The position numbers were made by a program, and so were the translations under genes. Below, in pieces: positions 1 through 64,000 of a stretch of 64,000 bases of DNA (position 1 is the stretch's first letter; each line of letters starts with the position of its first letter). The notes under the pieces were generated by a model. It was not told the DNA's origin. It worked only from the letters and a program-made list of their open reading frames with translations, and did no database searches. This DNA comes from Thraustochytrium sp. TN22 (taxonomy: Eukaryota > Sar > Bigyra > Thraustochytrida > Thraustochytriidae): NCBI GenBank assembly GCA_013306675.1, contig JABLUY010000050.1, forward strand, positions 1-64,000, read 5' to 3'.

Positions 1-2
1 GG

Positions 3-332
3 GAGGCCCTCGGGCCGCGGCACCCGGACGTGGCGGACACGCTCAACAACATGGCCGTCGTGTACAGGAAGCAGGGCCGCTACGAGGATGCGCTGCGGTA
101 CTACGGGGAGGCGCTGGACATCAAGAGGGAGGCCCTCGGGCCGAGGCATCCTTCCGTGGCGACAACGCTCTACAACATGGCGATCATGTACGACTCCCAG
201 GGCCGCTATGGAGAAGCCTTGCCCCTGTGTGAGGAAGCCCACAGTATTTTCACGGAGGCTCTTGGTCCTGCACACCCTTGGACGGCGCGTGCTGGAGGTC
301 AGATGCAGCGCTGCCGCGATCAGATGCGTTGA
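3..332 (+). CDS. Kinesin-light-chain-type TPR protein, C-terminal end (5' truncated by window)
   Basis: The reading frame is open from the window edge to TGA at 330-332, so only the last ~109 residues are visible. They form tandem 42-residue tetratricopeptide units of the kinesin light chain type: each carries the ALGP-x-HP-x-V/T signature followed by TLxNMAxxYxxQGRYxEAL. Two full units and a degenerate third (EALGPAHPWTARAGGQ) are present. Such units form helical hairpins used for protein-protein binding. Repeat proteins of this kind are abundant in protists and the N-terminal domains that would give a function are outside the window. The first start-like codon inside the window (GTG at 30) lies within a repeat and is not a plausible start. 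Confidence 0.8.
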   Translation, partial: EALGPRHPDVADTLNNMAVVYRKQGRYEDALRYYGEALDIKREALGPRHPSVATTLYNMAIMYDSQGRYGEALPLCEEAHSIFTEALGPAHPWTARAGGQMQRCRDQMR

Positions 333-2013
333 CTCGGACTCTTACGACATGAGATGAGGGAGGCGAAGTCTTGAGAGATAGACGAGAGGTGAGATAGAAT
401 ATGTCCTGCGTGTTGCAGCAGATGCTGGTCTTGCTTGACAGTGAACACGATGCGGTCAGCATGGCTTGCAGTTCCTGACGGCAGCTGGCTTCCCAGAGAG
501 ACTCACTCTCTGCAGCTGTCAAGAACGAGCTTGCGTTTTCTACGCTCCTCATCAGCGACGAGGTCCTCTCGACAGCCAGCGCAGTCGCAGCGGTCAAGCT
601 CGTTCGAAGCACGACCCTTCATTGCTCACACCTTCGCCAAAGGTGCTGCACGTCTACCGCGACGCCAGCGACGAGCTCCGCATTGCCGTGGCGCGCTACA
701 CTCTCCCGCGCAGCCGAAGAAGACGCCCGAGCCCGGCGCTTGCGCTGAAAGGACAGCCGGCGCCCGTCCCCAACGCCGCCGCCCATTTCGAGGCACGCGG
801 CAAGATGCACCTCGACGACCAGGTCGTCGCCGCCGCCGCGAGATCGCGAGCGCAGCAGGCTACTCCTTCGAGGCTGATGCAGGCATGAGGGCAAGCGCGG
901 ACTCGTTCTTGTCGAAGAAGCGCGACTGGACGGGGCGGTCGTCGTAGAGTCTGTCGCTAACTCGCTCGTCACGGTTACAATGCGTCACGATCACCTCGGA
1001 GCGTACCGCTTTGTGGACGTCCTCCTCGGCTAGTGTGGGACCTGCCAGCTGCCCCCCGGGCGTGGTAGACCTCGTCGTGCCCGCGTGGCGCACCGGGCCT
1101 CGCGCTCCGGCGGTGCCTGCCTGCACCGTGCATAAGGCACGCCGCCAGATGGGCGCGTTGGCGACCCTGGCGACAGACTACGTCCGCGCTGCTGGCGGAC
1201 AGCCACGCTACGACCGTGGCGTCCGCTTGCTACGGCGCGACCTTCAGCTCGGTCTCTCCTCGGGACTTGGCCTCTTTGCTGGCGGTTTGGGGCGCGCTTC
1301 ATTTTCAAGGCCACCGCCGGCAAGCGCGGCGCAGACCTCTGCGCCTTCGACTTCGAGGCCAAACGCGCGCCGGGCTGCGACCCACCTTTGGCGCACGGCC
1401 GCACCCACAGATCGGGCGGCGAGGGGCTCGTATGCATCGGCTGGCTCGAAGTCACCAACGCGCTGCGGGCGCAGACACATGTGGCCGCCGTCGCCACGGT
1501 GCTAGAAGTCGGCCATTTGCGCCTCCAGGTGCAGCGCCGCGCGGAAGACCGGGGTTGGGCACCTCAGGCTTGTACATGTTCTGCAAACACATCCCACCCA
1601 TCTCGCAACGGGGCCCGATGGTCAGTATTGGGCCAGCGCCGCGCAGCGGGCCGGGCGTGCCAGCAAGACCCAGCGGCATCATCGTTCGCCTTGACCCGTG
1701 ATGCCGGTGCTGTCACACGCGTTGACGCGCTGCCGGTGGATCCAGCCCTCCTGCGATGAGATGCGCGGACTGTCGACGAGCCACGCCACAGGTCGAGAGG
1801 CAAGCAAGTGAGGACTACGCAAGAGAAAGTGAGCTGCAGGCAGTGCTCTTTCCGAAGAAAGGAGCAGCTGGGCACGATTGTCTGGACGTATGTCCAGCTC
1901 TTCAATGGGCGAAAGACAATTCACGGCAAGCATGGTCGACGGCAAGCAGCGAGCGAGCGAGCGAGGCGGGAGCAGAAAAGGGTGTGAGTTGCTTGCGAAA
2001 CGATGCGCGATAG
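333..2013. other. Intergenic, 1.7 kb, no supportable gene
   Basis: Between the TPR gene end and the stop of the carrier gene. Several overlapping open frames of 75-170 codons exist on both strands but are arginine/alanine/serine-rich, mutually overlapping, and show no recognisable domain, as expected by chance in GC-rich DNA. I see no tRNA, repeat array or transposon signature. Confidence 0.5.
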
Positions 2014-3042
2014 TTAGACGCCGCTGTACTTGATGCCCATGATGTCGCTGAAGAAGGGGACGAGGACGGCCATGAGGGCGCCCGAGCCGCCGAGGTGCAT
2101 GGCCTTGAAGCCGAGGCCGGCGTAGAGGCCGCGGATGCCGCTGGAGGCGACGATCTCACGGGCGACGGAAACGTGCTCGGCGATGCCGCCGAGCGAGATG
2201 CCGTGGGCCTTGCGGGTGGGGTCGGAGAAGAGGCGCTTCTGCACGACACTGCGCGTGACGTCGCCGGGGGCGTTGGGGAAGGTGGCGAAGAAGCCGGCGA
2301 GGAAACCGGCGACGAGGGTGGCGACGGACTGCGGGATGCCGGCGTTGAGCATGGGCGGCTCGACGGTGTTCTTCCACCACTGCAGGGTGGCAAAGAAGGT
2401 GCCGGTCCAGAAGCACTGGCGCCACTGCATGCCGGCCCAGCCGACGTAGAGGCCGTTGATGCCGCGGGTCTTGTACATCTCCTGGATGAAGATGCGGGAG
2501 TTGTTCTTGTACTTGTTGTCGACATCGAGCTGCATGGCGATCTTGGCGACCTCGAGGGGGCTGATCATGAGGATCTCGGGCACGGTGGCGAGCGCGCCGG
2601 CGATGGCCTTCTGGCCGACGCTGCAGTCCTTGGGGCCCTTGCCGTGCAGCTGGTTGCACAGAATGGGGAAGAAGAAGAACTTGGACACGCGCATGACAGT
2701 GGACTTGGCGATCTCCGGCAGGACGCCCTTGGACACGAAGCCGCGCACGCCGAACTTCTGGTAGTACGCCACGACGCTGAAGGGCTCCTTGGACCCTGCC
2801 GAGGCCATGGTGAGGGCGCGCATCACGTCCACGGGGTACATGATGACGGCCGTCGCCACGGCGGCGCTCGTCAGCGGCGCCAGCGTCGACGCGGCGCTCT
2901 GCGCGGAGTACGCGCGCACGCCGCCGGGCACCGCGGGCGCCGCGCCGGCCCGCGGCAGCGCGGCCCGCGCGGGCTCGGGCGCCTGCGCCTGCTGCCTGCA
3001 CGCGGCCAGGCGCGCCGCCACCATCTCCTTGAGTTCAAACAT
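2014..3042 (-). CDS. Mitochondrial carrier family (SLC25) protein
   Basis: A 342-residue protein with the threefold repeat of mitochondrial inner-membrane solute carriers. The three PX[DE]XX[KR] signatures are intact: PVDVMR near residue 70, PLEVAK near 163 and PGDVTR near 264. Each sits at the end of an odd-numbered transmembrane helix, and the total length matches the family plus a ~50-residue basic N-terminal extension that could be a presequence. The substrate cannot be named from the sequence; the second half of each repeat (ING-LY-GW, IRGLYAGLGF) is typical. The ATG at 3040-3042 is the only reasonable start and is followed by a GC-extreme upstream region shared with the divergent RRP42 gene. 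No intron is needed. Confidence 0.85.
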   Translation of the reverse strand: MFELKEMVAARLAACRQQAQAPEPARAALPRAGAAPAVPGGVRAYSAQSAASTLAPLTSAAVATAVIMYPVDVMRALTMASAGSKEPFSVVAYYQKFGVRGFVSKGVLPEIAKSTVMRVSKFFFFPILCNQLHGKGPKDCSVGQKAIAGALATVPEILMISPLEVAKIAMQLDVDNKYKNNSRIFIQEMYKTRGINGLYVGWAGMQWRQCFWTGTFFATLQWWKNTVEPPMLNAGIPQSVATLVAGFLAGFFATFPNAPGDVTRSVVQKRLFSDPTRKAHGISLGGIAEHVSVAREIVASSGIRGLYAGLGFKAMHLGGSGALMAVLVPFFSDIMGIKYSGV

Positions 3043-4364
3043 GGCCGCGCCGAGGGCCTCGCGGGCGGCGCCGAGGCGGTCGCGGCTCGGGCTGCCGCTG
3101 CGCGACGCGGCGGGGGGGAGGGAGGGGCTGGCTCGGGCTGCGCGCGCGGGCTCGGGCTTTGCCGCGGCTTGGCTTTGCAGCCTGCGGCATGCCTGCCTCC
3201 ATCCTCCTGTTAGCTTCGCAAACGTAGCGAAAGGTTACACCGCGCCGGGGGGAATTGCGCGGCTCCTGCGGCGCCGCCGGCGGCCGCCGCGGCGCGCGCG
3301 GCGGCCGCCGCGGGGCGCGGGCGCCGGCCCGGGCCCGCGCGCCGGCCGCCGCGCCGCGCCGGCCCGCGCGCGCGCCGCCGCGCGCGCCGCGCCGCGAGCC
3401 CGCGCGGGCCTGGCCCGCGCGCGCCGGGGGATCTGCGCGCGCAGGCGCGCGCAGACGCGCGCCGTGCCCCCCTCAGTCCTCCCCCGGCCGGGGCGGAGGC
3501 AGGGCGCGCCGCGGGGGGGCACCGCGGCGGAAGCGGCCTGGGGATCGGGACCGAGCGCGGGGATTCGCCGAGACCTGCGCATCGACACCTACTACGGGGT
3601 GGACAGGCTCGGGCACTCAGACTGCGGCAAGGAGCTCGGATCAGGAGGTAGGGACTGGGCGGCGGCGCGCGAGGCGCTGGGTTGCGTGCTTGCGTTGCCA
3701 TCCAGCCGCTCGCTTCCCAGCACGCGAGGCGATGGTGTTGCCTTGCTGCCGGTCCGTGCCTGCAGGAGTGTAATGCGCTATACAGCGGTCGCAATCAGTT
3801 CACCAACTTGAAGACGAGCCTGATGAGGCCGGGCGACTCGGACTTGACACTCATCATCACTAGCAGCAGCACAGTGACCCGGCTCGCTGTGGCTCTGATG
3901 TGTCACTGGCACTGGCAGGCTGTGGCACGGCACGCAGGTTCAAGTTGAAGTTGGCCCCGCAGAACCTGCGGTTCACTCACATCAATCTTGCTCGTGTTGG
4001 ATGCGCGTGAACGGCGTCCAATGCTAACTTAGCCTCTCTTGAGCTCGGCGAGCAGGGGAAAGATGCCCCCCTCGGAGTCCAAGGAGCTCTCTCTGTGCAG
4101 TGCAGGCAGGCAGGCAGGCAGGCAGGCAGGCGGCGCGCTCGGCGTGCGGACCGTGTGCGGAGCGGAGCGCGGAGTCGCGGACCGGGTCGCGGACCGCCTA
4201 TTTGCCCAAAGCGTCCGCGGGAGAGGCGGCCGAAGGGGTGCATGGGGCAGGGCGACCACCCGGCCACCGATGACTCGGAGGACGACTCGCGCTCAAACGT
4301 CAGGCAGAAGTTGGAGCAGAGCGGCGCAGCGGCTGGCGCGCGCGGTCGCGGCGCGGCGGAGAAA
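3043..4364. other. Divergent intergenic region with GC-extreme block
   Basis: The space between the carrier (-) and RRP42 (+) starts. Positions about 3240-3440 are almost pure G+C made of CGCG/GCCGGC-type alternations. A (GCAG)n microsatellite lies at 4102-4131, a CACTGGCAG motif at 3910-3918 and a CAAGTTGAAGTT motif at 3941-3952. I see no gene; the open frames here are low-complexity Arg/Ala translations. Confidence 0.5.
4102..4131. repeat. (GCAG)n microsatellite
   Basis: About seven tandem GCAG units upstream of the RRP42 start. It would translate as a QAGR-type repeat only if the reading frame were extended upstream, which I judge unlikely. Confidence 0.8.
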
Positions 4365-5213
4365 ATGCCGCAGGTGGGCGCGGGCGAGCGCGTGTTCGTG
4401 GCGGCCGGCGCGCAGCAGGGCGTGCGCAACGACGGGCGCGGCGCGCTGGACCTGCGGCACCTGGTGCTGCGGCGCGGCGTGGTGGACTTCGCGAACGGGT
4501 CGGCCCTGCTGGAGCGCGCCTTCACGAGCGCGCAGGTGCTGGCGTGCGTGAAGCTGGAGGTGGTGGACCTGGAGGACGCGCGCGCCAAGGACGCCAAGCG
4601 GACCAGGTTCGATGTGTCCGTGGACTGCACGGCCGTGGAGGCCCGCGAGGAGGACGCGGCGCTGCGCAGGATGCGCGACTACGCGCGGTACCTGAGCGAG
4701 CTGCTGGAGGAGCAGCTCGCGGAGATGCTGCGCGACTGCGAGCACGTGCTGGACGTGGTGCCGGACAAGTTTGTGTGGTTTGTGAACCTGGACGTGGTGG
4801 TCCTGGGCAGCGACGGCAACCTGCCGGACCTCATCTCGCTGGCGGCCTACGCGGCGCTCACGGACGCGCGCATGCCGGCCACGGAGCTTGTGGAGGCGGA
4901 GGGCGGCGCCAAGGACTTCCAGGTCGACTCGGACCCGCAGCAGGCGGTGCCGCTGCCTCGCGAGCTGCTGGACCGCGTGCCGATCCGCGTCTCGCTCTGT
5001 CGCATCGCGGGCACCATGCTTGCCGACGTCTCTGAGGAGGAGGACCTCTGCGCGGAGCTGGCTCTATCTGTTTTGGTGGACCGCCGCGGCGCAATCTGCG
5101 GCTCTCAGGTGGACCGCGCGGGCCGCCTGCCGCTTGTGGAGCTCGGCCAGCATTTGGGCACGGCCTGTCAGATCGGCGCAGAGCTCTTCAAGCTGTTGGA
5201 CTCCAACCTTTGA
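4365..5213 (+). CDS. RRP42: Exosome complex component RRP42 (RNase PH-like, EXOSC7)
   Basis: A 282-residue RNase PH-fold subunit of the RNA exosome core ring, which processes and degrades RNA 3' to 5' in nucleus and cytoplasm. The start MPQVGAGERVFVAAG followed by VRNDGRGALDLRH matches the N terminus of RRP42 (the xxR-x-DGR motif). The FVDCTA-like segment (FDVSVDCTA), the VWFVNLDVVVLGSDGN segment and the C-terminal AICGSQVDRAG region follow in family order. Length agrees with the ~290-residue human protein. The ATG at 4365 is preferred over an in-frame ATG at 4242 because homology begins there; the upstream start would add 41 polar residues. It ends 676 bp from the convergent NIPA-like gene. 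Confidence 0.88.
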   Translation: MPQVGAGERVFVAAGAQQGVRNDGRGALDLRHLVLRRGVVDFANGSALLERAFTSAQVLACVKLEVVDLEDARAKDAKRTRFDVSVDCTAVEAREEDAALRRMRDYARYLSELLEEQLAEMLRDCEHVLDVVPDKFVWFVNLDVVVLGSDGNLPDLISLAAYAALTDARMPATELVEAEGGAKDFQVDSDPQQAVPLPRELLDRVPIRVSLCRIAGTMLADVSEEEDLCAELALSVLVDRRGAICGSQVDRAGRLPLVELGQHLGTACQIGAELFKLLDSNL

Positions 5214-5889
5214 CAGCCTGATGGTGGGGCGAGCGCGAAGGAGCGAGCGCGAAGGAGCGAGCGAGTCAGAGAGACTGACTGTGTCCATGTATGTTACGAA
5301 CTGCGTTGGTAGGATCCTGCATGAAAAGAAGAGTACGAATGCTTCATTGTCTGTTGTTGCGTGCTTTGCAAACTATCCTCACGATGGCCGCTCTTCATAG
5401 CAGCAGCATCGTGCTTGGAAGGGACGGCACCCGGCTACAAGTTTGCTTGCTCTAACTTGACCGCGTCTCGTAATCCTGTGACTGCGCCTTGCGAGTTCTG
5501 CTCTTCAGTCCACGACGACCAGAAGGCATCCATTCATTCATTCATTCATTCATTCATTCATCCATCCATTGATGTGAAGTGATTTTTCTTCTTTCTTTTT
5601 TTTCTTCCTCACAGAGAGTCAGCTTCCTGCACGCGCAAAAACAAAAGGCTGCCACGCAGGCAATACACACACAGGTCAGCGCAGGCAGCAGGGACTGAGC
5701 GAGGCTCACCGCAAAAGGCGAGAGCACAACTACGTGAACTACATACGACGTGCCTGTCATACACTGGAGCGCTCGAGCGGAGTTGATCGTACAGCACAGC
5801 ACAGCGCGGGCCATGGCCTCTCGCCATGGCGCAACGCGCCCATCATCAACGTTCCCCCCCCCCCCCCCGGGCGATTGGTCCACAACAGG
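5214..5889. other. Convergent 3' region with microsatellites
   Basis: The region between the RRP42 stop and the NIPA-like stop holds a (CATT)n run at 5530-5570, a T/C-rich tract at about 5582-5610, and a run of 15 C at 5854-5868. The C run lies just beyond the NIPA-like stop codon, so it would read as poly-G in that transcript's 3' end. No gene is visible. Confidence 0.55.
5530..5570. repeat. (CATT)n microsatellite
   Basis: About ten CATT/CATC units in tandem in the 3' region of RRP42. Confidence 0.9.
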
Positions 5890-7707
5890 TCACCGGCGCG
5901 CGTGATCGCGACCGGGGTTGGCATCGGCGCCGCCGGTCGCCTTCTTGTTCTCCTCCTCGTCCTCGTCGTCCTGGTCGTCGTCCTGGTCGTCGTTCTCGCG
6001 CTGCCGAACATCTTCGGCGGCAGCGTCCGGATCCCCGACCGACGAGGAGTCGTCGTCATCGACGAGGGCATCGAGGCCGACAGCCGGAGCGGCGACGTTG
6101 CGGCGGCTAAAGCCGGCAGAGCTGAGGAAGCCCTCGACAGTGGCGAAGCTGGAGCTCTTCTCCGTGCGGCGCGGGCTGTCGGCCGAGACCTCGTCGCCGT
6201 CGTTGTCCTCCTCGAAGGCGCGGCGCCAGCCGCTCAAGAAGCCGCGGCGGCGGGGCTCGCCCGACGGAGAGGTGAGCGCGGCGGCCTTGGCCGGGTCGTC
6301 CTCCGCGGCGAGCGAGCGCGGCGTGTTGAGGCGCGTGGGCACGGAGCTGCGACGGCGGCGCTCGTCGAACGAGGCTGCGCCGCGCGTGTCGAGCGCTTCG
6401 CTCGTGTTGACGCGCTGCAAGAAGGAGCCGACGCGCTCGAGGTTCGCCTCGACCTCGCTGAGCAAGAACTCGAGCGGGATCCAGCGGCCGGTGACGGCGC
6501 CGTAAGGGGAGAGGCTGTTGAACTCCTGGTAGCGGCGAAAGGACTCGCGGCGCGTCTCGTCAAGCACCTGCTCGCTGAGTGTGGCGACGCTGGTCGTGCG
6601 CGGCATGGTGCCGCCCTGCGACTCGACGTCGTCCGAGCTGGCGGTGGACTCAACGCCGCCGAGCCCCTGGCTCTCAGCCTCCAACATGAGGAGCTCCTCG
6701 GGCGAGCGGCTCTTGTGCCTGGCAAGGCCCAGCACGCCGATGAGCAGCACGAGCACGCCGATGGGGAAAAAGATGGTCTGCAACGTGTTGAAGTTGCGGA
6801 ACTCGCCAAAGTACGAGGCGCCGGCGATGATGGTGAAGGTGACGAATACGGACTGGAAGACCGGCACGATGACGACGGCGTCAAATTCGCTGAGGCCCAC
6901 GGCGAGCCAGTGAATCTGGCCAAAGATGGCCAGGAACATGGCGAGGATGATGAGGTAGGTGGCGAAGTTGGCGAACTCGTTGTTGCCGCGCACCGTGGAC
7001 TTGAGAATTTCGATCGTGCTCTTGGCGAAGAGCACGGACTGCGCGCCAATGAGGCCCGAGAGCAGCGCGCAGAGCAGCGGCAGCACCGCGGCGCGGCGGC
7101 GGAAGGAGGCCGTCTCGGTCTTCTCGTTGAGGCGCATCGCCGCCAGGCGGTTCCGCAGCAGGCGGATGAGTCCGTAGACCACGACGATGAGACTGCCGAC
7201 CAAGACGGCGTAGGCGATGAACTCCTTGCGCCTGTACAGGCACCTGAGCGACTCGAGCGTGTAGCACTGGTTGCTCTTGTCCGCGAAGGCGGCGATGAGA
7301 ACGATGCCCACGATGATGGCCATCGTGGAGACCATGTCGAGGCGCGTGATGGTCTCGCCCAGCCAGTAGTGCGCGAAGAAGAGGTTCGCCACCATGGTGA
7401 AGCCGCCCACGGGCGTGATGAGACTCTGCGCCGCGAACCCGAGCGCCGCGAAGTCCATGACGGCGCCCAGCACCACGCCCAGCAGGCCGAGCAGCCACAA
7501 GGGCTGCTTCGCGTACGGCCTCGACAGGCCCCTGATGACCTCCTTGATCATGCTGTACTTTTGCGTGTTGACGCCGAAGTTGCTCAGCACCGACCCCAGG
7601 ATGCTGATGATCACGCCCACGAACCACAGGCTCGAGTCCTCATCCTCGCTGCCGCACTGCTCCTGCGGCGGCAGGCAGAACTCGTCCAGCCCCAGCGTCG
7701 CGTTCAT
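5890..7707 (-). CDS. NIPA-like magnesium transporter (DMT superfamily) with long C-terminal tail
   Basis: A 605-residue membrane protein. Residues ~25-370 contain about nine hydrophobic helices matching the NIPA family (drug/metabolite transporter superfamily, Mg2+ transport): SLWFVGVIISILGSVLSNFG opens TM1, and the family-typical ALGFAAQSLITPVGG and GAQSVLFAKSTIEIL segments are present, as is FFPIGVLVLLIGV near the end of the membrane domain. The remaining ~230 residues are a soluble, Ser/Arg/Asp-rich tail ending in an acidic stretch; typical NIPA proteins stop at ~330-400 residues, so the tail is unusual. A single ATG at 7705-7707 fits. AGCTAGCT-type repeats lie 30-130 bp upstream. Ion specificity is inferred from the family only. 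Confidence 0.87.
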   Translation of the reverse strand: MNATLGLDEFCLPPQEQCGSEDEDSSLWFVGVIISILGSVLSNFGVNTQKYSMIKEVIRGLSRPYAKQPLWLLGLLGVVLGAVMDFAALGFAAQSLITPVGGFTMVANLFFAHYWLGETITRLDMVSTMAIIVGIVLIAAFADKSNQCYTLESLRCLYRRKEFIAYAVLVGSLIVVVYGLIRLLRNRLAAMRLNEKTETASFRRRAAVLPLLCALLSGLIGAQSVLFAKSTIEILKSTVRGNNEFANFATYLIILAMFLAIFGQIHWLAVGLSEFDAVVIVPVFQSVFVTFTIIAGASYFGEFRNFNTLQTIFFPIGVLVLLIGVLGLARHKSRSPEELLMLEAESQGLGGVESTASSDDVESQGGTMPRTTSVATLSEQVLDETRRESFRRYQEFNSLSPYGAVTGRWIPLEFLLSEVEANLERVGSFLQRVNTSEALDTRGAASFDERRRRSSVPTRLNTPRSLAAEDDPAKAAALTSPSGEPRRRGFLSGWRRAFEEDNDGDEVSADSPRRTEKSSSFATVEGFLSSAGFSRRNVAAPAVGLDALVDDDDSSSVGDPDAAAEDVRQRENDDQDDDQDDEDEEENKKATGGADANPGRDHARR

Positions 7708-10700
7708 GCTCGCGCCGGCGCCTGCGTTTGCGCCTCTGGAGCTAGCTACGAGCTAGCGAGCTAGCTGGCTGGCGGAACACGCGCGAGGTACGGCGAGGAG
7801 TACCTGCTGCCGCCGCTTGGGCTGCGCCAGCTAGCTACCCACCCCGCGCTCCCCAGGCCGCGGCCGCGCCGCGAGGGGCTGCGACGCCGCGACGCTCGCC
7901 GCGCGACCGCGCCGCCGCGCGACCAGGCCCGTCCGTCTGCGCAGTGCGCGCGTCCGCGCGGCCGGCCGGGTGGGCAGCGCGGCGCGTGAAACGCTATGCG
8001 CGCCTCCGGGTGCACGCCGCCGCGGATGCCCGCACGCCGGGCCGCCGCCGCGAAGCCCGCGCCGGGCGAGAGAGAGCGCGCGAGCGAGCGCGCGCGAGCG
8101 AGCGCGCTCTTGCGCGCTCTTGCGCGCGAGGCCCGCCTGCGTGGCGGCCGGCGGACTTGGGTGAATGAATGGATGACGGCAGCCGAGATGAGCTGAGCGG
8201 AGCTGAGATGGAGGGATGTTTGAACGCGGCGCGCGCGCCCCGCGGCGCCCGCGACGGAGGCAGGAAGCAAGAGGCGCGGCGAGGGACGACAGGCCCGCGC
8301 GGCGAGCGGGCGGCGGCGCGGCGAGCGAGCGCGCGCGCGCGAGCCGAGCAGCGCAGCGCAGTCGGGAGCGCGACCGCGGAGCGAGTTGGAGACCTGGCCA
8401 GCCTCAGGCAGGCGCCGACCGCGGTGCTGCGCTGCACAACAAAGTTTGTTGTTCAAACTTTACAAAGAAAACACGCTCACTGAGGCAGAGTCGCTGTATG
8501 CGTAGACAGACAGACAGACAGGCGGCGTGAAGTCGAGGTGGACAAGTCGTACAAGGAGGACGAGCACGACTCGGAGGAGAGGGCGGGCAGCGAGGGCGAA
8601 GACGCAGCGCAGCGCAGAGCCTGCCTTCACAGCCAGTGCCTTGCGCCGGAGCTGCGCCTCGCATCTCCAGCGAGCTAGCTAAGGCGATCGACGCGCAGCG
8701 GGACGCACGGCAGGGCGACGCGCGGCCGAGGGCGGGCGGGCGGGCTGGGCTGGGCCGACCACGAGCTCCCGGACGGGACCGAGCGAGGCATCATTCACAG
8801 CTCGGACAGGCAGGCAGAGGAGAAGCGGCGCGAGCTTGGGCCTGGCAGCCTGCAGTGCCAGTGGCCGCGCGGGCCCAGCCTGCCAGGGGCAGGGGGCCGA
8901 ATTACGCCGAAGGAAATCAGCAGCGACCATCACCAGAGCGCGCGCTCCGTCCGGGTCACGGCGGTGCACAGGGGAGGGACGGGACGAGCGTGGCGCGCCG
9001 AGGGCTCATTCGACGGGCCGTGTCGAAGCGCCGTCGAGTCCCGGGGCAGGGAGGCTAGCTGGTACGCCCAGGCAAGCACCGTGACGCGGTCTCGCCATCG
9101 ATCTCGTCTCGTCTCGCGCGGTGCACAGCCGCTCGCCTCGCGCCCGGCGCGCCGCGCGCGCTCTTCCGCCGGGAAGTTTCGCCCGCAGGTCTGCCTTGTG
9201 GCGTGCCAGGCTGCCAGCCTGAGCAGCTTGGCAGCGTCGGCATGGTCAGCCTGACCGTGCGACATGACAGCGTCGGCGCCGGCATCAGGCCCTCCCTGAT
9301 GACAGGCTCGAGTCAGGCTTGAGCCACCATGGCCACTGCCAGTGAGTCACTGCGTCAGGCGCTCGTGCCCGCCCACGTGCGCACGACACAAGCTTTCACT
9401 CGAGTCGATGCTCGCGTCATGGTCGCCGCTCATGATGGCGTCGCGGAGCGGGACTGGCGCGAGGCGGACATTGGTGGCATCCACCGGACACCAGCCAGCG
9501 AGTCGCCGCGGGGCCCAGCCCAGCCCGACAGGCGCCGCGGCGACGCGCGACGCGCGACGGGCTGCGTCTTGTCTCTTGATTGCTGCCTTGCATCGGTCGC
9601 ACTGGCATTTGCAAAGGCAAAAGGCTTAGCCTAACTTTACTGGAAGGCATTGCATTGCAAGGCAGCGCATCATGATGGCGCGCGTGGCGAGAGGAGGTAC
9701 CCCTTGGACCGAGCTGGCTTGCGTCGCTGGCCGCGCCGAGGAGTGCCGCAGCGCGGCCGTCAGCACCGAGACCGCGGCCCGCGTGCGGCGTGAGCTTGGA
9801 CTTGCCTCCGACCGGGCTCCAAGGCTGGCTGCGTGGCTTGGGCCTGGACTCCTCCTTCCAGCAGCGATCGAAGAAGCCGAGAGCTTGGAGCGCGGCACAC
9901 TGGTTATTACCTTTTCATTCGGCTCCTCCTGCGTCTTGTCATTGCACGCGCCGCCGGCCGCCGCCGTGGCCCGCGAGGCGGGCGAGCGCGAGCGGGCCGC
10001 CGCCGCAGCCAGGTTATGGTTAGTTCGTTGGCGTCAGCAGGGCCAAGCTACTACAACCTTTAAGCTTCTGCGCGCACTTCCAGCGCGCACTTGCACTGCA
10101 GTGTCGCACCACGCAATCCAAGTCGCCGCGGAGTTGATTACATTTGGTTTATATGCCCCCTTCAGAGCCAAACGAAGAGTGGTGTACGAATTAAAAGGCG
10201 GTACCTTAGTATCATACTACTGATCGATAGTAGTCCATGCCTTGGAAGCTGGTAGCGCCAAGGTGACCCGCCGCGTCGATCGCTTCCTGCTCGCGCACAG
10301 CGACCCGTCGCAGCCAGCCAGCTCGGCCCAGGCCGCCTCGCGGCGCGTGCGACGCAGCCTCGGCACGGGCGGCGCGACGCCCGAGCGGCGCGCGCCCGAG
10401 CGGCGCGCAGTCCACGCGCAGCCCGCGCTTCAAGCCGCGCTTGCCTGCTTGCCTTCGTACAGTCAGGACCCGCATGGCAGGCAACGACATTGTCCATCCA
10501 TTCCTGCATCCATCAACCTGCTCGCGCCCGCGCAGCTCGAGTCGAGCGACCAGCCCAGCGCGCGAAACGGCGCCCCGCTGCCGCGCGCGGGCGTTCCTCG
10601 GTCGACGCGAGGCGAGGCGAGGCGAGGCGGGGCGGGCAACACGTGCAGGAGCACGAGGACGCGTCCCCCGCGGCGCAGCGCCGCCAGACCCGAGCCCCGC

Positions 10701-11035
10701 CCGTCGTAGCGCCGGCTCCGCGGCGCGAGCGGCCGCGCGGCGCGGCGCTGGCCCGCCTCCACTGGCAGCGCCCGCGCTCTCGTCGCGCGCGACGACGGCC
10801 AGGGCGCGCGAATCGCGGCGGTCGCGCGGGACGGGACGAGCGCGCGCGCCTCGCGAGGTAACTAGTAACAGTAAACGAGCCCGCCAGGCGAGGCCGCTCG
10901 GCGCAGCGCGCGACGCGAGCGAGCGAGCTGCGCGCGGCGGAGCCTGCGTGCCCGCGCGGCGGCGTGCCTGCGCAGCCCGCACGCCCGCACCCCCGCGCGT
11001 CCGTACGCTCGGGTCGCCACGGGCGCCGCGCGGAG
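7708..11035. other. 3.3-kb intergenic stretch, no supportable gene
   Basis: GC-rich DNA with overlapping low-complexity open frames on both strands and no domain I recognise. It contains AGCTAGCT arrays (7740-7773, 7829-7837, about 8670-8680), an 8-bp hairpin at 8441-8461, CTGCCAGTG at 9336-9344, CACTGGCAG at 10760-10768, and a locally AT-richer island at about 10135-10235. An acidic frame without any ATG at about 8484-8670 is the only slightly protein-like piece and I do not call it. Confidence 0.5.
8441..8461. other. Perfect 8-bp inverted repeat
   Basis: AAAGTTTG, five bases, then CAAACTTT. It stands out because surrounding DNA is strongly GC-rich. A factor-binding site or RNA hairpin are both possible; nothing decides. 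Confidence 0.5.
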
Positions 11036-14000
11036 ATGATGGCGAGGGTGGCGAGGAAGGACGTGAGCCCGAGGGACCACCTCAACGGGCTGGGCGACGT
11101 CAGCAAGGGCGACGTGAGCAAGGACACGAACGACTCGGAGGGCCGAGGCCGCGCGCAGGAGAAAATGTGCGAGGGCAGGAAAGGCAGGGATGAGGGCGGC
11201 GTGGGCGCGTACGTGCTGTCGCTGGCGGTGGTGTTTGGCGGGTGGATGGTGGCCTTCTTCGGCGTGGCCGGCAGCGTGCGGCCCGGCGTCGGTGGCGTGC
11301 TGTCGTTCGCGGTGACGGCGCTGACCTCGCTGGCGTTCATGGGCAGCAGCCTGCTGCTGTACAGGTCCGAGGTGGAGAGCCTGCGGTGGGTCGCAGACAT
11401 CATGGAGGACCGCGTGCTGCACGCGCGCAGGAACTGGGAGCGCGACCCGCTGCGCTCGCTCGTCGAGGTGAGCGGCTGGCTGCACATCACCTTCCGCATC
11501 TACGCCATCTCGCGCAACCCGATCGTGGGCGCGGCCTGCGGCGCCATCGCAGGCGCCTTCTGCGTCGTGCTGGGCGAGTCGCTCACCTCGCACTGCCGCG
11601 AGCTCGCCGCGCCGCCGCCGTCGCCGCGCCGCGCTGAGGTCGCCGCCACGATGCTCACGCCGCAGTTCTTCTTTGCGGCGCTCGCGCTCGCGCTCACCGG
11701 CGCGCTGCTGCACCTCGAGGAGAGCCAGGACCTCGGCCTGGCGCTCATCCTCACCACGCTCACCAACGTCGCCTACATCACCGCCGAGCAGCTGCTCATG
11801 CTCTGGCGCCCCACGCGCTGGGCCGCCGCCATCCTGCACGACCGCGCGGCCAACGTCGTGCACAACTGGCAGCACGAGACCATCCGCAGCGGCTTCGAGA
11901 CCAGCTTCTACCTCAGCAGCATCTTCTCTTGCTTCTGCGCCACCGAGAACGTCCCGGTATCCGTCTCCGTCGGCACGCTCGCCGGCATATTCATCGTTCT
12001 CACCTCCTCCTACCTCGGCCTCGGCGCGCCGCCCATCGCGCCGCCGTCCGACGCCGACGTCGACTTCGCAGCCACCGCGACTGACGCCGGCGGCCACACC
12101 GTCTTCGTGCTCGCGCTCTTCGGCTGGGCTTGCGCCACCCTGCTCTACACCGTCTTGTTCTTTTCGCACAACGCTCTCCTGGCCATTATTGTGGCGCTTC
12201 TGACCAGCGCCTCGCTCGTCTGCGTCTCGGAGCTCGCCACCGTTTCGGCGCGCGCCTCGCGCGAGGGCCACGCCACAACCACCGTGACCCAAAGCGCAGC
12301 GAACGCCACCATCACCACCACGACCACTACTTCTTACAACCACAACCACAACAACAACAACAACGCCAATTACGCCAGCGTGAAGCCGGACCAGCGCTAC
12401 GCGGCCAAGGGCTCGAGCCTTCCGCAGCAAGTGCACTGCCAAGCCCAGGCCCAGACCCAGGCCCAGGCTCACGCTCACGCGCACCATCGCACGCAAGAGG
12501 ACGAGACCAGCACCGTGGCGGCGCCCCTGCGGACCAAATGGGGCGTGCTCCGCTTCACACTCGGCTCGCTCGTCTTCGAGCCGCTCGGGCTCGACATGGG
12601 CCCCGTGCGCGAACTCAAGCCCGTGCGCATGGCCGCGGTGCGCGAGTGGGCGCTCAAGTCCGGCGTCTCGTGGCGCGAGAACCCGCTCGCTCCGCTTGCC
12701 ACCTTCCGCCGGCTCGCCAAGCGCGAGGTCTCGCGCGAGGAGCTGGACAAGGCCGACTCCTGGATCGTCATCGAAGGCTTTGTCTTTGATGTCGCGTCAT
12801 TCGCCGCACGCCACCCAGGCGGCGAGGAGCTCCTGCGCGATTACGCGCAGCGCGGCGTCGACGTCACCGACCAGTTCGCCGCCTTCCACCACCCAGACGT
12901 CTACAAGCGCCTCTTGCCGCTGCTCGTGGGCCGCCTCGCCGACGCCGCGCAGCGCCAAAGCGAGTTTTCGCAGGCCACCAAGGACTATCGCCTGCTGCGC
13001 ACCTACCTGTGGGGCCACGGCTACTTTGACGGCGCCGAATCCGACGTGGGCTCGGCGCGCGCCGTCGCGCATCAGCACCTCTTCGTGCTCTCGCTCGCCG
13101 TCCTGGCCGTCTGCCAGATCTTTCTCCTCGGTCACAACCTGCGCGACGACCCGCACATGTCCGCGCTGCGCAAGTACGCGCAGGCCGCGCTCGGCGCCGC
13201 CACGCTAGGCTTCTTCTGGCAGCAGGTGGCCTTCATTGCGCACGACGCCATGCACAACGGTGTCGTCAACCGCACCAAGGAGTCGCGCCCCAAGTCCGTG
13301 TTCGTGCCCAACAATATTCTCGGCTGGATCCACGGCGCCGTGCTCTTCGGCATCAGCTCGCAAATGTGGAACGTGGAGCACAGCGGCCACCACGCCAAGA
13401 CCTGCCGCACCGCCGACGACCCGCAGTTCAACTACCTGCCCATGTGGGCCATCTGCCTCAAGGAGTTCTCCAGCGACAACTGGCGCAAGCTCAAGGCCAG
13501 CGTCATCTTTATGCCGGCGCTCACGCGCTGCCTGGTCTCCGTGCAGCACTACACGCTCATCCCGCTCGCCATGCTCGTGGGCCGCTTCAACTTTTACCTC
13601 ATCAACATCGGATTCGCGCTGCAAAACCACGTCTACTACGACCTCGCTGGCATGGCCATCTTCTGGGCCTACCACTGCGCGCTCCTCGCGCAGCTCGCCC
13701 CGGACTGGCACCTCCAGCTCTTCTTCGTGCTCGTCTCGCACTGGACCGTCGGCGTGCTCCACGTCCAGCTACTCATCTCACACCTCGCCTTCGAGACCGT
13801 CTCGGCCGACGACGAGGAGCGCCTCGGCTTCTTCGCGCACCAGCTCAAGACCACGCGCGACATCGAGACCTCCGACCGTCTCGCCTTTTTGCACGGCGGC
13901 CTCGAGCGCCAGGTCGCCCACCATCTCTGGCCCTCGCTGCCGCGCGTGCGCCTCAACCTCGTCACGCCTGCCGTGCAGGACATTTGCCTCGCCAATGATG

Positions 14001-14104
14001 GCCTCGACTACATTGCCATTCCCTTCTTTGAGGCCATCCGCGTCTCCATTCTTAACTTTCGCGACATTGCGCATGAGGTCTGGGCCGGCAACATTGCCAT
14101 TTGA
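11036..14104 (+). CDS. Front-end fatty acid/sphingolipid desaturase with cytochrome b5 and extra N-terminal repeated membrane domain
   Basis: A 1022-residue protein. The C-terminal half is a canonical cytochrome b5-desaturase: heme-binding HPGG at residues 593-596, then the three histidine boxes HDAMH (736), HSGHH (782) and QVAHH (959). The Gln in place of the first His of box three marks front-end (delta-4/5/6/8 type) desaturases, which act on acyl chains at the endoplasmic reticulum using electrons from cytochrome b5. The unusual part is residues ~55-410: a hydrophobic region built from an internal repeat (see findings) not found in ordinary desaturases. A Thr/Asn/His/Gln-Ala low-complexity linker (residues ~410-490) joins the two halves. 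The frame is uninterrupted through both halves. The first ATG is at 11036; an upstream in-frame GTG at 10964 is not credible. Regiospecificity cannot be assigned. Confidence 0.88.
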   Translation: MMARVARKDVSPRDHLNGLGDVSKGDVSKDTNDSEGRGRAQEKMCEGRKGRDEGGVGAYVLSLAVVFGGWMVAFFGVAGSVRPGVGGVLSFAVTALTSLAFMGSSLLLYRSEVESLRWVADIMEDRVLHARRNWERDPLRSLVEVSGWLHITFRIYAISRNPIVGAACGAIAGAFCVVLGESLTSHCRELAAPPPSPRRAEVAATMLTPQFFFAALALALTGALLHLEESQDLGLALILTTLTNVAYITAEQLLMLWRPTRWAAAILHDRAANVVHNWQHETIRSGFETSFYLSSIFSCFCATENVPVSVSVGTLAGIFIVLTSSYLGLGAPPIAPPSDADVDFAATATDAGGHTVFVLALFGWACATLLYTVLFFSHNALLAIIVALLTSASLVCVSELATVSARASREGHATTTVTQSAANATITTTTTTSYNHNHNNNNNANYASVKPDQRYAAKGSSLPQQVHCQAQAQTQAQAHAHAHHRTQEDETSTVAAPLRTKWGVLRFTLGSLVFEPLGLDMGPVRELKPVRMAAVREWALKSGVSWRENPLAPLATFRRLAKREVSREELDKADSWIVIEGFVFDVASFAARHPGGEELLRDYAQRGVDVTDQFAAFHHPDVYKRLLPLLVGRLADAAQRQSEFSQATKDYRLLRTYLWGHGYFDGAESDVGSARAVAHQHLFVLSLAVLAVCQIFLLGHNLRDDPHMSALRKYAQAALGAATLGFFWQQVAFIAHDAMHNGVVNRTKESRPKSVFVPNNILGWIHGAVLFGISSQMWNVEHSGHHAKTCRTADDPQFNYLPMWAICLKEFSSDNWRKLKASVIFMPALTRCLVSVQHYTLIPLAMLVGRFNFYLINIGFALQNHVYYDLAGMAIFWAYHCALLAQLAPDWHLQLFFVLVSHWTVGVLHVQLLISHLAFETVSADDEERLGFFAHQLKTTRDIETSDRLAFLHGGLERQVAHHLWPSLPRVRLNLVTPAVQDICLANDGLDYIAIPFFEAIRVSILNFRDIAHEVWAGNIAI

Positions 14105-14743
14105 TGGCGAGAGACGCTCCATGCCGAACGAGGAAAGAGACGCCAAACATGACAAACGACGATTCGACCATGATGCCCACACAGATAGATTCAGACCTTC
14201 AAGGCCCGGCCAGCAGGAGGCTCCTTTCGCTCGCGGGTCCCGTGAATCTTACTGATGATAGTCATGATGATGATGATTTTGATGATGATGTGACGACGAG
14301 GCACACTCACGATCGGCAACGCTCGGCAAGATAATTCCTTGCCTCTGTCAGGCTTACCCGCTGGCAGCCTGCGCCTCGGGACTTGATGCCGCGTCAGTGG
14401 GTTGCGCCCGATCACGTACTTACTGTTTTCATTACAGTTCGCAAATAGTAACTGTCTCCAGCCCCACACTTGCTCAGCTCGCCGGGTTCCGGGACTCGCG
14501 CCTGCACGAAACGCCTGGCGCGCCGGGGCGCGGGGTCGACGCGCGCAGCGCTTTCTCGGCGAGGCGGAGCCGGCGCCAAGGTCGGCAGCGCCAAGGTCAA
14601 GCTCGCATCGCCGCGCGTTCCGTCATATCACATTCACGTTCAAGTTGCGTCCATCGCACGCTGCCTACGGCGGCGACCGCGGCGGCGGCGGCGGCGACCG
14701 CGGCGGCAGAGCGACCGCGGCGGCAGCGCGAGAATCCACCAAG
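14105..14743. other. Intergenic with (GAT)n repeat
   Basis: The spacer between the desaturase stop and the choline-transporter-like start. It contains a GAT/GATT microsatellite at 14252-14291, GCTGGCAGCCTGCG (variant of a dispersed motif) near 14360 and a TTCAAGTTG element at 14639, about 100 bp before the next ATG. No gene is visible. Confidence 0.5.
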
Positions 14744-17233
14744 ATGCCGTCGTCCAGGAGAGAGGCGCCCCCACGCGAGGACAAGATCACGGACTGCGCG
14801 TGGATCCCGGTATTCGTGGTCTTCTGGGTGGGCATGCTGCTTGTGGCCTCGGTCGGCTTTGCCACGGGCGATGTGCGCCGCCTGCTCTTTGCCTCGGACT
14901 ACCTGGGCAACACGTGCGGATCCTGCATCAACGGCGACACGAGCTGCGGCACGAGCATTTTCTACCCGCGCATGGGGCTCGACGCGCTCCTGCAGGGCTA
15001 CGACCCTGACAACGAGGGCGGCCTCCTCAGCGCGTCCATGGACTTTTACGGCATCTGCGTTCCAACCTGCCCGGATCCGGGCTCCTTCGTGTGCAGGTAC
15101 GACGTGGAGGCCGAGCTCGCCGCTGCCACGCAATCTGACGCGGAGCGGCAGAGCGTGCTGCTGGCCTGCGCGTCCGAGATGAACGCAGCGAGCTTGGGCG
15201 CGTTCAACAATTATGGGCTCGACGCGCTCGACGAGCCGTGCCAGACCTACATGGGTGGTTGCTGGTATGTGGCGCAGAAGCAGACGAACCTCTTCTTCCG
15301 CTGCCTCCCGGTCGAGGCGCTCAACGAGACCACCTCGTACACGTGCTATGAGCCCGAGTACCAGAACGAGGACGAGACCTTGCGTATGCCCGCCAGGGTC
15401 TGCCCGGACCAGGTCGACCTCGAGGAGCTGCCCGAAGCAGAGTGCGACCCCACCGCCTGCCTCGAGCGGACCGGCAAGGCTTGCATCCGCAACGAGCGCT
15501 GCATCTACGAGCTCGAGAAGACAACCTCGTACGCGGTCGTTGACGCGCGCGCCGGATCTGGCAGCCTGCTCGCCACGCAGCTCGGGACCTGGACCAACAC
15601 GCTCTGGCGCAACGTGGGCGACCTGCAGCAGACCTGGTGGACCATCGTGGTCATCGGGGTTCTGGGTGCCTTTGTGCTCGGCGTGCTTTGGATTTACGTC
15701 CTGGAGCGTTTCGTGCGCGTCTTCGTGTGGCTCATGCTCCTGCTCTCGCTCCTCGGGCTCACCGCCGTGACGCTCATCTGCTTTGCCAAGGCCGGCAAGC
15801 TGCAGACCTCGGTGGACCTGGTCTCGGAGCTTTCCGACGACAACGCCATCGTCGTCTCGCTGCTGGCCGCCAACGAGAGCCTGCAGGGCATGTGGAAGGC
15901 GATCGGCATCCTGCTCGCCATCATCACCTGCCTCTACTTCCTGCTGCTCATCGTCATGTGGAAGAAGATCAAGCTCGCCATTGCCATCCTCATTGAGGCC
16001 TCGCGCGCCGTCGCCGACGTGAAGAGCATCCTGCTCGTCCCCATCGCGTCCTCACTGTCCGTCTTCGTGCTCGGCCTCTACACCTTTGGCGTCCTGGGCT
16101 ATGTGCTCACGGCCGGCGAGGAGAGCCTCAAGGAGCTCACCATCGAGGGCCTCGCCGAGGGCGTGCTCAACCAGACGGCCGCGCTCGCCTCGACCACGCG
16201 CCGCCGCGCGCTCATGGACGCAAGCCACGACCCCGCGGCCGCGGCCCTCGCCGTGCGCGAACTCGTCGACGTCAACGTGACCGCAGCGCTCAATGTGGCG
16301 CTGCAGACCGTGGTGGCCGAGCCCGGTCTCCCAGCACTCGTCCTGTACCACGTCTTCGGCTGCCTGTGGACGCTGCAGGTCGTCGCGGCCGTCGCGCTCC
16401 TCACCATCGCCGCCTCCGTTTCGGACTGGTACTGGGGCCACGGCGCCGGTGCCCCGGCGGAGGGCGTCGACGAGGAGGACAGCGAGTCCTCGCGGCACGG
16501 TCGCCGCAGCCTGTCGGCGCTGCGGTCTTACCTCTTCGTGCTGCGCCGCCACTTCGGCAGCGCCATCTTCGGTGCCTTCCTCATCGCCACCATGCAGTTT
16601 ATCCGCCTCATTCTCGCTTACGTGGCGCGGCAAACCAAGAAGCTGCGCGGCGACAACAAGGTCGTTGCCTACATGCTGCAGAGCTGTATGTGGTGCCTTG
16701 ATAAGCTCCTGCGTTTCATCACCACCAACGCCTTCATCGTCGTCGCCATGCGAGGGTGTTCCTTTTGCAGCGGCGCCGCCAACGCGCTCTCGCTGCTGCT
16801 CAAGGATCCGGGCCGGGTCGCCGCCGTAAGCCTCGTGAACCGCATGATCGCCACGCTCTCGGTCCTCGTCCTCTCCATCTGCTGCGCCGTGCTCGAGTAC
16901 CTCTGGCTCGACAACGACGCCGCCTTTGCCTCCGAGGCAGGCAGCCACGCCATCAACTCCGTCGTGCTTTCTGTAGCGCTCACTGGCTTTGCGGCCTTCT
17001 GGATCGCCAACGGGTTCATGCAGGTCTATGGCGTCGCCGTGCAGACCATTTTGCTCTGCGTCTGTATGGACCTCGACATTAACGAGAACGCGAACGCGAT
17101 GGGGACTTCGCTGCGCAAGCTCGTCTCAAAGAAGGCGCGCAAGAGCAAGAAGCATAGGGCTCTGGAGAACCCGCAGCCCGCGGCCGGCGCCGGGCCCATG
17201 GCGGTGGTGCCCACGGCTGTCTCTGTGACCTGA
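14744..17233 (+). CDS. Choline-transporter-like protein (CTL/SLC44 family)
   Basis: An 829-residue polytopic membrane protein. Layout matches SLC44: a short cytoplasmic N terminus with ITDCAWIPVFVVFW (start of TM1, ~residues 20-42), a large ~250-residue extracellular loop with many cysteines and an N-glycosylation site (NETTS), then a membrane core from ~297 onward. The conserved FGSAIFGAFLIATMQFIRLI and the TTNAFIVVAMRGCSFCSGA segment near the C terminus are the family hallmark. The family transports choline and related amines across plasma or organelle membranes. The ATG at 14744 (context ACCAAGATGC) is chosen because homology starts there; the frame is open ~114 codons further upstream without homology. 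A soluble Lys-rich tail ends the protein. Confidence 0.88.
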   Translation: MPSSRREAPPREDKITDCAWIPVFVVFWVGMLLVASVGFATGDVRRLLFASDYLGNTCGSCINGDTSCGTSIFYPRMGLDALLQGYDPDNEGGLLSASMDFYGICVPTCPDPGSFVCRYDVEAELAAATQSDAERQSVLLACASEMNAASLGAFNNYGLDALDEPCQTYMGGCWYVAQKQTNLFFRCLPVEALNETTSYTCYEPEYQNEDETLRMPARVCPDQVDLEELPEAECDPTACLERTGKACIRNERCIYELEKTTSYAVVDARAGSGSLLATQLGTWTNTLWRNVGDLQQTWWTIVVIGVLGAFVLGVLWIYVLERFVRVFVWLMLLLSLLGLTAVTLICFAKAGKLQTSVDLVSELSDDNAIVVSLLAANESLQGMWKAIGILLAIITCLYFLLLIVMWKKIKLAIAILIEASRAVADVKSILLVPIASSLSVFVLGLYTFGVLGYVLTAGEESLKELTIEGLAEGVLNQTAALASTTRRRALMDASHDPAAAALAVRELVDVNVTAALNVALQTVVAEPGLPALVLYHVFGCLWTLQVVAAVALLTIAASVSDWYWGHGAGAPAEGVDEEDSESSRHGRRSLSALRSYLFVLRRHFGSAIFGAFLIATMQFIRLILAYVARQTKKLRGDNKVVAYMLQSCMWCLDKLLRFITTNAFIVVAMRGCSFCSGAANALSLLLKDPGRVAAVSLVNRMIATLSVLVLSICCAVLEYLWLDNDAAFASEAGSHAINSVVLSVALTGFAAFWIANGFMQVYGVAVQTILLCVCMDLDINENANAMGTSLRKLVSKKARKSKKHRALENPQPAAGAGPMAVVPTAVSVT

Positions 17234-17616
17234 TCTGTACTTTTCCACTTGACTCTCCTCCATGTAATCTTCATGTTTCGCTGTATGTGCGCTGTGCGCT
17301 GTGCGCGCTCTGCGCTGCGTCTTGGACACATCGAAACGAACAAAATGAAAGGAAATTAATTCATACACATGCCCGCAGGCAACGCTGGGAAATCAGAGAG
17401 TGATTGGCAAATGGTGTAGAGGTCAGAGTGGGGTACCACCAATCACAGGGTCGGTCGGTACTAGCCTAGGAAGTAGGTACCAGGTCGAGTAGTTTTCAGT
17501 GGAAGAAAAAGAGAGATGTGACGTGAGTACCGGAATGCGTATATGTGTGTGTGTGTGTCCATGATGTGTGCGTGTGTGCGTCGGAGAGTCCCGTCCTCCG
17601 TTCACTGTCGGGCGCC
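17234..17616. other. Convergent 3' region
   Basis: Between the SLC44-like stop and the cyclase stop. It is less GC-rich than neighbours, with GGAAATTAATTC near 17351-17362 and a (TG)n run at about 17542-17558. It probably holds both 3' untranslated regions; no gene is visible. Confidence 0.55.
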
Positions 17617-20600
17617 TCAGTGGTGATGATGAGTGTGCGTGGCACCGCTATGCAAGAAGTAGTCGATTTTGCGCACGTGGAAGGCGGAGCCAATGGCCGC
17701 AAAGCGGCTGCGGAGCTTGAGAAGGACCGCATCGTTGCGCTTGGCCAGGGCGAACTCGAGGAGCGCGACGAACTTGAGCCGGTGCTGGCCCATCTCGCTC
17801 GCCTGCTCGGCCGCCTTTTCGAAGAGGGCAATGGAGCGCGGCGTGTGCTTGCCGGCCTTGACGGCCGCGTAGATGGCTGTGCAATAGGTGGCGGCGGGCT
17901 GGCAAATCTCAAAGACGTCGGCGTAGTTGGTCACCACGTCGAGCAGGCCCTGCAGAGGGCCGATCGATCTCTTGCGCGCGGCGCGGAGGTTGCCGATCTT
18001 AAGCCACTGCGGCTGCAGCTTCTCGCGCAACTTCACCTCGGCCGGGTCGGTCTCGTCGCATTGGCGGTCGTCGTTTTCGTCCGTGGCTAGCCGGACGCTG
18101 CGGCCGCCAATCCTGCCGCCCCCCGCAGTGGGCGAGTCCGCGAGCGAGAGCGACAAGGTCGCCTTCTGCTCTCCGGAGCGCTCACGATACGCAGCGCGGT
18201 CGAGCTGACCAGCGGAGCGCTCCTCGTCGTCGTCCGCAGCCGCGGCGTCCTCGTCGCTCATAAAGTTGCCCGTAGCGGACGCGTGCGCATACTGGAAAGC
18301 GCGAGTACTAGTGGACGGCGGCGGCGATTGCTGCTGCTGCTGCTGCTGCTGCCGCTGAGGCTGCTGAGACTCGCCACTGTCATGCGGCTGCAGCTGCCCA
18401 GGATCGGCTGTGCTCCCCGAGGACGCCTGAGTCTCGTCCTGGACCCAGAGCAGATCGCAAAAGGGGTTGAAGCTGTCGGCGAAGATCTCAAAGATAGCCA
18501 CGAGGGTGTGAAAGTCGGTGATGGGCAGAGTGCTGTCTTGGTGCATGTGGTGTTCCGCGAGCGTCGCTGCCGTGCGCGCGACGACAATCGCGAGGGTTGG
18601 GTGCGGGAAGAAGCGCTGCATGAGAAAGGCCAGGACGACCAGGGCGTCCACCGAGCCGGAGATGGTGTTCTGCACGGCAAGCTGGCGGCCCATGGCCTTG
18701 CAGATGTACTGGAGCGTATCCAGGAACCCCACCTTGCCGTCGACAGCCAAGTCGGCACTCTCATGTAGAAACTCCAGCGGGAGTCTCAGCATCTCCTCCA
18801 ACTGATGCTGACAGCTGCCATAGTTCGCGCAGGAGAGCTCCACAAAGCCAACGAGCGTGTTCACGCACGGGTACGCAGCGCCCTCGTTGTAAATCTTGAC
18901 GCCGAGCTTGCGCAACGCGCGTAAATCGAGCCCGGAGAGCAAACCGAGGATGATCTGCATCTCGAGGCTCGCGAGCTTCTCCTTGTGGAAGCCTAGAAAG
19001 GTGAAGATCCAGGTGGCGCGCTCCAAGTGGTACGATGAGCGCTCGAAGTCACCCACAAGGAGCGCGTACTCGCCAAGACGCAGCCCGATGGTGCCCTTGA
19101 GGCTGCTGGTGCGCACCTCCGGGTACAGCTGCATGGCCTTGATGGCATACTCCTCGCTGGTTTCGCGCGCCCAGCCCCACAACTGCATGCTCGCAAAAAA
19201 GAGCGCTTGGCCCGCGTAGCAGATGGCGAGCTGGTCGACGGCAGCGCGCCGCGGATCCAGCGCGCGGTTCTCAATCTTGTGGTCGTTCAGGTCCAGCTGC
19301 AGGCGACCGGGCTCCAGCGAGGTATTGTAGCGTCGCTCGGCGGCCTGCTTCGGCCGCATCAGCGAGCACTGCCGGGCCGCCTGGGCGAGCGTGAGCGCGT
19401 TAAAGCGGCGCTCCATTGCCACCGAGTTCATCTGGTCCACGATGAGCGAGGCCAGCAGATCGTAGATGATGGAGGCCTCTAGAAAGATCTCCACGTTGCT
19501 GAAGGAGTCCGCTTGCACCTCCGCGAAGGCCTCCGTTTCCTCGACACGGTTGTACGAGGCCTTGATCTTCTGCACGAAGTTTTGGCGCAGCTTGAGCTGC
19601 TTGCGGCGCGAGCGCTCGCTGAAGATGGCGCGAAAGAAATTGCGGTTCGCGTGCTCGGGCCGCGCCAGCTCCGGGTCGGACTCCATCATCTGCACGACCA
19701 GCTTCAGACGCTCCGACATCGGACTCGCGCCCTCCATCGTGGGACGGCGACCCGCGACCGCGCCGCGCCGCCGCATCGTCAGGGCCTGCTCAGAACGCAC
19801 GAACTTGGTCTCGTAGGCGCCGCGGTTCAGCGTACCGCCCTTGTGAGAGCCGATCTCCGACTGCGAGCCGGCGCCCGCGGCGCCCGGCCCGTAGAGAGGG
19901 GCCTCCATGAGCTCGGCGGCAGCCATGGTGCGCGCCATGCCGAGTGAGGGCGCCGTGGCATCTTCGAGGCCCTCGTCCAGGTGCGGGGGCAGCGCCCAGG
20001 ACGGAGACCCGGACGCGGCGCCGCGCATTGCCCGGCTCAGGCCAGGGACGCCATCGGAGTGCGTCGCCTCCGAGTTGACCGAATGGCGGCGCGGCGGACG
20101 GCGCAGCAGCGTCGAGGCCGGGCCGCGGCCGCCGCGAGACCGCAACGTGGAGTGCCCGCTCGAGGCGTTCGAGTCGTCCCCGGTGCCTTGCGGAACCACG
20201 GGCTCCGTGACGCGCAGGTTGAGCATGTCAAGGGCCTTGAGCAGCGTCTCCTCCGCCACCTCCGCGCGGCTATAATACATGTAGGCCTCCGCAACCTTGC
20301 GGTACCAGGAGACGCGGCGCCACAGGCTGACCTTGACATGGTCTGGGTCGAGCTGCAGGAGGCGCGTGAAGCACACAAAGACGTGGTCCATGTCGTGGAT
20401 CTCCAGTGCATCGTTGCCCGCGATCTCCAGGTAGTAAATGGCCTTGTCGGTAGCCTCCGCCAGGTAATAGTGCTGCGCGAGCAAGTAGTACACCGGCTGC
20501 AGGTAGTCGACGTACTTTTCCTCGTAAAACTCGGCCACCTTGACGTGCAGCGCCTTGCGCATGCGGAAGAGCAGCAGGCCGTAGGCAGACTCGCGCAGCA

Positions 20601-23600
20601 TGATGGACGCGAAGCGAATCACGTGAGGGTCATCGCCGCGCTGCAAGAAGCCGCGCCGCACGAGCGCGTCAATGGTCTCCTCGAGGAGCTTGGAGATCTC
20701 GCGCGGGTCGCCAGCTGCCGCCGCAGACCGGCCGGCGGCGCCGCCCGAGATGGCGTCCACCGCCTCTTGCATGACCGACTGCATCGAGGGCCGCGTGCGG
20801 CGGCCAGCGCTGGCACTGCCGCTGACGCTGGCACCACCACCGTCGCTGCCGTTGTGCAGGCTGCGTCGGCTGCCGCCGTTGGCCGCGGCCGCGGCGGCCG
20901 CGGCCGCGGCGACGCGGCGGCGGCGCTGGCGCCGCGAGGCGGAGCTGCGCCGCGAGGTCTTGGAGGACCGCGTCTGACCCGAGTCCTCGTCCGAGTCCTC
21001 GCTGTCGTGGGACTGGCCGCGCGGGAGCGAGGAATCGATGGCCTCCAAAATGTCCTGGTCCTCCTCGTCGCCGCCCTTGTAGCTGAGCAGCACGCTGGCG
21101 AGCTGGTGCATGCGGAACTCGGTGCCGATGACGGCCGAGACCTTGAGCGTGAGCTGCTGGTCGGGCGGAATGCGGTCGATGCGGCTTGTCATGAGGCTCG
21201 AGATGGTCTTCGGAAGGCCGAGCTCGTCGCCCTGGACCTCCTTGGCCAGGTCGCACAAGTCGCTGCCGACGCCGCGCAGCATGTCCGACTCGATCATGAG
21301 GTGGATGAGCTCGTACGCAAAAAAGGGTTGGCCCTGGGACCTTTGAAAGACCACGCGCGTGAGGCGCGGCGTCACGTTGGCGGAGCTGGTCCAGACGCTG
21401 ATGCATTCCATAATCTCGACCTCGGAGAGCGGCTTGAGCGCAATTTTGCGGGCCAGGTCGAGGTCGCAGAGCTTCGAGTACCAGTCGCCGACCGTGTTGG
21501 TGGGCGACGTCTGCATGGTGGCCGGGACGAGGTTCTCGCGCGCCGTCGTGATGATGCACATGGGCTCCATGCGTGCAGCCAGCCGGTAGAGTGCCTCCAT
21601 GGAGGACTGGTCGATCCATTGCAGATTCTCAACGATAATGCAGATGCGCACAACGTTGCGGTTCCTCGAGATGTTGCCCGAGGATACGTCAAAGTACTGC
21701 TCGGCGTGCTGCAGGTCATGCACCGCCTTGACGAAGATCTCCTCGATCAGACGAACCACGTGGACGTCGTTGCGGTCGCATTCCTTGGCGGTGCTGCCGC
21801 TGGCCGTTGGACCGTGGCCGAGCTGAAAAATGTCCGGCACGATGTGGCGCAGGAGCGGCGCATACTCGCGCACGATGTCCGGCACATCGTCGCAGCCGGA
21901 GAGGTCGCTGAGCTGGGTGGCGCGCGTCGGGTTGATCTCGTCCTCGTCGTCCTCGTCGTCCTCGTCATCATCGTCATCCTCTTCCTCCTCGAGCCGGGCC
22001 GCGACCGAGGCCGAGGCCATGCCCGCACTGCTCACGGCGCGCGCGATGCTGCGGTGCAGCGAATCGCGCCCGCGGCGGCCAGCGCCAACGCCGGCAGCCG
22101 CCGCCGCCGCGGCGGCCGCGTCCGCGGCAAACTCGTTCTCCAGGTCGGCGCGCGACTTCGTGCTGCGGCCCGAAGTCGGGCGCGAGGAGGCGTGGTCGGG
22201 CGCCAGACTGAAGAGGTCGTCCTCCGGCAGACGTGTCGCAAGGAGCTCGAGGCGCTCCTCGTTGGGGATTTTCACAAGCTTGCGGTCACCGACAAAGCTC
22301 TGTAGGAGCTGCATGAAGAGAGAACGCCAGACGTAGAAGCGATTTTGCGACTCGGTGTCGTCGCCGCGCGCATAGAGCGTGATCCACGGGCCGCCCTGCA
22401 TTTCCCCCAGCGCAAACTGGCACAGGCGTGTCTTGCCCATGCCGGCGTCGCCGGTGATGACCATGAGGCCGCCGGAGGGATTGATCGGGTCCAGTGTGGC
22501 GTCCAGGCGCTTCTTCACCTGCCGCTCCTCCTTGGCGCGGCCAATCTGGCAAATCATGCTCTGGCGCTTATCCAGCAAGCTGACGACAAGCTTCTGCTGC
22601 ACGGGCTGGTACACGACGACCTGGGACTTCTTGCCCTTGACCGAGATGTACTTGGCGTTCCTGAACTTGAAGACCTTGCGCGCCTCCTCGTACGTCTGCA
22701 AGCAGCAATAGATATTTCGGTCGGCCGCCACCATGAAGCGCGCCGCAAGGTTCACCTTGACGCCGTGCAGCGTGTACTCGCAGCGAACAGAGCCGCCAAC
22801 CGTGCCGCAGAACACCTCGCCCGTGGTGATGCCGATGGAGCAGTCCACGAGCCAGTCGGAGTCCTCCAAGTGCATGGCGCGCAGCTCCGCCTGCACAGCC
22901 ATGGCGGCCTTGATGGCGCGCACCGCGTCGTTCTCGTGCTTGAGCTTGGGCATGCCGTAGGCGCTCAACACCGAGGCGCCCTTGTCGTCGACGATGAAGC
23001 GCAGCACCGTGCCTTCGTAGCTCTCCACGTGCTTGTGCACGATCTCAAACGCGCGCTGGATGGTCTCCACGTCGCTGTCACGGCCCTTGAATTCGAGCCC
23101 GAGCAGGCGGCAGAACACCGTGCTGCACACACGCAGCTCCCCGCTCCAAATGCCGTTGCCGCCCTCGATCGAGACCAGCGCGGGGCTCGGCACGTAGCAG
23201 AGAAGCAGCTGCTGCAGCCGCCGGTACTGCAGCTTGTTGCTGGTGGTGAACTCCTTGAGCTCCTCCTGGAAAAGAGCCAGCTTGTCGTCCATGAACTCGT
23301 CGTGGTCCACCTCCTCGAGCAAAAAGTTGCCCGACTCGAGCTCCTCGCCGATGAGGGCGCCGCCCACCAGCTCGTAGGTCTCCCGCGACACCACGGTCTG
23401 GCCGGCCTCGGCCTCGGGCTCGGCGCTGGCGATCTGCTCCACGGGGGCGCCTGTCACCACGTACTCCCAGCGGTCCTTGACGCCGTGTACGTGGTAGCCC
23501 ATGATGGTGCCGCAGCCCACGCCGCAGTGCACACTCAGCTGAACGCCGGCGCCGCGCACGCGGAACTCGTGCGACACGAGGTCCATGGCCACCTGGCACG

Positions 23601-24705
23601 CGCAGAGCGTCGCCTCCTCCAGGCTCCCGTCGAAACTGGACGCCGGGAAGATGGCCAAGATGGCGTCGCCAGCGAACTTGACCACGTCGCCGCCGTGCGA
23701 GCAAATGTTGTTGACCATCTGCTCCAGCGAGGCGCCAATGTACTTGCTCAGGTTCTCGGCCGCAATGGCCTCGTGCGAGATCTCCTTGACCAAGCGCTCC
23801 GCCAGGCTGCTGAAGCCTGAGATGTCCGCGAAGAGCGCGGCGCCCTCGAACTGCTCCGAGAATACCTGTTTCGACATGGAATGGTGCATGTGGTGGCGCA
23901 CAAGGCGCGCCGGCACGAGCGACGCGAGCAGGTCCAGCTTGGTGATCTCCAGCTGGAGGGCCATCTCGGACTTGAGCCCCTCCAGATACTCGCGGCAGCT
24001 GTCCTTGTCCAGGCCGTCAAAGTCACCCAGGCTTAGGTCGTCCACGCGCTCCATGTCCGCGAGCGACTTGGTGGTGTCGGCGCGCGCCGCGCGGGCGCTC
24101 CGTGCCGACAGGCTGATTCGTGACCGGTTGGCCTGCTGGTTGCGCAGCGACGTCTTCAGGCGCCGCCGGCCCGGCTCCGTGTCGCGCGTGCCTGACCGCC
24201 CGCGCCCGCGCACGCTCGCCCGCGTGTCGCTCGAGTCGGTGCGCGAGCCGCCCGTGCTTGCGCGCATGCGCGACGGCATGGCGCCCTGCCTGCCCGAAGC
24301 CGCGGTGCGCACCGACCCAAACAGCCGGCCCTGGCCCTTGCCGCGCGGCTTGGCGGACCCAAAGGTGAACCTGGAGACGCTACCCACGGCCCTCACGTCC
24401 TCGTCGCTCGTACCCGTTTCGCCGTCCGTGGTGTGATCCTCCAACTCGTCGTCGTCATCCTCGTCGTCCAGCGCACGTACGCTGCCCTCCTCGCCTGAGC
24501 TGTGGCGGCCGGCCGCCTTGAGCGACCGCGCGCTCGTCATGCCGGCCGCCGAGGAAGCCTCGCTCAGGGCGTCCGAGTCGGTCTCTTTGTCTTCCTCCGA
24601 GCTGCGTCGCATCGCCGCCAGCCCGCCGCGCGGCATGCGCTGTGATGTGGAGTGCCGCCCGCCATGGCTCTGCCGCTTCCGTGCCGACGAGAGCCGCTGC
24701 AGCAT
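17617..24705 (-). CDS. Soluble adenylyl cyclase (ADCY10-type), class III cyclase with ATPase and repeat regions
   Basis: A 2362-residue protein. After a basic Ser/Arg-rich N-terminal ~230 residues come two class III cyclase homology domains. C1 (~residues 285-420) keeps both metal aspartates in FADISGFSSL and KFAGDAILAIF. C2 (~530-660) has lost the first Asp (VFCRLLGLEF) but keeps the DDKG segment and the N-x-x-x-R pair in VNLAARFM, as in ADCY10, implying one active site at the C1/C2 interface that makes cAMP. A P-loop ATPase follows (GDAGMGKT, ~750), with a Walker-B-like VENLQWID near 1018; an acidic low-complexity insertion (E/D run) lies between. The remaining ~1300 residues are helical, TPR-like, with poly-Ala, poly-Gln and Ser-rich inserts, ending in a His run. 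Family members respond to bicarbonate/Ca2+, which is inference here. The first ATG is at 24705; the frame continues upstream without another ATG. Confidence 0.9.
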   Translation of the reverse strand: MLQRLSSARKRQSHGGRHSTSQRMPRGGLAAMRRSSEEDKETDSDALSEASSAAGMTSARSLKAAGRHSSGEEGSVRALDDEDDDDELEDHTTDGETGTSDEDVRAVGSVSRFTFGSAKPRGKGQGRLFGSVRTAASGRQGAMPSRMRASTGGSRTDSSDTRASVRGRGRSGTRDTEPGRRRLKTSLRNQQANRSRISLSARSARAARADTTKSLADMERVDDLSLGDFDGLDKDSCREYLEGLKSEMALQLEITKLDLLASLVPARLVRHHMHHSMSKQVFSEQFEGAALFADISGFSSLAERLVKEISHEAIAAENLSKYIGASLEQMVNNICSHGGDVVKFAGDAILAIFPASSFDGSLEEATLCACQVAMDLVSHEFRVRGAGVQLSVHCGVGCGTIMGYHVHGVKDRWEYVVTGAPVEQIASAEPEAEAGQTVVSRETYELVGGALIGEELESGNFLLEEVDHDEFMDDKLALFQEELKEFTTSNKLQYRRLQQLLLCYVPSPALVSIEGGNGIWSGELRVCSTVFCRLLGLEFKGRDSDVETIQRAFEIVHKHVESYEGTVLRFIVDDKGASVLSAYGMPKLKHENDAVRAIKAAMAVQAELRAMHLEDSDWLVDCSIGITTGEVFCGTVGGSVRCEYTLHGVKVNLAARFMVAADRNIYCCLQTYEEARKVFKFRNAKYISVKGKKSQVVVYQPVQQKLVVSLLDKRQSMICQIGRAKEERQVKKRLDATLDPINPSGGLMVITGDAGMGKTRLCQFALGEMQGGPWITLYARGDDTESQNRFYVWRSLFMQLLQSFVGDRKLVKIPNEERLELLATRLPEDDLFSLAPDHASSRPTSGRSTKSRADLENEFAADAAAAAAAAAGVGAGRRGRDSLHRSIARAVSSAGMASASVAARLEEEEDDDDDEDDEDDEDEINPTRATQLSDLSGCDDVPDIVREYAPLLRHIVPDIFQLGHGPTASGSTAKECDRNDVHVVRLIEEIFVKAVHDLQHAEQYFDVSSGNISRNRNVVRICIIVENLQWIDQSSMEALYRLAARMEPMCIITTARENLVPATMQTSPTNTVGDWYSKLCDLDLARKIALKPLSEVEIMECISVWTSSANVTPRLTRVVFQRSQGQPFFAYELIHLMIESDMLRGVGSDLCDLAKEVQGDELGLPKTISSLMTSRIDRIPPDQQLTLKVSAVIGTEFRMHQLASVLLSYKGGDEEDQDILEAIDSSLPRGQSHDSEDSDEDSGQTRSSKTSRRSSASRRQRRRRVAAAAAAAAAANGGSRRSLHNGSDGGGASVSGSASAGRRTRPSMQSVMQEAVDAISGGAAGRSAAAAGDPREISKLLEETIDALVRRGFLQRGDDPHVIRFASIMLRESAYGLLLFRMRKALHVKVAEFYEEKYVDYLQPVYYLLAQHYYLAEATDKAIYYLEIAGNDALEIHDMDHVFVCFTRLLQLDPDHVKVSLWRRVSWYRKVAEAYMYYSRAEVAEETLLKALDMLNLRVTEPVVPQGTGDDSNASSGHSTLRSRGGRGPASTLLRRPPRRHSVNSEATHSDGVPGLSRAMRGAASGSPSWALPPHLDEGLEDATAPSLGMARTMAAAELMEAPLYGPGAAGAGSQSEIGSHKGGTLNRGAYETKFVRSEQALTMRRRGAVAGRRPTMEGASPMSERLKLVVQMMESDPELARPEHANRNFFRAIFSERSRRKQLKLRQNFVQKIKASYNRVEETEAFAEVQADSFSNVEIFLEASIIYDLLASLIVDQMNSVAMERRFNALTLAQAARQCSLMRPKQAAERRYNTSLEPGRLQLDLNDHKIENRALDPRRAAVDQLAICYAGQALFFASMQLWGWARETSEEYAIKAMQLYPEVRTSSLKGTIGLRLGEYALLVGDFERSSYHLERATWIFTFLGFHKEKLASLEMQIILGLLSGLDLRALRKLGVKIYNEGAAYPCVNTLVGFVELSCANYGSCQHQLEEMLRLPLEFLHESADLAVDGKVGFLDTLQYICKAMGRQLAVQNTISGSVDALVVLAFLMQRFFPHPTLAIVVARTAATLAEHHMHQDSTLPITDFHTLVAIFEIFADSFNPFCDLLWVQDETQASSGSTADPGQLQPHDSGESQQPQRQQQQQQQQSPPPSTSTRAFQYAHASATGNFMSDEDAAAADDDEERSAGQLDRAAYRERSGEQKATLSLSLADSPTAGGGRIGGRSVRLATDENDDRQCDETDPAEVKLREKLQPQWLKIGNLRAARKRSIGPLQGLLDVVTNYADVFEICQPAATYCTAIYAAVKAGKHTPRSIALFEKAAEQASEMGQHRLKFVALLEFALAKRNDAVLLKLRSRFAAIGSAFHVRKIDYFLHSGATHTHHHH

Positions 24706-24746
24706 TCTGCCAATACTTTTCCTGCGCTTGCTCTTGTTCTTGTTGT

Positions 24747-24778
<32 letters not shown>

Positions 24779-25881
24779 CTGATGCTCAACGATGAAGGAG
24801 ACGTGGACGCTGCTAGCTAGAGAAGAAACGAGGAAAGGGAGGAGATGAACAGAACGACGTCAAGGGGGAGGAGGAGACGAAGTTGAAGTTGAAGACGAAG
24901 ATGAAGGAGACCACCGGCAGCTCCTCCAGCTCCTCCAGCAGTGTGTTCACAACCAGGAGCCCACCAGCGAGCAGCGCTACGCGGCGGCGGCGAGGGAGGG
25001 AGGAGAAACGAGGGTGGCGGGCGAGAGGGGAGAGGGGCGCAGCCGCTGCGCCCCGCTCTCTCCGCCTTCCCGCCGCGCTCGCGCAGCGGCTGCGCTTCTC
25101 CGCCTCCTCGTGGATGGACTCCGCGCCGCGGTCGATGGCGCGCGCCTCGCCACGCGGCGCGCGTTCAAAAAAAAGAAAGAAAGAAAAGAAAGAGAAGACC
25201 AGGGGCGCGCGGCCACGGCTCGCACCGCGGGCGCGCGCGGGCGCGAGCGCGGGCACGCAGCCGGCGGCGCGCCGCGCCGCCGCGCCGAGCGCAGTCGCGG
25301 TCGGTCTGCGGCGGCGCCTGGGCCGGCGGCGCCGCGGCTCGAACGAGGCGCGCGCGCGTTTCCCCGCTCGGCGGAACCGGTTGCCCCGAGCCGGCTGGGT
25401 TGCCGCAACCCGTTTTCATTTTGTTCGGCGTCTCAAAGCCAAAAAAGACAGAGGCGCAGAACCAGGACTCGGACCTCACGCGCAGGAACCCGCGCGCCGC
25501 GGGCCAGTGCAGGCGGTGGGCGGCGCAGCGCGAGCGGAGAGGCGCCAGCGCAGCGCGAGCGCCCGGCCGAGGCCTGCGAGGCGCGCGCGGCGCGCTGGAA
25601 GCCAGGATCCGCTGGCAGTGCTGTGCTGCGAGGGCAGGAGAAGGCCAACGGCCGGGGACGGCGACTCGGAGTGCTTCCAGCACAGGTCGACGAGCAGGTG
25701 CAGCCTGTGCAGGTGAGCGCGGAGGAGTGCGGAGAGGGCGCTGGCTGCCAGGAGGTCGTTTCGACAGGAGGCGGAGCGTGGCGGATTTGGGCAGGGATTG
25801 ATGGTGACTGTGAAGCTGGTATGGACTGTCAGGTGGTTTGTGGTTATGGTTTGTTACAGGCGCAGGGGAGATCAAGTTTTA
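24706..25881. other. Intergenic, 1.2 kb
   Basis: Upstream region of the cyclase gene and 3' side of the PDZ/TPR/PH gene. It contains CTAGCTAG at about 24813-24820, AAGTTGAAGTTGAAG at 24880-24894 (about 175 bp upstream of the cyclase ATG) and an A/G-rich tract near 25168-25200. Open frames here are low-complexity; no gene is supported. Confidence 0.5.
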
Positions 25882-28800
25882 CTATCGCGCGGCGGCGGTG
25901 GATGACGCGAAGGCGGCGTCCTGGAGGTCGCCGGCCTTCCAGGCAGCGATGAGGCGCGCGAGAGAGGCGGCGTCAGTGGCTGTGGCGGCACGCAGCACGA
26001 CCGGCACGGCGCCTTCCTTGAGGACGAGCGTGAAGCAACGGGCATCCGGGCGAGCCTCGTCGTCATCGCCGGCGCCTCTGTTGATGTCGTCGACTGGGTC
26101 GCGCGGCGAGCCGAGCTCGACGCCCGCCAGGTCGTCGCGCGAGAGAACGAGTCGGCCGCGGCTAATGTGGAGCGTCTGGCGCATCTTGGACGCGACGGTG
26201 AGCGAGGTCTTGGTCAGCTCAAAGTACCGCGAGCGCACCTTGTCCTTCTTGGCGGCTGCCTTGAGCTTGAGCTGTGCGACCGGGATGCGGCGGCCGGCAA
26301 AGCGCCGAGCGTCCGCGGCCACCTCGGCGGCGCCTGGGCTACGCACGAAGCTGTGCTTGGCGGTGGAGCCGCCGGCGCCGGCGTTTGCACTGCCCGACGT
26401 GGAGACCGTGACGGCCGCGGCTGGCGTCGCGGCGGAAGCCGCCGCGGCGGCGGCGGAGGACCCGGACCTACCTGGGGCGAAGGCTGCGGGGAGAATGCCG
26501 GAGCTGAGCGAAGACTGCAGACTGGAGCCTCGCTTTTCGCCATTGGCCTCGAGGAGCTGCGCCCGCAGCTCGGCGCAGAGCCCCTCGAACCGGTGCGCGA
26601 GAACCTGGTCCGGGCTGAGCGCCTCGAGGGCCACCTGAGCAAGGTCGAGCGCGTCCGCGATGCGGCCGAGCGAGGCGAGCGCGAGCGACTGGAGGTAAAA
26701 GCCCAGGGGCCTGGCGGCGGAGGCGTGCGGGGCAGTGCAGACGCGCTCCGCGTAGGCGAGCGCCTTGGAGGCACGGCCCGTGTCGAGAAAGAGCTGCGAC
26801 TTGCTCAAGAGCACCTTGAGCAGCACGTCGCGGTAGACCGCCTCCGCCTCGCGCTGCAGCTCGTGGCGGTAGGACTCCTGCGCGTCATCCAGGATGCGCT
26901 GGAGCGCGCCCGGGCGGCCGGCGGCGGTCGACCGGGTCGAGGACGCGGGGCCGGCAGAGCTGGGCGACTTGGACTTGGCGCCGGCGCCGCCGGGACCGTG
27001 GCCGACGGTCCCGCGAAGCGCGTCCAAGAAGGCGTCGCCGCGCAGCGAGGGGTTGTCGAGGGCGTCGGAGGTGAAGGCCTCAATCTGGTCCTCGACGAGG
27101 TCGTAGCAGATGGTGGCCGTGTCAAAGTCCTTGCGGTTCAGCGCGCGGTTGCCGTAGCCCTTGATGGCGAGGATCTGCACGTCGAAGCTCCAGTCGTCCT
27201 CGAGCCCGGGCTGGCCCGCGCCGGCGTCCTCGGACAACACGCTGGCGGTGTCGCTGTCGGCGTCACCGGTGAGGTAGGCCAGGGAGGGCACCGTGCTGGT
27301 GCGGTAGACGCGCGGGCCGGGCGCCTGGCCGACGCAGGCGCGCCACTTGAGGCTCTGCATCTCGATGACGAAGCGGTTGTCGTCGCCGAGGTGCAGGTGA
27401 AAGCGCTCGGCCTGCGCTTGGTCCGCGAGTGCGCACGCGTAGAGCACGGCACGCCCGCGCGTGATGACCCAGGCAGACGTGGGCGCGAGCGCGCCGGGGG
27501 CGCGCACGGTTTCAAGCGCGAGCAGGCAGCCGGTGCCGTTCTCGAACACGTAGGTGCCGTTGCGCGTCTCCTGCGGCACGTAGACGCCGTTGGCGGCGGG
27601 CGTGCCGCAGCGGTCAATGTAGACGTTAAAGAGCGTGGCACGCTTGACGCTGAGCGCCTTGACCGTGAGCTCGCCGGCTTTGCCGGACAGCAGGTTGGCG
27701 GCGGCCAGGCGCGCGCCGGAGAAGACGCCGAGCCGCACGACGCCGTGCGCCTCCTTGACAAGCGCGCGCACCTGCGCCGGCGTCTGCACGGGGCGCGCGT
27801 TGACGGTGACGATCTCGTCCTGGTCGTAGATCTCGCAGGCGTCGAGCTCCTTGGCGGCGGCGCCGTCCAGGCGCACCTGCACGACGTCGAGGCCGCCGCG
27901 GCGCTCGGCGACGAGGCGCGCGTCGGGGGCGGCCAGGAGGTCGTGGTCGCACTGCGAGGTGTCGCGAAAGAGCAGGATACGGTCCAGCAGGAGATCTGGG
28001 CCCCACTCGTCGCGCTGAAGGACAGCCGAGGCGACAGGGCCGACGACCTGCTTGCCGTCGAGCTCGATGCAGGACCAGTGCATCCTGACGAAGAGGTCAT
28101 CGAGACGGCGGCCGAGGACTGCGTTGCTGGGATCGACCACGAGCCCGCACACGTAGGCGACGCAGGCATCGAGCGGCCTGTCCATGGCGTCCAGGGCGGC
28201 GCCCTTGCACACGTAGCTCATGGGCCACTCGGGCTTGAGCGCGCAGCACATCTCGGCGTCCTTGAGCGCGGCCTGCGGCTCCCGCAGCCGCAGGTAGCAC
28301 AGCGAGCGGCTCACGCGCACGGTGTGCGAGAGTGGGTCGCGCTCTAGCACGCTCGAGTACACCTGGAGCGCCTGCTCGAACTCGCCCGCGGAAAACTTGA
28401 GGAAGGCGGCGCCGCTGGGTGCTGTCTTGCCGGCCACGGGCTGCCGTTTGCCGGCCGTCTTGGCGGCGACCTTGGCAGCGGCGGCAGCGACGGGGCCGGC
28501 TTCGGCGGTCTCGGCGGAGGCGTCCGACTCGCTCTCCGTGGTATCGCGGCGGCGGGCCGGCGGCGGCGAGGCGAGATGACGCGGCGCGGCGGTGGCGGCG
28601 GTGGAGGCGGTGGCGCGGCCGGTCCATGAGGCGTAGGACGGAAGTGAGGGCACGGCATTGGCGAGCGTGGACCAGGTGGGCAGCGTGGGCAGGTAGTCGC
28701 GCCAGCCGGAGGCGTAGCGGATGCGGCCGAGGAGCGCCTCGTCGTCCATGGCGCGCGACTCAAGCGTGCCAGCCTTGACCTCGCGGTAGTAGGCGTATGG

Positions 28801-29142
28801 ATCCATGAAGCTGAGCACGGCCATGGCGATGTCGTCCGTGGCGAAGGCGTCCACATGCAGCACGGAGAGCACCTCGGCGTGCGGGGTCTGGTGCACGAGG
28901 CGGCCATTGATGGCGAAGAGCACGTCGCCGACCTCGAGCACGGAGGCATCCGAGGCCGGATACTGGTGCCGCGGCGCGCGCGGCGCCGCCGCCGCGCGGT
29001 GTGCCTCGAGCTTCTTGCTGGACAGTTCGACGTTGAGCGGCGTGAGCATGGACCGAATCACCGCTGCGCAGCCCCGCGCATCGGGCTCGAGCAGGATGCC
29101 GAGCGCGTTCACGTCCACGCTCGCGAAGAGCACCTTCTCCAT
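25882..29142 (-). CDS. Scaffold-like protein with PDZ-like, TPR and PH-like domains
   Basis: A 1086-residue protein I cannot match to a named gene. Seen in order: a PDZ-like segment near residues 75-100 (VLEVGDVLFAINGRLVHQT); three TPR units at ~246-344 (FLKFSAGEFEQALQVYSSVL, then RSLCYLRLREPQAALKDAEM); a second PDZ-like segment at ~431-466 (DEIVTVNARPVQTPAQVRAL); a ~350-residue middle region; a second helical TPR-like stretch at ~760-850; and a C-terminal PH-like domain at ~969-1074 (RSRYFELTKTSLTVASK, later RCFTLVLKEG and a final amphipathic helix). The combination suggests a membrane-associated adaptor, but this is inference. The ATG at 29142 sits in a GCCATGG context; the upstream open frame is not conserved-looking. 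It is divergent from CSN7 with 306 bp between starts. Confidence 0.75.
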   Translation of the reverse strand: MEKVLFASVDVNALGILLEPDARGCAAVIRSMLTPLNVELSSKKLEAHRAAAAPRAPRHQYPASDASVLEVGDVLFAINGRLVHQTPHAEVLSVLHVDAFATDDIAMAVLSFMDPYAYYREVKAGTLESRAMDDEALLGRIRYASGWRDYLPTLPTWSTLANAVPSLPSYASWTGRATASTAATAAPRHLASPPPARRRDTTESESDASAETAEAGPVAAAAAKVAAKTAGKRQPVAGKTAPSGAAFLKFSAGEFEQALQVYSSVLERDPLSHTVRVSRSLCYLRLREPQAALKDAEMCCALKPEWPMSYVCKGAALDAMDRPLDACVAYVCGLVVDPSNAVLGRRLDDLFVRMHWSCIELDGKQVVGPVASAVLQRDEWGPDLLLDRILLFRDTSQCDHDLLAAPDARLVAERRGGLDVVQVRLDGAAAKELDACEIYDQDEIVTVNARPVQTPAQVRALVKEAHGVVRLGVFSGARLAAANLLSGKAGELTVKALSVKRATLFNVYIDRCGTPAANGVYVPQETRNGTYVFENGTGCLLALETVRAPGALAPTSAWVITRGRAVLYACALADQAQAERFHLHLGDDNRFVIEMQSLKWRACVGQAPGPRVYRTSTVPSLAYLTGDADSDTASVLSEDAGAGQPGLEDDWSFDVQILAIKGYGNRALNRKDFDTATICYDLVEDQIEAFTSDALDNPSLRGDAFLDALRGTVGHGPGGAGAKSKSPSSAGPASSTRSTAAGRPGALQRILDDAQESYRHELQREAEAVYRDVLLKVLLSKSQLFLDTGRASKALAYAERVCTAPHASAARPLGFYLQSLALASLGRIADALDLAQVALEALSPDQVLAHRFEGLCAELRAQLLEANGEKRGSSLQSSLSSGILPAAFAPGRSGSSAAAAAASAATPAAAVTVSTSGSANAGAGGSTAKHSFVRSPGAAEVAADARRFAGRRIPVAQLKLKAAAKKDKVRSRYFELTKTSLTVASKMRQTLHISRGRLVLSRDDLAGVELGSPRDPVDDINRGAGDDDEARPDARCFTLVLKEGAVPVVLRAATATDAASLARLIAAWKAGDLQDAAFASSTAAAR

Positions 29143-29448
29143 GGCGGGCGCCGCGCCGCGCCCCAGCGCCCCAGCGCCCCAGCGCCGCGCCCCGGCGCAG
29201 GCGGAGGACCGACGGAGACTGCGAGTGAGAGTCAAGCGCCGTCGCTCGCCGGGCCCGGCGCCGCGGCGGCGCGCGGCTGCGGCCGTCCGGAACGATCGGG
29301 ACGGCGTCCGCGGCGTCCGCGACGGTCGGCCGGCGGCGGCCTGCTATCTTCCTTCGTCGATCAAGTTCAAGCTCAAGTCGGCAAGCGATCAAAGGCGCCC
29401 GGCGCGGCGCGGCGCGGCGACGGGGAGCGCGCGGAGCCCGAGGCCGCG
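29143..29448. promoter_or_regulatory. Compact bidirectional promoter region (scaffold gene / CSN7)
   Basis: Only 306 bp separate two divergent start codons, so both promoters must lie here. TCAAGTTCAAGCTCAAG at 29361-29377 matches the CAAGTT-type motif seen upstream of several other genes in the window. No TATA-like element is evident. Confidence 0.5.
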
Positions 29449-30177
29449 ATGGAGGCGGAGGCGCGCGGCGGCGAGGCCGGCGCGGGCGGCAGCGCGCCGG
29501 AGCGCGGGGTGGGCGCCGGCAACGCGTACGTGGAGCAGTTCAAGATCCTGGCGCGCACGACGAGCGGGCGCGCGACGGCGGCCATCTTGGAGAAGGTCAT
29601 GAACCACAAGCAGATCTACGTGTTCGGGGAGATCTTGGAGCTGGAGCGCGTGCAGATGCTGCGCGAGTCCGAGTTTGCAGGCTCGCTGCGCGCGCTCGAG
29701 ATCATGGCGCACGGCACCGTGGCGGACTACGAGGCCGAGAGCGGCGCGCTGCCCGCCTTTAGCGACGTGCAGAAGCGCAAGCTGCAGCTGCTGACGCTCG
29801 TCAGCCTCGCTAGTGCGCGCAAGACGCTGCTGTACGACGACGTGCGCGCGGCGTTGCGCGTCGCGACGGACCGCGACGTCGAGGACGCTGTCATCGAGGC
29901 CATGTACGCCGGCCTCTTGCAGGCTCGGCTTTACCATCGCGAGCGGCACGTCATCATCCAGAGCGCCATGGGTCGCGACCTGCGCGACGCTGACCTGGAC
30001 GCGGTTGCTGCCCGTCTCGGCGCCTGGTGCGACGGCGCCGACCGCCTCCTCGTGACGTTGCAGTCGGCGATTGCCGAAGCCCGCAGCGCCCGCGAGACGG
30101 ACGCGCGCTCTCAGAAGACCCTTGGCCTCAAGGTGCGCAAGGAGCTGGAGGCCCTCAGGATCAAGACGAAGCACTGA
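29449..30177 (+). CDS. CSN7: COP9 signalosome complex subunit 7
   Basis: A 242-residue PCI-domain subunit of the COP9 signalosome, the nuclear/cytoplasmic complex that removes NEDD8 from cullins. The family pattern is followed throughout: VEQFKILARTTSGRATAA, then KQIYVFGEILELERVQML, the YGT-PDY-like AHGTVADYEAES, QKRKLQLLTLVSLAS, the winged-helix segment DVEDAVIEAMYAGLLQARL, and the CSN7-specific IGRDLR-like MGRDLRDADLDAV and WCDG. Length is close to the ~260-275 residues typical of the family. The ATG at 29449 (GCCGCGATGG) begins an Ala/Gly/Glu-rich leader before homology starts. It converges on the AGC kinase gene, 286 bp between stops. Confidence 0.9.
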   Translation: MEAEARGGEAGAGGSAPERGVGAGNAYVEQFKILARTTSGRATAAILEKVMNHKQIYVFGEILELERVQMLRESEFAGSLRALEIMAHGTVADYEAESGALPAFSDVQKRKLQLLTLVSLASARKTLLYDDVRAALRVATDRDVEDAVIEAMYAGLLQARLYHRERHVIIQSAMGRDLRDADLDAVAARLGAWCDGADRLLVTLQSAIAEARSARETDARSQKTLGLKVRKELEALRIKTKH

Positions 30178-30257
30178 CTGTCAGGGTACCTGATTCTGCA
30201 ACTGTCAGCAACCACCATGTGTAAGATTTTTCTGATACCGGTAAAAAAAGAAAGAGG

Positions 30258-30312
30258 GAGGAGAGTTTGGAATTCGGAGAGTTTGGAAATCGATACATGT
30301 TGAAAATCGATA
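30258..30312. repeat. Two nested short direct-repeat pairs
   Basis: In the 3' region of CSN7, GGAGAGTTTGGAA occurs twice and AATCGATACA occurs twice within ~55 bp. A related AGAGAGTTTG pair occurs at about 38450-38475. Confidence 0.6.
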
Positions 30313-30463
30313 CAATCTGGTGAGCACATGACAAGTTCGTTGGGCGTCTCGTGTGTCGTAGGTAAGTGTTTTCTGTGGTCGGGAGTCTGTGTCCACTTGG
30401 CGGCACGTGGTGCGAAATGAGCCTGCCGAATGCGCGCGAGCTCTTGGTGTGAGTGACTCACAG

Positions 30464-31452
30464 TCAATCAGTGGAAAGACGGGTCTCGGGCACGACGGTG
30501 TAGAGATCACCAGGAAAAGCTGGTGGGTCCTGTGCGTCGATGGCGTCAGCAAAAAGGTCTTCGTCGATGGGTGCCTGCGAAGTGAACTCGTCGGAAAAGT
30601 TGGTGAGGCCGGCGTTGAGCGCGAGGCGCGGCGTGACTCGCTCGTTGTAGACGTCGTCCCAGTTGAGGCTGGCAAAGAGCGGATGGGCGAGGATGATGTG
30701 GACGTCGGGGCGGCGGTACCCGAGGCGGAGGTCCTGAGCCCGCACGAGGAGGCGGCGGATGAGGTCGTACTCGGGGCGGCCGGGCACAACCGGGTTGTAG
30801 GGGTCGAAGTCCACAGTGCAGATGAGATCGCAGGTCTCCTGGTCCGATGCGCCCTCAAAGGGCGGGAAGCCGACGTAAAGCTCGTAGGCGATGATGCCGA
30901 GTGACCACCAGTCGGCCTCGAAGCTATGCGGGAGGCGGCGCAGGACCTCCGGCGCGCTATAGTTGAGTGTGCCGCAGCCAGTGAGGACCTCGCGGCGGCC
31001 GTTGGGAGAGACGTGGGCATCGGAGGAGTCGAGGAAAACGGAGAGGCCAAAGTCGATGAGGCGCACGTGTCCTGAGGCTGAGATGGCGATGTTCTCCGGC
31101 TTGAGGTCGCGGTAAATAATGCCGCGGCTATGAACGTGATCGAGCGCGAGAGCGATCTCGCCAATGTAGAGCGGGATGTCGTCGCGGTGGACGTGACGCT
31201 GCGACATGAAGGAGAAAAAGTCGCCAGAGGCGCAAAATTCCATCCCGACGTACAGACGCGAGGGCGTTTGACAGGCGAAAATGAAGTCGGCGATGAAGGG
31301 GCAGTCGCCCGCAGCGCGCAGTACCTGAACCTCCATGAGCGCCTGGCGCCGCAGGTCGTACGTGCGCAGGCTGCGCTTCTGCATGACCTTGACGGCTACG
31401 AAGCGGCCGTGGCGGCGCGCGGTGGCCGGCGGTGTGCGGCTCCGCGCAGTGT

Positions 31453-31491
<39 letters not shown>

Positions 31492-33131
31492 AGGAGGAGG
31501 AAGCAGAGGCAGCGGGTGCCTCGCTGCGGTCGGAGACGGGCAGGCCGGCGGCGGTGGAGGCGGGCGCGACGGCCTCTGCACACCCATGTGCGGAGGCCGT
31601 CGCGCCTGCTGCACCGGCGGCTAGCGTCGGCGTGCTGACGGTGGTGCTGGTTGTACCGGCAGTGCCGGTGACTCTGGCTGCGGACTCCGCGAAGGCCTCG
31701 TCACGCCACTCCGTGAGGAAGACGCGACCAAAGGCTCCCTCGCCAATGAGCGCCAGCAGCTTGAGCTGATCTAAAAAGGATGAGGCCTCTTCCCCTGAGG
31801 CCTCGCCGGGGGGCTCGCGCTCCCGTGCGCAGGCGCCCGTAGAGCCGGACGAAGACGACGGCGCAACGGCGCCAGAAGCGCCGGCGGAGGTCCCATCCTC
31901 CACCGCGAAGTCGTCCTGGTCGGTGTGGCGCTGACGGTTGTGAGCCAACGAGGGTGGTGCCATGGAGGTGCTGGAGACCGCCGTAGCGGCCGAGGCCGGA
32001 CGAGCACCGGTGAAGGGTCCGGACTCGTGCGCATCCTCCTTGTCGTCATCGTTTGCGGTGTGCAGGCGGCTCACCTTGGAGGGGCGGCTGCCGACACCGG
32101 CGTGCGCATGCGCGGGATGCGCATGCGCGGGATGCGCATGCGCGGAGGCACCACCAGAGTGCGCGCCGCGCGGCGTGAGCGTGAGCGCGGGCGCGTGTGC
32201 ACGAAAGCTGGAACTGGCCGGGGACGAGGGCTTGCGCGAGGAGACGCCGGTAGGCGCCCAGGTCGCTGCCACGTCCTTGGTGGATGGCGATGGCGATGGC
32301 GTTGCCGCGGAGGGAGTCACGTCGGGCGGCACGAAGGCGGAGGCCTCAAGCGCGGACCCCTCCACGCGGAAGAAGCGGCGCTCGGACGAGCTCCTCTGGT
32401 GAGCGTGCTCGTTCTGCTGGTGGTGAAGGTGCTGCTGACGCTGCAGGTGGCGTTGCACCTGCAGCGAGGTGGAGACGGTGTCGGGCGCGTGCGTGAAGAC
32501 ATCGGCGTCAGCGGTGCTCAGGTTGCGCATGCTCTCCCAGCCGCGCAGCGCGAGGCGCGAGGCGTGCGCGCGCAGCGGCGTGCCGCCAAGCAGACCACCC
32601 GCCAACGTGCCGGTGTCGACACGAAGCGGCGAGACTGGCAACGAGTCCGCCACGGAGCGCGCCGAGCGCACGGGGCTCGGAGGCTGCCAGGCGTCGAGGT
32701 CGTCGGCCGCGTAGCGCGGCAGGTGAGAACGGAGGCCGACGGCCCAGCGCGTCGCGGCGGCCTCCGAGGCGGAGGAGATGGAGGCTGCCGGCGAGGGCGC
32801 GGGCGCGGAGGCCGGCGAGGTGGGCGGCGCAGAGCCGAGCCCGTGCATGTGCAGCGAGAGCCGCGCGGGCGCCGCGGGCGATGTGGGCGAGGCAGAGCTC
32901 GCGGGCGAGCTGGCCGCGCTCGACGCAACTACGTGGCGCCGGACAAACGCCGGCGACGCGGGCGGCCGCGGCACGCTGGGCGGCGCCGGCGTCAGCGAGA
33001 GCCTCGCATGGCGCGACGGCGACCCTCCTGCTGCTGCTGATGATGATGATGGCGTCGCTGGCGCGGAAGGTGCGACTGGCGCCAGGGCCGCGGCATCCGG
33101 TGCGAGGCCCCCATGCCTCTGCTCCTGGTGC

Positions 33132-33168
<37 letters not shown>

Positions 33169-33505
33169 GGTAGCGCTGGTGCCGCTGGTGCTGCGGCGCG
33201 CGCAGTTGCTGGAGCTCGTGGCGGTGCTCGTCCTCCCGGGCCTCCAGCAGGTGCTCCCCGGCCGGGTCCCCTGCGTCCTTCTGCGGGAGCTGGGCCACCT
33301 TGGCGGCGGCCGGTGAGGCTGCGGCCGCGGTGGCCGGCGACGTTTGCTTCCGCTGGTGGTCCCGGTCGCTGGGCTCGGCGCGGTCCGCGTCGGCGGCGCG
33401 CGCGGCGGCGGCCACGCGCGCGTCCGCCAGCGCGTCCGCCAGCGCGGCGGCGTCCGCGCGCGGGCCGCACCGCGGCGGCGCGCCGCGGCGGCCGCCGCTG
33501 TTCAT
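30464..33505 (-). CDS. AGC-family serine/threonine protein kinase with long low-complexity N terminus
   Basis: A 1013-residue protein. Residues 1-~570 are Ser/Ala/Pro/His/Gln-rich and probably disordered. The kinase domain starts with LLALIGEGAFGRVFLTEW (~577-595); a ~100-residue Ala/Thr/Ser-rich insertion then separates the glycine loop from the ATP lysine in RFVAVKVMQKRSL. The catalytic core is complete: YRDLKPEN, IDFGLS, and the activation segment GCGTLNYSAPEV, followed by ADWWSLGIIAYEL. The YRDLKPEN motif, and an AGC-type C-terminal tail (LFASLNWDDVYNERVTP, then FSDEF and FPGDLYT resembling a hydrophobic motif), support AGC membership rather than CAMK. Substrates and upstream regulators cannot be inferred. 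The ATG at 33505 is the only good start. Confidence 0.88.
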
Positions 33506-36423
33506 GCCACGGGGGCCCTGCGCGCCCTCCCTGTCTGCTTGCTGTCTGCCGCCGGCGCGCCTGCTTCTCTCCCTCCTTTCCGCTGCTTGCTCGCCTGGTA
33601 GCCTTCCGCCACTGTCAGCTCGAGCTCAACGCTTGTTGTCTGCTTGCTGTCTGGCTTGCTGCTTGCTGCCTGCTTGCTGCCTGCTTGCTGCCTGCGCGCC
33701 TGCCTGCGCGCCCGCCTGCGCTGCGCGAGGCGCGCGCGCGGCGGCCGGCGGCGCGGCCGGCGGCGACGAGTTGAGACGAGGCGAGACGAGACGAGACGAG
33801 CGGCGCGCGAGACGAGACTAGGCGACGTCGAGACGAGCCGAACGGAGCCGACGGAGAGTGGCAGGGCTGTTGCCCGATGCAAGCAGGCCAGGGTCCCTGG
33901 CCGCGGGGCGCGGCGGCGCCGCCCGGCACAGCCCGGGCCTCCCGCGGGGTGGCCCGGCTGCTGGCCGACGGCCGGCCAGCCGCACCGGTCGGCTGGTCGG
34001 CCCGCCGCCCCGCGCCGCGCCGCGCCGCGCCGCGCCGCGCCGGCCAGCGCAGCGAGCGAGCAGGCGAGCCGCCGGCGCTCAGGCGGCGGCTGCGCGCGGC
34101 GGCGGCTGTCTGGTCTGCTCCTGCTCTCGTGTGTGTCTGTCTGTCTGTCTGCCCTGACAGCTCCGTCTGCGGGCCCGTGCAGGTCGAACCAGTGCTGGAG
34201 GCGCACGCACGCGCGCCGTGGCCGGCGTCCCTCCCGCCGGCCGCGGGCGAGCGAGCACGCGGGCGGGTGGGCGACCAGCGAGCGAGCGAGCGAGCGGGCG
34301 GGCGAACGGGCGCAGGCGGGGCGGGCGGCGGCGGCCGGCGCGAGGCCGGCGCGACGGCCAATTTGAATTTCGAAATTTGGCTGAGACGCCTCACGCGCCG
34401 AGCCGAGCCGAGCCGAGCCGAGACGATCGCTCAGGCCTGCCTGGCCTGGCCCTGGCAGGCCGCCAGCAGCGCCGCGACTCGCCTGCCAGCGGCCGCAGGC
34501 ACTGCGAGTCAGCGCCCCGCTGGCCGGGCTGGCGCGGCTCAACTCCCTGCCAGCCTACAGTTCACTGCCGGCCGGCCGGCCGACCCAGGCGCCGCCGCCT
34601 CGCTCGCGCGAGCGGCGAGGCGGCGCGGCGCGGCGCGGCGCGAGCCTTGCGCAGCGCGACTGGCGCGGCGCGCGCGGCGAGCGCGGCGAGCGCGGCGAGC
34701 GCGCGGGCCGAGCGGGCGCGCAGGCCGGGCGGGCCGGGCCGGGCCGAGCCGAGCCGAGCGAGCCGAGCCGAGCCGAGTCGCGATCCTGGTTTGCTTGCTT
34801 GCTTGCTTGCTCGCCTCGCGCGCACAGTGACACAGCGAGGCTTACTGGGTGGCCGGCGTGGTCCAGACTCCAGACAGGCACCGGCAGGAGCGGGCAGCGA
34901 GCGCGTGAGGCGGCTCGGCTCGCGGCGTAGTCCCACGGGCACGCGGGCACGCGAGCCACCGGCCGGCGCAGCGAGCGAGCACAGGAGGCAGACGTAGCAG
35001 AGCAGAGCAAGCAGTCGGGCTCGCGTCGCGAGCGCGGGTCGCGAGGCGCCGCGGCCGCGCGGAGGCAGAAGCCGGCCGCCGGCCTGCCGGGCCGGGCGGG
35101 CGGGCGGCCGGGCTGGCCGCGCGCTGGCTGGCTGGCTGGCAGAACGCGGGATGGAAGGCGCGCGCCTTCGACTGGAGCCGTCCACGACGGCGCCGCGATC
35201 AGGCAGCGCTCAGTGGTGTGGGCGGCGGCCGCGCAGGGGAGCAGAGCACGCCAGCTCAGCCTGCCAGTGGGGAGAGAGTTAGCCGAAAGATACTTGGAGA
35301 GGAGAAATTCGAAGGAAGAGGAGCTAGGCCTTCAGTCAGTCTCAAAGTAGGAAACGAAAGAAGGAAACGAAAGAAGGAAAGACGAGGGCGAGTCGGCGGG
35401 TCTCTCTCTCCTCGCGTCTCGGGGTCGCGCCGGCGGCCCTCGCGGCGCGGCCGCTTGACGCAGACAGCCGAGCCGCGCGGCGAGAAAAGACAAGACAGAC
35501 TTCCCCGGGGAGGCCGATTTGGGTGGCTCGGCTCGTCTGGTCGCGGTTGGAAGGCAGCAGTGCGCTGCGTCTGCGGCGCTGCGCCACGCGTGAGCCTGCT
35601 CGCCATCGCGTGCTTCTTCTGTGGAGCGCTGTGTCTGGTAGCTACGCGCACGATCCACAGAGGGGTGGGTTGCTGCGAGAGCTGCGGGTGGGAGGCGTCG
35701 GAAGGCGGCCGAGGCGGTGAACAGAGCGGCGCGCGCCGCCGGCCAGCCACGATGGCCACTGGCAGAGGCGGAGAGGCGCGCTTCGCGGTGCGAAGCAAGC
35801 TGCCGAGTCAGGGTGCGTGGCCGCGCGTGGCTCCCGCACGTGAGCGAAGGCGTCGTGTCTCGCAGCCGCCTGGAGAAGTTCTGTGGCGGGCGGCTTCTTT
35901 GGGCGGCGAGACCAGTGGGCCGCCGGGGCTCCCTCTGGGCCTCTGGCGCTGGCGGCCACTGTGGGTGGGCCCGAACGCGCCGGCCGCCCGGCGGAGCAGT
36001 GGCGCCAGTGGCACGGATCTGCGGGGCCACCGTCGGGGGCTGGCGGATCGTGGTCGGTCTGGCTCCCGGTGTCTTTCTGCAAGCCAAGTTCTTCCTCTAG
36101 GAGCTAGGCGTACGTAGCGCGGGGATCTATGCGCAGCCTCAGCCCAACTAGCTCCTTGAGACTCGAGGCACGGCCTCACAAGTCGAGCACAAAGGCCACG
36201 ATTCGCGAGCCGAGATGCCGCGCTTGGACCGAGCAAGGATGGCCGATGGCCAGCTCGGCCAAGGCGACGCTCAACGTTTTCCCGGCCCACGACAGCCGGA
36301 GAGGAACTTAGCCCAGGGGCTCGCTGCTGCTCACGGCGACCTTATCAGGCTGCCCTGCTGATCGCCAGCTTCGCCTCTATGCTGATCGCCAGCTTTTCCC
36401 CTCCCCGCTAGCTAGCAAGCCTA

Positions 36424-36444
36424 CTTGGCTAAATAAAAGCCAAG
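36424..36444. other. Hairpin with AATAAA in the loop
   Basis: CTTGGCT, loop AAATAAA, then AGCCAAG: a perfect 7-bp stem presenting a polyadenylation-signal-like loop. There is no adjacent gene to which it obviously belongs. Confidence 0.45.
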
Positions 36445-37210
36445 GACGCCAACAGCTGGCCGTCCGCGGCAGGAAGAGCCACGGCCGCGTGGCGGACCTC
36501 TAACGCGGATGAGACGTGGTAGTCGATCAGCTTGAGCTGGGCTCAGGGCCATGCGGCTGTCAACATCCTCCCTCCGAAGCTCGCAACATGCGGTATTCGA
36601 CAATCAGCCTCTCCACTGGCAGCGTGGCACTGCGGCCGGCGCCACGTGGCTGAGATCGCGGGCCCCTCTGCTGCAGTGGCGTGAGTGCGACTCGGAAGGA
36701 CACTCCCGGACCGGACCGCCAAACCAGGGCCACCGGAGCCTGCTTGCTGTGCGGCCCCGGCTTAGGCGCCGTTTCCGCGGCAGCACGTCTGCTGATGCTG
36801 CGCGCGTCGCTTGCTCACCCGTGGCTGGCTGGCTGCTGGGGCCGCGGGCCCTGTCTACTGCCTCACCGTGAATGCAGTGGGTTGGTTGCCCAGTGCCAGT
36901 GCCGGCCCCTGCCGGGGCGGGCCTTGGTGCCACGTGGTGGCCCAGTGGGCCAGGGGTAGCGAGCGATGTCTTTCACAGGGGCGGCGCACTCTTCCCGGCA
37001 GCCTGGCAGCATGCCAGCATCCACGATTCCACATGCCATGCCACGACTGCTGTGGATGTGGTAACCGTGGTACCTTGTTACCTGGCAGCCAAGGTACCCG
37101 GGTGTCTGCAATGAATCGAGCTCGCAGGGAGCGATGGCGAGTCTCGTCCGACGTTCGCGACTCACGAGCCAGGCAAGCGCGCCTGCCAGTGGGCAGCGCG
37201 CCGCGTCAGT

Positions 37211-37255
37211 GCTAGCTAGAGCAACCTGATAGCTAGCGAGCTAGCTAGCTAGAGC
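37211..37255. repeat. CTAGCTAG cluster with imperfect direct repeat
   Basis: CTAGCTAGAGCAACCTG recurs 32 bp later as CTAGCTAGAGCAGCCTG, directly followed by a CCTGCCAG element. The same CTAGCTAGAGC plus GCTGCCAG combination is seen at 48137-48164. Confidence 0.65.
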
Positions 37256-38409
37256 AGCCTGCCAGCTACGCTACGCGCTCTGTCACCACAGACAGACTTG
37301 CGCGCCCGCCCGGCCCGCCCGTCGCTTGCTCAAGAATCTCTTGTTCCTCTCCGCTGCACCCAGTGTGGTTCGCAATTTCGGTCACGAAAACAGCGTTGAT
37401 TTGGCCGGCCCGGCCAGCAAGCCTGCCACTGGTGGCTGCTTGCTCGCCGCTCCAGGGCCACTGGCACGCGGCGCGGGCCGGTCGACCATGAGCTGCAGCC
37501 GCGGGGCACGCCTGCGCATTTCCTTGCTTCGCCACCGCGCGGACCCTGGCTTGCCTCAACTCACCACCGTCAACTTGAAGCGCACGGGGCGTCGCTCGCA
37601 AGCACCTGGCGAAGCTTACTCCTGGACCTGTGGTCCGTCGGCGGCCCTGCCTGCCTGCCCTTGGCAACGCAACGCTACGTGCCATGGCCACGCGCAGGCC
37701 ACGCATCGCACCAAGTTCGCGACCCGGCGACCCCGGCCGGCGAGCAGCGAGGCAAGAGACCTCCAACCATACAAGCCTTCCGTGGGTGGGACGAGACTTG
37801 CCACATAGATCGCCAAGGAGTCTACAGTTAGATCAGGGCGGGACGGGTCTCCCCGACTTGAACTTACTCCCACCACTGGCAGCCTGCGCGAGTGCCAGTC
37901 CTGTTGAGACTCTCGTGATTGCGAAGAAGGTAGCGCCGCTGCCGCGCGGACTCGCGAGCAAGGAAGTAGCTTCTAGTAGCGCAGCCGCGCGGACTCGCTG
38001 CGTGAGTCGGCGTCGTGACGCACCTGACCCGTCTCCCGGACAAAAGGAAAGAGCAAGAAAGTTCGCCGCCACGAGAGGCCGCAGTCGGACGCAGTCACGC
38101 AGGCGAGTAAGAGTGAGCTAAGTATGTTGTGGCAACTTGAACGTCGACGTTGCGGGGTTCGTTGTCCAACCGGCCGAAAGCTGGCTGGCGCGAGATGCCG
38201 CGTGCCACGAGCTGCCGAAGGCCACCGCAGGCTGTTGCAAGCTGCTACCATGGCCGACGCAGCCTGCTCCCGGATAGAATTATGGCTCGCTTTGATCGTT
38301 CGCCAAGCCGTGGCCGCAACTTCTCGCGCCGCCCATCCTGCGGCCGCGAGATAACAACAAGGCTGTAGGCTGATCCGGTGGCAGCGGCCATGAGCGAAAC
38401 TCGCGCGAG

Positions 38410-38442
38410 GACTCAGACTCAGACTCAGACTCAGACTCAGAC
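38410..38442. repeat. (ACTCAG)5 microsatellite
   Basis: Five tandem hexamers, followed ~10 bp later by two copies of AGAGAGTTTG. Confidence 0.85.
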
Positions 38443-39425
38443 CTCACATCAGAGAGTTTGACTCAGAGAGTTTGCGCGAGAGAGGCGCTTACTTTCCTGA
38501 TCGCCAGGGTCGGTCGGCGCAGCGGCGCTCTCCAGGCCGCTGGGCTGGCTAGCAGCGCCAAGGCTCTGCCGTGGCGAGCCGGACTGTGAGTTTGGCAAGA
38601 GAACTGCATAATAGCCGAGCTGGCTGTGGCCATGGCTGCTCAGATATACCCTGGGCCTGAGCTGGCTGGGATCGAAAGTAGTCCAGCGAAGTCAACTCGA
38701 GCAGCGTGTTCTTCTCGCGCGAACTCGGACGCTTCATTGTGCCTCGCTCGTGTGAGTGATGAAGGTTGGCAAGGGGTCGGCCAGTTGACAAGATTGGCCC
38801 GCCAGGCTAGCTGCTCCACTCGACAGCACTCGACAGGCGAGCATTTCGTTCGTCGACCGACCTCCGGCCGGCCGGCAGGCGGCCCGGACACCGGAGGCGC
38901 CTCGAGACACGCCCGCCGACACTGTTCGCAACTAGCTTGCCAGCTCAGCTGAGCAGGCGAGAGATCAACCTGGAGTTAGTACGCTAGGGGCCCCGGCCCT
39001 CTTTGCTCGCCTTTGCTCCACGTTGTGATCGTTCCCCAGGTCCGCGGAAGAGGCGACAGACAGCCTTGTGTGTCCGCATCGGCCTGCATTCGCCTGCATC
39101 CTTCATCAGAATTTCTGCATCGGCCTTGCCGCGCATGCACGTTGATTCGTACGGTAATATGGCATTGCGCCACCGGGGCCGCCCCGCCGCCGCCGCATCA
39201 CGCCGCATCACGCCGCATCACGCCGAGCGAGTTCAAGTTCGTCTGTCGGAGTCCACGGCCACGACTCGCACACTCACGGGCCTGCGGGTACGCGTCGCGG
39301 GGAACCCGCCGCGCCGAGGGAGAGGATAACGGCCGCTGCGTATGACTCATCATCACAGCCCGGCGGCAGCGTCGCGACCACGGCGCAGCAGAACCGAGCA
39401 GGGCGGGCGCTACGCGCAGGCGGTC

Positions 39426-39909
39426 ATGGACGCGGAGCTGCGCGCGCGCGCGGACGAGGTGCACGGCGCGGTGGAGCGCCTCGCGTCGCTGCTGCAGGAG
39501 ACGTCGAGCCGCATGGACAGAGCAGGCGAGGCCTTCAGGTGCGCGGTGGACCTCGGCGCGCTCGCGGCGCGAATCTCGGAGCAAGACGGCTGCGCGCGCG
39601 CGGCCGAGCGACCTGTAGCGAGCGACTGACTCGGAGAGCACCCAGGTCGCGAGGCGTTCCGAGTGGAAAGCGTCCGCCAACGCCATCATCGCGGCCTCGG
39701 ACGGCCGCGGCGTCGTTTCGCCGAGCAGTTCGGCTGTCTCGATGACGCTGCCTTGTTCGCTTGAAGGCCTCGCATCGGTGGCGGCCCGTACCTTTCTGCA
39801 AAAGTCCCGTGGCCCATGGCCCGAGCTTTGGGGTTCAACCAACGACCGAAAGACGTCAGTCACGGCAGTGCGCAATATTCTAGCTCGAACCCCGGGTCAG
39901 CAAAGCTAA
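39426..39909 (+). CDS. Candidate small spliced gene, unknown (two exons, weak)
   Basis: Proposed exons 39426-39538 and 39639-39909, with a 100-nt GT-AG intron (donor GTGCGC, acceptor GGAGAG, CTGAC branch-like sequence 10 nt before the acceptor). The join is in phase and gives 127 residues. The first exon encodes a helical, charged segment (MDAELRARADEVHGAVERLA) that continues across the junction as VARRSEWKASANAII; the tail is polar. I recognise no family. A TTCAAGTTC motif lies ~190 bp upstream, as for other genes here. A competing 225-codon frame on the minus strand and an unspliced 67-residue reading weaken the case. Confidence 0.3.
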
Positions 39910-40221
39910 GTCAGGTCTAGCTGGCTAACTCGAGCGAGCTACTCGAGCTAGCCAGCCAGATGACGCGCCGAGAGCGTGGTGAAAAAGAAGAAATGTAAAA
40001 TCCTTTCCGAGTCAGGGTCATTAACGTACCTCTCAGCCAATCAAGCGCCCTGCTTGTCTTGCTTGATACTAACTATCAGAATGTTTGTACGTCATACAAG
40101 CATTACCTCCCCACCGCTTGCATTCCCTCTCTCGCCTCACTCACACGTACACACCAGGGCCAGAGCCTTCTTCTGTTCTGGCGCGTGAGGGACCGCAAAA
40201 GAAGGCTCTGGCCTACAACTT

Positions 40222-42027
40222 TCACTGGTTGTGACCCTCGTCGAGGAAGCGGCCGACGTTCTTCTTGTGCGTGTATGGCATGTCAACGGATACAAAGGGC
40301 GCGTAAAAGCCCTTGCGCGCGATCATGAGCTCGTAGGTGACCCAAGCCACCGAGGAGGCGAAGGAGCCAACGAAGGCATCGCAGCGCGACATGAGCCAAA
40401 TGTCGCTGGTGATCTCCGAAACGCGCTTGAGGTCGTTGAAGTCAGCACGCACATCGACGCCATCCGCGTCGCCCTCCTCGTAAAAGGCGCGGTCCTGCGG
40501 CTGGTACACAATGTTGAACTCGGACCGGTAGGCCTCGGCCTGCAGAATCACGTCAGGGTCGTCTGTGGCCAGGAAAACCTTCTCGTACGGGCCGTAGCGG
40601 CGCGAGAGGCGGCGCACTGCAATCATGTAGCGCGACAGCGGTAGGCACACGCGGTGGTCCTGGTACCGGTCGTGGCAGGAATCGCCGTGGCGCACGTGGA
40701 CCGCCACGCAGCGGCCCTCGGTGAGCCCGAGCGCTGCCCGCGCCTTCTCGTGCTGCTCCTTGCGGCGGCTGTTCTTGGTCAGGTAGTGCAGCGCCTGTGC
40801 GTGCTCCCACACAAAGCCGTAGCTCCTGCGCAAGTCGCTCGTCTCGAAGTGCACTGGGTTGTAGTTGTTGTGCGGGTTGTCCTCGCCGGGCGCATTGGTG
40901 GCGAACCACAGCATCCTGCTGTCGCCCCTGCTCCCGTGCAAGGCGCCCGCGCGATTCTTTTCAAAGTCGTCCACGTGCATGCGCTTGCGCGTGAGACTCA
41001 GGTCCAGCGCCGAATACGGCTGGCAATACGAGTACCTGTCGTCCACGGCCGGCAAGAAGCCCGCCGGGCAGTCGCAGCGACCGTACTCCATCACGTAGCG
41101 GCCCTGCGGCTTGCACAGCTGGTCCATGGAGATAACAGTCCGAGGGGAGGCCCCCACGCCGTATACGAGGACCTGCGACGGGTCTACATCCTCCACGCGG
41201 CACGACGAGAGCTCCGACAGCTCGCACGAGTACCCGCGGCCGCACGCCTCGTCCGAAAACCGGTACAGATTGTTGCCCACCAACACGGGCACGCCCGCCA
41301 CCCAGTGGTTCTGCGCGCTCCACGCAAACACGTACAGGTTGTACGCCCACCCGTGATTGAGCCAGCTCAGCAAGTGCCACTTGGGCTTGCTCAGGTCAAC
41401 CTTGCGCCCCGATCCTCCCTTGCGCGACCACACGCCGTCCTTGTTCGTCACACCTTCCCAGTCCGGCTCCAGAAAATCATTCGACGACGGGTTCTTGCAG
41501 TCCGCGGGGCGCTGCAGCTTGTCGATGGAGCTCTGCAGCTTCGCCGCGTCCTTGGCCCACCGTACCGGCTGGATCTGCTCCACGCACTTGAGCAGGTCCG
41601 GCGACGGCAGGTACTCGAGGTCCGACAGCAGGTCGAACTTGCACTCCAGGCCGCTGCCCCCGAACCGGTGCACGCGCAGCAGCCGCGACGGCGTGGGCGG
41701 CGCCGCAACATCTGCGCCCGCCTTGAGCGAGCGCGCGGCGCTCGCCGGCGTGAACCCCGTCGGCAGCTGCGAGTTCGACTTGCACCGGTGGTACTCCGCT
41801 GCCACCTCGGCGCAGTCCAGTTCCACCGTCCTCGGGCTCTCCGCGCCCGCGTCCAGGTGCCTGCCCAGCAGCACGTAGCACGCGTACAGCAGCAAGAATG
41901 CGCCGAGCCCGGCCTTTTGCGTCGCGCGCCGTCTCCACCAGGGCGCCGCATCCGCGGCCAGCGTGCGCCGCTCCCAGCGGCTCAGCGAGCGCGCGCCGCC
42001 TCCCATGCCGCCTGCGCCCAGCTGCAT
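40222..42027 (-). CDS. FUT8/NodZ-like fucosyltransferase-type glycosyltransferase, type II membrane protein
   Basis: A 601-residue protein. A single membrane segment near residues 38-57 (KAGLGAFLLLYACYVLLG) after a basic N terminus gives the type II topology of Golgi glycosyltransferases. The C-terminal ~220 residues carry the GT23-like donor-binding region: CVAVHVRHGDSC (compare HVRRTD in FUT8), the VFLATDDPDVILQAEAY segment, and the peptide-end motif SDIWLMSRCDAFVGSFASSVAW, all typical of GDP-fucose-using alpha-1,6-fucosyltransferases and relatives. The middle region is Cys-containing and shows no SH3 domain of the animal FUT8 type. The first ATG is at 42027; the open frame extends to a GTG at 42093 which I do not use. 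Donor and acceptor are inferred only. Confidence 0.78.
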   Translation of the reverse strand: MQLGAGGMGGGARSLSRWERRTLAADAAPWWRRRATQKAGLGAFLLLYACYVLLGRHLDAGAESPRTVELDCAEVAAEYHRCKSNSQLPTGFTPASAARSLKAGADVAAPPTPSRLLRVHRFGGSGLECKFDLLSDLEYLPSPDLLKCVEQIQPVRWAKDAAKLQSSIDKLQRPADCKNPSSNDFLEPDWEGVTNKDGVWSRKGGSGRKVDLSKPKWHLLSWLNHGWAYNLYVFAWSAQNHWVAGVPVLVGNNLYRFSDEACGRGYSCELSELSSCRVEDVDPSQVLVYGVGASPRTVISMDQLCKPQGRYVMEYGRCDCPAGFLPAVDDRYSYCQPYSALDLSLTRKRMHVDDFEKNRAGALHGSRGDSRMLWFATNAPGEDNPHNNYNPVHFETSDLRRSYGFVWEHAQALHYLTKNSRRKEQHEKARAALGLTEGRCVAVHVRHGDSCHDRYQDHRVCLPLSRYMIAVRRLSRRYGPYEKVFLATDDPDVILQAEAYRSEFNIVYQPQDRAFYEEGDADGVDVRADFNDLKRVSEITSDIWLMSRCDAFVGSFASSVAWVTYELMIARKGFYAPFVSVDMPYTHKKNVGRFLDEGHNQ

Positions 42028-42177
42028 GCCCGCGCAGCCCGCGCGCGCGTGCGCGTCTCGCGCTCCGCCTCGCGCCGCCTCGCGCCGCGCCACCGCCGCC
42101 GCCGCCGCGGATCACCGTCTCGCCTAGCGTCTCTCGGTCGCAGCGCAGCCGCTCTCTGCGCGCGGCGGGGGCATTCA

Positions 42178-42219
<42 letters not shown>

Positions 42220-42783
42220 TGCCGCCGCGCCGCTCTGCCGCGCGCGCCGCCGCCGCGCGCGTCCGAGTCCGGCAGTCTTGCCTGCGGCTCGCCGGAGTGC
42301 GCCTCAAGTTGCGTTGCGCAGTTTCGCGGCACGGCGCCGCGGCGGTTGCGCGGCACCGCCGCAGGTCCGCGTCGTGGAGGCCTAACTTAAAGTTACGTAC
42401 GAGTTGCGGCAGTTGCAGGACGGGGCGTGGCTTCCGGCCGCCAGGGCAGGCTGCCCGCGGCCGCGAACAGCTTGCCGTGGCTGCAGCTGGCTGCGCCTCG
42501 CGCGGTCGCTCGCCAGCTAGCTAACCCAACCCACTGCTTCGGAGTGGTGAGTCTCAGGGCAGGGACGATCTTTTTGTTGAAGTATCCACGGCAATGGCCA
42601 AGTTGAAGTTGCAGTGGTGGTCACAGAAGGCCAAGCAAGTTTCGACTTGCGGCAGGCCAGTGAGCCTGGAGAAGCGTCACTGCACGCCCAGCAGCAGATC
42701 GCGATCGAAGCAGAAGACTCGGAGCGCATCCGGAGATTCTCGCGCGCGCGGAGGGCAACAGCGGCGGCGGCGGCGGAGGGACG
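42028..42783. promoter_or_regulatory. Divergent intergenic region (FUT8-like / metallothionein-like)
   Basis: The space between two divergent starts. It holds a (GCC)14 run at 42178-42219, CTCAAGTTGCG at 42302-42312, CCAGCTAGCTAAC at about 42513-42525 and CCAAGTTGAAGTTG at 42598-42611, 173-186 bp before the metallothionein-like ATG. I could not point to a clear metal-response element (TGCRCNC) with confidence. Confidence 0.45.
42178..42219. repeat. (GCC)14 microsatellite
   Basis: A pure trinucleotide run ~150 bp upstream of the FUT8-like start. Confidence 0.9.
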
Positions 42784-43289
42784 ATGACGTGCAAGTGCAA
42801 GGACTGCAAGTGCGGCGCGAACTGCAAGTGCTGCGAGGTACGTGGGCGCTGGCGGCCGGCTGGCTGACGGCGCGCGGGGAAAGAAATCTCTGGCCGCGTC
42901 CGAATCGCAACGCTCGCTTCGCTTGCAACGGGCGACCACCGCCGCGACGCGCGCGACCGGCGACGGCGCGAGGGGGCGACGGCCACGGACGGCGGAGCGG
43001 ACGGCGAGGACTGACCAAGCTGATGGACGTAATTTGAAAATGACAGTGCTGCAACGGCGGCACGTGCACGTGCGGTGACAACTGCAACTGCTGCGGCAAG
43101 GACTGCGGCTGCAAGTCCGGCGGCCAGTGCAAGTGCCCCCCGGGCAAGTGCACCTGCAAGGGCGGCTGCTGCAGCTCCTCGAGCGCCGCGGCCATCCAGG
43201 CGCGCCTCGTGGACAACCTCCCGGTGGTCCTCATGGTGCTCGGCGCCGGCCTCCTCATCGGCTTCGCGCTGGGCAGCAAGAAGAACTGA
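42784..43289 (+). CDS. Metallothionein-like Cys-rich protein with C-terminal membrane anchor (two exons)
   Basis: Exons 42784-42837 and 43047-43289, separated by a 209-nt GT-AG intron (donor GTACGTGG, acceptor TGACAG) in phase 0. The product is 98 residues. Residues 3-60 contain 22 cysteines, mostly as C-x-C, C-C and C-x-x-C, in small Lys/Gly-rich repeats (CKCKDCKCGANCKCCE, then NCNCCGKDCGCK), the arrangement of metallothioneins that bind Zn/Cu/Cd through thiolate clusters. Cys-patterns continue seamlessly across the splice junction (KCCE joined to CCNGG), which supports the intron. A Ser/Ala linker, an amphipathic stretch and a hydrophobic helix (LPVVLMVLGAGLLIGFALG, residues 76-94) then end in SKKN, the layout of a tail-anchored protein. 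Soluble metallothioneins lack such an anchor. It converges on the WD40/FN3 gene, 102 bp between stops. Confidence 0.82.
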
Positions 43290-43391
43290 TCTGAGTCGCG
43301 CAGCCAGCAACCCCCGGCGCGCACGAGTTCACCCTATTTTGCTTGGTTGCAGAGGCACGCCCGAACATCCAAAACAGCACGATTTTGAAAG

Positions 43392-45403
43392 TTAGCTTCC
43401 GTGATCAGAGGCAGGCCGCACGACCGTGACCGGTGCAGACGGCTCGCTCTGTGGTCCCATGCCTACGACGTTCTCTGGAACGACACAGAATGTGTACGCC
43501 ACATCGTCCTCCATAAAGAAGCTTGCACCCACCGCTTCTTCCTCCTCGTCCACTTGCTCGCCCGCGTCCGACGCGTCGTCTAGCCGGACGCCGGGCCAGA
43601 TCGACGCGAGGTACGGGCCCGTGGGGCTCACTTGCTCCAGACGAGCGCAGGTGCCCTGCGCAGTGCCATCATCAACGCGAAAGGCATTCACGTAGTACCG
43701 CAGCACCGGACGGCCGCCGTCAAAGGCCGGCGCCTGCCAGGTGAGCCGCACGGCGTGGAAGTCCGCCGCCAGCACCACGGGAGCAGCCACGGCCTCCGGG
43801 ACGCGCGCCGGGAGCGTCGACGTCGCGGCGCTGGGGAGGCTTCGAGGGCTGCGGCCCACCTCGTTCTCTGCGACGAGCGCGAACTCGTACGAGGTCCCAG
43901 GGTCCAGGTTGCCCACCTCCGTCGCGAGGCAGTCGCCGGGAAGCTGCCGCACTGGCACAAAGGCGCCCTGGCCTCGCGCGCGCAACGACAGGTGGTACGC
44001 GAGCACGGCACTGCCGTACTCGTGCTCCGGCGGCGCCCAGACCACGCGCAGCGAGTCGATCTGCGCGTCCACCGCCCGCACGTCGCGCGGCGCCGAGGGC
44101 GGGCCGCGCTTCACCACGTACGCCCGGCTCGCCGCGGAGAACGCGCCCGTACCCTGCTCGTTCGTGGCGCACACCTGGAAGCGGTAGGAGGTGCCCGACT
44201 CGAGGTCCTCGGCCGTGGCGTGCGTGACGCGGCCGCCCACGCGCACCGAGGACAGCTCGGAGCCCACGATCTCGCGCCGGCGCCGCCACGCCGCCGTCGC
44301 AGCCGCCAGGTCCTCGTGCACCGCGCCGCTATACTGCTCGCGGTCGTACGCGAGCGCGGCGCGCAGCCAGACCAGCATGCCCCGCGCCAAGCCCAGCTTC
44401 AACTGCGACTCCGCCTCGTCCAGCTCCTGCACCAGGGCCTCGACCCACGCAGGGAGCGCCGGGAGCGCCGGCCGCAGACTGCGCGCCAGCTCCGGGTCAC
44501 GCGTCGCGAGCCGAAAGGACCGCACGCGCCCCAGAAAGGGCTCCGGGTGCCGGAGCGCCGCGTCCAGCTCGAGCCGCTGCGGCAGGGCGTGGGTCGTGGG
44601 CGACGCCGTAGGCGACGGCGGTCCCGACTGGGGCTCCGTGCTACGTGCTGCGGGCCCGTCCGCCTCCTCTGCCGTGCGCAGGAGCACGTACAGGGCGACG
44701 CGTAGCACGCGAAAGTCGGCGTCCGTTAAGAGGCCGGCCATCTTGACCTCGACCACCTGCTTAGAGTGCAGCGCCGCGGCGGCCCGCTCCACGCGGGCCG
44801 CGGCGGCGCGAACAGACTCCTGATCCAGCGCAGCGCGAGCCGCGTCAGCACGCAGCCACTCCGTGTCCTCGCACTGCATCATCTCGTCCACTACGGCAGC
44901 ACGCGCAAAGCGCACCACGTAGCCCGTGATGGCGCTGCCGTTGTCGCGCGGCGGCGTCCACGCCACCGTGAGGCTCGTCGTGCTCGTGGACTGCAGGCGG
45001 GGCGCCTCCGCCACGGCATCCGGCGCGCACGTGTCCGTCATGGCTGAGATGCTCGGTGAGGACCATGGCCCTCGTCCCAACTTGTTGGCCGCCGTCACCG
45101 TGAACTGATACGCCATGCCCGGGTCCAGCCCGCGAACGGTGGCGCACATCTCCAGCAGCTGGTCTGCCGTAACGCCTTTGCGCGTGGCGGCCGACCCGTT
45201 CGCCGACAGCGCCACCTGGACCAGGACCTGGCGCTGGTTCGCCAGGTTGTCCGCCTCGCGCAGCTGCCGCCGCACGCGCAGCGTCTCCTTGGCGCCCAGA
45301 TGCCTGTTTTCGTGCAGCCATGTCTCCAGCTTGCGTCGCCGCTGCAACGCGGCCTCCTGGTCGCGCTCCGCCGCCGCTCGGGCATCACGCCATGACACAA
45401 TCA

Positions 45404-45436
<33 letters not shown>

Positions 45437-47975
45437 TCTCCTCGTCCTCCTCCTTGACTCCGCTTTTTTTGGCCTCCGTACCTTGCGCTGCATCGTCAGC
45501 ATCGCGAGATCGCTGCTGCGCTTTCGACGAAGCCTGGCGCGGCGCCCGCTTGAGCCCGCCGCGCGTACGAATGGCAAACTCGTGAATGTGCGCGCCCATG
45601 GAGTCCGGCGCGACCCATACCAAGTCCATGGTCGTCGTCGACGTTCCCGTCACAATGGGCGCGTCGATGCGGCCCGGCGCAGCGGCCAGGCAGCGTCGCG
45701 GATCCGACGCCGGGCTCCATGGGCCCTGGCCATTCTCACTCGCGGCCGCCACGCAGAACTCATATGCGCTGCCCGGGTGCAAGCCCGTCATGCGTCGCTT
45801 GAAGGTGCGCAGGCTGTCGCGGCGGTCCACCACCACGTTCGCGGCGTGCTCAAAGTCGCCCAGGCCGTTCTCGCGCAGTTGGATGGCAAAGGAAACCACA
45901 GGCCGCCCGTTCTCCACCGGCATTTCCCAGCACAGTGTCATCTCCGTGGGCGCGGCCTGCTCCACCACAGGCGGCGGAGGCGCAAAGGGCAGGCCGGACC
46001 CGAGCTTCCACGTACGCAGGGTGCCGTCGTAGCTGCAGGAACGCAAAAAGTTGCAGCATTCCGGGGCCGCGATCTGATCCTTGTCATCTTCTGCGCCGGT
46101 TTCGGTCTCTGGGCGCACGGCGGCCGCCGTGGCAAAGCGGGGCCCGCGCAAGAAGTGCAGGTCCGAGACGGCGTCAACGTGGCCGCGCAACGTTTGCAGC
46201 GCCGTGTCCTCGGCGACATCCCAGATGGTCAGCGTGCCGTCCGCGCAGCTGGTGACGAGCACCTCCACGGGCAGCCCGCGCTGGCCGCTCACGAAACCAA
46301 GCTCGCACTTGAGGATCCAGTCCTCGCTCCGGAAACGGGCCACCAGGTTGCCCTCAGGGAAGGTCCACACCTTGGCGACGCAGTCTGACCCGCACGAGGC
46401 CGCACGCGTGCCGGTTTCGTTGATGCAGAGCCCGTTGATCCACTCGCCGTGCGACGGGGGCCCGTCCGCGCGGCCCGCGCGGTCCGAGCCTTGGGCGTAC
46501 CGTGTGCGGTGTTCGTGGAAGATGCGCACCGCGCCCCCGTGCGCCGCGGCAAAGCGAGCCGCCGCCTTGCGCGCCTTGCGGTCCGCCTTGGCGCGGGCCT
46601 CGCGCAGCGCCTCCTCTGCCGCCTGCGTGCTGGCGTCCTGGCCCTTCCACAGGGAGGACTGCAGCGTCGGCGAGTGCAGCAGCTCGCGCTCCGCGAGCTC
46701 CACGCGGCGCGCGCGGTCGCAAGCGTCGCAGGCGTCGTCGTACCAGCCGGAGTCTCGCCTTTCCGCATCGAGCGTTTCGGAGCTGGCATCCGCGTCGCCC
46801 TGCTTGCGCTCGTGCGCATCGGGCTCGGGCTCGTAGCGTGCGTCCCAAAGCCGTACGCGTGGGTCCGAGGTGTCGCCGCCGGTCAGCAAAAAGGCGCCGT
46901 CTGGCGACAGGACGCAGGCGGTGACACCGCCGCGCGTGCCGCGGTACGTGTAGAGCAGGGCGCCCGTGTCGAGGCACCACTTCTTGATGGTACCGTCGGC
47001 TGACCACGAGAAGAGCCTGTTGTCGAAGCTGGTGAGTCCGTAGACAACGTCGTCGTGGTCCGGGCGCACATCCTCGAGCGGCGGCAAGGGCGGGAGGGCA
47101 CGCTTCCACGCAGGCTCATCGTCGTTCGCCGGCTCGTCGCCAGCCGACGAGGCAGCTGACGAAATGATTGGCGTTGGCGGCGACGGCAGCGGCGGTGGCG
47201 CTCCGAGCGCCATTCGGAAGAGGCGCTGCCAGTGGTCCCAGCCACAGCGAATGAAGCCGTCGCCGCACGCAAAGAGCACGAGCCAGCCCAGGTGCTTGCG
47301 CAGCGCGCCGCCGCGCACCACGCAGGCTGACAGGACGGGCGCGCCCTCCGGCGCGCGGCCGAGCAGATGCGTGCTGCCGGAGCTCTGGCGGTTACGCTGC
47401 ATGGAATAGACCACGAGACGTACTGTGCCATCGCCGCAGGTGGCAACTGCCGCGTCTGAGCGTACCGGGAGGGCGCCAGCGGGGAGCAGCGGCTCGCCGG
47501 CGAGCAGTGCGGAGGGCACTTGGGCCAGGTCGTCCTCGTCCAGCGGCTCCATCTTGCGCACGAGGCAGCCGACGTCGAGCGTCTCAAAGAGCTCGGTGCT
47601 ATCGCGCCAGCGCTGCAGCTTGGCGCCGCGGCCGAAGCGGAAGAGCAGGCCGTCTTCGCGCATTTCGTCAAGGTCGCGCTCGTGCTGCGCGGCGGCGTGT
47701 TTCCTGGCACGCAGCTCGCTCTGGCGCGCCTCGCGCAGCATCTTGGCGGCACGCTCGCGGACCTCGAGCGCCATGGCGCGCGCGTCTTCGCGCGCCATGG
47801 CCGCGCGCTCGCCGACCTGGTTGAGCATGGCGCTGCGCTCCAGCGCGCGCTGCTCCTCGGCGCCGGACCGCGCGGCATCGCGCCGCTTCTTGCGCGCCGC
47901 CTCGGCGCGCGCCGTGCGCCGCGCGCGCCGCGCCTCGCGCGCTTCGTACAGCGACTCCGCCAGCTCGCGGATCAT
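43392..47975 (-). CDS. Large protein with N-terminal coiled coil, WD40 propeller and about five fibronectin type III domains
   Basis: A 1527-residue protein with no match I can name. Residues 1-~115 are an Arg/Ala/Glu-rich coiled coil. WD40-type repeats follow to ~660 (IKKWCLDTGALLYTYRG, VRLWDARY, INGLCINETGTRAASCGSD, LTIWDVAEDTALQTLRGHVD, CSYDGTLRTWKLG), interrupted by charged loops. Then come five FN3 domains recognised by the paired motifs L/V-x-W-x-P-P and G-T/S-x-Y-x-F-x-V-x-A-x-N: near 680-780, 790-1010, 1020-1310, 1320-1410 and 1415-1515. Domains two and three carry long helical or charged insertions between strands. No membrane segment or signal peptide is seen, so it is presumably intracellular; a cytoskeletal or ciliary scaffold is possible but unproven. 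The ATG at 47973-47975 fits. Confidence 0.82.
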
Positions 47976-48171
47976 CGCATTCGCTTGCGCTCGCGCGCGC
48001 GCGCGCGGGAGAAGTTATTGCTCGCTTGCGGCGCCTCGCGGCTTGGGACTCGCACCCTTGAGCACGGCGCGAACTGGGACGCTTTTTGCCCGTTCGCTGG
48101 GCTTGTGGGGCCCGGAACTGAAATCAAGCTCGCCAGCTAGCTAGAGCTATGCAGGCTGCCAGTGCTAAGTT

Positions 48172-48605
48172 GGGCTGGCCTGGCGGCGCGAGTGCATGCA
48201 GATGCAGATGCGATCACGAGTGGAATGTCTTTGGCTCACGCGTGTGCTTCTCCAATGCTCTCCCGTCGCTGGCCTGCTCAAGGCTGGCCTGGCGGCGCGA
48301 GTGCATGCAGATGCAGATGCGATCACGAGTGGAATGCCTTTGGCTCACGCGTGGGCTTCTCCAATGCTCTCCCGTCGCTGGCCTGCTCAAGGCTGGCCTG
48401 GCGGCGCGAGTGCATGCAGATGCAAATGCGATCACGAGTGGAATGTCTTTGGCTCACGCGTGTGTTTCTCCAATGCTCTCCCGTCGCTGGCCTGCTCAAG
48501 GCTGGCCTGGCGCGAGTGCATGCAGATGCGACCACGAGTGGAATGCCGGCATATTCTTTGGCTCACACGTATGCTTCTCCAAGGCTCTCCCGTTGCAGGC
48601 CTCTC
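48172..48605. repeat. 109-bp tandem repeat, four copies
   Basis: The segment beginning CTGGCCTGGCGGCGCGAGTG and ending near CTCCCGTCGCTGGCCTGCTCAA repeats with period 109, 109 and then 106 bp (AGTGCATGCA occurs at 48191, 48300, 48409 and 48515). The first three copies are nearly identical; the fourth has a 3-bp deletion, an 8-9-bp insertion and several substitutions. Because 109 is not a multiple of three, the copies read in different frames, so this is unlikely to be coding. It lies between the starts/ends of the WD40/FN3 and ACAD10-type genes. Confidence 0.95.
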
Positions 48606-48690
48606 TGGCTGCCTGCTTCTTTCTGTGACTCTTTCCCCTGCGTCGGTCTCGTTCACAAAATCATCGTCATTTGGGTGGTGTCGTCATCAA

Positions 48691-49860
48691 TCAGAGACTG
48701 CTCTTTGTGGCCTTGTTCTGAGCGTCGTACTCGCGAAAGGCGTCAAGGGCGAGCGCGCCCATAATGGGCGTGGTGCGGCCGACGGCCTCGGCGAACGGAG
48801 AGGATGCCTGGCCGGTGGCGAAGCGAGCCGCGATGCCCTGCATGATGACACCGGTCTTCCACCAGTAAAAGGCGACGTAAAACCAAGCGTTCTGCACCTC
48901 GAGCGATGCGTCCAGCGCGGGGCGACGGAAGGAGCTGTAGTGACGAAGGAGCTCCTCGCGCGTGGGGAGGCCAAGGTCGGAGGCCTCCTTGACGGAAACG
49001 GTCTTCATGATGGCCTTGAGGCCCTTGGCGTCGTCCCCGAGCGAGTCGGCGTCGGGCGCGTAGAGCGGCGCCATGCAGTTGCCAATGTCGGCGCCGTAGT
49101 GGCCGATGGTGGAAAGCTCCCAGTCGATGACGGCGATGACGCGCGACTCGGTGGGGTGGAAGATGACGTTGTCCATTTTGAAGTCGCCGTGGCAGATGGA
49201 GACGCTATCGGCCGGGTGCTGGTTGGCGATGCGCGCGCCGAGCTCCTTGAAGTGTGGGATCTTGGGCACCTTGTCCGGGTTCACGGCCTCCTGCGCCTCG
49301 GACACGCGCGAGAGCGACTTGACCTGGCGCTCAAAGTAGCCGCCGGCGCGGCCATAGTCGGCCAGACCGACGGCGCGAAAGTCGACGTTGTGGATCTTGG
49401 CGAGCGCCTCGAGCAGCGAGCGCCAGCAGGCGCCGCGCTCCTCGCGCGGCAGCTGCTCCAGCGAGGCGTCCTTGAAGATCCGGCCCTCGCAGAACTCCAT
49501 GATGTAGAACGGCTTGCCGATCACGTCCTCGTCCATGCACAGGTGGTACATCTCCGGCACAGGCACGTCCGTGCTGTTGAGCGCGCGCATCATCTGGAAC
49601 TCGCGGTCGATGCGGTGCGCCGTCTTGCTGATGATATTCCCGGGCGGCTGCTTGCGCAGCACGAAGGCGCGGCCCTTGCCGCCGTCGCACCGCATCAGGT
49701 ACGTCGGGTTGCTCTGCCCGTGGCCGAACTGCTTGACCTGCAGCGGCGCCTTGAACCAGCTGCTCACGCCCTCCTGCGCGCCCAGGTACGCCTCCAGCTT
49801 GGCCACGTCCATGACATGCTGCGCGCGCACCTCCGTCACGTCCTCCGCCGTGCTCGCCAT
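48691..49860 (-). CDS. ACAD10/11-type aminoglycoside-phosphotransferase-like kinase
   Basis: A 389-residue protein of the protein-kinase-like APH fold. The N lobe has FGHGQSNPTYLM and VLRKQPPG with the nucleotide-binding lysine; the catalytic loop is CHGDFKMDNVIFH (~residues 223-235) and the metal site VIDWELSTIG (~244-253). These features, with KTAHRIDREFQMMRAL and the YIMEFCEGRIF hinge, match the phosphotransferase domain of ACAD10/ACAD11 proteins and stand-alone bacterial homologues, which phosphorylate 4-hydroxyacyl-CoA during degradation of hydroxylated fatty acids. No acyl-CoA dehydrogenase domain is attached. The protein ends in NKATKSSL, a possible variant of the SKL-type peroxisomal signal, which is weak. 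The ATG at 49860 fits. Confidence 0.85.
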   Translation of the reverse strand: MASTAEDVTEVRAQHVMDVAKLEAYLGAQEGVSSWFKAPLQVKQFGHGQSNPTYLMRCDGGKGRAFVLRKQPPGNIISKTAHRIDREFQMMRALNSTDVPVPEMYHLCMDEDVIGKPFYIMEFCEGRIFKDASLEQLPREERGACWRSLLEALAKIHNVDFRAVGLADYGRAGGYFERQVKSLSRVSEAQEAVNPDKVPKIPHFKELGARIANQHPADSVSICHGDFKMDNVIFHPTESRVIAVIDWELSTIGHYGADIGNCMAPLYAPDADSLGDDAKGLKAIMKTVSVKEASDLGLPTREELLRHYSSFRRPALDASLEVQNAWFYVAFYWWKTGVIMQGIAARFATGQASSPFAEAVGRTTPIMGALALDAFREYDAQNKATKSSL

Positions 49861-50320
49861 GCTGCCGCCGCTCGCCGCCGCCGCCGCCGCCGCCGCCGCG
49901 CCGCGCCAACCGGGTCTGCCGGGCCTCGCGCGCGCGAAGTCCGGTCCTTGCCACTCCCGGGGTCGCCCGCCCGCTCAGAGTCAGACCGACCTGGCCGGGC
50001 TCCGGAGGCGGAGAGGACAACTTGAACTTGGAGATAAGATAGGCTTGAGATCTGTGCCAAAGCAGCTCAAGCGCGGGCGTGGCCGCGGAGGTCGCTGCCA
50101 ACGTAGGCGAACTACGCGGGCAACGACGGGACGGCGGCGGAGAGGACAGATTTGGTGACGATTTGACTATTGACGACACATGTAATAAAGGGTCTATTGC
50201 CGCCATAGGCCGGGCCGGGCCTCGCGCGGCGTGCAACAAGAGCCAAGCTCAAGTGCGTGCTCATCAAATCAGCTACGCCAGCGACTAACTTAGCTACGGG
50301 CGCTCGTTGCGCACGCCAGC
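49861..50320. promoter_or_regulatory. Divergent promoter region (ACAD10-type / pfkB)
   Basis: The 460 bp between two divergent starts. CAACTTGAACTTG at 50018-50030 is the CAAGTT-type motif. AATAAA occurs at 50184-50189 without an obvious gene end. Confidence 0.4.
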
Positions 50321-51396
50321 ATGGCGCGTCGCGTTCCGCACGTGGCCGTGCTGGGCGAGTAAGTCGCGCGCAAGCGCGAGAGGATACGCGGCGTGCGTTC
50401 GAGTCAAGTCAAGTCAACTCACGCGCGCGCGGCCACGACAGCGCCTTCGTGGACATCTTCGTGCCGGTGGGCGGCGCGAAGCTGCCGTTCTGGGGCGGCG
50501 ACGTGCTGCTGGACGGCAACGTGGAGCTCAAGGCAGGAGGGTCGGCGTCCAACACGGCGTCGCACTTGGCTAGCCTGGCGCGCGCGTCGACAGCGCTCCA
50601 AGTGAGCTTGCACACGGCGCTGGGCGTGGACGACTGGGCCGACAAGGTGCGGCTGCACCACGCAGGCACGGGCGTGGAGCTCGTGGCCGTGGAAACGCCC
50701 GGCACGTGCACCGGCGTCTGCATCGTGCTGAGCGGGTCAGAGGACCGTGCTTTCATGACGCAGAACGGCAGCATGGCCCTTCTGGGCGCCGACATGCTGG
50801 CCGAGGAACGCCTGCGCGAGGCGCAGCACCTGCACATTGGCGGCTTCTTCTCTGTGCCGCGCTTAAAGGCGGAACTGCCGGGACTGGTGCGCAAGCTGCG
50901 CGAGGCGAACGCTGACCTGCGCGTGTCGCTGGACACCAACTACGACGCCACCGGGGACTGGGGCAGGGCGAACGGCGTGTTGGACGCGCTGTTGGCCGAA
51001 GTGGACGTGTTTCTGCCCAACGAGACCGAGGCCTGCGCCATTACAGGTGTGGAGGATGTCGAGGAGGCCGCCCGCGCGCTCGCCGCCCGCTTGCGCGCGC
51101 CCAACGGCGTGGCGGTCGTCACGCACGGCGCGCTCGGCTGCGTGGTGGCGCAGCGAGCCGAGGCCGGGGCGGCCACCGTGCAGCGCGTCGCGGCGCCCAA
51201 GCTGGAGCGTGTCGTGGACGCCACGGGTGCCGGCGACGCCTTCAACGCCGCCTTTCTGCACGAGTACGTGCGGGGTGCCTCGCCCGTGGACGCTGCAGCG
51301 CGCGGCGTCTTGGGCGGCGCAGTCGCCGTCAGCTATCCAGGCGCCTGCGATACGCTTCTCACAGACGAGCTCCTCGCCGAGGTCAAGGGCGCGTGA
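50321..51396 (+). CDS. pfkB-family carbohydrate kinase (ribokinase/adenosine kinase-like), two exons
   Basis: Exons 50321-50358 and 50442-51396 with an 83-nt intron (donor GTAAGT, acceptor CGACAG) give 330 residues. Splicing restores the family's N-terminal strand, VAVLGDAFVDIFVPVGG, which the unspliced frame lacks; this is strong support for the short first exon. Further hallmarks: the GGSASNTASHLA substrate-binding segment, FLPNETEA near residue 225, and the C-terminal signature VVDATGAGDAFNAAF with the catalytic Asp and anion hole. The family phosphorylates sugars or nucleosides with ATP in the cytosol; the exact substrate is not evident. A putative AATAAA signal lies 100 bp after the stop. 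Confidence 0.9.
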
Positions 51397-51495
51397 GCAC
51401 ACGACGACAAGAGCGCGTGTGAGTATTTTAGTACAAGACGCCGTGAGGATCTCTAATCTCCTGCAGGCAGGTCCTCCTGCAAGACCAAACAAAAA

Positions 51496-51501
51496 AATAA
51501 A
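51496..51501 (+). terminator. Putative polyadenylation signal of the pfkB gene
   Basis: AATAAA within an A-rich tract at about 51488-51513, 100 bp downstream of the pfkB stop. It is one of very few AATAAA sites in the window. Confidence 0.4.
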
Positions 51502-51701
51502 AAAAGCAAAAAGCAGCAGGGCCAAAGCTCGTTGTTATGTATGCTCCTGCAAGGTCTTGCGCTCCTCATGATGGTGGCGCCGGTGCACGGCCGCGAGCCA
51601 GGTGCGGCGACGACGGCGGCGGCATCGGCGGCGGCGGCTTGCTGAGCAGCTCGCTACAGGGGCGCGGCGCAGTCGTTGCAAAGCGAAGACAGCTGAGCTG
51701 C

Positions 51702-52007
51702 TTAGAGGCTGGACGGGTCGTGCTTCCACTCAAGCAGGGCGTGCAGGGTCTCCGGGGTGAGGTTGTGGTTGTCCGGGAGGATGGCCATGAGCGACTTGAG
51801 CTCCTTGGTGATGAGCTTCTCGGAGAACTTGTGCTTGGTCTCCTCCTCGAGGTGGCGGAAGTACTGCTCCTCGATGGCCTTGCCGCGCTTGTTGAAGCTC
51901 GTGCCCTCCGTGGACATGGCGCGCACGTTGGCGCCGGCGAGCGCGCGCGGCAGCGCCGACTTGGCGAGCGCGCCCGAGCGGGCGGCCGAGGTCACCACGC
52001 GCTGCAT
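51702..52007 (-). CDS. Mitochondrial ATP synthase inhibitor IF1-like protein
   Basis: A 101-residue protein. The first ~30 residues (MQRVVTSAARSGALAKSALP) form a basic amphipathic presequence typical of mitochondrial import. The core SFNKRGKAIEEQYFRHLEEETK matches the inhibitory segment of IF1 (F-xKRExAxEExYFRxxE), which inserts into F1-ATPase and blocks ATP hydrolysis when the proton gradient collapses. The C-terminal part (ELKSLMAILPDNHNLTPETL) departs from the long dimerising helix of animal IF1. Identity rests on this short core, so it is probable rather than certain. It is convergent with pfkB (305 bp between stops). Confidence 0.72.
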   Translation of the reverse strand: MQRVVTSAARSGALAKSALPRALAGANVRAMSTEGTSFNKRGKAIEEQYFRHLEEETKHKFSEKLITKELKSLMAILPDNHNLTPETLHALLEWKHDPSSL

Positions 52008-52649
52008 GCTGGCGAGAGAGGGGGGCGTGGGCGGGGCGGACGGGCGCTGCGCTGCGCTGCTGCTGCTGCTCGGGCGGCGGGTGCGGGCGGGCGCGGGGTG
52101 CGAAGGCGGTCTGCGCGCTCGGATCCTTCCTGCCTGCTTTCTCCCCTTTCAGAAAGAAGCCAAGCGTCCGCAGCTAGTTTCCCCGGTTGCTCCGATCGCA
52201 GCTCGGGGAAACCGCCCTGGCCGTTCCGGAGAGTCCGGCATTGCACATGATTACAGTGCACTGGCAGCGCAGTGCAGTGCAGTTGTGGCAGGACCTACCT
52301 GCCTTGAACAAGGCCAAGGTGCGCTGACTCTGACAACGACTTGGAAGACGTGGCGCTGGCGGCGCACCACTCGTGGCCGTGGGGGCGGGCAGTCAAAGCA
52401 AGGCTAACTGGATGTGGGCGGGCTTGCTTGCCAGCAATGCTTGGCCCGGACTCGGCATTGTTGTGCTTGCTTCAAGTTGCTTGTGCTTTGCAGGTTGCTC
52501 GTGCCTTGCTCCAGCCGCCATGGCTGCTGGCATTGTTCTGGACCAAAAAATTGCCAGTTGACAGTGTGAGAGTGACTGGTTCTTCGATCATCACAGGTTT
52601 GGACGGGTTGCGTCGGCCACCCGTGGCGAGAGCTGGCCAGCCTTCTGAG
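52008..52649. other. Intergenic, 0.64 kb
   Basis: The spacer between the IF1-like start and the dehydratase stop. CACTGGCAG at 52259-52267 is flanked by several GTGCA/TGCAC repeats (AGTGCACTGGCAGCGCAGTGCAGTGCAG region). No gene is visible. Confidence 0.5.
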
Positions 52650-53681
52650 TCAGGGTGCGTTCAAGTGCTTGTTGAGGAGGTCGCGCATCATGGTGGCCTT
52701 GACATTGCCGCCGCAAATGACAATGGCCACGGGCTGGTCCTGGAAGCGCGAGGCGAGCTTGCGGTAGGCCGCGATGCCGAGGCCGGCGGCGCCCTCGACA
52801 GCCTTGTGCTGGTACTGGAGCATATCAACGACGGCGGCGCCAATCTCGTCCTCGGAAAGCTCCACCCACTCGTCCACAAGGTGCTGGCAGAGGGGCAACG
52901 TGAGGCTGCCGGTCTCGACGGCCCCAGCAGTGCCCTCTGAGAGCGTCTCGCCGCCGTTGAGCGTGTAGGAATTCACGTCGACAAAGTCACCGGCGCGTAC
53001 GCAGTGCGCCATGTGCGCGTCGTTGGCCGGCTGGCAGCCGATGACGAGCGTCGAGGGCGACCGATGCTTGATGAGCGCGGCGATCCCGCCGATGAGGCCG
53101 CCGCCGCCCACGGGCACCAGCACGGCGACGGGTGGCTCGTCCATCTGCTCGAGAATCTCGCTGGCCACCGTGCCCTGGCCGGCCAATACCTCGAGGTCGT
53201 TGTACGGGCTCACGTACACCTTGCCCGTCTCGCGCGCCTCGCGGATGGCATCAAGTTCCGCCAGCAGGCAGTCGCGGCCATGGAAGCGGATGGGCGCGCC
53301 CATGGCACGCAGCAAATCCACCTTGGCCTGGCTGGCAGTCTCGGGCAGCACGAGCTCGCAGGAGAACTCCTCGCCCGTGGCGCCGCGCACGATGCGCGCG
53401 GCGTTGGTCATGGCCAGGGCGTGGTTGCCCGTGGACGCCGTGATGACGCCCTTGGCGCGCTCCTCGGGCGTCAGCGAGAGCACCTTGTTGAGCGCGCCAC
53501 GCGCCTTGAAGGAGTTCGTCACCTGCTCGCTCTCCAGCTTCACCACCACGCGGCTGCCGAGCCAGTACGCCGGCTGCAGCGGCGTGCGGTACAGGTGCGT
53601 GCCGATCCTGGCCGCGGCCTTCTCCACCTCCTCGGCCGCCGTCTTGGCCAGCTCCTCGGGCGTCCTGCTCGAGCTCGCCAT
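52650..53681 (-). CDS. PLP-dependent threonine dehydratase / serine racemase family enzyme
   Basis: A 343-residue fold-type II PLP enzyme. The PLP lysine lies in ESEQVTNSFKARGALNK (~residue 57), the phosphate-binding loop is PVGGGGLIGG (~185), and STGNHALAMTNAAR is the substrate-binding Ser-x-Gly-Asn-His motif. Length equals catabolic threonine dehydratases and serine racemases (~320-350), and no C-terminal ACT regulatory domain is present, arguing against the biosynthetic isoleucine-pathway enzyme. The likely reaction is deamination of threonine/serine to 2-oxo acids, or serine racemisation; the sequence alone does not separate these. The ATG at 53681 is chosen; an open frame extends ~190 codons upstream without homology. 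Confidence 0.85.
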   Translation of the reverse strand: MASSSRTPEELAKTAAEEVEKAAARIGTHLYRTPLQPAYWLGSRVVVKLESEQVTNSFKARGALNKVLSLTPEERAKGVITASTGNHALAMTNAARIVRGATGEEFSCELVLPETASQAKVDLLRAMGAPIRFHGRDCLLAELDAIREARETGKVYVSPYNDLEVLAGQGTVASEILEQMDEPPVAVLVPVGGGGLIGGIAALIKHRSPSTLVIGCQPANDAHMAHCVRAGDFVDVNSYTLNGGETLSEGTAGAVETGSLTLPLCQHLVDEWVELSEDEIGAAVVDMLQYQHKAVEGAAGLGIAAYRKLASRFQDQPVAIVICGGNVKATMMRDLLNKHLNAP

Positions 53682-54207
53682 GCTCTCCTCCTCCTCCTGC
53701 GCCACCTGCGATCCCGCGCCAGGCCTACACTTCGTCCCGCGGCCGCAGCGCAGGGACGCGCGGGGCGAGACCGGGGGGCAGCCAGCCGTGGCCGGCGCCG
53801 CTCCGCTGGCGCCGCGGCGGCCGTCTGCCGCGCCGGCGGGCCTGCGCCTGCCTCGGACTCCTCGCGCCGCCAGCTCTGACGCAGCAGGTTTGCGACGGCG
53901 TCCGGAACCCGGCGCCGCGTCCGGAACCCAGGCTGGCGCGCAGACCGAGACTCGACTCCACTCGCCTCGCCTCGCCTCGCCTCGCCTCGACGGCGGCGGC
54001 GCCGACTCCGCTCGCGCAGGGCGCGGCTCGGCGCGGCGCGGCGGCCCCCGCGGCCCTCCCTCCCTCCCCGGCCGGCGCGGCGCGGCCCGCGCGGCAGACG
54101 GCGAGGAGGAGGCGCGCCGTTGTGCACGAGCGCGCGGCACGGCCCCGCGCGCGGCAGGTACGAGCGGGACGCGGACGCGCGCGAGGGCGGGCGAGAGCGC
54201 GCGCAGC
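53682..54207. promoter_or_regulatory. Divergent promoter region (dehydratase / EDR2-like)
   Basis: The 526 bp between divergent starts are very GC-rich with a (TCGCC)n run at about 53963-53988. Both flanking frames run open through it but neither looks conserved. Confidence 0.4.
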
Positions 54208-56469
54208 ATGCCCAAGTTCGTGGCGGTGGAGAAGGAGGGCGTGCTGCGCAAGCGCGTGAACTACTTCCGGGTGTACCAGAAGTTCTTCGTGGTGCTGCGC
54301 GATGGGCGGCTGGACCTGCTCAACGAGAAGACGCGCGAGCTGTACAGCTCGATCGTGCTGTCAGGGAACTTCACGGTGTCGGACCTGAGCAGGCCGCACC
54401 GCAAGGCGGTGAGCGGGAACTCCAGCGAGGCGTGCGCGTTCTCCATCTTCAATGGCGAGACGCTGCTGGCGCGCTTCATGGCAGACTCCACCGAGGAGGC
54501 GCGCGAGTGGAAGGACGCCGTGGAGCAGGCCATCCGGTACGAGCAGCGGCGGCCGCGGTCCAGGTCGATCCGGCGCAAGCGCTCCGAGCAGCGCGGCGAC
54601 CAGCCGGCCTACATCACCGAGAAGCTGCAGGTGGCGCAGCGCGTGCAGTTCTCCGCTGTCGACAACATCGCCGGCCTGACCGTGTACCGCGAGACCAACA
54701 TGACGCGCTCCAACGTTCTGCTCAAGGTGGGCTGCGTCATCAACGCGAGCGCCGACGAGGTCTTTCGCATGCTGCTGCACGACCGCGTCAACTTCGAGGC
54801 CTGGGACGAGTGGGAGGAGCGCACCGAGATTCTCGACGAGCAGGCCGAGAAGCACCTGCGCGTCGAGCACGTGCGCTGGTACCCGCAGCACGTGTACGGC
54901 GTGTGGACCAAGGCGCGCGACTTTGTGCTGCAGCGCTACTGGATGTCCTTCGAGAACGGCTCCAAGCTCATCACCTGGCGCTCCTGCGAGCACCCGGACG
55001 CACCGCCGGACCCCAACTACGTGCGCGGCAACATCTGGATGTCCGGCTTTCTCATCTCGCCGCAGCAGAAGAAGGGCCGTGACCGCGCCGGCGCCGATGG
55101 CCTCTCGGGCCAGGCCGCCGCGGCGGTCAACGGCTCGTCGAGCAGCCCTCGCCACGAGTCCGTCGACTCGGACGCCGGCTCCGCCGACGACACCTCGTGC
55201 TGGGTCGACTATTGCATCCACTTCTCGCCCGAAGGCTGGCTCGCGTCCCTGCCGCTCTCCGTGCACCAAAAGTGGGCCTACCCCTTGCTGCAGCGACTCG
55301 TGCTGCTGCGCGAGGCCGTCGACCGCCGCAACTACATCGACGTCGACTACGCCTACGTCTTCAAGCGCCTGCAGTCCGGCGGCGGCTCTGCCACGGCTGC
55401 GGCCGAGGGCCGCGCGCAGCTGCCGCGCCAGGTGTCGGCGCGCGCGTCCGAGCTCCTCGCCGTCAAGCTCAAGGCGGTGCACGAGGCGAGCACGCCGCCC
55501 TCGCCCTCTACAGCGGCGCCTCCCACCTCTTCGCCGCGCACCTCGTCTTCGTCTTCCTCAGTGGACACGAGCCGGGCGTCCTCACCCGTGGGCGGCCCTG
55601 GCGGCGTGGGCAAGGCGGCGGCCGCCGCCGCCTCCTCGTCTTCGACGCCCTCGTCTCCACGCGCAGGCGCCGCGGCTGCCGGGGACGCCCCGCCTTCGCC
55701 GCCGCCGGCCGTCGCGGAGGGCCTCGCCGGCACCTGGCCTTGCTGGGAGGACACGCCCTTGGAGAAGGAGCCGCTGCAGGTGCGCGGCAGCTCGTACCTG
55801 CGCGACAAGGTCAAGATAGACTGCGGGCCGTCCGCCTTTCGCCTCGTCGCCATGGACCTCTTTGAGACCGAGGGCCGCGTCACGCACATCGCGTCGCGCC
55901 CGGACAATCTCGTGCACCGCCTCGTCAAGGAGGCCGGTCACCCCTTTATCTTTATGGTGCACTTCACGCTGCCCGGACCGCCTTTTTATTCGCTCGTCGG
56001 CTACTTCGCCGCGCGCCCCGAGGACCTCACGGTCGGGAACCCCTTCGGCGACCTCCTCAACAAGTTCCTCAACAGCGAGAGCTCGGCGTTTCGCGACGGC
56101 TGCTTCAAGCTCATCCCGCGCGTCGCCGAGGGCAATTTCTTCGTGCGAAAGGCGGTCGGCACCACGCCCGCCATTCTTGGCAAGAAGCTCGACCAGGAGT
56201 ACTACGGCGATGGCGAGACCTACTTTGAGCTCGTCGTCGACGTCGGCTCCTCTTCGGTCGCAGGCTCCATCCTAAGCGTCGTCAAGGGCTACGCCACGTC
56301 TATCTCCATCGACCTCGCCTTTTTGCTCGAAGGCCAGGAGGAGCAGTTTCTCCCCGAGCGCATCCTCGGCTCGGTGCGCCTGCTCAAGCCAGACATTACC
56401 ATGGCCGTCAAGCTGCCTTTTTACGCCGTCCCTGCCAGCGACGACGAGATCATGGAGGATAGCGAGTAG
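54208..56469 (+). CDS. EDR2-like PH-START-DUF1336 protein
   Basis: A 753-residue protein. A PH domain covers ~residues 6-112 (EGVLRKRVNYFRVYQKFFVVL, ending in AREWKDAVEQAIRYE). A START lipid-binding domain follows at ~130-380 (INASADEVFRMLLHDRVNFEAWD, WTKARDFVLQRYW, SGFLISP), interrupted by a ~50-residue Ser/Gly-rich insertion. After a Ser/Pro/Ala linker, the C-terminal DUF1336/EDR2_C domain occupies ~510-745 (CWEDTPLEKEPLQVRGSSYL, FMVHFTLPGPP, ANFxVRKAVG-like GNFFVRKAVGTTP, ISIDLAFLLEGQ). This triple architecture is that of plant ENHANCED DISEASE RESISTANCE 2, a phosphoinositide-binding regulator; in protists the role is unknown, probably lipid sensing or transfer at membranes. The ATG at 54208 (MPKFVAVEKEG) matches domain onset. 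Confidence 0.9.
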   Translation: MPKFVAVEKEGVLRKRVNYFRVYQKFFVVLRDGRLDLLNEKTRELYSSIVLSGNFTVSDLSRPHRKAVSGNSSEACAFSIFNGETLLARFMADSTEEAREWKDAVEQAIRYEQRRPRSRSIRRKRSEQRGDQPAYITEKLQVAQRVQFSAVDNIAGLTVYRETNMTRSNVLLKVGCVINASADEVFRMLLHDRVNFEAWDEWEERTEILDEQAEKHLRVEHVRWYPQHVYGVWTKARDFVLQRYWMSFENGSKLITWRSCEHPDAPPDPNYVRGNIWMSGFLISPQQKKGRDRAGADGLSGQAAAAVNGSSSSPRHESVDSDAGSADDTSCWVDYCIHFSPEGWLASLPLSVHQKWAYPLLQRLVLLREAVDRRNYIDVDYAYVFKRLQSGGGSATAAAEGRAQLPRQVSARASELLAVKLKAVHEASTPPSPSTAAPPTSSPRTSSSSSSVDTSRASSPVGGPGGVGKAAAAAASSSSTPSSPRAGAAAAGDAPPSPPPAVAEGLAGTWPCWEDTPLEKEPLQVRGSSYLRDKVKIDCGPSAFRLVAMDLFETEGRVTHIASRPDNLVHRLVKEAGHPFIFMVHFTLPGPPFYSLVGYFAARPEDLTVGNPFGDLLNKFLNSESSAFRDGCFKLIPRVAEGNFFVRKAVGTTPAILGKKLDQEYYGDGETYFELVVDVGSSSVAGSILSVVKGYATSISIDLAFLLEGQEEQFLPERILGSVRLLKPDITMAVKLPFYAVPASDDEIMEDSE

Positions 56470-56553
56470 AGTTTACTTCACTGGCAGTCAGACCCATTTT
56501 ATGCTCACGGGCGGGTGGGTGGGCGGTTGGATTCTGCCCACTTTCGTCCTTTC

Positions 56554-56600
56554 CCATCATCACCATCATCACCATCGTCACCATCGTCATCATCATCGAT
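56554..56600. repeat. CAT/CAC/CGT trinucleotide microsatellite
   Basis: A tandem run of CATCAC-type units between the convergent stops of the EDR2-like and HDAC genes (202 bp apart). Confidence 0.75.
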
Positions 56601-56670
56601 AAAACTACAACGCACTCTCTCACCGCATACACACACGACTTGGACGCACAAGCATCGTCATCTATCTTCG

Positions 56671-59187
56671 TCATGTGTCGACGAGCGCGCGAACGTGCGC
56701 CAGCGCATTCTCCCCGAGCTGGTCGCGACTGAGCACGAGCTTGCGGGGCTCGCCGGGCGCACCAGACTTGGCGCGCGTCCACTGGCCGTAGCCGCCCTCG
56801 AGCAGGGAGACAATGCGGCCCTGACAACAAGTGCGCGCGACATTCTGGATCTCGGCCGTCACGAAGGCGTAGTCCTCCGGGAGAAGGTCAATGCCCGACC
56901 AGTACTTGCCGGCTTCGGTGCGGCTGCAGCCGACGTCGTTCTTGCCGGCGTCGAAGCCTGCCGAGATGAAGATGAGGTCCGGATTGAAGTTGCGCAGCGC
57001 CGGCACGAGGCGCGTGAGAACGTGGTCGCGAAAGGCCTGGCGGCCGTAGTTGGGCCCGCTCGGCAACGGTGGCGGCGCGGCGGCGTCGGCAGCAGTTGCG
57101 GTCGCGGCGGCCGCGGCGGCCTCGACCTCGGCCTCGGCGTCCATGTCGGCGTCCACCTCGACCTCGCCGCCGCGGCGCCGGCGAAGTGTCTCGACCGCGG
57201 AGCCGGCCTCGGCCTCGTCGCTGCCGGTGCTGCTGGTGCTGGAAGAGTCGGCGGAGGAGGAGGAGGCGGCGGCGCCTGGAGCGGCAGCGGCGGTCACGGA
57301 CACGCGGCGCTTCTTAGAGCGCGTGCGGTTGTTGGGCACGGACCAGAGCGGGGTGAGCGGCGAGTTGAGCACGTTGCAGGCCGGGTCATCGTGGCCGCCC
57401 GAGCCAGGGTAGAACTCGCCGCTGCCGACGGCCTTGCCGTCCGCCTTGTCGTAGAGGTGGATGGAGAAGAAGAAGACGTCGCGCGGGCGGCAGAACTTGG
57501 TGCGCACGATCTCCTCCGTGCCGTTGCCGTGGTGCACGTCAAAGTCCACGATGGCGACACGCTGCACGGCGGCCTTGTGCGCGGTGAGCGCGTGCATAGC
57601 GCCGATGGCGACGTTGTTGAAAATGCAAAAGCCACACGAGACGGCATTGTCGAGCAGGCCATTGACGCCGGCGTGGTGGCCGGGCGGGCGCACGAGGCAG
57701 AAGGCGTTGCGGTTGGCGCCCGTCACGACGCGGTCCACGGCGTGGCAGACGGCGCCCACGGCGCGCCGCGCCGCCGGCAAAGAGCCGGCCGAGAAGAAGG
57801 TGTCGCAGCCGCGCTCGTCTTTGAGCTGATTGTCGCGCAGGCCATTCATGACCTGCACGCGCGGCGTGAAGGGCACGGGCTTGCCAAGCGAGGCCACCTG
57901 GTGATGCAGGTCGAAGACGAAGTCGATGTACTTGTCGTTGTGCGCGTAGCGCAGGAGCGCCTTGGACGCAGTCGGGAAGCCGGCGCTCACGCGCAGGCAC
58001 TCGGCTGGGATGCCCTGTTCCAGCTTTGAGAAGATGGCCGTGATGCGTTCCGGCGCCTCCTGGTGCGCCTGCGCCGTGCGGTGGCCCATGCACTCCTCGT
58101 GGCGCAAGATGAGCGTCTGCATGCTGGGCGCCGCCTCGAAGAGCGCGCGCCGCGACGCAGCGCGCACGCGCGAGGCCATCTGCTTGCTTTGGTGGAAGAA
58201 GCCCGCCGCGTCCAGCGCCGACTCGCGGTCCGCGTTGCGCACGCCCACGTCCGCGCCGTACACGCTCACCAGCGCGTGGATGCACTCGGCACGCCCGAAG
58301 CGCGCGGCGCGGTGCAGCGCCGTGTCGCCCGCGGCGCTCTGGCCGTCCATGTCGGCGCCGGCGTCCAGGAGCCGCTCCAGCGCGCCGCAGTTGCCCATGG
58401 CGGCCGCCCAGTGCAGCGCTGTGAAGCCCTCGCTGTCGGCCGTGCGCACGCGCGCGCCGCGCTCCAGGAGCTTGCCCACGAGCCGCGCCGCGTCGCCGCC
58501 GTCCTCGCAGGCGGCGGCGCTCATGAGCGCCGTGAACCCGGTCTCTGGCTCGCTCGCGTCGATTTCCTCGATCTCCAGCTCCACGAGCAGCCGGTCCAGG
58601 GCGGCCTCGTCGCCCTGCAGAATGGCCTCGTGCAGCTTGGTGCGCTGCTGCAGGGGCGGCGGCGCCTCGCTGGCACTCAGGCCACTCAGCGCCTCGCGCT
58701 TGGCGCGCGCCGCCTCGCGCCGCTCCTGCGTGCTGCGCGCCTCCTCTGCATTTTGCGACGTGAAGATGAGGCTCACTGCGCCGCTGCCCACGGTCGTTGT
58801 AAGCCTCGGCGACCCGAGCCCGGCAGGCCGCGGCGACATTGCCGAGCCCAGCCGGGGCGAGTACACCGGCACCGGGAAGGCCTCCTGCCGCTCGAGCCGC
58901 TCCGGGTTCACGATGCGCAGCTGCACGCCGCCGCGTGCTTCCTGATCCTGCGGCTGCTCCTGCTGCTGCTGCTCTTGCGGCTGCGGCTTCTCCTCCACCT
59001 CCTGGTCCTTGCCTTGTGCGTCGTCCGGCGCCGAGCTCGACGCCGACGTGGACGACGACGTCAACGAGGACGAGGACGACGACGACGACGACGACGACGA
59101 CGGGCCTGCGCGAGCAACCCCGGCCGCGACCCTCGCCTTGTCCTCGTCCTCGCCCGCGCTCTCGGGCGCCGCTCGCGGGCTCCCCAT
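56671..59187 (-). CDS. Ankyrin-repeat class II histone deacetylase
   Basis: An 838-residue protein. A disordered acidic/Ser-rich N terminus (poly-Ser and Gln/Glu runs) precedes four or so ankyrin repeats at ~190-330 (GFTALMSAAACEDGGDAARL, GFTALHWAAAMGNCGALERLL, GDTALHRAARFGRAECIHALV). The deacetylase domain occupies ~360-835 with intact zinc and charge-relay elements: LVRPPGHHAG (~497), IVDFDVHHGNGT (~543), SAGFDAGKND and the terminal LEGGYG. It removes acetyl groups from lysine, most likely nuclear. A ~95-residue low-complexity acidic insertion (~615-710) splits the domain between NSPLTPLWSVPNN and the AFRDHVL helix. The ATG at 59187 is chosen; upstream frame is proline/arginine-rich. Confidence 0.9.
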   Translation of the reverse strand: MGSPRAAPESAGEDEDKARVAAGVARAGPSSSSSSSSSSSSLTSSSTSASSSAPDDAQGKDQEVEEKPQPQEQQQQEQPQDQEARGGVQLRIVNPERLERQEAFPVPVYSPRLGSAMSPRPAGLGSPRLTTTVGSGAVSLIFTSQNAEEARSTQERREAARAKREALSGLSASEAPPPLQQRTKLHEAILQGDEAALDRLLVELEIEEIDASEPETGFTALMSAAACEDGGDAARLVGKLLERGARVRTADSEGFTALHWAAAMGNCGALERLLDAGADMDGQSAAGDTALHRAARFGRAECIHALVSVYGADVGVRNADRESALDAAGFFHQSKQMASRVRAASRRALFEAAPSMQTLILRHEECMGHRTAQAHQEAPERITAIFSKLEQGIPAECLRVSAGFPTASKALLRYAHNDKYIDFVFDLHHQVASLGKPVPFTPRVQVMNGLRDNQLKDERGCDTFFSAGSLPAARRAVGAVCHAVDRVVTGANRNAFCLVRPPGHHAGVNGLLDNAVSCGFCIFNNVAIGAMHALTAHKAAVQRVAIVDFDVHHGNGTEEIVRTKFCRPRDVFFFSIHLYDKADGKAVGSGEFYPGSGGHDDPACNVLNSPLTPLWSVPNNRTRSKKRRVSVTAAAAPGAAASSSSADSSSTSSTGSDEAEAGSAVETLRRRRGGEVEVDADMDAEAEVEAAAAAATATAADAAAPPPLPSGPNYGRQAFRDHVLTRLVPALRNFNPDLIFISAGFDAGKNDVGCSRTEAGKYWSGIDLLPEDYAFVTAEIQNVARTCCQGRIVSLLEGGYGQWTRAKSGAPGEPRKLVLSRDQLGENALAHVRALVDT

Positions 59188-59441
59188 GTTGCCGCCGCGC
59201 TTCGCCTCGCTGCCCGTCCAGCCGGCCGCGCGGGCGGGCGGGCGGGCGGGCGGGCGGGCGGGCGAGCGAGCGAGCAAGCGCGCGCCGGCGCCGACCGCCG
59301 CCGCGCCGCCGCCGCGGGCCCGGGGCGCGCGCGGAGTGGTCCTGGCCTGCCGCGCTCCGCCCAGGCGATGCCGCGAGGCACCGCAGGCGAGGCAGGCGAG
59401 GCGGCAAACGCGGCAACGCCCGCGCGAGGCAGGCCCGCGCA

Positions 59442-59477
<36 letters not shown>

Positions 59478-59491
59478 GAGGCGGCGGCAGG
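59188..59491. promoter_or_regulatory. Compact bidirectional promoter region (HDAC / four-TM protein)
   Basis: 304 bp separate the divergent starts. It contains a (GGGC)n run at about 59230-59263 and a GGC-rich stretch just before the plus-strand ATG. Confidence 0.45.
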
Positions 59492-60148
59492 ATGTACTTC
59501 GAGAGCGAGCGCGAGGTGCTGCGGCGGCTGCGCGGCGTGTCGGCGGCGCTGGTGGTGCTGGTGGCGGTGGCGCTGCTGGTGCCCTGGGCGCGCGTTACGG
59601 GCGTTGGCGTACCGGGGTTGTACGCGGACATTGGGCTCACGTGGTGCCACGGAGGACCGCTGTGCAACGCGCTCAAGCAGGCCAGAGAGGCGCATGACGG
59701 GATGGGCTCCACCGGCACGGGCGCCGACGTCGGCATGCCGCCTTGGGCGGCCAAGTTCTTGGACGACCAGATTCAGTCGAGCCAGATCTACGCGGCCACC
59801 GTTACCACGCTCGTCGCCATGGGGCTCACCGTTGCCTGCGTCATCGGCGCCGAGGTCATCTGGAGCCGCTTCGGCTACCAGTCCGTGCGCGGCCTCGACT
59901 ACCGCGTCGTGCTGCAGCTGGCCTCCTGCGGCATCTTCCTTGCCTCCAGCATCATCTACTGCGTCATGGTGCAATCTTCGCTCAACGAGGGCAAGTACCT
60001 GGCCGGCGTCTACGTCGTGTCCATTGGCGGCGTCCTGTCCCTGCTCGCCTGCATCTGGGTGCTCATCCGCATGAATGACATGAAGGACTCCATCGATCAC
60101 TCCGCCTTTGGCACCGGCCCCAAGGGCGTGCGCTACGGTGCCTTTTAG
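59492..60148 (+). CDS. Four-transmembrane protein, claudin/PMP22-like topology, unknown function
   Basis: A 218-residue protein with four hydrophobic helices at ~17-35, ~100-122, ~137-160 and ~170-193. TM1 and TM2 are separated by a ~65-residue loop containing GLTWCHGGPLC, loosely reminiscent of the W-x(n)-C-x(n)-C loop motif of the PMP22/claudin superfamily. The C-terminal tail is short and polar (DHSAFGTGPKGVRYGAF). There is no signature strong enough to assign a family; membrane location is clear, function is not. The ATG at 59492 immediately precedes the conserved-looking part, with TM1 starting ~15 residues later. Confidence 0.7.
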   Translation: MYFESEREVLRRLRGVSAALVVLVAVALLVPWARVTGVGVPGLYADIGLTWCHGGPLCNALKQAREAHDGMGSTGTGADVGMPPWAAKFLDDQIQSSQIYAATVTTLVAMGLTVACVIGAEVIWSRFGYQSVRGLDYRVVLQLASCGIFLASSIIYCVMVQSSLNEGKYLAGVYVVSIGGVLSLLACIWVLIRMNDMKDSIDHSAFGTGPKGVRYGAF

Positions 60149-60721
60149 TACACACACACACAAACAGACAGTCAGTCAGTCAGTCAAACAGTCAGACAGG
60201 CCGATGTAACGCTACGCACGAAAGAATTGGACAGGTCCTCTGCGTGCCGACCTGTCGAAACAATGCCTTGCTATGGCATTCGCACCCTGTCGGCCGCAGG
60301 AGTGCAGTGAAAAGTCCCAGGAATCGTCTTTTTCATCGCTGCGCTCACTCATCCGATTCAATCGTACTCTTACAAGCGTCGTCGTCACTGTCAATACTAT
60401 CCTTCTTTTCTTTCCAAGCGCTCTTTGTCGTCACCACCAGCCACCACTCTCGATCTTGTTCAGACCCTCAGGAGGTTGATGTTGTCCGGCGCGTCATCGA
60501 CACTGACACTCTCTCTTTTCTTCCCGAGCGATTTGATTTCATCATCAGGCATCACTATCAATCTCGCTGCAAGACGCTTGAAAATGATGTCCAGCGCGCT
60601 ATTGTCACTTCTTTCCTTTCCACGCGCTTTGGCGTCATCATCCGCCGCCAAAGCACTCCATCGTCATCAGCTACCACTCTCCGAAATCTTGCCCTATTTC
60701 TCCTACTCAGTTAGTCCTCAG
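60149..60721. other. Convergent 3' region with degenerate tandem repeat
   Basis: A (CA)n/(CAGT)n microsatellite occupies 60150-60200. From about 60325 to 60660, a pyrimidine-rich unit (TTCTTTTCTTTCC, then AGCGC, TTTG, then CGTCATCATC) recurs in four diverged copies at roughly 75-110-bp spacing. GC is lower than in flanking genes. The open frames crossing it are Ser-rich and not credible genes. Confidence 0.5.
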
Positions 60722-63436
60722 TCAGATCTTCAAGCGCTTGATGTCGTCCTGCTTAAAGTCGACGCGAAGCGCGAGCGCGCGCTTGACAGCTCGCTTGTCG
60801 AGCGCGTTGGGGTCGGATGCCGAGGACGGCGTCGCGTACACATCGTGGACATCCTCGACGCGGTCCAGGTTGAGCAGGTCGGTGACCTGTTGCAGACGGC
60901 GAAAGCGCATGCGCGCGTCCACGCCGAAGCGGCCGTCGAAGAACTTGACAATGGAGCGGAGCTGGCGGTCAAGCAGCAGGGCGCCAAAGGCGGTGAAGCG
61001 CTTCTGCGCGATGGCCGCCATGAGGTCCTCGGCCACTACCCCCGCCACACGCGCGCCGAGCAGCTGCGTGCACTCAAAGTCCAGGTGCAGACAGGTCTCG
61101 TTGAGCAGGTCGTCCGCGGTCTGCAAAACCGCCCACACGTACGGGTCGTTGGACTCATTCTGCGTCATGTACTCCTCCTCGGTAAGCTCGAAGCTAATGC
61201 CCGGATTGCCGACCGTGGACTGGATGCGCGCGTGCAGCCGCGGCTTGACGAGGCGCGTGAGGCTGTCGAGCCCGCGCGTGAGCGTGCGCTGGAACACATC
61301 GGCAGTCTCCAGGAAGCCGTCCACGCACTCCTTGAGGTGGCGGCGACGGCGGTCGTCCGGGATGGCATCCGCATACGCCTCCAACGTGGCGCGCAGGCGG
61401 TCCGTGTACAGAATGCAGAGCGTGAGGCTGTTGAGCGTCGTCTCGGGCGCGCGCAGGTGCTCGGTCTCGGCGTCCGCGGCGCCGCCGTCGCCCGCGCCGG
61501 CCGCGCCGGCGCCAGCCCCAGCGCCGCCCTTCTTGCCGCCGGCGGCCGTGCCGCCCGTGTGCAGGCCCTGGGCCGCGAGCGCCTGCTGCGCCTGCGAAAA
61601 AGCCGCGGCGCGCAGGCGGTCAAACTGCTCTTGGCCCTGCACGCCGAGCGACTGCGCGTCAGTGCGGATGGCCGCGACCCGCGCCGAGAGCTGGGCGGCC
61701 ACCTTGTCCTCGAGGACCTGTACGATGTGGTTCACCACGGCGCCCATGCTGTCCACGTGGCCCGTGGCCGTGGCGCGGTCGCGACACTTATCCAGCACGA
61801 AGAAGGTATCCTCTGCGATGGTGGAGACCATGACCTGCTTCCCGCCCTCGCGCGGGGCGTGGTCGGGCGCGGCGGCGCCGATCGAGGTGTCGCCCGCCAG
61901 GCCGGCGGGCAGGCTGGTGCGCTCCATGACGCCCTCAATGTCTAGGGCCGTGTCGATGGCCTCTGCCATGTAGGTCTTCTCCAGCAGCGCGTAATAGCCG
62001 GCGAGCTCCTGCACGACAGCAATGTACTCGCGGGACTCGTCGTCGGACATGCCGAGGTCGGCGCGTTTGCCCTGGATGAAGTTGTTGTACGTCTCGGTGT
62101 GTTTGAGCATGAGCGCGACGTCGTCCAAGAAGGCATCAAGCGCCTGGATGGCCTCGGTGCGCGCCTCCTCGGCGTCCGCCGGGCTCGAGCTGACCCAGCC
62201 GGCCGAGGACCCGAGGCGCATGGCCTCGTCGAGTCGCGACGGGTCGGCAATGATCATGCGCGCGCGCTCCTCGACGCGGCGCCGCTCCATGAAGGCGCGC
62301 AGAATCTTGGTGATGAGCGCGTCGCACTCGGCGTGGATGGACGACACCACGAGCGCCTGCAGGTCGCGCGACTTGGAGATTTGCCGCCGCACCACGCTGG
62401 ACGTGCGCTGGATGACCGCCGCGCCCTGGTTGAGCAGGTGCACAAGCAGGTCCAGGTACGACTTGCGGCGCGCGCGGGGGTCGCCGCCTGCAGGCTCCGC
62501 GCCGGGACCAGAACCCGAGCCCGAGCCCGGGCCCGCGTGCGGCTGCAGCTGGCGGTCCGGCGCGTACTCGAGGTCGGCGCCCGCCCCAAGGCCACCAGCG
62601 TCGTCGTCGTCCGCGCCAGCGCCGGCACCGGCGCCGCCGTTGGTGAGCTCGATCTCGAACTCGACGTCGCGGCGCAGCTGCTCGCAGCGGTAGCGCAGTA
62701 GACGCGTGACGCCCTCCTGCGGCTGCCCGAGCTTGGCGAAGACGCGGCAGACCTGGATAATGCGATCATCGTCGCGCGCCTCGAAGGCGCGCGTGAGCTC
62801 CTGCAGTGCCGTGCGGCTGAGGGAGGCCTCGCGCGCCTCGAACTCGGCGCTGGACGCAGCCTCGTCTGCGCCGGCCTGCTGCTGTCCCGCGCCGCTGGAG
62901 CGGTAACGGTGCACGAACTCAGAGGCGGCCTCGAGGTCTTCGCGCGCCATGCACTCCTTGACGCCCTTGAGACAGTCGCGCAGCTCCGTGACGCGGCGCA
63001 CCTGCGCGAGCGCCTCTAGCGCGCGCGATCGCGCCAGGTCGATCTCGCGCACGCGGCGGCTCACGACGTCGGCCATGGCGCGCGTCTCGGCGATGCGGTC
63101 CTCCAGCTTGGCCGCGCCCGCGTACACGGACTGCAGCGTGGGGATGCTGTGGTCCAGGCTGGCCAGCGCCGCGTGCAGCGGCCCGTGGTGCGGCGCGCCG
63201 GCCTCGTCCACGCCGGCGCGCAGCGACACGCCCAGCGCGCGCGCGATCTGCGTCTGCAGCTCCTCCTCCTCGCGCACCGTCGCCTGCAGCGCCTCCTCCA
63301 GCGCCTGCGGGTCCGTGCCGAGCGCCACCACCTCGGCCAGCGGCCGCCCTGCCTCGCCCTCCTCCTCGCTGCCCGCGCTCAGGCTGCGCGCGCGCCGCGC
63401 CGCCGCGCCGCCGCCCTCGCCATCCTCGGCCGCCAT
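60722..63436 (-). CDS. COG4: Conserved oligomeric Golgi complex subunit 4
   Basis: A 904-residue protein of the COG tethering complex, which directs retrograde vesicle traffic at the Golgi. The N-terminal region (~45-200) is a coiled coil containing the COG4-typical VSRRVREIDLARSRALEALA and TELRDCLKGVKECMAREDLE, followed by AASEFVHRYRS. Further matches include VCRVFAKLGQPQEGVTRLLRY, the mid-region YYALLEKTYMAEAIDTALDI, DDTFFV-like EDTFFVLDKCRDRA, and the C-terminal RFRRLQQVTDLLNLDRVEDV. Length is slightly above animal COG4 (~785) because of Gly/Ala-rich insertions near ~310-370 and ~600-640. The ATG at 63436 is chosen over the open upstream frame. Confidence 0.9.
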   Translation of the reverse strand: MAAEDGEGGGAAARRARSLSAGSEEEGEAGRPLAEVVALGTDPQALEEALQATVREEEELQTQIARALGVSLRAGVDEAGAPHHGPLHAALASLDHSIPTLQSVYAGAAKLEDRIAETRAMADVVSRRVREIDLARSRALEALAQVRRVTELRDCLKGVKECMAREDLEAASEFVHRYRSSGAGQQQAGADEAASSAEFEAREASLSRTALQELTRAFEARDDDRIIQVCRVFAKLGQPQEGVTRLLRYRCEQLRRDVEFEIELTNGGAGAGAGADDDDAGGLGAGADLEYAPDRQLQPHAGPGSGSGSGPGAEPAGGDPRARRKSYLDLLVHLLNQGAAVIQRTSSVVRRQISKSRDLQALVVSSIHAECDALITKILRAFMERRRVEERARMIIADPSRLDEAMRLGSSAGWVSSSPADAEEARTEAIQALDAFLDDVALMLKHTETYNNFIQGKRADLGMSDDESREYIAVVQELAGYYALLEKTYMAEAIDTALDIEGVMERTSLPAGLAGDTSIGAAAPDHAPREGGKQVMVSTIAEDTFFVLDKCRDRATATGHVDSMGAVVNHIVQVLEDKVAAQLSARVAAIRTDAQSLGVQGQEQFDRLRAAAFSQAQQALAAQGLHTGGTAAGGKKGGAGAGAGAAGAGDGGAADAETEHLRAPETTLNSLTLCILYTDRLRATLEAYADAIPDDRRRRHLKECVDGFLETADVFQRTLTRGLDSLTRLVKPRLHARIQSTVGNPGISFELTEEEYMTQNESNDPYVWAVLQTADDLLNETCLHLDFECTQLLGARVAGVVAEDLMAAIAQKRFTAFGALLLDRQLRSIVKFFDGRFGVDARMRFRRLQQVTDLLNLDRVEDVHDVYATPSSASDPNALDKRAVKRALALRVDFKQDDIKRLKI

Positions 63437-63755
63437 GCCGCGCCGCCGCGCGCCGCCGCGCGCGCGCCGCGCGCCGCCTCGCGCGCGCCGCGCCGCGCCG
63501 CGCCGCGCTGCGGAGCGGAGCGGTGCGGGAGCCCGCCTCGCGCCGCGCCGCCGCCCGCGCGCGCGCGCGCGTTGCCGGTCTGCCGGCGGCCAGGCCGGCG
63601 GACTCGAGCTCGAGCTCGATGCCGAAGGAGGAGGACTTGGAGCACCTGGAGCACGACCACGCTGCCGCGGCCAACGTCGCGCGGCAAACCCGAACCCCGG
63701 GCCGCGGAGGCCGGGTGCGGGCGCGGCGGGCGCGGCGGGCGCGGCAGAGGCCGCA
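63437..63755. promoter_or_regulatory. Compact bidirectional promoter region (COG4 / CobW)
   Basis: 319 bp between divergent starts. GCGC/CGCCG-type repeats dominate, with a GAGCTCGAGCTCGA palindromic run at about 63605-63618. Confidence 0.4.
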
Positions 63756-64000
63756 ATGTGCAGGTTCTGCGAGGAGGCGGCGGCCGCCGCGGCCGGCGAC
63801 GGCGGCGGCGGCGAGGGCCTGAGCGCCGAGGAGCGCGCCGCCGCAGAGGCCTGCGACCGGCTGCGCGCGACGCGGCTGCCGTGCGTGGTGCTGACGGGGC
63901 TGCTGGGCGCCGGCAAGACCACGCTGCTGACCAGGCTGCTGCGCGAGTCCGGCCTGCGGCTCGCGGTGGTGGAGAACGAGGTCGGCCAGGAGAGCGTGGA
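63756..64000 (+). CDS. CobW/COG0523-family GTP-binding protein, N-terminal part (3' truncated by window)
   Basis: 81 complete codons are visible before the window ends. A Cys-containing, Ala/Gly-rich N terminus (MCRFCEEAAAAAAGDGGGGE) is followed by the G1/Walker A strand-loop LPCVVLTGLLGAGKTTLLTR and the AVVENEVGQESV segment, the arrangement of CobW-type GTPases (GFLGAGKTTL, then VVENEFGE). These act as metal chaperones or insertases, for example for zinc or cobalamin enzymes. The C-X-X-C metal motif and C-terminal domain lie beyond the window, so the subgroup cannot be determined. Confidence 0.8.
   Translation, partial: MCRFCEEAAAAAAGDGGGGEGLSAEERAAAEACDRLRATRLPCVVLTGLLGAGKTTLLTRLLRESGLRLAVVENEVGQESV

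Follow-up and report, generated by a model that had tools for sequence, protein, structure and literature searches.

Metallothioneins form a superfamily of proteins of low mass that are rich in cysteine, arrange it in CxC and CC arrays and contain few or no aromatic or histidine residues. A Cys-rich, Lys-containing composition free of histidine and aromatic residues is usual for them, and their defining trait is the binding of several d10 metal ions in thiolate clusters. The mammalian protein, with 20 cysteines, holds seven divalent ions. The known families are normally soluble, and the usual view of metallothioneins is that of soluble buffers in the cytosol; the lack of a membrane segment is usual for them, if not strictly defining. 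A metallothionein-like domain on a membrane protein is found in fungal copper P-type ATPases in the form of Cys-rich N-terminal extensions. According to the available part of a review of microalgal metallothioneins (PMC7216689), studies of these proteins are very few in eukaryotes beyond fungi, animals, plants and ciliates, and in its main text the word ‘transmembrane’ occurs zero times. Plant metallothioneins that were anchored to the yeast plasma membrane gave metal-accumulating strains (PMC5451056, available part). Two further groups of small proteins are close in appearance, as far as the accessible portions of the sources describe them. CYSTM proteins are Cys-rich and tail-anchored, carry three to four consecutive cysteines as part of their membrane module, and include two yeast members tied to metal stress (PMC10217909). 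The PLAC8/PCR proteins, which are tied to cadmium resistance, are membrane proteins with two membrane helices and a PLAC8 motif (PMC12467093). A natural tail-anchored metallothionein was not found among the matches listed in our open-literature searches, which covered titles and abstract starts, and the novelty of such a protein thus rests on a limited search. The cited title ‘Membrane-bound metallothionein 1’, on mouse dendritic cells, probably concerns a surface-associated form of ordinary MT1.

We analysed a locus in a 64,000-nucleotide stretch of Thraustochytrium sp. TN22 DNA (the window), which a first-pass annotation had read as a metallothionein-like protein with a C-terminal membrane anchor. 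The product of this locus shares with the metallothioneins (PF00131, PF01439, PF12749 and others) a high content of cysteine (22 in 60 residues), the CxC and CC spacing, the lack of histidine and aromatic residues and the small size. It differs from them by a C-terminal hydrophobic helix and by the lack of a Pfam match. In the fungal copper ATPases the Cys-rich domain is attached to a transporter, whereas here it would have a stand-alone anchor. With myrGFP-plant metallothionein fusions engineered in yeast it would share the idea of a metal-thiolate domain at the cytosolic face of a membrane; in those constructs the attachment is an artificial N-terminal myristoylation at the plasma membrane, whereas here it would be a natural C-terminal helix (PMC5451056, available part).

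Table 1. Features of the metallothionein-like gene and its flanks (positions in the window)
Feature	Position	Strand	Description
FUT8-like ORF	40222-42093	-	head to head with the metallothionein-like gene
Interval between FUT8-like ORF and metallothionein-like gene	42094..42783	.	common head-to-head interval
Exon 1	42784..42837	+	18 coding codons, product MTCKCKDCKCGANCKCCE, 7 Cys
Motif copy 1, C-x-C-G-x-N-C-x-C-C	42805-42834	+	within exon 1
Intron (predicted)	42838..43046	+	209 nt, GTACGT...ACAG, phase 0
Branch-like CTGAC	43011-43015	+	within intron, ~30 nt 5′ of acceptor
Exon 2	43047..43289	+	80 codons + TGA, 15 Cys
Motif copy 2, C-x-C-G-x-N-C-x-C-C	43065-43094	+	within exon 2
Putative tail anchor, residues 76-94, LPVVLMVLGAGLLIGFALG	43218..43274	+	hydropathy, AlphaFold2 helix 76-93
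C-terminal tail SKKN	43275..43286	+	
FN3/WD40 ORF	43392-47975	-	tail to tail with the metallothionein-like gene

Joining the two exons across 42837/43047 gives a product of 98 aa, MTCKCKDCKCGANCKCCECCNGGTCTCGDNCNCCGKDCGCKSGGQCKCPPGKCTCKGGCCSSSSAAAIQARLVDNLPVVLMVLGAGLLIGFALGSKKN. Its 22 cysteines, every one encoded by TGC, all lie within residues 3-60, in agreement with the number that had been assigned to the first ~60 residues. Exon 2 contributes a Cys part with the second motif copy, followed by a Ser/Ala linker, the hydrophobic segment and the tail. Read without splicing, the frame of exon 1 runs into a stop after 27 residues, and the frame of exon 2 is closed upstream by a stop at 43041-43043, one codon before the exon. 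The 60-aa ORF list contains neither of the two frames, in line with the earlier remark that the gene is invisible to a single-exon ORF search. When joins of the GT/GC-AG type were enumerated, with donors at 42800-42999 and six AG acceptors at 42883-43046, three kept the frame open to the stop. The intron of the model was the sole one of these with a GT donor; the other two used GC donors and gave products with 19 or 22 cysteines. The donor GAG/GTACGT is near the spliceosomal consensus. The open frames are read directly from the DNA and the splicing is predicted; we regard it as almost certain that a genuine protein gene of two exons lies here.

With a codon score whose training set was 11 neighbouring ORFs, both exons showed a coding bias. 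Per codon, the claimed frames reached 0.62 in exon 1 and 0.56 in exon 2, and the best of the other five frames 0.25 and 0.01, respectively; in the intron all six frames scored below 0. The synonymous-only part of the score was 0.47 for exon 1 and 0.54 for exon 2. Among 164 candidate introns, which are the combinations of donor, acceptor and phase that passed simple criteria, the intron of the model ranked first and the identical splice sites in another phase ranked 133; as these criteria were written after the intron was seen, the ranking is supportive and not blind. The second-best intron in the same scoring, at 50359-50441 (+) (GTAAGT...ACAG, 83 nt, phase 2), suggests another split gene there. 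The pattern C-x-C-G-x-N-C-x-C-C, written from exon 1, was observed exactly twice in the window, once per exon and in two different frames, and in none of 100 shuffles. This distribution indicates that the exons belong together, and the repeat links them independently of the splice sites. Two copies within residues 1-60 were obtained in 0 of 100000 shuffles. The coding bias, the splice sites and the motif common to both exons give good support to the gene model and to its build of a Cys domain plus a C-terminal hydrophobic helix. The motif repeat also suggests that the Cys domain arose with an internal duplication.

The second part of the protein is dominated by a hydropathy peak at residues 76-94, with a Kyte-Doolittle 19-mer mean of 2.37, and the ~19-residue hydrophobic C-terminal segment of the first-pass annotation is therefore confirmed. 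As a control, the 11 neighbouring ORFs were read in their two wrong same-strand frames, which gave 497 segments of 34 residues; none was as high as 2.37, and three reached 1.6. The five best 19-mers all fall within residues 72-96. The segment consists of 19 contiguous uncharged residues, contains none of the 22 cysteines and carries GxxxGxxxG at residues 86-94, a pattern that can support helix packing. It is followed by four residues, as had been described, although only two of the four are basic. Nineteen uncharged hydrophobic residues with a short basic tail are the usual appearance of a tail anchor, and the prediction here is one transmembrane segment close to the C-terminus, followed by a short tail. 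AlphaFold2, run on exon 2 alone as a single sequence, placed a helix at full-length residues 76-93, with a mean pLDDT of 81 in the block 79-88 and of 68 or less in every other ten-residue block. The model is poor overall (mean pLDDT 60, pTM 0.27), and a fold search with it gave 0 matches, a result to which so poor a model lends no meaning. With the start at 42784 assumed, the N-terminus MTCKCKDCKC contains lysine and cysteine, has no long hydrophobic run and thus lacks a signal sequence. A C-terminal membrane anchor is very likely; tail anchoring, cytosolic topology and the organelle are predictions from the sequence.

It could be argued that the protein is a soluble metallothionein whose hydrophobic C-terminus gives weak insertion, forms a membrane-surface helix or serves as a degradation or assembly signal, with no stable anchor. 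The solubility of the described families would fit this, as would the sum for residues 76-94 on the biological hydrophobicity scale, which is slightly positive (+0.16) and borderline for insertion. However, the uncharged 19-residue run with its mean of 2.37, the short basic tail and the AlphaFold2 helix over the segment speak against it, and we consider a soluble protein unlikely. For a tail-anchored protein, the location may be estimated from described trends. In yeast, ER tail-anchored proteins have a transmembrane GRAVY above 1.75; in mammals, a hydrophobic transmembrane domain and a low tail charge favour the ER; in one construct a tail charge of +2.9 led to mitochondria and one of +0.9 to the ER (PMC5450235, available part). 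The two lysines of the tail fall between the values of that construct. Hydropathy and tail charge would favour the ER or secretory pathway ahead of mitochondria, by trends that are those of yeast and mammals and not of the host lineage.

The Cys domain (residues 1-60) is made up of three blocks with 9, 7 and 6 cysteines and contains 9 Lys, 3 Asp and 1 Glu, with no His, Phe, Trp or Tyr. CxC occurs at 9 positions and CC at 4, as expected from the C-x-C/C-C clusters noted earlier, and the longest Cys run is 2. This part of the protein has the Cys-richness, the CxC/CC spacing and the freedom from aromatic residues and histidine by which metallothioneins are described; from their usual solubility the protein departs through the segment 76-94. 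The stretch CKCGxNC/CKCGANC presumably resembles the Cys block at the C-terminus of plant type 1 and type 2 metallothioneins, and also the Fucus metallothionein. By analogy with the mammalian protein, the capacity of the domain might be about seven to eight ions of Zn or Cd. At the Pfam cut-off for metallothioneins, 0 families matched the full length, residues 1-60, exon 2 or the tail, and no Pfam model matched the 98-residue protein at E up to 10. Two control metallothioneins, human and plant, matched their own Pfam families at 5.6e-23 and 1.7e-30. Pfam therefore recognises metallothioneins when the sequence is close, and the 98-residue protein is divergent. NCBIfam and PHROGs gave no family match, and the PDB no solved chain by sequence. 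Of the first reading as a metallothionein-like protein with a membrane anchor, the gene model, the Cys domain and the C-terminal hydrophobic helix have held up; no Pfam family supports the assignment to the metallothioneins. Upstream of the gene the animal metal-response core is not enriched (3 found versus 3.89 expected). Cys density and motif style make it highly probable that the domain is metallothionein-like.

These same features bear on whether the protein could be a Cys-rich membrane protein of other function, be it redox-active, palmitoylated, zinc-structural or CYSTM- or PLAC8/PCR-like, without metal storage. Small, Cys-rich, tail-anchored stress proteins exist in the form of CYSTM (PMC10217909, available part), and the metallothionein models gave no match. 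On the other hand, neither CYSTM nor PLAC8 matched in Pfam. In CYSTM the consecutive cysteines belong to the membrane module, whereas here residues 76-94 contain 0 of the 22 cysteines, the protein has no CCC, and its cysteines form CxC/CC arrays with Lys and Gly between them. The PLAC8/PCR proteins have two helices, whereas a single hydrophobic segment is present here. Such a function, like a soluble protein, appears unlikely.

The window has a GC content of 63-75% in 2-kb steps and is eukaryotic by its genes. The 14 long ORFs given to Pfam included COG4, EDR2_C/START/PH, cytochrome-b5 desaturase, choline transporter, FUT8-like and FN3/WD40 families, among others. The tail-to-tail neighbour of the metallothionein-like gene is a 1527-aa single ORF with WD40 repeats and then several FN3 domains. 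Further domain combinations in single open frames are ankyrin repeats with a histone deacetylase domain at 56674-59772 (-), and an adenylate/guanylate cyclase catalytic domain with an AAA_16 ATPase domain in 2399 codons at 17620-24816 (-). The promoter and 5′ leader of the metallothionein-like gene presumably lie in the interval shared with the FUT8-like ORF, in which a CGC trinucleotide repeat of ~26 copies is located at 42178-42256. An upstream ATG at 42594 (GGCAATGGC) is out of frame with the start of the gene and opens a frame of 147 aa, which extends across exon 1 and on into the intron. The leader and the start at 42784 are for this reason not certain, and the ATG may either influence where translation begins or open an upstream ORF.

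This ATG also leaves room for an additional exon upstream that encodes a targeting sequence, in which case the Cys domain would face the lumen or the outside, by way of a signal peptide or a GPI-type C-terminus; the Ser/Ala linker with the hydrophobic end is indeed superficially similar to a GPI signal. We consider this quite improbable, since the coding score of 42594-42783 is below 0 in each of the three plus-strand frames, the peptide that begins at the ATG has no long hydrophobic stretch at its start, and a C-terminus of KKN is unlike the usual GPI signals.

Relatives were sought in the window and in sequence collections. A tblastn search of the window showed no second copy of the gene among the 25 best matches, and elsewhere the window is Cys-rich only in repeats or on the strand opposite the metallothionein-like gene. 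That there is no gene here, and that GC-rich low-complexity DNA reads as Cys-rich by chance, can practically be dismissed: repeat-derived Cys runs do occur near 24654 and 33045 (+), but these are poly-Cys, whereas at the locus each exon shows codon bias in a single frame, the motif recurs in two reading frames and the splice sites are close to consensus. Searched with the protein, IMG/VR yielded 20 pattern stretches and no relative. Among the GTDB contigs, 1 of 106 stretches passed (56% over residues 65-94) and was rejected as chance; the stretch is part of a 220-aa bacterial ORF that has 2 cysteines and probably encodes a metal-dependent repressor, and its selection rests on the search word IQARLVDN, which it contains. 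When the Cys motif was searched for as a degenerate DNA pattern, 91 IMG/VR stretches with 92 in-frame occurrences were obtained. Ninety of the 92 are overlapped on the same bases by a frame at least as long and were therefore taken as wrong-frame reads; they include the two most Cys-rich stretches, L067 and L014, with 19 and 16 cysteines in view. The remaining two, L057 and L076, with 6 and 9 cysteines in view, do not resemble metallothioneins. No metallothionein-like protein was thus found among the 92 occurrences in these viral stretches. As the two collections hold viruses and prokaryotes, absence from them says little about eukaryotic relatives.

Taken together, we consider it probable that the gene encodes a metallothionein-like metal-thiolate domain, a Ser/Ala-rich linker and one C-terminal tail-anchor helix; the protein would most likely act as a local metal buffer or donor at the membrane. 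Most likely it would be made without a signal peptide and inserted post-translationally as a tail-anchored protein. Soft or borderline metals (Zn, Cd, Cu(I)) would then be bound as a cluster by the Cys domain on the cytosolic side of an internal membrane; there the domain may buffer metal at the membrane surface or hand it to membrane transporters, and the GxxxGxxxG face of the helix may permit self-association. Whether the protein stands for a natural class of tail-anchored metallothioneins, serving as buffer or donor at the organelle surface and perhaps self-associating through GxxxGxxxG, appears to us an evenly balanced question. A natural membrane-tethered metallothionein would illustrate how a plain ORF search can miss Cys-rich genes that are short, split and of low complexity, and it would mean that cells can fix a metal store on the surface of an organelle, beside the transporters that fill and empty it.
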